From IMG/VR virus record IMGVR_UViG_3300017963_000478, positions 1 through 38,086 of that record: a DNA stretch of 38,086 nt. One strand, 5' to 3'. A program made the position numbers and the translations under genes. Each line of letters starts with the position of its first letter. Position 1 is the first letter of the stretch. The notes under the pieces were generated by a model. It did no database searches. It worked only from the letters and a program-made list of their open reading frames with translations, and had not been told where the DNA came from. Below are positions 1 through 38,086 of this stretch, one piece after another. Origin of the DNA: a virus.

Positions 1-7454: not shown

Positions 7455-7570
7455 TTACGAGTAAGTAAGGAAGGAGCAAGAACTTACGGTTTTTCACAGC
7501 GCAGAATTTTTTTGCTCTTTTTGTCTGGGGCAAAATTGGGACATATTTTTTGGGCACCTTTGGGTCAAAG

Positions 7571-8530
7571 ATGGCTAATCTTAGTTACTTGAAAAAACGT
7601 AAACGTTGGAGGGTTCGCTGGCACGCAACCTGCAAAAACCCACGTTATATCTTCTCAGGCTCAAAAAATTTCATCGAAAAATCTCAGGCGGTTGCCTTCT
7701 ATGCCGAAATTGAATTGCAGGAAAAACTTGTCCGTGAAGGCAATGTCAAGCCAGGCGAATCAATGTCAGATGTCACCAATGATTTTTACAGACATATTAC
7801 CCGACACACCATAAGAACTCAGCAGCATTACAAGTTTGTGATAAAACGATTTGTGCAGAGCATACCAAATTCTATCATACGTATTCATCAACTCCGACCT
7901 GCCCATATTCAGGAGTATCTCTACAGGATGGCCGGCAAAAAGAACAGGACTCTAAATGCTCACTTAACTGTAATTAAGTCTTTCTGCCGTTACTTTAGCG
8001 AGCGGTATAATATCGATAATCCTGCAAGCCAGATTAAACTACTCAAAGAAGATCCCCCGGAAAACCGTTGTCTTACAAAAGATGAATATCGCAAAGTTCT
8101 CGAAATCGCCGGGCCTCTCGCAAAAGACAGGATTGTATTCCTGGCTCATACGGGATTAAGGGCTTCGGAGTTCGCGTCTCTAAAACCGTCAAGCTTTAAT
8201 AACGGCTGCATAACTATAACAGGCAAAGGCAGACGTCGCCGGACCATACCATTAAACAAGACAGCAAGGTCGCTGGTGCGTACTATTCAGCCGGCCTCTA
8301 AAAATGCCTTGTATTTGCAATTCTCTCGATTAGCTGTCAAGGCCGGAATTCCACCGTTCGGTCCACATGCCCTACGTCATTACTGTGCCACTCAGCTGCT
8401 ACTCAATGGTGTTGCAGCCGCTACAGTCTCGAAAATCATGGGCGTTTCTGTCAGAGTGATCGAAAAACATTACGCACACATCTTAACGTCTGATATTAGC
8501 AATGCTACTGATGTTCTCGATGTACTATGA
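7571..8530 (+). CDS. int: Tyrosine recombinase / phage integrase (319 aa)
   Basis: Catalyses integration and excision at the neighbouring tRNA-derived core. An N-terminal basic arm-type binding region (MANLSYLKKRKRWRVRWHAT) precedes a SAM-like core-binding domain (about 65-150) and the catalytic domain. Active-site residues visible: R197 (HTGLRASE), K219 (TGKGRR), H266 and R269 (HALRH) and Y301 (EKHYAHI). The usual second His/Trp of the LGH motif is Val here (MGVS, V292), a mild deviation. An in-frame TTG start at 7550 is possible, but ATG at 7571 matches the expected beginning. The ribosome site is weak. Confidence 0.95.
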   Translation: MANLSYLKKRKRWRVRWHATCKNPRYIFSGSKNFIEKSQAVAFYAEIELQEKLVREGNVKPGESMSDVTNDFYRHITRHTIRTQQHYKFVIKRFVQSIPNSIIRIHQLRPAHIQEYLYRMAGKKNRTLNAHLTVIKSFCRYFSERYNIDNPASQIKLLKEDPPENRCLTKDEYRKVLEIAGPLAKDRIVFLAHTGLRASEFASLKPSSFNNGCITITGKGRRRRTIPLNKTARSLVRTIQPASKNALYLQFSRLAVKAGIPPFGPHALRHYCATQLLLNGVAAATVSKIMGVSVRVIEKHYAHILTSDISNATDVLDVL

Positions 8531-8557
8531 AATTATGAAAGAGCTTTATTGCTATCA

Positions 8558-8622
8558 GGTAGAGCCGTAAACCGATCCAATATAGAAACAGGGCGGCTAT
8601 TTTCCACCATCCTGGCTCTACC
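8558..8622 (+). terminator. Inverted repeat with T-run after the integrase
   Basis: A 9-bp perfect stem GGTAGAGCC/GGCTCTACC (8558-8566 with 8614-8622) with a 47-nt loop; a run of eight T begins about 12 bases later. The loop is long for an intrinsic terminator, but position and polarity fit the end of the int transcript. Confidence 0.4.
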
Positions 8623-8725
8623 GTTATGTTCTGATTTTTTTGCATTTTTCTTTTGCTTTTTTAATCCGCCGTGTTAGTCTGATAACTGCACGGAGGCCGG
8701 CACGGAGGTAAATTCTTAATAAAAA

Positions 8726-8828
8726 CTCGCTGGCGGATATTTTTTCGCTCGCAGCAAAGAAATGCCGCCAGTCGAGTAAAAACACAAATTTCGTTCGTGG
8801 CTTCTATAAGGGCTGATTGCTGCGAGCG
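8726..8828. ncRNA. Interleaved stems (pseudoknot-capable region)
   Basis: Stem 1 pairs 8726-8736 (CTCGCTGGCGG) with 8765-8776, with one bulge. Stem 2 pairs 8746-8757 (CGCTCGCAGCAA) perfectly with 8817-8828 over 12 bp. The 5' arm of stem 2 lies in the loop of stem 1, the topology of an H-type pseudoknot. It may instead be protein-binding DNA; the transcribed strand is unknown. Confidence 0.35.
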
Positions 8829-8859
8829 TTAAGACCATTTAAATACCTTTCATTTCTAA

Positions 8860-8874
8860 CCGATACTGTATCGG
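8860..8874. promoter_or_regulatory. Operator-like palindrome CCGATACTGTATCGG
   Basis: A perfect 7-bp dyad around one central base, of the size bound by dimeric phage repressors. It lies about 115 bases before the start of the next plus-strand gene. Confidence 0.5.
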
Positions 8875-8911
8875 GTACACAGATAATCTGTCAATGTAAA
8901 TTTGTAAATAA

Positions 8912-8929
8912 TTTGTGAAATTTCACAAA
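8912..8929. promoter_or_regulatory. Operator-like palindrome TTTGTGAAATTTCACAAA
   Basis: A perfect 18-bp palindrome, 59 bases before the next start codon, flanked by further TTTGT(A/G) half-site-like copies at 8900 and 8934. It is a good candidate for a dimeric regulator binding site. Confidence 0.55.
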
Positions 8930-8987
8930 AATATTTGTGGAATAATTGTAATTGACTGAAATGTAAGGCTTTATAGGATTATGAGTG

Positions 8988-9401
8988 ATGAAAAAAAGTG
9001 AAGAAAAAACTAACACTGGTTGGCCTGTTCCAGTCAAAATTAAGGAGGATTTTACAAAATTCTGTGCTGATAAAGGATTAGTTGCCCAGGAAGATTGTGC
9101 AGGTGCTTTATTTATTTGGCAGTATATACCGGCTGAAATCAGAGAAAGGGCCAAAGACCAGGCTAAAGGATTAGGAAAGGTCACAAAAAAGTTCTGGAAA
9201 AATAATTTCCATAATGCTGCAAAAAATTGTGTAATAACCGATGCTGTTTCTAATAATGATTTGGACAAGATCGAACAGCAAGCAATACAGGACATTCGAC
9301 TTGCCTGTCAGAAAGCTCGGAATATTGTATCTCGCTCTTTAGCTCAGAGTGAAGGGCAGAAACAAAACATCGATCAAAATGATGTCTCAGAAGCTGGTTA
9401 A
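8988..9401 (+). CDS. Hypothetical protein, possibly ribbon-helix-helix-like (137 aa)
   Basis: Residues about 13-45 (WPVPVKIKEDFTKFCADKGL, then QEDCAGALFIWQYIPAEIR) have the strand-helix-helix pattern of CopG/Arc-type DNA-binding proteins, and the rest is helical and charged. The assignment is weak. GTG at 8985 is an alternative start directly before ATG 8988. The position behind two perfect palindromes, on the integrase strand and opposite to all structural genes, would suit a regulator of lysogeny, but this is inference from context only. Confidence 0.6.
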   Translation: MKKSEEKTNTGWPVPVKIKEDFTKFCADKGLVAQEDCAGALFIWQYIPAEIRERAKDQAKGLGKVTKKFWKNNFHNAAKNCVITDAVSNNDLDKIEQQAIQDIRLACQKARNIVSRSLAQSEGQKQNIDQNDVSEAG

Positions 9402-9505
9402 TCTTTTCAATGTTACGCTCTTTGACAAAATCAATAGTCACCGCTGTCATATAACTCTTCCTTTCCACCACCGTCCTTCAATCCCCTGCATATATAATGG
9501 CGTAT

Positions 9506-9517
9506 GTCACTGGTGAC
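9506..9517. promoter_or_regulatory. Short dyad GTCACTGGTGAC upstream of the zinc-ribbon gene
   Basis: A 5-bp dyad with two central bases, followed by the A/T-rich TTGATTATAAAATTAATAAA stretch that could hold a promoter for the gene at 9568. It is too short to be sure of. Confidence 0.25.
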
Positions 9518-9567
9518 TTGTTGATTATAAAATTAATAAATATTAAATATTTTTTGGGAGAGGAAAA

Positions 9568-9819
9568 ATGCCTTTACAAAAATGTCTGGATTGTGGCAAA
9601 GAAATATCTACAGCAGCATATAGTTGTCCACATTGCGGTAAACCTAACCGCGTATTAATAAATCAGTCATCAAAAATACAACGCAAAGGGGGCATTTTTG
9701 AAGCTATTGGATTTATACTTATTATATGTGGTATTTTTAGTTGTCTTGTTAATTCTACATTAGGAATTCTATTGATAGTGATTGGATTTATTATTTTTCT
9801 GATAGGCAGATTTTTATAA
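9568..9819 (+). CDS. Zinc-ribbon membrane protein (83 aa)
   Basis: C6-x2-C9 and C20-x2-C23 (KCLDCG...SCPHCGK) form an N-terminal zinc ribbon of the type found at the start of many small bacterial membrane proteins. Two hydrophobic helices occupy residues 44-83 (FEAIGFILIICGIFSCLV and then LGILLIVIGFIIFLIGRFL). The role is unknown. Start from GGGAGAGGAAAA-ATG. It ends five bases from the convergent gene and may be a lysogenic (moron-type) gene. Confidence 0.8.
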   Translation: MPLQKCLDCGKEISTAAYSCPHCGKPNRVLINQSSKIQRKGGIFEAIGFILIICGIFSCLVNSTLGILLIVIGFIIFLIGRFL

Positions 9820-9823
9820 ATAG

Positions 9824-10081
9824 TCAAGTGTTTACAACTGGTGACTTTCTAAATCTTTTGAGCTTGTTTTTAATGAAGCTACGAAGTGATTTAATCTTAC
9901 TTTTGTCGGCCTTCGCTACTATTGATATTTGATGTAAATTCTCAACTGCATTTCTCAATTCAACTAATAAAACATTATTCCAGAAAAAAATGCACTTGAA
10001 TTGCTCCTGTCCTCCGTCATTAAACATTTTTACCAATAGCCGGCAATCTTTACAATCGATATCCGAAAACGGGCAGTTCAT
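9824..10081 (-). CDS. Small Cys-containing hypothetical protein (85 aa)
   Basis: It begins MNCPFSDIDCKDCRLL with a later KCIFF, so four Cys could hold a metal, and ends in a basic helix (KSLRSFIKNKLKRFRKS). No family is recognised. AGGAGTTAAAAAA-ATG gives a strong start. It is the last gene of the large leftward structural operon, directly behind the tail-tip protein. Confidence 0.7.
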   Translation of the reverse strand: MNCPFSDIDCKDCRLLVKMFNDGGQEQFKCIFFWNNVLLVELRNAVENLHQISIVAKADKSKIKSLRSFIKNKLKRFRKSPVVNT

Positions 10082-10092
10082 TTTTTTAACTC

Positions 10093-13000
10093 CTAAGCAT
10101 TAATATCAAGTTTACATTCTACCAATACTGACAATCTTAATCTTCCGTTCGCTCCGCTCAATTCAGAGTCAAAACGAATAGCCTTTGCTCCGGTACCGGT
10201 GATACTGCTTGTTATGTCTATTTCCGATTGATCCGCCGTGTAAGATGATGATTGACTCCCATAGCCGGAACCGTTGTCGATATGATAATGTATTTGCGGT
10301 GAATTTGTTTCTTCGTGTATTCCGTATGTTAGGCCGTGACTATGAGACGGCGTTGTGTGCGTATGTGATGGCGCTGTGTGTGTGTGATTATTTATATTAA
10401 CTGTGTGTGTGTGGTCTGGAAAATCGCAGAGGTGTGTATGATTATTAAGTCCGTGGTCATGGTAACCCAGGGCCGCTGTATAAGTATTCCCCGGGTCTTC
10501 AGTCGATACGTTAATATAGCTCAATTGATGCCGATGATTTGTATTGCTTATCGAATGACTATGACTTATTTGAGCTATAGTATGTCGATGGTTTGTATAG
10601 CTTATCGAATGTCTGTGGGAACCACCGCCGGAGTCATAACCTGTGTAATTGTCCGCTCCATCTTCATAGCCTGTGTAATTGTCCGCTCCATCTTCATTGC
10701 CTGTGTTGCTGGACGCTCCATCTTCGTATTCGGTATAGTCACTTGTTATCTCGTGGTTATGACTTGGCATTGTATGATAATGAGTGCCAAGGTCTGTCTG
10801 TGCCGTGTTTCCGGTTGCTGCTTCTGTAGCCTGGGGCCAACTTACGCCGCCAGCTGCGGAAGTCACTGCGTCCGCTCCGTCCGCCGTCGTCGTTTGGTCA
10901 CCACCGGCACCTGATGTTGACGCACCGTCTGTTTGGGACGTAGTCGAATAAGCTCGATAAGGCTTTATGAAGAAACTTAATTTAACAGACACAATTGCTA
11001 TAGTCTCGGACACAATATGAAACGGACATTCAAAAGGCTTTGAGTTGTCAAGGCTGTCATAAAAATTGTAAACGTAGGTGTTTCTCAATTCGAGATATTG
11101 TTCCGCTCTGATAGTACCGGCCAGAAGAATTGCCGCGTGTAACAGCTGAACACCGTTCGCCGGATATGCCACTCCTGATTTATTAACACACATCAACCAA
11201 TTGCCGGCGGCAAGGGCTGTATTCGCGTCATTAGTTGTTCTAAACTGTGTAGTATAATTCGGGTCCCAATAAATAAATTCATCCGTCGTACTGCTCGGAG
11301 TTATTTCATAAGCAACGCCGCGATATCGGAAATAGATAGGCTCAGCTGCATCTCTTTTTTGCCAATCGACAGTATCAACAGAGTCACCAACCCAATCGCA
11401 ATTGCTTAACCAGGGGATTTCTATATCAGGCCTGTTCGGTAACATCTGGTGAACAATTCCTCTGACTTGCTCCTCTGTCAAAGGCGTTAGCAATTGCGTT
11501 GACGGGGCCGGCCAAACATAATTAGGGTCATCTATGTAAAGAGGTAAATTGTCACTATCAAATAAATCGGTGTCGTATGTTTCAAGCTCGACATCGATAT
11601 AATTGTCCTCCCTTAGACTCATTTTGATAATTCGACGCAACTTGATTTCGCCAGTTTTTCCAATCGCACAAACATTATTTTTCGTCGGCGTTACTGTCCA
11701 CGTCTCTGCGATTGTCAATGTTTTATCGACCGTACTTTGTACCGTGTAAGCCTCAACTGTTACCTCGTTGTTAATATCATCAAAGCTTTTTATGTAAACG
11801 AGTGAGCCGGCGGACACATTTAATGTCCTGTCAAGCTCGACGGTATTATTGGAAGTGACATTGACAACACGAAAACTTTTGCCCCAATTCGGCACAGTAG
11901 CTTGAACACGAACAACACGGCCAGGCTTATATCGCAATGCGTCCTTAAACATTCTGCATGTGTTGATATTCTTAATCAGAGCGTTTCTTTGCATTACATG
12001 ATTGCCGATTCTTATTGCAAGTGACTGACTTGTGACTCCAATACCCTCGATGTCAATAGGTCTTGTGTATGTGCCGGCGTTTTCGTTCGGTACCGGAAAG
12101 CTTGTTCTTTCGTATCCGGCCAAAGAGTCTTTGAAGTAAACTTCGGCACATCCGGCCATTTCCCCGTATCCGGCATAGCTATTTTTCCACGTCCTCGCCA
12201 TCATGCAATCGAATGTTATTAAATCAATCGGATCATCAGTAGCTTTGTCGATCCATCCGGTTAATGTATGGCCTTGCCAATAAGGATACATTCTGCCGAC
12301 CTGTGCAATCTCGTATGACAAACGCCACACATCTGTTGAAAAATCGCAGATTATGTCACATGTCATCCTATCTTCTGTACCGCCGTTACCATCGTCAACC
12401 TGCTGAGAACACCACTCAGCCCACTCATAAATGAAAGCAGTATCAACCCTCGTCGGGCTTAGCCCTTCGTACCGCTCAATCGTATATGGTTCTCCCGCTC
12501 CGTCACCGCTAATTACAGGCTGTGTCACCTGGTCAAAATATATCCATGCTCGATTTCGTGTGTAACCAATCGACCATGATGTCCCGTTGTAAATATTGAC
12601 AAGCTTGCCATCAGCAACCCACTTGACATTGAAGCTTCCATGCAACCGCTCTGTTGCCAGGGCTATTATACCGAGCAATGCACGACCAGGCCTTCTAAAC
12701 GCTACGTCAATGACCTCCCTAACCGACCTTACACCGACATCGTCGCCAAAACGAACAATTCCCTGGTCTGCTGTTGTTTTGGTGAATCTTAAATCGTATT
12801 TCTTGCCGCGTTCCACATAGCCCGGCGATTGTTCATTGACGCTATATTTTTTATAGACAGGCGACATCTGACTTTCACTGATACTTGTATTAAGCAGAGT
12901 TGTCCACGTCGCCAAACCTCTTTCGCTAATCTCAACTTTGACACCTATCGAATGAGCGACCTGGTCGCCCATGTCCGTATAATGCCAAATGCCGCGTAGG

Positions 13001-13737
13001 AATTCGAGAGTGTATTCGATATCATTAAAATTCTGATTAGGTGTTGTCCATGTCACCGGGCCATCATCATAAGTAAACTCGTAGCCTTTAGTCCTGTATT
13101 CGTTCTTGTGTTTTTCAAAACCTGTCATGCAGGTCTGATTAGTCGTACCTAATCTATCCTGCACAGTTAAGTTTGAAAAATTGCCAGCCGGCTGGTCATC
13201 TATATAAACAATGTTGGATCCCCTGCCTTGAACCGGTCCACGGCCATAATCGAGAATCAAATATAAAATCTCACTACCGCTATCGTCAACGTCTGTCCAC
13301 TTTGCAACTATGTTTCCATAATGCATATTCCTTCCGTAAGGTTCCGGCATTGGAATACCTTCTCGCCTTTGTGTGAATGAATCCCAGCCAAAAGACTGTG
13401 TCTCCGGTAGCTCTTTTTTCTCCGGTAACGTCTGGTCGAATAATCCCCTTGTCAAGTAATACACACCGACTGTTATGAGCGCCGACCAGGCAATCCCCTT
13501 TATTATCTCCCATAGTACAGCCCATGCAGCTGCAGGAGCGAACACCACTTTCGAACCCGCTCTAATTTGACCGTTTTCTTTATTGTCAACAACACACAGG
13601 TCATTAGCCGGCAAGTGTAATTGACTTTTCAATTGCTCGATGTTCTGTCCCTTGAATGGTACTCGAACAACTGTTGTGTCACCTTTATTAAAAGGATGAC
13701 TTAAAATAGCCACGTATATTGATGAATCATGGTTCAT
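10093..13737 (-). CDS. Tail-tip protein J-like (host specificity), with a His-rich fibre end (1214 aa)
   Basis: The N-terminal 110 residues with a hydrophobic segment (AWAVLWEIIKGIAWSALITV) look like lambda gpI fused to the front. From about 120 the gpJ hallmark GIPMPEPYGRNMHYGNIVA and the RGPVQG segment follow. The central part has fibronectin-like, beta-rich domains. The C-terminal 300 residues include three tandem 10-residue repeats (EDGADNYTGY) and 13 HxH motifs (for example HTHTAPSHTHTTPSHSHG), as in metal-binding needle-like fibre tips. It probably forms the central tail fibre that touches the host receptor. It starts 11 bases inside the end of the K-like gene. Confidence 0.88.
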   Translation of the reverse strand: MNHDSSIYVAILSHPFNKGDTTVVRVPFKGQNIEQLKSQLHLPANDLCVVDNKENGQIRAGSKVVFAPAAAWAVLWEIIKGIAWSALITVGVYYLTRGLFDQTLPEKKELPETQSFGWDSFTQRREGIPMPEPYGRNMHYGNIVAKWTDVDDSGSEILYLILDYGRGPVQGRGSNIVYIDDQPAGNFSNLTVQDRLGTTNQTCMTGFEKHKNEYRTKGYEFTYDDGPVTWTTPNQNFNDIEYTLEFLRGIWHYTDMGDQVAHSIGVKVEISERGLATWTTLLNTSISESQMSPVYKKYSVNEQSPGYVERGKKYDLRFTKTTADQGIVRFGDDVGVRSVREVIDVAFRRPGRALLGIIALATERLHGSFNVKWVADGKLVNIYNGTSWSIGYTRNRAWIYFDQVTQPVISGDGAGEPYTIERYEGLSPTRVDTAFIYEWAEWCSQQVDDGNGGTEDRMTCDIICDFSTDVWRLSYEIAQVGRMYPYWQGHTLTGWIDKATDDPIDLITFDCMMARTWKNSYAGYGEMAGCAEVYFKDSLAGYERTSFPVPNENAGTYTRPIDIEGIGVTSQSLAIRIGNHVMQRNALIKNINTCRMFKDALRYKPGRVVRVQATVPNWGKSFRVVNVTSNNTVELDRTLNVSAGSLVYIKSFDDINNEVTVEAYTVQSTVDKTLTIAETWTVTPTKNNVCAIGKTGEIKLRRIIKMSLREDNYIDVELETYDTDLFDSDNLPLYIDDPNYVWPAPSTQLLTPLTEEQVRGIVHQMLPNRPDIEIPWLSNCDWVGDSVDTVDWQKRDAAEPIYFRYRGVAYEITPSSTTDEFIYWDPNYTTQFRTTNDANTALAAGNWLMCVNKSGVAYPANGVQLLHAAILLAGTIRAEQYLELRNTYVYNFYDSLDNSKPFECPFHIVSETIAIVSVKLSFFIKPYRAYSTTSQTDGASTSGAGGDQTTTADGADAVTSAAGGVSWPQATEAATGNTAQTDLGTHYHTMPSHNHEITSDYTEYEDGASSNTGNEDGADNYTGYEDGADNYTGYDSGGGSHRHSISYTNHRHTIAQISHSHSISNTNHRHQLSYINVSTEDPGNTYTAALGYHDHGLNNHTHLCDFPDHTHTVNINNHTHTAPSHTHTTPSHSHGLTYGIHEETNSPQIHYHIDNGSGYGSQSSSYTADQSEIDITSSITGTGAKAIRFDSELSGANGRLRLSVLVECKLDINA
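10640..10729 (-). repeat. Three 30-bp tandem repeats in the tail-tip gene
   Basis: Units at 10640-10669, 10670-10699 and 10700-10729. The first two are nearly identical and the third has diverged (encoding GASSNTGNEDGA-type residues). They encode acidic 10-residue units next to the HxH region, a likely slippage hot spot in the receptor-binding end. Confidence 0.85.
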
Positions 13738-14095
13738 AATAACCTTCGATTATTAAACTCCAGGGCCAGCCGGTCAACCGCTCCCTGCAAGCCACATATT
13801 GATTTGTGTTTCTGTCTTTAATGTCAACCGGCGTTGCATGTATGAAATGTAGTGTATCCGGATAGACAACTCCGCTATGCCAGTCACCGCCCATATTAAA
13901 AAGCACAATGCATGGCACAACCGGCTTGTCAATTTTTTTCATCTGCGTTTGATGTTGTAAGTTTTTTAATCGAGGCAAGCCGAGCAATCTGTAAACATGC
14001 CGGCAAAAAGCCCAACAGACATACTTTCTGCTTTGGCCGGCAAGGTTCTGACCAAATGGTTCATTAAGTATCTCTTGTATTTGTTTAGCAATCAT
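13727..14095 (-). CDS. NlpC/P60-like tail peptidase, gpK position (122 aa)
   Basis: C27 in RKYVCWAFCRHVYRLLGLPR and H73 in GGDWHSGVVYPD, with a later FIHATP, fit the Cys-His core of NlpC/P60 peptidoglycan peptidases. These occur at the K position of lambda-like tails and help the tail penetrate the cell wall. The ATG at 14095 overlaps the stop of the upstream gene (ATGA). The frame continues upstream to 14137, but the overlap start is better. The protein is short for the family, lacking the N-terminal JAB domain of lambda gpK. Confidence 0.8.
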   Translation of the reverse strand: MIAKQIQEILNEPFGQNLAGQSRKYVCWAFCRHVYRLLGLPRLKNLQHQTQMKKIDKPVVPCIVLFNMGGDWHSGVVYPDTLHFIHATPVDIKDRNTNQYVACRERLTGWPWSLIIEGYYEP

Positions 14096-16473
14096 ACCTT
14101 TAACACGTTCGGGTCCAGCCCCAATTCGCCGCCCCAATTAACCGCGTTTCCTTTTAAATAACAATCCTCATAAGTACCGGTACATGTTGAGTCCGCACCT
14201 GCATATTGACACTCCGGACCTTTGAATAATGTCGGTGTTGCCTTCCAACATTTCTTGCTACTGTATAACCTCAAAGGAAATCTTTGAGTTAATGGGTTCG
14301 GAATACCGAGGGTTAATGTCACATATTCTGTGTCACTTTCAGAAGACAGGGCGTCATAGTCATACTCCAAGGCCGATACCGGCGTTGTTAGAAAATTCTC
14401 ATTTACTTTGATAAGTTTTATATTTGCACCCAGAGCACCTTCGGTGTCATTGATCAATGTTTCCATTAAACGATTCGCGTCTTGTGCGACTCGCAATGTC
14501 ACTCTGGGGATGGTTCCATCACCGCTAAATATTTGCTCTCCAATTTTGAAGTTTGATTTTAAGAATGTCTCTCTATCATAATCTACATCGTCTGTATTGC
14601 GTGCGATTCTTATGGTATCCTGCCCGATCATTACAACTTCACACAGCCACAGCCAGGCACCGCCGAAATACGGGTCTATCAATGTTTCTTCCATTGCCGG
14701 CGGAATATCAGTAAAGCGGGTTATTATCGTTGGCTCATGTAAAGTCATCCCCATTTCTAAAGTTGGCGGGGCCACGAAATTTGTTGTCGTTAAAATTGTA
14801 GGTGTCTCAAGTGTTAAACCTAATGCAAATGTGCTCGGAGAAAATAAATTGTCTGTTAGCACATTTGGCGTTTCAACTGTTATGCTCAAAGCGAGAGCAG
14901 AGGGCGTGACTGTGCAATCGATAGATATTGTAGGTGTTTCAAGTGTTAAGCCCAGATCAAGGGCGTTCGGAGTGATTATCGATCCAGCGTAAACACTCGG
15001 CGTTTCAATTGTTAATCCAAGGTCAAGAGCCGAGGGCGTAACCGTGCAATCGACAATTATCGTAGGTGTTTCAAGTGTTAAGCCCAAATCAAGAGCCGAG
15101 GGCGTGACTGCTATGCCGGCAAATACTGTCGGCGTTTCAAGTGAAATGCCTAAATCCAGCGTTGACGGTGTAACAATAGAATTAATCACCAATGTCGGTG
15201 TCTCAAGTGTTAAGCCTAAATCGAGGGCAGAGGGCGTGACTATTACGCCGGCCAAAACAGTAGGGGTTTCAAGTGTCATTCCTAATGCAAGAGTACTCGG
15301 CGTGACTGTGCAATCTATGACCGGCGTAGGTGTTTCAAGTGTTAATCCTAAATCAAGAGCAGAGGGTGTGACTGTGCAATCGATGACCGGAGTAGGTGTT
15401 TCGAGCGTTAAGCCCAGATCGAGAGCAGAGGGCGTGACTATTACACCGGCCAAAACAGTTGGCGTTTCAAGTGTCATTCCTAATGCAAGAGTGCTCGGCG
15501 TGACTGTGCAATCTACAACAACCGTCGGGCTTTGTAATGTAGCACCCAATGCCTGGGCAGACGGTGTTACTGTTTCATCACCGCTTGTTAATTCAAAAGC
15601 TCCAATGTCCCAAGTGCTTGTTCTTGATGTTCCTATGATATCGTCAGAATATAACCCGCTTCCTGGGTCATCCGTACCATTACCGACGCAATTACCGCCA
15701 CTCTCAAGCGAAAAGTCCGTGCCTGGAGTAGTAAATTCATTATCCCAATTACTACCTGATGGATTCTGTGAGTTCGTTCCATCGCCATCATCAGAACAGC
15801 AGTAATCTATTGTTATAGAGCCGCTATTTAGAAAATCATCACCACAATTACCTACAGCGCAGTTTTTAGCTGTTAATGTCCCTCCTGAGATATTATAAAT
15901 ACCCTGACCTGACCAATCATAAATAGTGCAATTGTAAATATATGCAGTGCCATAATTTTTAACAGCCTGGCTACCATCTTCAAGGATAGTGTTGTAAATA
16001 TAAACCGTACCACCACTTTGATTGTTGACGCCAATGACCGAATTATTTCCACCGTTAAGATAACAAGAATCGATATAGCAATTCGCTACGGTCGGGTAGA
16101 TTCCTGATCCAGCAGTTGGGGCATCTTGAATGTTTATAATATAAACGTACTGCTCGTAAATTGCGATATCATAAGTGGCTGATGTCCCAATAACATATTT
16201 AGTTCCATCCCATTGTGCATTTGAGGGGAAGTCATTGCCTATGATCTCTATGTAATTAGATACACCTGTATTCCAGCCGTTGATAACGACATAAGTCGTA
16301 TCATCTGTTCCCCCTGAGGATCGACAGTACACTGTGTGATAGTCACCGTCACTGACCAGGTCTGTCTGCTCTGCGGATTCCCACGCACTCAGCGATGTAT
16401 AGGCATCAGCCCACGAAGTACCGTTGTTAGCACCCGTTGCGTCCGGGTCAACATATCTGATTACTTGTGCCAT
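14092..16473 (-). CDS. Tail-tip protein: beta-helix, 13 x 22-aa repeats and gpL-like C-terminus (793 aa)
   Basis: Residues 1-295 start RYVDPDATGANNGTSWADAY and continue as short IYN/TI-type strands with scattered Cys, the pattern of a right-handed parallel beta-helix. Residues 301-586 hold 13 repeats of 22 residues with consensus VTPSALDLGLTLETPT. From about 590 a lambda gpL-like domain follows and ends in a Cys cluster (CWK...CQY...CTGTYEDC), which in gpL homologues holds a metal or cluster. The gene is in the L position before the K-like peptidase. The first two parts look like a surface appendage grafted onto a normal tail-tip protein. Confidence 0.8.
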   Translation of the reverse strand: MAQVIRYVDPDATGANNGTSWADAYTSLSAWESAEQTDLVSDGDYHTVYCRSSGGTDDTTYVVINGWNTGVSNYIEIIGNDFPSNAQWDGTKYVIGTSATYDIAIYEQYVYIINIQDAPTAGSGIYPTVANCYIDSCYLNGGNNSVIGVNNQSGGTVYIYNTILEDGSQAVKNYGTAYIYNCTIYDWSGQGIYNISGGTLTAKNCAVGNCGDDFLNSGSITIDYCCSDDGDGTNSQNPSGSNWDNEFTTPGTDFSLESGGNCVGNGTDDPGSGLYSDDIIGTSRTSTWDIGAFELTSGDETVTPSAQALGATLQSPTVVVDCTVTPSTLALGMTLETPTVLAGVIVTPSALDLGLTLETPTPVIDCTVTPSALDLGLTLETPTPVIDCTVTPSTLALGMTLETPTVLAGVIVTPSALDLGLTLETPTLVINSIVTPSTLDLGISLETPTVFAGIAVTPSALDLGLTLETPTIIVDCTVTPSALDLGLTIETPSVYAGSIITPNALDLGLTLETPTISIDCTVTPSALALSITVETPNVLTDNLFSPSTFALGLTLETPTILTTTNFVAPPTLEMGMTLHEPTIITRFTDIPPAMEETLIDPYFGGAWLWLCEVVMIGQDTIRIARNTDDVDYDRETFLKSNFKIGEQIFSGDGTIPRVTLRVAQDANRLMETLINDTEGALGANIKLIKVNENFLTTPVSALEYDYDALSSESDTEYVTLTLGIPNPLTQRFPLRLYSSKKCWKATPTLFKGPECQYAGADSTCTGTYEDCYLKGNAVNWGGELGLDPNVLKV
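14716..15573 (-). repeat. Thirteen 66-bp tandem repeats encoding 22-residue units
   Basis: The unit encodes VTPS(A/T)LxLGxTLETPT plus a six-residue linker. Copies at 15221-15314 and 15419-15512 (three units apart) differ at only five of 94 positions, so part of the array was duplicated recently, while the outer units are more diverged. Confidence 0.95.
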
Positions 16474-16853
16474 TAAACCTTCTTGTCAGTCACGGATAAT
16501 TCATTAATGCTATTTACAACCTCTATTTTTTTGCCGGCACCAGAAGTGACACTAAATCTTTTCTTGTGGCTTATTGTCACTTTGTCCAGTGCAATCCCGG
16601 ACAGTTCTTGATCCGCGGCAAGCAGATACATGACATCATCCTTCTTTACGCCAGGCAGCTTGACAACCCTGAACTTTGTGTATTTGTCGGCGTTCTTAAA
16701 GCCACCATCTTCCCGGATTTCCACTACGTCACCTGACTGAGATCGCATATCGTATTTTGCTTTGAACGCTGCGTCTTTCAGTTTTTCTGCCAACTCGGCG
16801 GCTGGCAATTTGTCCATCCAGTTATCAATGTCTAATATTAATAACTCGGCCAT
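16473..16853 (-). CDS. Hypothetical phage protein of the tail-tip region (126 aa)
   Basis: Starts MAELLILDIDNWMDKLPA, with SGDVVEIREDGGF and YTKFRVVKLPGV. This pattern recurs in small phage proteins found among tail genes whose function is unknown. The 5' end has GGAGATTTATC-ATG. Its TAA overlaps the ATG of the 793-aa protein (TAATG), so the two are translationally coupled, and it may help to fold or attach that protein. Confidence 0.75.
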   Translation of the reverse strand: MAELLILDIDNWMDKLPAAELAEKLKDAAFKAKYDMRSQSGDVVEIREDGGFKNADKYTKFRVVKLPGVKKDDVMYLLAADQELSGIALDKVTISHKKRFSVTSGAGKKIEVVNSINELSVTDKKV

Positions 16854-16897
16854 GATAAATCTCCGAACACAATTGTATTGATGAAATGAAAAATTAA

Positions 16898-16917
16898 CCG
16901 GACCGGCTAAGGTCTGG
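16898..16917. terminator. Small hairpin with T-runs on both sides
   Basis: CCGGACC/GGTCTGG (16898-16904 with 16911-16917, one G-U pair) around a six-base loop. TTTTGTTT follows on the plus strand and TTAATTTTTC on the minus strand. It would act as a weak leftward terminator between two tail genes. Confidence 0.45.
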
Positions 16918-16950
16918 TTTTGTTTATCAAAGCTCTAAGTGTTCGAATTA

Positions 16951-17364
16951 CTATACAGTCGCCAGAGTGAGAATTCCGTTCGCGTGCCACTGAATAGTAA
17001 ACGTGCCGGAAGTGACTTGTTTAGCACCACCAAAATCTATGGAAGCAATCAAATCATCATTAGTTAAAGTGTCATCATAGATAACTGCATGATAGGCAGT
17101 GAAAGAGGCGCTTGTCCATTGAGTATCATCTGCATCAAACTTCGTTGTTGCACCCTGCGTTACCGCCTTGGTTGTCAAAGCTTCACCACCGGCCGTATAA
17201 CCGGTTCCAGAAATCTCATTTGCGACAATTTCCGATTTCTGATTATGTGTTGATGTAAAGCTGTGACTGTTATCAAGTAACATGACCTTGATAGTGTCCG
17301 CTTCCATATCAACTTCTTTGTTCATAAGATTAGCTTTGTATCTGTCGTAAATTCCCGAAGCCAT
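16951..17364 (-). CDS. Phage tail-region protein of a widespread family (137 aa)
   Basis: The protein shows a familiar pattern: YDRYKANLMNKEVDMEADTI, then KVMLLDNSH, EISGTGYTAGGEAL, WTSASFTAYHAVIYDD and a terminal FTIQWHANGILTLATV. Members of this group are common next to tail-fibre genes in diverse phages and are beta-rich structural proteins of unknown exact place. Start from AAAGGTGAAAT-ATG. It precedes the 126-aa gene in the cluster between the M-position and L-position genes. Confidence 0.8.
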   Translation of the reverse strand: MASGIYDRYKANLMNKEVDMEADTIKVMLLDNSHSFTSTHNQKSEIVANEISGTGYTAGGEALTTKAVTQGATTKFDADDTQWTSASFTAYHAVIYDDTLTNDDLIASIDFGGAKQVTSGTFTIQWHANGILTLATV

Positions 17365-17413
17365 ATTTCACCTTTCAAAATGTTTTTTTATTACGGCGGT
17401 TCCAGTTAATTAT

Positions 17414-17617
17414 TTAAGATACTTTTTGCTGTTTTGACCCTAACTGAAAACAGGGGACGTGGACGGTACAATCCTTGCCACCGCTCTCATTGGTTTTTTC
17501 TTCCGACCAACAGCTAATTATCGGCTTGCCGCTATCGTCGTAGCCTTGAATCGGGATTAACTTGTCCTGAATTTGAAGATAATCCTTACCTTCGTGTTTT
17601 ACTATCTTACCTGTCAT
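17414..17617 (-). CDS. Small hypothetical protein (67 aa)
   Basis: Unrecognised. The sequence KHEGKDYLQIQDKLIPIQGY suggests a small beta-sheet protein, with three Cys in the C-terminal half (SCW, DC, PC). The AGAAAGGAGAATT-ATG ribosome site is strong. Its place among tail genes suggests a minor virion or assembly protein. Confidence 0.65.
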   Translation of the reverse strand: MTGKIVKHEGKDYLQIQDKLIPIQGYDDSGKPIISCWSEEKTNESGGKDCTVHVPCFQLGSKQQKVS

Positions 17618-17632
17618 AATTCTCCTTTCTGA

Positions 17633-18118
17633 TTAATCACTGACTTGAATAAAATGAAAAGTCATGTTCCATGTGTCACCTATGCCATCCGCAAGTCTGC
17701 ATCTCGGCCTTTCGGCAAAAATCACATTATATGTCACTCCGTCCTGCTTGTTGTACCATGGAAAATATGTGTCTTTGTTGGCCTCGTAAAATGCAATATA
17801 CTGAACTTTATCAGCATCCGGCACAGACGGCATGTCGAATTCGATATCTCTGCCGTTAAATGTATTGATTTTATTTAATACCGGATATCCTGAACCTGTT
17901 TCACCTAATAACACCGATCCGGCTGATGGCTCATCCCTGAAATTCAAATTCGGATCTCTTGTTAATATTGGAAATTGACAAAGCAGCTTTGGGGATTTCA
18001 CCTGCAAGTCAAGTGCTAATGTTGACGGATATTCGATATGCTCCGCACCTGGCAAAGTCACACTTTCAATCGTAAGACTCAATTCTAATGTTGACGGTGT
18101 TACTGTTATATCTGCCAT
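17633..18118 (-). CDS. Minor tail protein at the gpM position with repeat-like N-terminus (161 aa)
   Basis: Directly follows the tape measure, the place of lambda gpM. Residues 1-45 hold two degenerate copies of the same motif that makes up the array of the 793-aa protein (ITVTPSTLELSLTIESVT, then EYPSTLALDLQVKSP). The rest (LNFRDEPSAGSVLLGETGSG, then YIAFYEANKDTYFPWYNKQD and DTWNMTFHFIQV) looks like a beta-sandwich tail component. AAGGTAAAGTAAATC-ATG sets the start. The shared motif suggests that the two proteins meet in the tail tip. Confidence 0.7.
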   Translation of the reverse strand: MADITVTPSTLELSLTIESVTLPGAEHIEYPSTLALDLQVKSPKLLCQFPILTRDPNLNFRDEPSAGSVLLGETGSGYPVLNKINTFNGRDIEFDMPSVPDADKVQYIAFYEANKDTYFPWYNKQDGVTYNVIFAERPRCRLADGIGDTWNMTFHFIQVSD

Positions 18119-18126
18119 GATTTACT

Positions 18127-20100
18127 TTACCTTGCCGCCCTTGCAATTGCCATCTGATATTGAACGTTTGTTGACATTGCACCCATAGTGACATCAATAA
18201 TACGTTTGTCGCTAAATATATATTGTTCCGACCTGGTAACTTCGAGCTTGTCGTTTCCTTCGTTATGGACATGAAATTCTATGTCACCAGAACGTCTTTG
18301 ATCCGGTCTTAATACTTCCTCTCCAATATGAAGCCAGGCCGGTCCTGTTTCTTTAGCTAATCCACCGGTTTGATATTTTGCCATTGTACCCCCGGCCGCT
18401 GAAGGCACTTTACCAACCGTTGGTAATTCATACTGGCCATATTTTGTTTGACCTGTTGGCATTAATCCCATAAGACTATAAGCAATAGGCTCAGCAACTT
18501 TTTTATAAAGTATTATATTAGCAATTTCACGTATAAGACTGCGTGACATTTGTTTCATCGAATCCCAGAACTTTTGACCTTCGAACATCATCCGGTCAAG
18601 TGCATTTGTCCAGCCCCGGGCCATGCTCAATGCGACATCCTCCGCTATTCGCTTACGCCTTTCAGCTGACTGTTTTTCCATTTCTTCGCGTTTTGCAATT
18701 TGATTTTGCATCAATTCGAGTTGTTCCTCAGCCTTTTTCAAGTTGTGTTCTTTTTGCCACCTCTCCAATTGCTCAGCCTGTTTTTTCTCCTCCTCCATTA
18801 TTTTAGTAGTGACAGCAAGGCTCGTCTCATATTTTTGTTTAGCCATCCTTTCCTGCATGGCCTGATACGATTTTTCGTATGGCAGATTATTCCAGTATTG
18901 TTCCCATTTATCATCAGTCGAAACATCCAAATCTATTGTGCCGCCGTAAGCTGCCATGCGTTCTGTTGATTTTTTCTCAAGCTCGATTCTTCTCTGCTCA
19001 GCTTTGGATCTCAAATCATCAAAAAACTTTTCTACCTGACTGGTTTTTTCTTTTGTAGTTTTTTCAAGGTCTGCAAGCTCGCTTTTCCATTCTTTAGCCT
19101 CTTCACGAAGTGTCTCGCTAAATTCGCCGAAGCCTACTCCAAACTTCTTTTTAAATAAATATTCCATCCCTTTGAATTGCGGGATAAAATCAATCTTTTC
19201 CAAAAATCCAAAATACTTGGCCATACCTTCCAGAGCAATAGCGTTTATCTGCTTATGTCTGACACCGAGCATTTGTATTGTAGAGCCTAACCTTACGGCC
19301 GCTTGTGTCATTAATTCAAATACGTTCGTGACATTATGTCCCATCCCCTCGCCTGATGTCGCCAAGTCAACAAATTTAGTCGCCAGGACTTCTATGTATG
19401 GGGCAAGCTCTATTGTCGCCGATCTAACAAGTCCGGTTATAACACCCCGGGCCCGGGTTAATGCATCGTTGGCGGCCTCGACTTTCGCCGCGTCAAGACG
19501 TGAAAACGTAAGCCCTAATTTCTCGGCTTCGTCTGTTAATTCCTCAATTCCAACTTTACCCTGCTGGAACATATTTAATAATTGCATACCTTGACGGCCA
19601 AAAAAGTTATAAGCAATGCCGGCCTGTTCAGCTGCTGTACCTGCCTCGGATATCCTTTCAGCTATCTCCATGAAAGCTTTCTCTGTACCCATCGAGATAA
19701 CTTCATCAGCTGACATGCCGAGCATTTCAAGGCCGCGGACACCCTCACCAATTCCGTGCTTCGCTTCACCCATCCGGCGGACAAATATTTCCAAACCCTT
19801 GTGCAGATTTTCAATACTTGTGCCGCTTATTTTTGCCGCGTGTTCTAAACCGCCCAGGGCCTCCGTTGATATATGCAACTCGTCTGACATCTTAGCCATA
19901 CGGTCTATAGATGACATCGTCTGCTTGAGCAGATAACCTAAACCACCAATGCCGGCAAGCGCCAAAACGCTTGAAGCCATACGACGCATCGTCCTGCCTG
20001 TCGAGTCAAGGTCTTGACGAAAACCGGCTATTACACCCTTGGCTTTATTCTCAGCTGAGAATTGAGCAACGATTCTGCGTTTTAAGTCACTTGCTGCCAT
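18127..20100 (-). CDS. Tail tape measure protein (657 aa)
   Basis: Sets tail length and is threaded through the tail tube. N-terminal coiled-coil and basic section, hydrophobic helix MASSVLALAGIGGLGYLL (about 42-60), then the LGGLEHAAKISGTSIENLHK region typical of tape measures. A long charged helix follows (residues 320-500, rich in KEE/QAEQ) and a C-terminal domain (FWDSMKQMSRSLIREIANII). At 657 aa it predicts a fairly short tail, roughly 100 nm by the 0.15 nm per residue rule. The start lacks a clear ribosome site; it follows the repeated intergenic element. Confidence 0.9.
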   Translation of the reverse strand: MAASDLKRRIVAQFSAENKAKGVIAGFRQDLDSTGRTMRRMASSVLALAGIGGLGYLLKQTMSSIDRMAKMSDELHISTEALGGLEHAAKISGTSIENLHKGLEIFVRRMGEAKHGIGEGVRGLEMLGMSADEVISMGTEKAFMEIAERISEAGTAAEQAGIAYNFFGRQGMQLLNMFQQGKVGIEELTDEAEKLGLTFSRLDAAKVEAANDALTRARGVITGLVRSATIELAPYIEVLATKFVDLATSGEGMGHNVTNVFELMTQAAVRLGSTIQMLGVRHKQINAIALEGMAKYFGFLEKIDFIPQFKGMEYLFKKKFGVGFGEFSETLREEAKEWKSELADLEKTTKEKTSQVEKFFDDLRSKAEQRRIELEKKSTERMAAYGGTIDLDVSTDDKWEQYWNNLPYEKSYQAMQERMAKQKYETSLAVTTKIMEEEKKQAEQLERWQKEHNLKKAEEQLELMQNQIAKREEMEKQSAERRKRIAEDVALSMARGWTNALDRMMFEGQKFWDSMKQMSRSLIREIANIILYKKVAEPIAYSLMGLMPTGQTKYGQYELPTVGKVPSAAGGTMAKYQTGGLAKETGPAWLHIGEEVLRPDQRRSGDIEFHVHNEGNDKLEVTRSEQYIFSDKRIIDVTMGAMSTNVQYQMAIARAAR

Positions 20101-20125
20101 TTTTGTAAAACGTTTTTCCGATTAG

Positions 20126-20278
20126 TCATTTACCAGGCAAAATATCGCCAATTTGCCAAAAACCCGGAATCAGGCCGTTATCAGCCTGATTCGAGGCCGT
20201 AGGACGCTCGTAGAGCAACTTTTTGGGCTCCCTTAGTGTTATATTAACCATTTTTGCGATTTGGCCGAAATTAGACAC
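20126..20278 (-). CDS. Candidate microprotein A (50 aa), copy A of the repeated element
   Basis: A GTG-initiated frame (ATG alternative at 20251) fills the gap between the upstream tail gene and the tape measure. It contains QIAK..NITLREPKKLLY..PTASN.A.NG, matching candidate B at 22 of 30 core residues. Against coding, the 12 differences between the two DNA copies fall at second (7) and third (5) codon positions in this frame, without the usual third-position bias. It may be a short gene or part of a non-coding element. Confidence 0.35.
   Translation of the reverse strand: MSNFGQIAKMVNITLREPKKLLYERPTASNQADNGLIPGFWQIGDILPGK
20174..20263. repeat. Repeated intergenic element, copy A (90 bp)
   Basis: Ungapped match of 78/90 with 30416-30505, including GTAGAGCAACTTTTT and TTTTTGCGATTTG. 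Both copies lie between co-directional minus-strand genes. They share a small GAGC-N10-GCTC stem on the plus-strand reading. Confidence 0.88.
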
Positions 20279-20319
20279 TTTTAACCCTTTTTAACAGTTT
20301 TTCAGTGAAAAGCTGAATT

Positions 20320-20832
20320 TTAGTCGTTACCCATAGCGACAACGTCAATAATTGCCGAACCCGATCCGGCTGACACTTCAAGTCTTAAGTTTTTGTTTGT
20401 TGTCGTCACTATGCCCGCTGCTGTGGGACATTGCCACAAATGAGAACAATCAGGCTTAAGCACATACTTGTCTGTGGTACCGCTCATAATCAAAAGACCG
20501 GCTGTCCCGCTAAAAAGAGAAACATCAAGTGTCGTTGATCTGTTGAATACATAGAGCAGTTTTATTGCTTCCATCGTTAAGGCGTTGCCGAAAACATCTT
20601 TAAGCGTTCCACTGTCATAAAGGTTTAATGTCTGGTTTGCTCCCTGGGCAATTGTCAACTTCTCGTGAAATAATACATTCGACTGCTTTGCTCCTGTGCC
20701 GAATGTCCACTTGATTTTTGTTTCGATACTCAGGGCGTCGAGTGTTGCCTTTAACTTTGTTGACAGATTGTTTTCATAATCGATATCAAGCTTGATAATC
20801 GAATTGCCTGTTAGATTTGTGCCACTCGCCAT
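20320..20832 (-). CDS. Tail structural protein of unknown type (170 aa)
   Basis: The protein is beta-rich with a symmetric layout (GNSIIKLDIDYENNLSTKLK, VFNRSTTLDVSLFSGTAGLL, LRLEVSAGSGSAIIDVVAMG). It ends in a glycine/serine-rich strand typical of virion shell or tail decoration proteins. It is encoded between the frameshifted chaperone and the tape measure, so a tail role is likely. No family name can be given. Start from GGGAATATAAAAA-ATG. Confidence 0.7.
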   Translation of the reverse strand: MASGTNLTGNSIIKLDIDYENNLSTKLKATLDALSIETKIKWTFGTGAKQSNVLFHEKLTIAQGANQTLNLYDSGTLKDVFGNALTMEAIKLLYVFNRSTTLDVSLFSGTAGLLIMSGTTDKYVLKPDCSHLWQCPTAAGIVTTTNKNLRLEVSAGSGSAIIDVVAMGND

Positions 20833-20853
20833 TTTTTATATTCCCAAAATATA

Positions 20854-21557
20854 TTAAACCAGGCCATTCATAACATTTTTAATTTGCCTTCTACTCATTC
20901 GTCTGCTGTTGGCCGTTTCCGGGCTTGCAGTACCAATTAGTTTTTCAAACATTCTCCTGGCTTCCAACAAAGCCTGTGCGTTTCCTCTGGTTGCTTGCTC
21001 CATGTGCTTAGCCATCATAATTCTCAATGTATCAGCCGGCTCACCTGTAGGCCAAAAATGTTCTGCGACATAAAGCTCTAAGACTTCGCATCCCGTATGT
21101 CGTTTACAGAATTCCGTTACACTGCATTTGTATTCTCTGGCGGTTCGGACGAGCCATCGTCGCCAGGGGTCGTCAGTAAGTTTTTTAGTATTTCAGCCTG
21201 TGCCTCAATACCGTAACCGCTCAACTTCATTGCCGTCCTGCAGAGCGGCTCAAGCTCAACAGCTGGCAAGCCGGCAATTATAGTCAATTCATTATCTTCG
21301 AATACTCTGACACCATCTGCATCACGCATCGTAAGTTGTATCAATTTGGCCGCTGCCAATTTTGCGATTGCCGGGTCGTTATTGTTCTTAACAAGACGCC
21401 ATGACTCAAGGCCGTAAGATGATAGACCGTGAATCCAAACTGTAACGCCGGCGATTTCCGCCTCCTCTTTTGGTATTTCATTTCGAAGATTCAAAATTTT
21501 TGTTTTGATTTCTTTTAAGCTTAACTGTTCTGAATTGTCTGACTTGTTCGTTTCCAT
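20854..21557 (-). CDS. Frameshifted tail assembly chaperone (GT-type fusion, 234 aa)
   Basis: Reading starts at 21557, shifts -1 on A AAA AAC (21180-21186) and ends at the TAA at 20854-20856. The product is 126 residues of the G part plus 108 of the T part. The T part begins LTDDPWRRWLVRTAREYKCS and is helical to its MSRRQIKNVMNGLV end. It has no start codon of its own with a ribosome site at its head and overlaps the 3' end of G. This is the organisation of lambda G/GT, in which a small fraction of ribosomes shift and the T domain links the tape measure to the tail-tube protein. Confidence 0.85.
21117..21557 (-). CDS. Tail assembly chaperone, unshifted G-type product (146 aa)
   Basis: A helical protein with an IKTKILNLRNEIPKEEAEIA start and a GLPAVELEPLCRTAMKLSGY segment near the slippery site, in the usual place of gpG between the tail-tube gene and the tape measure. 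Read without frameshift it ends PPENTNAV. The weak AAGGAAAAATAAAAC-ATG start and the TAA of the preceding gene are close together. Confidence 0.85.
   Translation of the reverse strand: METNKSDNSEQLSLKEIKTKILNLRNEIPKEEAEIAGVTVWIHGLSSYGLESWRLVKNNNDPAIAKLAAAKLIQLTMRDADGVRVFEDNELTIIAGLPAVELEPLCRTAMKLSGYGIEAQAEILKNLLTTPGDDGSSEPPENTNAV
21180..21186 (-). promoter_or_regulatory. -1 ribosomal frameshift site A AAA AAC
   Basis: The canonical X XXY YYZ heptamer lies in the G reading frame as CTA AAA AAC. The -1 frame downstream is open for 108 codons up to 20857, while the zero frame stops 21 codons after the heptamer. Confidence 0.88.
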
Positions 21558-21560
21558 GTT

Positions 21561-21743
21561 TTATTTTTCCTTTTGCTTTTTCGCCGCCGTTTTTACTTTT
21601 ACATAGCTACCGTTCAATAACAGTTTGGCGGCAAAAACTGTAATTTCCCGGCCAACCTCTTTTGTCTGACCTTTCGTGCCGGCCTGTGATGACGGACTCC
21701 GGACATCGGCCAGATATTCGATGACATCGCCTTCTTTCAACAT
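21561..21743 (-). CDS. Small hypothetical tail-cluster protein (60 aa)
   Basis: A short protein beginning MLKEGDVIEYLADVRSPSSQ and ending KVKTAAKKQKEK; the first half looks like an SH3-type barrel strand set. No family is recognised. AAGGGGTAAATAGCA-ATG is a good start. It sits between the tail-tube candidate and the chaperone gene. Confidence 0.65.
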   Translation of the reverse strand: MLKEGDVIEYLADVRSPSSQAGTKGQTKEVGREITVFAAKLLLNGSYVKVKTAAKKQKEK

Positions 21744-21756
21744 TGCTATTTACCCC

Positions 21757-22170
21757 TTATACTACGTCTGTGAACGTTGCACTTCCGCTAAGTGCAAAAG
21801 TGACATCTAATTCAACCGTTCCATCACCCTCGCTGAATGATGGTGTCCCAAGAGATGAAATAATCGCATCAATTGAATGGCTGCTTGTGTCTGAATAAGT
21901 AATAAGCAAAGTACCTTTTGTGCGAGCCTGATATTTTGTATTGAGCGTGTTATAAACACCTCCGCTGCTTCCATCATAAACGATGTGAACAGTCACGTCA
22001 CCTTCGTTTAATGCACCTGCTATTTTTTCGACCGCAGAATTCGTGCTGTCACAGCTTAAAATATCAATGATTCGGCATGACCGATTACCCGTAAGGCTCA
22101 TTATCTCGCCGATTGTCGCACTATCAAAAGTTACTACTGTGCCGAGTGCAGTAATAGCGTTCGTTGCCAT
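21757..22170 (-). CDS. Probable major tail (tube) protein (137 aa)
   Basis: The protein is short and beta-rich (MATNAITALGTVVTFDSATI, then GDVTVHIVYDGSSGGVYNTL and VELDVTFALSGSATFTDVV), as expected for a tail-tube subunit of the gpV or gp10 type. The position, after the terminator-like gene and before the chaperone, is that of the tube gene in lambda-like tails. AAAGGAGAATACCA-ATG suggests strong translation, in keeping with an abundant virion protein. Function from context and fold impression only. Confidence 0.7.
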   Translation of the reverse strand: MATNAITALGTVVTFDSATIGEIMSLTGNRSCRIIDILSCDSTNSAVEKIAGALNEGDVTVHIVYDGSSGGVYNTLNTKYQARTKGTLLITYSDTSSHSIDAIISSLGTPSFSEGDGTVELDVTFALSGSATFTDVV

Positions 22171-22207
22171 TGGTATTCTCCTTTAACAAATATTTAATTT
22201 TAATTCT

Positions 22208-22666
22208 TTATTGTCTGTAACCGCTATCAATCGCAGTCCAATACTGAACCTGCACAGTGACCTCGGCCACGATACCACCTGTCATTATGGAAAAATTATC
22301 TTCCGGACAATCTATATTCAAAGCCAGCCCTCCGCAGGCCTGGCCTTTTACATTTCCCCTGAACATTACTCGACGAATTGTCTCACACATTCTGCATAAG
22401 TGAGTATCGGCTGCGGTATTAGCCGGCAATTCTCTTATGATTCCGTATATCTTCCACTCCGCAACTTCTTTTCTTTTCGAGCCTGCTTTTTCAAGTGTCA
22501 CTTTGTCGATGATTTCAATTATTGCATCGTTGTTTTTATAATCCTCGACATTCCAATCAACTATCGTAGGTCGTACAGCCGCCAGAGTGATTGTTTGGTC
22601 CTCGTCTTGAGCGCCATCTATAGCGTCTTTGATCCAAACTGCGATTCGTTCAACTATCGGTTCCAT
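22208..22666 (-). CDS. Tail terminator-like protein (152 aa)
   Basis: It begins MEPIVERIAVWIKDAIDGA and has the alternating alpha/beta layout of gpU-like terminators, which cap the tail tube and join the head connector. The gene overlaps the end of the gpZ-like gene by 13 bases and precedes the tube gene, the usual order. The assignment is by context, since no signature is decisive. Confidence 0.6.
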   Translation of the reverse strand: MEPIVERIAVWIKDAIDGAQDEDQTITLAAVRPTIVDWNVEDYKNNDAIIEIIDKVTLEKAGSKRKEVAEWKIYGIIRELPANTAADTHLCRMCETIRRVMFRGNVKGQACGGLALNIDCPEDNFSIMTGGIVAEVTVQVQYWTAIDSGYRQ

Positions 22667-23217
22667 TTTCTCAATTCATATCCAACTTGCTGATTAATCA
22701 TTTTTGCCATCTTATCACCGGCCGCATCGGTCGCATCTTTTAAGAGGTCTTTTGAATTCGTTATCACTCTCCAGACTGATGGTCCACGCTGTTCACTTAT
22801 AGGAAGTCTCGAGATCCCCTTCCTTTTATAAACCCCGCGATGACCGCTTGACATTCTTTGAATAAAACCGTGCGGTAAAAGCTTGCGGCCTGTTGTTCTC
22901 ATTATCCTATATGTCACACCGCGTTTCGTTTGTCTTGTCCCTGTGAAAGCAATCAAACCAGGTCTGAACTCGCCGGCTGATATAGTACCTGTCAAATTCG
23001 AATATGACGCCCTTCGTTTTTTTAATGCCTTGGCAATGTCACCTTTTCTTACATTCAATATACTGCCGACTCTGCGTTTTAAATCAACGGCTGCCGAATC
23101 AACAGCCCTGTTAATAGCACGAGTAAATACCCTCGGCACAGCCCTCGGAATTGCTCTTAAAAGAAAAACAGCTTCCTTGAAACTTTTTTCGTCGAATTGT
23201 ACTTTTACAGCCAACAT
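22654..23217 (-). CDS. Minor tail / connector protein of the gpZ or HK97 gp10 type (187 aa)
   Basis: The pattern FKEAVFLLRAIPRAVPRVFT, then RAVDSAAVDLKRRVGSILNV and KLLPHGFIQR...RKGISRLPI is that of phage minor tail protein Z / gp10-like joining proteins. They are strongly basic and connect the head completion proteins to the tail. The gene begins TAATG, overlapping the stop of its neighbour by one base, so translation is coupled. Confidence 0.75.
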   Translation of the reverse strand: MLAVKVQFDEKSFKEAVFLLRAIPRAVPRVFTRAINRAVDSAAVDLKRRVGSILNVRKGDIAKALKKRRASYSNLTGTISAGEFRPGLIAFTGTRQTKRGVTYRIMRTTGRKLLPHGFIQRMSSGHRGVYKRKGISRLPISEQRGPSVWRVITNSKDLLKDATDAAGDKMAKMINQQVGYELRKWNR

Positions 23218-23564
23218 TAATGAGCCTCAAATGTCACCATGCCTGCGTCCTGTTCGATAATCCTTGCTAAATGAAAATTTCTTGCCGATTCACCCGATCT
23301 TGGCGGTGCACTTATTTTTTGCCCCGATGTAAATTCACCAGGAGTGATACCAGTCGTTGAATTGTTAGCAACCTGAATCTCTATTCTTGGCCCTCGCCTT
23401 CTTTGAACCGGTTCAACAACATCATCATCAGACACATATTCGATGATTAATGTTATATCCCGATCCAGAACACCAGGCTGATAAACACCCGCTATACCAT
23501 ACAAAGCTAATTGTATGGTCGCGTTTTGAACTAACATTTCATCAAACGTTTTTAAGGTCATTGA
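23217..23564 (-). CDS. Head-tail joining protein candidate (115 aa)
   Basis: From MTLKTFDEMLVQNATIQLAL on, this is a beta-rich small protein with a VQRRRGPRIEIQVANNSTTG segment, in the place of head-tail adaptors between capsid and tail genes. A longer frame from 23612 would overlap the membrane protein gene, so the ATG at 23564, one base after that stop, is preferred. No signature decides its exact role. Confidence 0.6.
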   Translation of the reverse strand, partial: SMTLKTFDEMLVQNATIQLALYGIAGVYQPGVLDRDITLIIEYVSDDDVVEPVQRRRGPRIEIQVANNSTTGITPGEFTSGQKISAPPRSGESARNFHLARIIEQDAGMVTFEAH

Positions 23565-23565
23565 T

Positions 23566-23802
23566 CTAACCCAACATTTTTGAAATCGCTGCAAAAATTG
23601 AAATGCCGCCAAACGCTCCGGTCAATCCTGAGCCAACACACAAACCAATTAAACCCCATTTTGACGCAAGTATTGTCTTGCCGTGGGGACAAGATTGAAT
23701 ATGCCATTTTAAAACATCTGAAATGACTTCCTTAGAAACTTTAGAAGCAACGTTCGTTACGACTTCGCGTATATAATTTGTGTCCTGTTCAGTTAGCGAC
23801 AT
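23566..23802 (-). CDS. Small membrane protein, holin-like (78 aa)
   Basis: A helical N-terminus with HIQSCPHGKTILASKWGLIG and one hydrophobic helix (GLCVGSGLTGAFGGISIFAAI). Similar small proteins with CPHG/K followed by a single membrane helix occur in many phages; some are called holin-like or XhlA-like, but function is unproven. It lies between the major capsid and joining genes, an unusual place for a lysis gene. ACCGAGAGAAAA-ATG is its start. Confidence 0.65.
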   Translation of the reverse strand: MSLTEQDTNYIREVVTNVASKVSKEVISDVLKWHIQSCPHGKTILASKWGLIGLCVGSGLTGAFGGISIFAAISKMLG

Positions 23803-23833
23803 TTTTCTCTCGGTATAAAAATCAATGTATTAA

Positions 23834-23873
23834 GTATAGCCTGGTCGAACCGCCTTAACGCACCAGGCTATAC
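23834..23873. terminator. Perfect 12-bp hairpin downstream of the major capsid gene
   Basis: Arms 23834-23845 and 23862-23873 (GTATAGCCTGGT and its complement) with a 16-nt loop. There is no immediate U-run (TTAATACATTG on the minus strand). It may limit read-through or stabilise the capsid mRNA. Confidence 0.65.
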
Positions 23874-23912
23874 CCGAACAAGTTAAACTCTTATGAAAAG
23901 AGCAAAAAACTT

Positions 23913-24869
23913 TTAGCTTAATGTCGCGTGTGCAGCATACTGCCAGTAACCATAGCCGACGTTTCGGACAGCCTTGATGCCGTACTGATGCATATTATTG
24001 TCAAACTCGAACTCGCTGCCTTCGGCTTTGGCACCTACGGAAATCTTTTCTTCCTCTTGTCTGATTAGTGCCTTGGCCGGTGCGTCTGTCCGGAATACGG
24101 CGAACTGTGTCGTAAATGTCAAACGCGGATTAGGAACAACGGAAACCTCAAAGCCTTCCTTTTTCAAGGCCTTAAGAACGTTCGATTCGTTGACGTTGCC
24201 AGGCTCACCCAATGTCGCATGAACCAGATAGGGCCATAATGTCACGCTCGTCTGAACAATGAAGTTTTTGGCTTCCGAATTCATTGGTTCGCCCTGGTCA
24301 TCTTTGTAACCGAGCATGTAAGCAATAACGCCGAGTATCGCCTTGATTGCTTCTGTTACCGTCGGAGTTGTTGCTGTAGTGACATCGAGGGCCGCAACTT
24401 CACTGGAAGTAAGCAAATTCTTTTGAGTGCCACTTTCGCCCTCGCTATGGTCACTGTCAAAGAAGTATTGACCGTCATAGCAAAGACCGCTCGTCGATCC
24501 GGTACCGTTCAATATGAGCGTGCTTAAAAGCTTGCCCCAGTGTCCAACCGCTCTTTGAGCAAGCTCGGCTATACGAATGTCGATTTGGCCGGTTTTGTCA
24601 CGGCGAATCCAGTCAGACAGAATATTCAAAGTAGCTTCGAACGTTTTGTTTTCAATCGTGATTCCGTTTTCGCGAAAACCTTTTGCCTGCCTGCCGCCAA
24701 TCCATTCACGCATTGCCGGTACCATGCCAAGCCACTTGTAAGTCTCCGATGCCTGGTCCGAATCGAAATGAACCGACACAAGGTCAACCCACGACTTGCC
24801 TGTGTACTCCTCGAGCGCTGCAAAGAATTTCCCAATTATCGCTCGACTTCCTAAACCTTGAGCTCCCAT
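23913..24869 (-). CDS. Major capsid protein, Mu gpT type (318 aa)
   Basis: The N-terminus MGAQGLGSRAIIGKFFAALE, then WLGMVPAMREWIGGRQAKGF, ITIENKTFEATLNI and the CYDGQYFFDSDHSE segment are hallmarks of the Mu-like prophage major head subunit gpT family, an HK97-fold shell protein. The length (318) is normal for the family. It has its own strong start AGGAGACTACAA-ATG and hairpins on both sides, suggesting separately controlled, high-level expression. Confidence 0.9.
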   Translation of the reverse strand: MGAQGLGSRAIIGKFFAALEEYTGKSWVDLVSVHFDSDQASETYKWLGMVPAMREWIGGRQAKGFRENGITIENKTFEATLNILSDWIRRDKTGQIDIRIAELAQRAVGHWGKLLSTLILNGTGSTSGLCYDGQYFFDSDHSEGESGTQKNLLTSSEVAALDVTTATTPTVTEAIKAILGVIAYMLGYKDDQGEPMNSEAKNFIVQTSVTLWPYLVHATLGEPGNVNESNVLKALKKEGFEVSVVPNPRLTFTTQFAVFRTDAPAKALIRQEEEKISVGAKAEGSEFEFDNNMHQYGIKAVRNVGYGYWQYAAHATLS

Positions 24870-24925
24870 TTGTAGTCTCCTAAAAATAAGTTTTGTGATT
24901 TACCGCTTACAGCGGGCAACAAAAA

Positions 24926-24959
24926 ACGGCAAGCAGATTAACAGGCACCTGCTTGCCGT
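24926..24959. terminator. Bidirectional intrinsic terminator upstream of the capsid gene
   Basis: A perfect 11-bp stem ACGGCAAGCAG/CTGCTTGCCGT (24926-24936 with 24949-24959) and a 12-nt loop. On the minus strand TTTTTTG follows the stem at once, and on the plus strand CATTGTTTTTT follows. It lies between the decoration-protein gene and the capsid gene, in the middle of a co-directional cluster. Confidence 0.85.
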
Positions 24960-24976
24960 CATTGTTTTTTCGTCAT

Positions 24977-24998
24977 CTTCCGACTGGCCTATCGGAAG
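24977..24998. other. Second small hairpin next to the bidirectional terminator
   Basis: A 7-bp perfect stem CTTCCGA/TCGGAAG (24977-24983 with 24992-24998) and an 8-nt loop. It is 18 bases upstream, in transcription order, of the terminator. The tandem arrangement may hold RNA polymerase or protect the upstream mRNA end. Confidence 0.45.
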
Positions 24999-25070
24999 AA
25001 TCGCCCGGATTTTAATTTTTATAATACGTCTAAAACTTTATGTCACTTAATGCAAATCAGCTTAAATTAA

Positions 25071-25832
25071 TTAAGCCTCTCTTGCCCATGTTCCACGCAT
25101 GGCCTCTATAAACCAGCCGTCCGTTCCATCCGCTACAAGAGTAACAAAATCGCCTCTTTGTGCCGTGGCCTTTGTGTTGACAAGGTCTTTATTGTCCGCT
25201 GCAGTAACATCATTGCCGTTAATTTGGTCGTTTGCGTTCGGGCTGATTGTAACAGCTACAGTACCGAACGAACCGGCATTGACTATTGTTACTTTGATAC
25301 CTGCATCAGTGGCCGGCAGAGTGATTGTCTTTGCATCGGTGTCAACATAGATGATTTTACCGCCGTCCAGGGCGTCAACTGTATAGTTGTCACTCTTTGT
25401 TTCTCTGGCTTCGTTTGCACCGAATTCATCATAACCAAGCGGATCGAACTCAACTTCCATTTTAGTTGCCGACACATAACGCGAAATCTTGCCAACATAG
25501 CTGTTGCCCGTTGCAACGAATGTATATGTCGCATCATCGGAAGCATAGACCGGCTGTCCAACGTCCGTGATTAAACCGACAAGAGAAACAACGAGGCGAT
25601 ATTTGCCCGTGTAATGTTTTATGTTCTTGTCGCCGGCTGAACCGCTCGAATTGTCAACCTGCTCGATGTTGTGACCGACAAACTTGTCGCCGGCTACAAG
25701 CGGCCTTCCGTAACCGGCACCATTGTCACCAACCATCGCACCTTCATAGACAATGTCCGAAGCGACGGCGGGAATTGAACCAATATTGCCCACCATTACA
25801 TCAAGAGGGCTATCCGCTGTTAGAGTTGCCAT
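25071..25832 (-). CDS. Head decoration protein candidate, DUF2190-like start (253 aa)
   Basis: The first 120 residues (IVYEGAMVGDNGAGYGRPLV, then AGDKFVGHN, DVGQPVYASDDATYTF and YVGKISRYVSATKMEVEFDP) match the capsid decoration pattern in which a small beta-barrel ends in a VEFDP-type strand. The second part (residues 145-250) is another beta-rich module (YVDTDAKTITLPATDAGIKV), probably an added surface domain. It is encoded before the major capsid, with AAGGAGATAAGCTA-ATG. Confidence 0.75.
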   Translation of the reverse strand: MATLTADSPLDVMVGNIGSIPAVASDIVYEGAMVGDNGAGYGRPLVAGDKFVGHNIEQVDNSSGSAGDKNIKHYTGKYRLVVSLVGLITDVGQPVYASDDATYTFVATGNSYVGKISRYVSATKMEVEFDPLGYDEFGANEARETKSDNYTVDALDGGKIIYVDTDAKTITLPATDAGIKVTIVNAGSFGTVAVTISPNANDQINGNDVTAADNKDLVNTKATAQRGDFVTLVADGTDGWFIEAMRGTWAREA

Positions 25833-25903
25833 TAGCTTATCTCCTTACAAAGATTTACACTCGTTTATATTCTTGATCTCAGGCTCTGATTAGAACTTAA
25901 GAC

Positions 25904-26524
25904 TTACTTTTTTATTTTCAATAATGCTCTGTAAGCATTTGTCGAACGTTCTTTGTCACCGGCACCGTCCGCACTTAGAATATATCTTCTTATTGCCTTG
26001 ACGATATTCAAGCTCTCGAACTCTATGTAAGCATTGACGTTTTTGAATTCGCTTTTCAGTGTTTCCGATTTTTCGAATTTGCCTTCACAAAGTTTTTTAT
26101 TGACCGGCGACTTGCTCTTGTCGCTGAACGGTATAACAAAAGGCAGTCTCAGATTTTTCTTTCCGGTCAAATTTTGATATGTACGCAAAGCACCTTCGGA
26201 GAACGGGTCATCAATATCAAGCATGAAGCCCGGGCCGGACGGCATTTTATTAACAACGTTAGCCGCTGACTGAACCAATGTTTCGTAAAGTTTAGGCAAA
26301 CGTTTTTGTGCACTTTTCGCATCGGTTGTGTTTATAACACCGACAACAGCTTCCTCGATCTCATTGACCAGCTCCGGATATGCCTGTCTTAAAGACGAGG
26401 CATTTTCTATCTGAAAAGGTTTTCTCGCCTCGGCCTCAATTTCAGATACCAAAGCCGGAAAAGCTTCTTTGAGTTGTTGGGCGGTTTTTATTTCAATATC
26501 AGTTTTCTTGTCCTCTTTTGCCAT
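25904..26524 (-). CDS. Scaffold-like helical protein (206 aa)
   Basis: Contains two copies of a helical motif, QLKEAFPALVSEIEAEA and SLRQAYPELVNEIEEAV, with a third relative (QERPDLVNEIFEKA) in the scaffold part of the adjacent protease. This suggests that it is a second scaffold or a head-assembly protein interacting with the protease-scaffold. The rest is helical (residues 60-206). No known family is assigned. AACGAGGTAACAAA-ATG sets the start. Confidence 0.6.
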   Translation of the reverse strand: MAKEDKKTDIEIKTAQQLKEAFPALVSEIEAEARKPFQIENASSLRQAYPELVNEIEEAVVGVINTTDAKSAQKRLPKLYETLVQSAANVVNKMPSGPGFMLDIDDPFSEGALRTYQNLTGKKNLRLPFVIPFSDKSKSPVNKKLCEGKFEKSETLKSEFKNVNAYIEFESLNIVKAIRRYILSADGAGDKERSTNAYRALLKIKK

Positions 26525-26621
26525 TTTGTTACCTCGTTTTTAATTTGTGGTTATAAACTATTTTCAAAAAAAACAATCTCTTAATCATTGCCCACGTCGT
26601 CACTGAAAAACGAATCGTTTT

Positions 26622-28004
26622 TTACTTTGTCGCTAATATTCGAACCTGTTCGTTAGCCTCTGCTTTCTTAAAAGCAATATAAGCTTTTACATCACCGCCG
26701 AACTCTGTCTGTAATTCACTCGATGCGTTGAACTCCGCTTCGAGCTTTTCATCGTCGCTGCCTTTATTGTCTGTCGTGGTTGTCGTTTCCTGCTGCTCGT
26801 CATTGAATTCAGCCAAAGCCGGATCGACTTTGTTAGTTTCGCTCGTTTGCTGTTTCTGGCTAAGCTCTGTGTTTGTTTTACTCAACTGCTCGTTTTCGGC
26901 TTTGAGTTTATCGATCTTCAAGGCGCTTGCTTCCTTGACCGTTTTGTTTTCCTCGAAGCACTGAACGATTAATTCAGCATCGCCGCCGCAAGCCTCTTTG
27001 ATTTCCGAGAAATAATCCATCACACCTTTTTTACCTTCTGCAACGCCATCGACTTTGGCTTTTTCGAAGATTTCATTTACCAGGTCCGGACGTTCCTGTG
27101 TTAGCTGGTCCAGGTTCATTTCTGAAATATTTAATTGTTCTGACATGATTTTATTCTCCTGAATTGAATTGAATTTGACATTCTCCATACCGGCAAAAGC
27201 CGATGACTTAGTATTCGAATCATAACCAAAGACACACATGCTTATCTCTTTGATTATTGATTTTCGAAAAACAGCACCCGGGCCTTTTAATGTAAGACCG
27301 TTCACCTTGACACTCGAACCCTCCGCAACACGCTCTATGACAGATGGCGGACAAAACAAGCTTGCTTCCATCGGGAAACCGGCTTCCATATCGTTTCTTA
27401 ATGACTGTGCATTTTCGTTATCAAGAAACTTTCCCTCTATGGTGACATTTCCGTCAATAGTTTGATTCGTTGAAAAACCGATTCGCTTGTCTGTAAAATG
27501 AGATTCGAGGACCGGCAAAGGCTTTTTATAAAATTTAGTACCCTGCAAATCGATAGCCAGATTGCCCCAGTAAAAATGTTTTATAATACCGCCCGAATAT
27601 CCAACGATTTTGAAACCACCGGCCTTGTCTTTGTTCTCGGCGAAAGTCATGTTTTCAAGCATATCAGAACTTAAGACACATGCCTGGGGCGGAGCTTCAT
27701 TTTCTAATGCCGATTGTTTGTCTTTAGGCTTGGCCGCTTCGAATAATACATACTTGACTTTGTTTGTCTTAAGCCAGGCCTTTGCCTTTGATTCAGTCCA
27801 TGACTTTATAGGAAACCGCAGGGCCTGGGGCAATGGCGGATCCGAAGATTTTGTTTTACCTTTGAGCTTTGCCCAAACTATCGATATCGTTTTCGGCACT
27901 TTTGTTTTGCCGAAAATCGTGCCGCCTTCGGTTCTTCGATATGTCTCTTTATCGAAATCGTCCGGATTTCTCAGCCTGGCACTGTGCTCGTTTGGATAAG
28001 GCAT
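26622..28004 (-). CDS. Prohead protease fused to scaffold (460 aa)
   Basis: Residues 1-100 form an N-terminal extension (RFPIKSWTESKAKAWLKTNK) common in a subgroup of head maturation proteases. The protease core has candidate catalytic H169 (VLESHF) and S215 (PMEASLF), the herpes/HK97-type Ser-His pair. From about 300 to 460 the sequence is acidic and helical with a coiled coil (KLKAENEQLSKTNTELSQKQ), the scaffold part that is removed during head maturation. AAAGGAGTAATAATT-ATG is the start. It lies directly between the portal and the other scaffold-like gene. Confidence 0.85.
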   Translation of the reverse strand: MPYPNEHSARLRNPDDFDKETYRRTEGGTIFGKTKVPKTISIVWAKLKGKTKSSDPPLPQALRFPIKSWTESKAKAWLKTNKVKYVLFEAAKPKDKQSALENEAPPQACVLSSDMLENMTFAENKDKAGGFKIVGYSGGIIKHFYWGNLAIDLQGTKFYKKPLPVLESHFTDKRIGFSTNQTIDGNVTIEGKFLDNENAQSLRNDMEAGFPMEASLFCPPSVIERVAEGSSVKVNGLTLKGPGAVFRKSIIKEISMCVFGYDSNTKSSAFAGMENVKFNSIQENKIMSEQLNISEMNLDQLTQERPDLVNEIFEKAKVDGVAEGKKGVMDYFSEIKEACGGDAELIVQCFEENKTVKEASALKIDKLKAENEQLSKTNTELSQKQQTSETNKVDPALAEFNDEQQETTTTTDNKGSDDEKLEAEFNASSELQTEFGGDVKAYIAFKKAEANEQVRILATK

Positions 28005-28017
28005 AATTATTACTCCT

Positions 28018-29508
28018 TTAATTCGTAACTATGACAGAGTCATCGAATTTGGGCTGGCTCTTTTTTTCAGGGCTCAAAGAAATATTTTTCTCAGTAAGCA
28101 GCTTTTCTTCTTTTTCCCGCTCTTCTGTTATTGCGTTAAAATCATAACCCTGACGCTGACAAATTTGAGTCCTTGTTGTTGTTCCGTTTTTCAACTGCTG
28201 TTCGTCCGCTTTTGCTTCCTTAAACGGGTCAACATACGGCCATCGTTTACAGGAAACATTAAATCTGTTCCAGTCGATCCGCTCCGACAATTTTTTCCTG
28301 GCAATCCATTCTTTGAGCTTGTACAAATAAAGCGTTCTAACAAAAGGCTTGATTAACAATTCCTGCTCATCGTTCCAGGTATCCCGGGCCTCGGAATATG
28401 CAACCCGCGAATTCATAAAAGTAGCACCGCTGTAGTCACCTGTCATTATCATCAGCGGCATGTTCACCGGATTTCCGATAATCATTAAAATCCGCATCAT
28501 AAACGGGTCAAACGCCTGTGCCGGCCTCGTCGAGCCGATTGCTTTAATATCCTCACCTTGCCGGCCTTCCCAAATCAAGCCGGGATCGACTTTCTGAACC
28601 GAGCGATTGTATTCGTCTTTGCCCGATGAATGTACACCGCCGGTAAAAGGTACCGGATTGCCTGAGCCGGTTTTCGTTGTCACCATCATTGGAAAACATG
28701 CGTTAATTTTTGCCGCAACGAGCTCCGCATCGACATAACCAAACAGTTTATCAATAGCGTCAACAGCACTAACAAGAATCGGCTCACCTCTTGAGTAGCT
28801 GAATCTATCAGGACTGAAACTGTGATGAACAAAAGAAGCCTCATACTTTTTGTAACTGTCATTTTGTATGTAACCCCACTTCGATGATTTGCCTATATAA
28901 TAGCCGATGACACGATTCGTTTTATTGCTTATGGCTATACCGTTTACGATTCGATAGTTCTTTGGCTTTTTATCCATGCCGTACGGAGTACCACATAGCT
29001 CGCTTTCAATCGGCTGGATTCCGTCTCTTGTAAATAGCGTAAATATGTCACCGTCCTGGCAATATGAGTGATACAACAGCTTAAGATATGTATGAATATT
29101 AAATCGGCCTGTAACCTCACAGGGCTGATTAACCATTTCATTTTCCCAAAGATAGCCGGCCTCTTTGTTCCACCCATCATCATCAGTTATCGATTGTACT
29201 TTTGTTGATGTGCCGACAACTTTAGTAGATAGCTTTCTGAAAATACCTTTAACAAGCGGATTGTTACGGGAAAGGTCACGACAAATTTCTCTCAATGAAT
29301 CGTGCCTTGTTTCGGTCAAATGATTATCGCCGGTACCGCCCAGGTTGGAGCGTTTTTTTCTCAGCCTGTGTTTGTCGAGAATTTCATAACTGAACCGAAA
29401 CGCCTTTCGATTCATTGCCGTTTTCGGCGACAATATGCTGATGTAGTCATCGAGCTTGATCGACAACCTTTTGCTAAATGACTCTTTTGGCTGTATAACT
29501 TCTCTCAT
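28018..29508 (-). CDS. Portal protein, lambda gpB family (496 aa)
   Basis: Typical portal features: an early TETRHDSLREICRDLSRNNP segment leading to LVKGIFRKLSTKVVG, followed by a core with YHSYCQDGDIFTLFTRDG and a later MTGDYSGATFMNSRVAYSEA block. A C-terminal EKEEKLLTEKN-type helical tail ends the protein. It forms the DNA entry ring at one head vertex and the docking site for terminase. The start ATGA overlaps the stop of the gpW-like gene. The length is within the family range. Confidence 0.9.
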   Translation of the reverse strand: MREVIQPKESFSKRLSIKLDDYISILSPKTAMNRKAFRFSYEILDKHRLRKKRSNLGGTGDNHLTETRHDSLREICRDLSRNNPLVKGIFRKLSTKVVGTSTKVQSITDDDGWNKEAGYLWENEMVNQPCEVTGRFNIHTYLKLLYHSYCQDGDIFTLFTRDGIQPIESELCGTPYGMDKKPKNYRIVNGIAISNKTNRVIGYYIGKSSKWGYIQNDSYKKYEASFVHHSFSPDRFSYSRGEPILVSAVDAIDKLFGYVDAELVAAKINACFPMMVTTKTGSGNPVPFTGGVHSSGKDEYNRSVQKVDPGLIWEGRQGEDIKAIGSTRPAQAFDPFMMRILMIIGNPVNMPLMIMTGDYSGATFMNSRVAYSEARDTWNDEQELLIKPFVRTLYLYKLKEWIARKKLSERIDWNRFNVSCKRWPYVDPFKEAKADEQQLKNGTTTRTQICQRQGYDFNAITEEREKEEKLLTEKNISLSPEKKSQPKFDDSVIVTN

Positions 29509-29699
29509 GTTTCCGCTACAATAATCCTGCCTCTGCTCTCAGCATCTATCCGGGCAAGTAAATCTCTTTCCCTTTCGTATAGCACATTCAGCTGAGCATA
29601 ATTAGTCGTTTTACCTTTGTTCGTTATGCTCTGTGCACCTTCCTCAATCCTTGCGATTGCTTCCTGTACGCTTTCTAATTGCTCTGCCAGAGTAGCCAT
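29505..29699 (-). CDS. Head completion protein gpW-like (64 aa)
   Basis: A helical protein with LAEQLESVQEAIARIEEGAQ and YAQLNVLYERERDLLARIDA. The size, two-helix layout and place directly before the portal match phage gpW-type joining proteins. TTGGAGAACGTGTT-ATG gives the start; its stop overlaps the portal ATG. Confidence 0.8.
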   Translation of the reverse strand: MATLAEQLESVQEAIARIEEGAQSITNKGKTTNYAQLNVLYERERDLLARIDAESRGRIIVAET

Positions 29700-29773
29700 A
29701 ACACGTTCTCCAATGGCTTTAATTAATGCTTATAATTCGAACACTATAGAGATATGCCAATAAAAAGAAGTGC

Positions 29774-29798
29774 CTTTGTACTAATTATTAGTACAAAG
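29774..29798. promoter_or_regulatory. 25-bp perfect palindrome
   Basis: CTTTGTACTAAT and ATTAGTACAAAG flank one central base (29774-29785, 29787-29798). It lies in the 118-base gap between the zinc-ribbon gene and the gpW-like gene. A hairpin with a small loop is possible, but the A/T-rich symmetry resembles a dimeric operator. TTAAAATTTTTT follows on the plus strand. Confidence 0.6.
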
Positions 29799-29817
29799 AT
29801 TAAAATTTTTTCTGCTA

Positions 29818-30060
29818 TCAGGAATCGTTTTCCGGCTGATAATTCAATTCGATGCTCTTGAATGTATGGCCGCACTTACCGCATTTATGATATCGTACAG
29901 GCAAATCCCTGCTGCTGTAAACAGGGCAATTGGTGCTGTTACACTCAGGACATCTTAACCTGATGTATTCAACAACCTGGCTTTTGTCATCAGCCGGATT
30001 TCTCTTTTTTCTTCGAGGCAAATCGAGGTCCGGCAAATCGTCTAAAAATCCATTTCCCAT
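29818..30060 (-). CDS. Ogr/Delta-like zinc-ribbon protein (80 aa)
   Basis: C37-x2-C40 and C60-x2-C63 (RCPECNSTNCPVYSS...YHKCGKCGHTFKS) form the zinc ribbon of the Ogr/Delta group, known in P2-type phages as activators of late transcription. The first 12 residues, MGNGFLDDLPDL, repeat the C-terminal motif of the large terminase (GTGFLDDIPKL). It may bind the same partner, or serve packaging rather than transcription. The location inside the packaging-head cluster is odd for Ogr. The ribosome site is weak. Confidence 0.75.
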   Translation of the reverse strand: MGNGFLDDLPDLDLPRRKKRNPADDKSQVVEYIRLRCPECNSTNCPVYSSRDLPVRYHKCGKCGHTFKSIELNYQPENDS

Positions 30061-30075
30061 CTCAACGTCCGTGTT

Positions 30076-30333
30076 TTATTTAATACCCCTTCGTGATTTA
30101 TTATCCCAATGTTCACCCCTTGCCTCTGACATGAAGCCGGCCCAAATTCTAAAAGACCGAACCGCTCTAACCTGTGATTTTGTTTCTACATCTTCCAAGT
30201 CGATGTATCTCCAAAATAAAAAAACAAGAATCAAGCAATCTTCGAACCTGTCCCAAAACCAGGTATATACAAGTAATTTTGTAAAACGTATTTTCACTGT
30301 TTGCCATGCCCTGATATTTCGTTCAATTCTCAT
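30076..30333 (-). CDS. Small hydrophobic/basic hypothetical protein (85 aa)
   Basis: The sequence starts MRIERNIRAWQTVKIRFTKL with an aromatic-hydrophobic stretch LVYTWFWDRFEDCLILVFLF that could be a membrane segment, followed by a basic C-terminus. No family is recognised. AAAGGTGACATA-ATG marks 30333 as the start, 14 bases after the stop of candidate microprotein B; the longer frame from 30390 would overlap that candidate. Confidence 0.65.
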   Translation of the reverse strand: MRIERNIRAWQTVKIRFTKLLVYTWFWDRFEDCLILVFLFWRYIDLEDVETKSQVRAVRSFRIWAGFMSEARGEHWDNKSRRGIK

Positions 30334-30346
30334 TATGTCACCTTTA

Positions 30347-30520
30347 TCAAAATGTTTCTCCGCGATCCGCGCAATGCCTGAAAATATCACTCAAAAGCAA
30401 AATTGGTGGATTTATGCCGTTTTCAGCCGGATTTGAGGCTGTAGGAAGCCCGTAGAGCAACTTTTTTGGCTCCATTAGTGTAATAATACCCCTTTTTGCG
30501 ATTTGAGCGGTTTTAAGCAT
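30347..30520 (-). CDS. Candidate microprotein B (57 aa), copy B of the repeated element
   Basis: CGGAGAAATA-ATG begins a frame of 57 codons, MLKTAQIAKRGIITLMEPKK followed by LLYGLPTASNPAENG, which shares 22 of 30 core residues with candidate A. It fills the space between the large terminase and the next gene. The C-terminal parts of A and B differ. Codon-position statistics of the two copies do not favour this frame, so it may be non-coding. Confidence 0.45.
   Translation of the reverse strand: MLKTAQIAKRGIITLMEPKKLLYGLPTASNPAENGINPPILLLSDIFRHCADRGETF
30416..30505. repeat. Repeated intergenic element, copy B (90 bp)
   Basis: Second copy of the element at 20174-20263, ungapped and 78/90 identical. 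It lies downstream of the large terminase and upstream of a small gene. Flanking sequences do not align, so the element itself was duplicated. Confidence 0.88.
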
Positions 30521-30534
30521 TATTTCTCCGATTT

Positions 30535-32451
30535 TCAGAATAATTTCGGTATATCATCGAGAAAACCCGTTCCCTGTTTGTTCTGATTTGATTCGTTCAC
30601 TTTTGGCTCATTCGTCAATGGTTGTAATGACTGAGCACCGCTTATTTCTGCCGCAAAAGATGAATACACCTTACAGTCCCACAAGTGGTTCGGCAGATGC
30701 TCTTTTTTCAAAACCCAAATCAATTCGTAAGATTGTTTTCTTTTGGTTCTTACCGGTCTTTGTTCCTCAGATGTTAAATGCTGCAACGTTTCTTCCGTTG
30801 TCTCTTTGTGTAAATGCCAGTAGCCCGGGCCCGGGGTTTTGGATTCGAATAGTAACCTGTAGAGCCGGCCTTTGTATGAATTAAGATTAAGGTCATAACG
30901 AATCATTAATCCACCGGCTATCTTGGAAGCCCTGAACGGACGATTGCGGACACTATCGTCACCGCGTACCTGTAACAGATTAAGCTCAGTACATTGAGAG
31001 CAAAAGTCTTTTACAACTTCCGGCCTGTATCCTGTATCTATCGCAGTGACATAAATATAAAACGGTATCTTGTTATTATCATCTTCGCTCTGCCAGGGAG
31101 TTTTCAGAAATCTTCTTAGCAATTCCCAGTTTTCAAGCTCCTTCGTGCTTCCGGTCTCTAAACGTGCCTCGTAAATAGACCAAACCTCTGAGAGATATCC
31201 CCATCCCTCTACGCTTACCCATATGTGATCTATCTGGATATCGACACCGCAGCTTATCATCTGCACGCCTTTCGGTACTTTGCTTTGTTCATAATTTCCG
31301 ACATGAGCCAACAGCGGTGTGATATCGGTTTCTTTTTCCGTCTCCTTCCATGTTTCGGCAAGCTGTGAATTGAAATAATCATGCAGGGGCTTAACATTTC
31401 TTTTTTTCTTTTCAGTCATTGCGTTAGCCCAATCAGCTGCTAAGTCATCCATTGTTTGGAAAGCCGGATTCAACATAAAAGCCGATATCCTGCAACTATG
31501 ATGACTTGTCACCGGCATATTGCCGATTATTTGACCGCTCCTGTCAACCTTACAACCAGCTGGTGCATATACTCCACTGAAAACAGCATCCCATCTTTGA
31601 TACTCGGACCAGGGGCGTTGACAAAACGGACAGACGTATCTTGCATGTCCGCCGTTTTTGTATTTCTCCGGATGCAGTAACTTACCGCTTTTCGTTTTGT
31701 CCATTATCAAATTTTTGTTTGCCATTATGTGGTAAATTCCACAAAGCTGACATTTGACGAAAAACTCATTCATGTCACCTTTTTGAAATTCAGCATCGAA
31801 CAAGTCACCTTCCTCAACGAACGTCGATAAGACAAGAAGTTTTGAACGTGTCCTGAATGTTCTCTGCCTTTTTTTAGACAAACTCACTGGATCCGCCTCT
31901 TTACCGCTCGACGGTGGAAATTTACCTACTTCGTCAAGGATTATGTGACATACCGGATTATCAGACAACGCAGCTGGGCTATTCGACCAGGCTATATAAA
32001 AAATCATATTGTCGAGCACCGTTTCTTTGCCTGTGTTAAGCTTCTCAAGATTGCCGCCAAGGTGACTTAATAAAGTCGGTGTTGATTTGAACATCGGTCT
32101 TAATCTTGTTGCAATTCTCCTTTTCGCGTCAACTTCCCTTGGCATGACTATCATCGTCGGTGCCGGTGCGACATCGACTGTTCGACCGATGAAAATATTA
32201 CCTAATTCAGTTTTTGCCCCCTGACTACATGCCGCGACTGTCACCTGCCTTGTGCCTACGTCCGAAAGCCACTCCATGGGTTTTTGTAAAAACGGTACAT
32301 ATTCGTTTGACCAGGGGCCGGAAAGCTCTGCTGTTTCTTTTGGCAAGATGTAATTGTTTTCGGCCCACTCGGACAAAGACGGGATTTCCTTGTCCGCCCA
32401 TGCGTCCTTCACCTCCTCCAATGTCTGCAATGGTCTTTTATTAAGTATCAT
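30535..32451 (-). CDS. terL: Terminase large subunit, lambda gpA family (638 aa)
   Basis: The motor that packages DNA. The Walker A-like motif is CSQGAKTE (residues 75-82); the family pattern SQVGKTE shows Gly where this protein has Ala. Walker B is CHIILDE (167-173). A zinc knuckle is likely (KCQLCG...YVCPFCQRPW). The nuclease domain carries acidic GVDIQIDHIWVSVEGWG and AIDTGYRPE. The protein ends GTGFLDDIPKLF. It starts 11 bases inside the small terminase gene (GATGATACTTAA). The length fits the family. Confidence 0.92.
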   Translation of the reverse strand: MILNKRPLQTLEEVKDAWADKEIPSLSEWAENNYILPKETAELSGPWSNEYVPFLQKPMEWLSDVGTRQVTVAACSQGAKTELGNIFIGRTVDVAPAPTMIVMPREVDAKRRIATRLRPMFKSTPTLLSHLGGNLEKLNTGKETVLDNMIFYIAWSNSPAALSDNPVCHIILDEVGKFPPSSGKEADPVSLSKKRQRTFRTRSKLLVLSTFVEEGDLFDAEFQKGDMNEFFVKCQLCGIYHIMANKNLIMDKTKSGKLLHPEKYKNGGHARYVCPFCQRPWSEYQRWDAVFSGVYAPAGCKVDRSGQIIGNMPVTSHHSCRISAFMLNPAFQTMDDLAADWANAMTEKKKRNVKPLHDYFNSQLAETWKETEKETDITPLLAHVGNYEQSKVPKGVQMISCGVDIQIDHIWVSVEGWGYLSEVWSIYEARLETGSTKELENWELLRRFLKTPWQSEDDNNKIPFYIYVTAIDTGYRPEVVKDFCSQCTELNLLQVRGDDSVRNRPFRASKIAGGLMIRYDLNLNSYKGRLYRLLFESKTPGPGYWHLHKETTEETLQHLTSEEQRPVRTKRKQSYELIWVLKKEHLPNHLWDCKVYSSFAAEISGAQSLQPLTNEPKVNESNQNKQGTGFLDDIPKLF

Positions 32452-33607
32452 CTTTTTTATCGTGCGGCTTTAAGCTAAGCAAAAACTCTCTCAGCTGCTT
32501 TTCTTTTTCTTCCGGTAGTTTTAATTCATGCGGCACTTTCGATGACTCTCCATGTAAGTCACTGAAAAATACTTTTAATATCTCAATAATTTTTTCCCGC
32601 GGCTGGCTTACGCACATTCTTGCCAAACTCTCAACGCCCTTTTTGCAGAAATCCAGAATGTTCTGAACCCACGCGATCTGTCCCATGATAACTTCGTCCC
32701 TGTCCAGTAACTGATTTCGATGTTTGTTAAGCTCTACTCTTAATTTCTCCGCTCTGATACTTCTTAACGGGTCTGTTGAGCTTGAAAAATCCTTTATGCC
32801 TTTGCCGTTTCTTTGAATCAAATAGTTTTCGTACCACGTCAAAAATATACTAAGGTCAACCGTTTTATCTTCGTTCCTGGGCAAACCTTTCCCGAACCAT
32901 TCATATATTGTTTTTCTGCTCTTGCATGTCAAATCAGCAAGCTCCTGTACCGATACATGAGAAAAATCAACCGATTTGATTTCTTCGTCCTGTGACAGTA
33001 AACCGTCAACGGTTTTAAGAGCTTTTAGATTTCCCTGTTTGGCTTCCTCGATAATTGCCGACCTAATCTCAAAATGCAATTCGAGGTTTGTTTGTTCCCA
33101 CAAGTCACTAAGCTCAGAATCGCCGTCGATAATTTCCCTCAGCTGCTGGCCGTTGTTATATTTTAACTTCTTAGCCGCTGCGGATATGCTTGTCCCTGTT
33201 CTTGCAAAGTCTCTGAGATTTCTTAGCAATCTGCCTCTGTCCCATGCCTTCCTTAGTTTCGGAAATTTTATGAAAAGCTCACTCAACGATACTTCTGTTT
33301 TCAATGCCGCATCAGCCTCGGTCAAGCTGTCACATTCAAGGCCTAAAAGTTTTACGTCCGCCGGCGATACCGGTGATGAATTACTTTTCCCTTTGGCTTT
33401 TTTCTTTTTAGATTTGCGTGACCTGTCAGTTGGTTTTCTATCGATGATTAATGGCTTTTTTTTGGATTTGCTCTTTTCGGATAGGCGCTCATATTTTCTT
33501 AGCTCTGTAAGCTCACTCTTTGACAATGTGTCCCCAGAACTGACTTTCTGCAACAGAACTAAATATCTCTGCCGCCAAGCAACTTCACTAATATCATCCT
33601 TGGCCAT
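32441..33607 (-). CDS. Terminase small subunit candidate (388 aa)
   Basis: Immediately precedes the large terminase. Two helix-turn-helix-like segments occur: DFARTGTSISAAAKKLKYNN (about 132-151) and VQELADLTCKSRKTIYEWFG (about 225-244). The region LRVELNKHRNQLLDRDEVIM and the following helix match the Nu1-type C-terminal pattern. At 388 aa it is about twice the length of lambda Nu1 and begins with a Lys-rich, low-complexity tract (KSKSKKKPL...KKKAKGKSN). It recognises the packaging start site. Its start is coupled to the stop of the radical SAM gene. Confidence 0.8.
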   Translation of the reverse strand: MAKDDISEVAWRQRYLVLLQKVSSGDTLSKSELTELRKYERLSEKSKSKKKPLIIDRKPTDRSRKSKKKKAKGKSNSSPVSPADVKLLGLECDSLTEADAALKTEVSLSELFIKFPKLRKAWDRGRLLRNLRDFARTGTSISAAAKKLKYNNGQQLREIIDGDSELSDLWEQTNLELHFEIRSAIIEEAKQGNLKALKTVDGLLSQDEEIKSVDFSHVSVQELADLTCKSRKTIYEWFGKGLPRNEDKTVDLSIFLTWYENYLIQRNGKGIKDFSSSTDPLRSIRAEKLRVELNKHRNQLLDRDEVIMGQIAWVQNILDFCKKGVESLARMCVSQPREKIIEILKVFFSDLHGESSKVPHELKLPEEKEKQLREFLLSLKPHDKKDDT

Positions 33608-33609
33608 GT

Positions 33610-34365
33610 TTATATAGTTGCTAATCGTTTGTCTGTATTTGTAAATTCGATTCCGTTCAAATGATATGCAAGGTCATCTTTGATGTAATATGGTTTATTG
33701 TACTTCTCACAAATTCTTATTGCTTCGATTCCGAAATCCCGCCAGTTTATATCGCTCTTTAGGTGATTAAGTTTTCCGATTTTATAATAATCAACACAGT
33801 TTTGAGTTATCTCGATCAATTCCAAAGTCTGTCTTATGTCGATAACCGGTTCGAGGCTAACCCACGTTTCAATCCCCTGACTATGAGCCTCAATCAATGC
33901 TTTTATTCTATTGCCTGGCGTTGCTGCGTTCGGTTCGTGTTTTTTAGAATCATCTTCTTTTATAAAAGTTAATGTTGTTGCGAACGCGTCTCTTGCTCCA
34001 TATAAATCAAAATCTCTTTTGGCTCTAAGGCCGCCTTTGGTCAAAATTTGAAAAGGTATATTGTACTTTCTCAAAACTCTAATAACTGACCTGGTGACTT
34101 TTTCTTTTTTATCAATTGGCTGATATGGGTCACACGTGAAGCATAATAAAACGCGTTCGTTCGTACCTGCATATCGTGGAGCTTCTTTTTCGATCCTGTT
34201 AATTATATCCGGCCTAACGTCCGGATTTGTAAAGTCACGATCTTTGAATAATGGCATTGTAGGCACATAGCAATAAAAACAACCATGCGTGCAGCCTATA
34301 TAATGATTTAACGCAAGAAATGAATACTCGAGCGCCCTTCCACTGGGTCTGTAAATTACTGGCAT
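33610..34365 (-). CDS. Radical SAM protein, spore-photoproduct-lyase-like (251 aa)
   Basis: C25-x3-C29-x2-C32 in NHYIGCTHGCFYCYVP is the radical SAM signature. The surrounding pattern (GRALEYSFLALNHYIGCTHG, FTCDPYQP, ILRKYNIPFQILTKGG) is that of the SplB/Rv2578c-like subfamily. True SPL repairs spore DNA photoproducts, but many SplB-like proteins have other or unknown roles. In a phage it could repair or modify DNA. AGAAAGGATTAAC-ATG is the start. It is encoded just before the packaging genes. Confidence 0.88.
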   Translation of the reverse strand: MPVIYRPSGRALEYSFLALNHYIGCTHGCFYCYVPTMPLFKDRDFTNPDVRPDIINRIEKEAPRYAGTNERVLLCFTCDPYQPIDKKEKVTRSVIRVLRKYNIPFQILTKGGLRAKRDFDLYGARDAFATTLTFIKEDDSKKHEPNAATPGNRIKALIEAHSQGIETWVSLEPVIDIRQTLELIEITQNCVDYYKIGKLNHLKSDINWRDFGIEAIRICEKYNKPYYIKDDLAYHLNGIEFTNTDKRLATI

Positions 34366-34399
34366 GTTAATCCTTTCTCTAATATGTTCTTTTGTCTGT

Positions 34400-34747
34400 T
34401 TATTTGAATATTCTCAGCCGAACAATTACTCGGCCTTTTCTTTTGTTCGCGTAGAATTTAAGCCTCTTGGCTTTTAATATCATGTCAATCCATTCCTGGC
34501 TTAATTCCAAAACATCATTCTCTGTCACTGATAGTTTTTTATAAAAAGCTTCGTGATTGATGTCTCGCGATCTGAACGTGTTGACACAATAATCAGTTTT
34601 GTATTTTTCCTTGTCAGTGAACCTCAATACTTGGACGCAACCTCTATGATGTGTTGGCTGAAAAAATGCTTCATATCCTTCCGGAGCGTTTTGTATTGCC
34701 GTTTGTAGCTCTCTTGTTTTCTTCTGATTGAAACTATATGTTGCCAT
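34400..34747 (-). CDS. Hypothetical protein (115 aa)
   Basis: A basic alpha/beta protein (MATYSFNQKKTRELQTAIQN, FFQPTHHRGCVQVLRFTDKE, FYANKRKGRVIVRLRIF). No family is recognised. TGAGGGATAAAAAC-ATG is its start, right behind the tRNA-like element. It shares an operon with the ATPase and radical SAM genes. Confidence 0.65.
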   Translation of the reverse strand: MATYSFNQKKTRELQTAIQNAPEGYEAFFQPTHHRGCVQVLRFTDKEKYKTDYCVNTFRSRDINHEAFYKKLSVTENDVLELSQEWIDMILKAKRLKFYANKRKGRVIVRLRIFK

Positions 34748-34779
34748 TGTTTTTATCCCTCAAATTTATTTTTAATAAT

Positions 34780-34817
34780 GCCCCGTGCCGGAGTCGAACC
34801 GGCGTTCCGTTCGGGGC
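34780..34817 (-). ncRNA. tRNA-minihelix-like element (acceptor stem plus T arm)
   Basis: Read on the minus strand: 5' strand GCCCCGA, linker ACGGAAC, T-stem GCCGG, loop TTCGACT, T-stem CCGGC, 3' strand ACGGGGC, discriminator-like A. Six of seven acceptor pairs form (A-A at the seventh), and the T arm is perfect with all T-loop consensus bases (T54, T55, C56, G57, A58). D and anticodon arms are missing, and no CCA is encoded. It lies between the stop at 34825 and the start at 34747. Alternatives are a degenerate tRNA gene, an mRNA tRNA-mimic or a hairpin terminator; no T-run follows. Confidence 0.65.
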
Positions 34818-34824
34818 TGTTTTC

Positions 34825-35127
34825 TTATATTTGCGAACGCAATACCTTTTGTGCGTATCCCGCTGACCTCGGCGAAAAACATCTTTCAGTACCAGGATTA
34901 AGATGTATTTGTTTGAAAGCGTTTAAGTCGTGATACAACTCTGCCAGTATTTGCCCGGGCTCCATTTGTTGACCGACCAAAAATCCCATCATCGCAACCA
35001 GGTCTCTGACCTGTTCGTCATTCATTGCCACGTTCAATGTTATGCCTAAATCAACTTTGTCGATTTCAATGTTTGCCCTTTTTGCTATTTCGTGAATCGA
35101 TTTTTCGACAACTAATGTATTTTCCAT
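34825..35127 (-). CDS. Hypothetical protein (100 aa)
   Basis: Begins MENTLVVEKSIHEIAKRANI, with a helical GLQ/AELYHDLNAF-type region (QMEPGQILAELYHDLNAFKQ) and a basic tail. No family is recognised. AAAGGAAGTGACAGAA-ATG supports 35127; the frame is open to 35157 without such a site. It overlaps no gene and lies in the operon behind the clamp-loader-like ATPase. Confidence 0.65.
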   Translation of the reverse strand: MENTLVVEKSIHEIAKRANIEIDKVDLGITLNVAMNDEQVRDLVAMMGFLVGQQMEPGQILAELYHDLNAFKQIHLNPGTERCFSPRSAGYAQKVLRSQI

Positions 35128-35146
35128 TTCTGTCACTTCCTTTCCA

Positions 35147-35983
35147 TTACTTCTCAAATATGCATCGTTCGGCCATTGAGATATAAAGACTTGGTGACCA
35201 GTCTTGATATTTGCACACTTTTTGAATCAGCCATCCAGTCGAATAAGCATTGCCGTCTTTAAGATAGTAGCCTTTTCCCATGCTGTATTTTTCGCGGTGT
35301 TCGTCTTTTGGATGCCACCATGATTTATTTTGCTCCGTCTTTGGTTCATTGTTTGAATCGACTGTGGGTTTGTTTTTAAGATGTGCCGTTTCCGATATCC
35401 GGTCCGCGTGTTTACGCATTTCAGAAAACAAATCCCGCTTGTGTTTCGACCATCCGAGAATCACAGTCGCCGTCGTCGATGTCGCAAAATAGTCTGTCTG
35501 CAAATCACAATCATCGCGTTCGCACTTGGCGACAATTAATGCCTGTGCCTCTGGCGGAATATGTTTTTCGAACAGCTTACGTCCCCGGGCTTTTTTTTCA
35601 GCTGCAATCTTTTCGGCCTTTTCCTTCGCTTCCTTTTTTTGTTGTTCTACCAGTTTTGCTTTTTCCCAGATTTCAAGCACCTTATCTTCCGGCATAACTT
35701 CGGACGTGTAATACATGTGGATTCGATTGTCTTTCTTCGTGTCGATATGATTCATCGAGAACGCATCATGCTGAGAAAACGTGTAATCATCAAGCTTGAC
35801 CGTCATGTATCGAGCACCGTGACTTCTGTACCTTTCATGTACTCCGAGGTTCTTGATTATCACGTATCGCGGATTGTCATAGCCATTCAGCTGTAGGATT
35901 GTACCTACTGGCAGGTTGTTTTTATTGTCATCTTCTGTAACACTTATATTTTCTAATCCGTCGGCTCCAATTCTGTAAATCAT
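35147..35983 (-). CDS. Hypothetical protein with coiled-coil region (278 aa)
   Basis: The N-terminal 100 residues are beta-rich (LPVGTILQLNGYDNPRYVII, then GARYMTVKLDDYTFSQHDAF). A Lys/Ala/Glu coiled coil follows (VEQQKKEAKEKAEKIAAEKK), then a section with LIVAKCERDDCDLQTDYFAT and a C-terminal WLIQKVCKYQDWSPSLY. The layout recalls phage proteins of unknown function encoded with replication genes. AAAGGAGAGTGAAAA-ATG is the start, 15 bases after the ATPase gene. Confidence 0.7.
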   Translation of the reverse strand: MIYRIGADGLENISVTEDDNKNNLPVGTILQLNGYDNPRYVIIKNLGVHERYRSHGARYMTVKLDDYTFSQHDAFSMNHIDTKKDNRIHMYYTSEVMPEDKVLEIWEKAKLVEQQKKEAKEKAEKIAAEKKARGRKLFEKHIPPEAQALIVAKCERDDCDLQTDYFATSTTATVILGWSKHKRDLFSEMRKHADRISETAHLKNKPTVDSNNEPKTEQNKSWWHPKDEHREKYSMGKGYYLKDGNAYSTGWLIQKVCKYQDWSPSLYISMAERCIFEK

Positions 35984-35997
35984 TTTTCACTCTCCTT

Positions 35998-36648
35998 TCA
36001 TTTAATCATCTGTCCTGATTCGACTGCCATAAGCATAGCTCTGCAATTGTTCTTTAATTCCCTGGCAAGTTCGATATAGACTGAAAGCGGTTTTCCGTCC
36101 AGACCTTCGGCCTCGGCGATTCTTTTACAATGCTTAGCGAAAACTTTAGCCAAACCGTCGTTACTATTGAGCGGAATGTTTACACACCTACTCAAAAGTG
36201 GTCCGGCATCGATTTGTTGTTCGAACAATCCGGCCTGTCCTGCCTTCGTTGTCGTGAAGATAAAAACAACATGCTTCGGTATTCGTTCAAGCAATCCGAG
36301 CAAGCGTCTGATCATCCACACTCTTAATCCGTGTGCTTCATTAATGATGAAAGCACGGCCACGCTTTTTGCCGCCGCCGTAAAGATACATTTCCCGCTCA
36401 ACTTCCTGATAAGCTTCCTGGTTAAATTCCTCTGCACTGTCAAATTCTTTTGTAAAAAGCTCGTCTGCGACTTCGCTGGCGATTAGTCTTGCAATCGTTG
36501 TCTTGCCACTTCCGGATATACCGCTAATCCAAAAAGCTCTGCCGGCAAGCCCTCTCTGTTTCATCTGCCTGATGATTTGTACGGCTCTCGATTGTCCCTT
36601 TACCTGTGACCACTTCTTTGGTCTGTATTTTTCGTAAATATTCGCCAT
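35998..36648 (-). CDS. Clamp-loader/DnaX-like AAA+ ATPase (216 aa)
   Basis: YRPKKWSQVKGQSRAVQIIR opens as in DnaX/RFC proteins. Walker A is GISGSGKTT (43-51); the Walker B position reads INEAH (Asn in place of the usual first Asp, 102-106); sensor 1 is FTTTK (131-135) and an arginine finger lies in LLSRC (R154). About half the length of DnaX, it holds only the ATPase and a short C-terminal part, so it is probably a phage-specific clamp loader or remodelling factor. The start at 36648 follows AAAGGACAAGTT; the frame continues to 36684. Confidence 0.85.
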   Translation of the reverse strand: MANIYEKYRPKKWSQVKGQSRAVQIIRQMKQRGLAGRAFWISGISGSGKTTIARLIASEVADELFTKEFDSAEEFNQEAYQEVEREMYLYGGGKKRGRAFIINEAHGLRVWMIRRLLGLLERIPKHVVFIFTTTKAGQAGLFEQQIDAGPLLSRCVNIPLNSNDGLAKVFAKHCKRIAEAEGLDGKPLSVYIELARELKNNCRAMLMAVESGQMIK

Positions 36649-36702
36649 AACTTGTCCTTTCTGTATGTTTTTTGTTATTATCAAAAGTTCATAACTTCTT
36701 AT

Positions 36703-36731
36703 ACAATAACGACTTATGGCGTTTTTGTCAA
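36703..36731 (-). promoter_or_regulatory. Sigma70-type promoter for the ATPase-headed operon
   Basis: On the minus strand: TTGACA (36726-36731), a 17-nt spacer and TATTGT (36703-36708), with ATAAG just downstream. The ATPase start codon is 55 bases further on. This is the clearest leftward promoter seen in the window and may drive much of the structural cluster. Confidence 0.75.
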
Positions 36732-36785
36732 CGAAAAACTGGCTGCTTTTTCCGCTTTTCCCGTAAGCGTGCGTATAGTCAATCT

Positions 36786-37343
36786 TTATGAGCCGCTTTT
36801 TTTTATCTTAAAACACAAATAATGTTTTTTTTGATGCGAATAGTGCCTGATTTGTCCGATTCCGTTAAATGCAAGGTACTGCTTGAATTTTTCAAAGCCG
36901 TTTTTATAGAACAATGCCGGACACTTGTTAATCATCGATGTTTTGTATCCGATGTCCCTTAACATGCCGTGTGGCAAACCGCCGTACATTATTTGAATGA
37001 ATGTCACAAATATAACAGCCTCAGGCCTGGGCTTTTTCGAAAATATTATCCTCAGCTGGTCATACGGTACACCGTAAGCGTCAAGGTCTATCACATTAAA
37101 AGCACTTAAATCCATCGACGACAGAAACTTTCTATTGTCACCCTGCAAATATATTCCGTCTCTGTTTTCGATTTCAATGCCGAGAACATTTATCTTTTTT
37201 TTGCTTCGTTTTTTTATTGTTCTCCAAATAAGACCTGTGCCGGCATAGCAATCTAAAACTCTGCAATCACCAGCCGGCAGATTGTCGAGTCTCAATCTTA
37301 TTTTCGTTTCAAGAAATGTATTATCAGTTCGAACCCTGTTCAT
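36786..37343 (-). CDS. SAM-dependent methyltransferase, Trm1-like motif (185 aa)
   Basis: Motif I is VLDCYAGTGLIW (29-40), with an acidic residue at the end of strand 2 (GIEIEN). The catalytic-position motif NVIDLDAYGVPYDQL (84-98) resembles the D(L)DPxGxP of Trm1-type tRNA guanine-N2 methyltransferases rather than the NPPY of DNA amino-methyltransferases. At 185 aa it lacks the C-terminal domain of Trm1. The target is unknown: phage or host tRNA, or phage DNA. It overlaps the end of the ParB-like gene by 20 bases. Confidence 0.75.
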   Translation of the reverse strand: MNRVRTDNTFLETKIRLRLDNLPAGDCRVLDCYAGTGLIWRTIKKRSKKKINVLGIEIENRDGIYLQGDNRKFLSSMDLSAFNVIDLDAYGVPYDQLRIIFSKKPRPEAVIFVTFIQIMYGGLPHGMLRDIGYKTSMINKCPALFYKNGFEKFKQYLAFNGIGQIRHYSHQKKHYLCFKIKKSGS

Positions 37344-37995
37344 ATTGAACGCCTTTAACTTTCAGGATTGATTCCAGGTGTGGCAGTATCTTTACAAGTA
37401 ACTTTGGCTCAAAAGATAAAAGCACATGAGTTTTCTTGTATGGTTTTATAGTTTCCTCTGCATAGGCCGGCTTTGTCTTTTTTTCGTTTTTCCCGATCTG
37501 TTCACGCAATTTTTCAATTTTCAAATCAAGCTTATTCAGATAATCAGGCAATTGGCTTTTTAATTCGTCGATATAAACAGCAATGCTATCGATAAACTTG
37601 CCCTGCAAGTGTTGATTGTTCAAAGTTATGTTCAACAGCTTTTCTTCCGACTGGCTGCAATTCACCGTTACGCAAATACACTCCTTCACTTTTAATTCGC
37701 TCAATACTTTGTATCTTTGATGGCCTCCGACAATTCTATTAAGCCCACGCCTTACATTTACTATTATCGGTTCCACACAGCCGAAGTGGTTTATTGAGTT
37801 TTTCAGGCTTTGCAATGTCTCGTTGTCGATTATTCTCGGATTGTATTCGCTTTCTTTGAGTTGGCTCAGTTTGAATTTCTTTAGGCCCGGACAGCCTATA
37901 CCTGTACGTTTGACATTGACGGTTGTTAAGTTGTTCGGCTGGCTGTTATGTGTGTTGTCTCGTTTGGTATTTGATGATTGTTTCGGTTTATTCAT
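37324..37995 (-). CDS. ParB-like N-terminal-domain protein (223 aa)
   Basis: Residues about 38-130 form a ParB/sulfiredoxin-like domain: KLSQLKESEYNPRIIDNETL, PIIVNVRRGLNRIVGGHQRY and ECICVTVNCSQSEEKLLNIT. The GGHQRY box replaces the GERR/GxxR box of true partition proteins. Such domains are common in phage proteins next to methyltransferases and may have nuclease, NTPase or regulatory roles. There is no helix-turn-helix. The start codon has no clear ribosome site. It overlaps the methyltransferase gene. Confidence 0.85.
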   Translation of the reverse strand: MNKPKQSSNTKRDNTHNSQPNNLTTVNVKRTGIGCPGLKKFKLSQLKESEYNPRIIDNETLQSLKNSINHFGCVEPIIVNVRRGLNRIVGGHQRYKVLSELKVKECICVTVNCSQSEEKLLNITLNNQHLQGKFIDSIAVYIDELKSQLPDYLNKLDLKIEKLREQIGKNEKKTKPAYAEETIKPYKKTHVLLSFEPKLLVKILPHLESILKVKGVQYEQGSN

Positions 37996-38086
37996 GGTTT
38001 TTTTAAATACTTAAAATTCAGTAACTTACGTTTGTGTGTTACCTCGAAAAAAAAATTTCGGGAAGTACACGAAAACTCGTATGCAT

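Follow-up and report, generated by a model that had tools for sequence, protein, structure and literature searches.

A duplicated intergenic element in an uncultured phage is a member of a dispersed family of short elements found at module junctions

The repeat pair present in the 38,086-nucleotide viral sequence analyzed here (the whole of it is referred to below as the window) belongs to a larger dispersed family of intergenic elements, which was beyond the view of an earlier note made from the window alone. This family spans at least a dozen related uncultured bacterial viruses, a group of uncultured temperate siphophages; comparison by portal or terminase gave matches of only 22%–28% to cultured phages. 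The preferred places of the element are the gap after the large terminase gene and before the portal gene, the end of the late operon by the integrase gene and, in this window, also the gap before the tape measure gene. From comparison of the sequences we give slight preference to the view that the copies are short (approx. 95 bp) non-coding dispersed DNA elements which would act in cis as DNA.

The two window copies (copies A and B, Table 1) were identical without gaps at 78 of 90 positions (20174–20263 and 30416–30505), confirming the duplicated 90-bp intergenic element of the earlier note. As the runner-up 90-mer in the window, with both strands compared, reached only 43/90 (mean 23 ± 4), chance is excluded for this pair. 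Weaker ungapped similarity (75%) extended over 144 bp (20139–20282 and 30381–30524), and across 71 core columns the copies were 86% identical. A further contig from this virus contained both without change and was 99.9%–100% identical over the segments compared. The minus-strand open reading frames of 50 and 57 codons, one per copy, were present as the note had described, and their start codons (GTG at 20278, ATG at 30520) and a purine-rich SD-like stretch were in the same register in copies A and B. The imperfect hairpin upstream of copy A was read directly from the sequence, as was a similar sequence, TCGGCTTTTCAGTGAAAAGCTG, which is located ahead of the element in both L024 and L025. A DGR template/variable pair was considered and rejected, since all four bases are represented among the 12 differences and no RT was present among the ORFs inspected. 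Repeats of another kind were observed in a 793-amino acid gene (14092–16473), where 66-nt tandem repeats at 14801–15574 encode 22-amino acid repeats like VTPSALDLGLTLETPT; the gene at 17633–18118 begins with a single similar unit.

Table 1. Location of the element copies, the overlying and neighboring genes and the RNA-like stretch described in the text (positions refer to the window unless a record is named).
Feature	Location	Strand	Remarks
Copy A, conserved island	20174..20269	-	71-column core 20174-20244; profile match E=9e-23
Gene neighboring copy A	20320..20832		
Tape measure gene neighboring copy A	18127..20100		
Copy B	30416..30511	-	between large terminase 30535-32451 and small gene 30076-30333
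50-codon ORF over copy A	20126..20278	-	probably incidental; no PHROGs match
57-codon ORF over copy B	30347..30520	-	good SD, tight packing; no PHROGs match
Imperfect hairpin TCAGCTTTTCACTGAAAAACTG	20295..20316	-	upstream of copy A
Type-1 core (element type of this window)			AAAARTYGCTCTACGRG
RNA-like stretch, approx. 105 nt	L057:525-631	-	beside integrase
RNA-like stretch, approx. 105 nt	L060:6410-6516	+	beside integrase
RNA-like stretch, approx. 105 nt	L061:6990-7097	-	beside integrase
RNA-like stretch, approx. 105 nt	L065:5109-5230	+	beside integrase

Searches of IMG/VR and of GTDB species genomes with exact and degenerate protein and DNA patterns of the window copies returned a sibling contig only. 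A portal search identified 19 relatives (58%–70% identical), and a profile built from the two window copies matched the gap after the terminase gene in L014/L015 (1.8e-13), L017 (9e-4) and L026/L027 (6e-3); adding L014 to the profile brought L017 to 9e-8 and L026 to 8e-6. The same gap in L020, L021, L022, L024 and L025 contained clear relatives of the L017 and L026 elements. The copy B position is therefore the shared one, being occupied in all of the records just named, and with homologues in other phages the pair is not the chance duplication which the note had envisaged should none exist anywhere. No element was found at the copy A position, between the corresponding two genes, in relatives L013, L021 and L027, indicating that copy A is an addition specific to one lineage. 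The closest copy outside the window was 65% identical at best, against the 86% between A and B, and copy A would have arisen through duplication inside this phage lineage. The element gave no profile match to the end of the small gene next to copy B. That minus-strand gene encodes an 85-amino acid protein which matches no family and has the conserved C-terminal sequence GFMSEARGxxWDxKSRxGxK, and beside it on the minus strand (29818–30060) is a zinc-ribbon protein gene which is present in nearly all relatives.

Further copies were found with a pattern derived from the relatives, TSGAACACAGGGCANNCTGG, which represents a type-2 sequence; the type-1 pattern added L056, and full records were fetched and then scanned for element copies. 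Records G002 (38.9 kb) and G003 (32.8 kb) each contained one copy after the terminase gene and a second in the interval from the tail-tip gene to where the late region ends, that of G002 adjoining the integrase gene. G001 contained two copies near the integrase gene, one of them truncated, and G009, which we grouped with the separate contigs G015/G016 as one kind of phage, contained one copy between the tail-tip and integrase genes. A single copy was found between terminase-side genes and the portal gene in both G007 and G008, whose portal proteins are only approx. 25% identical to that of G002. All copies were exclusively intergenic and had the same orientation as the late genes, and each long record with any copy (the window, G001, G002 and G003) had two, co-directional. 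No match to a type-2 copy was obtained in plasmid and phage collections. A match in L055/G006 was judged to be due to chance because the record had been selected by the pattern scan, and a tblastn match to a Campylobacter phage was set aside as an AT-rich chance match. Downstream of the G008 element, at about 2760–2930 of L064, we observed a perfect palindrome, CTTACCAATGTTTGGTAAG, and a promoter-like TTGACA site, followed soon afterwards by a strong terminator-like hairpin ahead of the portal module.

Sixteen copies aligned gap-free over 71 columns, and when unrelated phages were compared the element stood out as an island with clear limits, with approx. 80% identity compared with 32%–49% in its flanks (G013 vs. 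G008: core 83%, flanks 32% and 49%; G002 vs. G001: core 87%, flanks 33% and 42%). A conserved stretch at module junctions is thus common to phages with unrelated flanks, and as the same island recurs in this way in other phages it is unlikely to be the duplicated end of a lost gene, one of the origins suggested in the note. The terminases of G008 and G002 were 40% identical while their elements were 83% identical, and those of the window and G002 were 71% identical with elements only 48% identical. This failure of the element to track terminase similarity argues against a packaging site (cos or pac) by the terminase gene, a reading with which the post-terminase position in many members would agree and for which two copies per genome are awkward in the case of cos; we consider it hardly credible.

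Bacterial repeats of the REP and MITE type are short, dispersed, non-coding and non-autonomous. The element is likewise a short, dispersed, non-coding repeat with one truncated copy (the second of G001), and the main rival to a cis-acting site is a selfish non-autonomous repeat of the host group, REP- or MITE-like, which was carried into the phages and has no function in them. Near-identical cores amid unrelated neighbors would be expected of such a repeat, as would an element similarity that follows no phage protein tested, and the G007 copy adjoins a short Tat-signal-like ORF resembling host DNA, which is a weak hint in the same direction. However, the post-terminase position has been kept across many phages and in three lineages, orientation is fixed with only two copies per genome, neither terminal inverted repeats nor target-site duplications were visible by eye in the aligned copies and their flanks, no associated transposase was seen, and a scan of the genome collection with the type-1 sequence of the window found none. 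On balance we regard a host repeat as unlikely. A point against the cis-acting reading is that the element could owe its conservation to recent spread and not to function.

Small ORFs located in phage gaps can readily be mistaken for microproteins; here comparison across phages indicated that it is the DNA which is conserved and not the reading frame. The note had proposed paralogous microproteins and had drawn attention to a 0/7/5 split of the 12 differences over codon positions. The recount agreed with that split, but it was absent in homologues, where conservation by column class was 75/78/75% among the 16 copies and pairwise counts were even, with no codon periodicity, and an empty class has a chance probability of P = 0.023. 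The 16 aligned copies contained 12, 17 and 4 stops in their three sense frames so that no frame was open in all, single-base indels in L021 and L024 move the frame, and a start codon in the ORF register was missing from most copies and from those beside the integrase gene. The sole remaining support for translation is the score of the frame reading VALRASY in the window and IEHRASW in relatives, which was z 2.6–3.0 above column-shuffled controls when several frames and subsets were tested, yet this frame contains 17 stops. Judged from the sequence, the window repeats probably do not represent two very small genes, and the ORFs over copies A and B would be incidental; translation of the ORF over copy B is possible, but its sequence is not conserved as protein. 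A translated microprotein, possibly made by a -1 frameshift at the A-run (A AAA AAG) which would join the EPKK frame to VALRASY.L.SG, as the two frames described in the note hint, could account for the matching register of SD and start codon in copies A and B, the tight packing of ORF B, the conserved A-run and the richness of the VALRASY/IEHRASW frame in conservative changes (z up to 3.0). With an upstream frame that differs among relatives through 1-nt indels, no start in the integrase-side copies, every frame interrupted by stops and no codon periodicity, we find it highly improbable.

The suggestion that the element is an RNA also fared poorly. RNAalifold gave a consensus energy of 0.0 kcal/mol for 16 copies and four weak pairs for 10 copies, subsets surpassed shuffled columns by at best about 2 SD, and the folding z-scores of single copies centered on zero. 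The compensatory changes expected of a structured RNA were not found in the element alignment, and there was no match to Rfam or sign of a tRNA origin; a T-arm-like reading of CTCGAATC was dropped as its stem does not pair as in tRNA. An RNA acting in the late transcript as a leader or as a signal for antitermination or processing, and folded in a way missed by the short alignments, would be consistent with the invariable sense orientation in the late operon, with the z-scores of copy A (about -2.5) and G003 (about -1.5) relative to shuffles and with the type-2 subset (alifold -4.6 vs. -1.3 ± 1.4), although given the few consensus pairs we think it improbable. Elsewhere in the window, an intergenic mini tRNA-like sequence was observed at 34779–34818 on the minus strand, with a T-arm (GCCGG-TTCGACT-CCGGC) within an acceptor-like stem (GCCCCG/CGGGGC); it has no D or anticodon arms, and ARAGORN calls nothing there.

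A separate RNA-like feature was found in G001, G002, G003 and G009, where the integrase-side copies are followed after approx. 100–200 nt by promoter-like sites and, downstream of these, a conserved stretch of approx. 105 nt (Table 1). This stretch can be drawn as a pair of interlocked helices with a single nested hairpin, in the pseudoknot order A-B-C-C'-A'-B', and a T-run follows it. In the four sequences 98% of cells pair and both sides have changed in 11 of the 26 pairs, compared with 30%–42% pairing and 0–2 pairs changed on both sides in slid controls, the structure having been written by eye on the same four-sequence alignment. The stretch matched no Rfam family, and a covariance model search recovered the same four records only and none in the window. 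It is possibly a new phage small RNA. Just before the integrase gene of the window (at 7550) lies an apparent 3' half of a tRNA-Gly gene (7413–7455, plus strand; TTCCCAAGCTGAATGTCGTGGGTTCGAATCCCATCGCCCGCT), which is likely to be the attachment site.

Repeated cis-sites in the late regions of temperate phages are exemplified by the late promoters of P2 activated by Ogr/Delta. The element resembles these in being a repeated cis-site in a late region with the zinc-ribbon gene nearby; however, no P2-type site was identified and the zinc-ribbon protein matched Ogr_Delta only at E=0.7. The start-associated sequences (SAS and ESAS) of cluster K mycobacteriophages are intergenic repeats of unproven function, the SAS lying at the ribosome-binding site with an AGGAG motif and the ESAS containing 17-bp inverted repeats (PMC3203893). 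Like these, the element is phage-specific, repeated, intergenic, mostly in one orientation and conserved at equivalent genes of relatives (PMC3203893). Unlike SAS, it is approx. 95 bp long and lies at varying distances from the next gene, with no set spacing from a start codon; after the integrase-side copies promoter-like or other sequence intervenes. Unlike ESAS, no conserved inverted repeat was found in the alignment of element copies. For lambdoid phages it has been proposed that recombination targets short boundary sequences conserved at the junctions of mosaic modules (Clark et al. 2001, as cited in PMC3029335). The element resembles these in position, being likewise intergenic, at module borders and conserved where neighboring genes differ. 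It differs from them in being present as two directly oriented copies per genome and in its movement to new junctions (ahead of the tape measure gene).

From a bounded intergenic island which has a fixed orientation and lies where transcription units or modules meet we infer a protein-bound cis-site or a boundary sequence. The non-coding element would act in cis as a predicted recognition site for a DNA-binding factor, which may regulate or insulate at the boundary of a transcription unit, and/or it would serve as a boundary sequence preserving homology at module junctions. A more particular proposal, which we advance only tentatively, is that it represents an undescribed cis-acting DNA control element common to phages from different genera whose hosts form one uncultured group, recognized by a host or phage factor and heading transcription units that include the one for the pseudoknotted RNA by the integrase gene. 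Should the element prove to be a site of regulation or recombination, it would provide a handle on late-gene control or module exchange in phages which have no cultured member, and its core sequence is specific enough that a simple scan may find more of these phages and perhaps their host.
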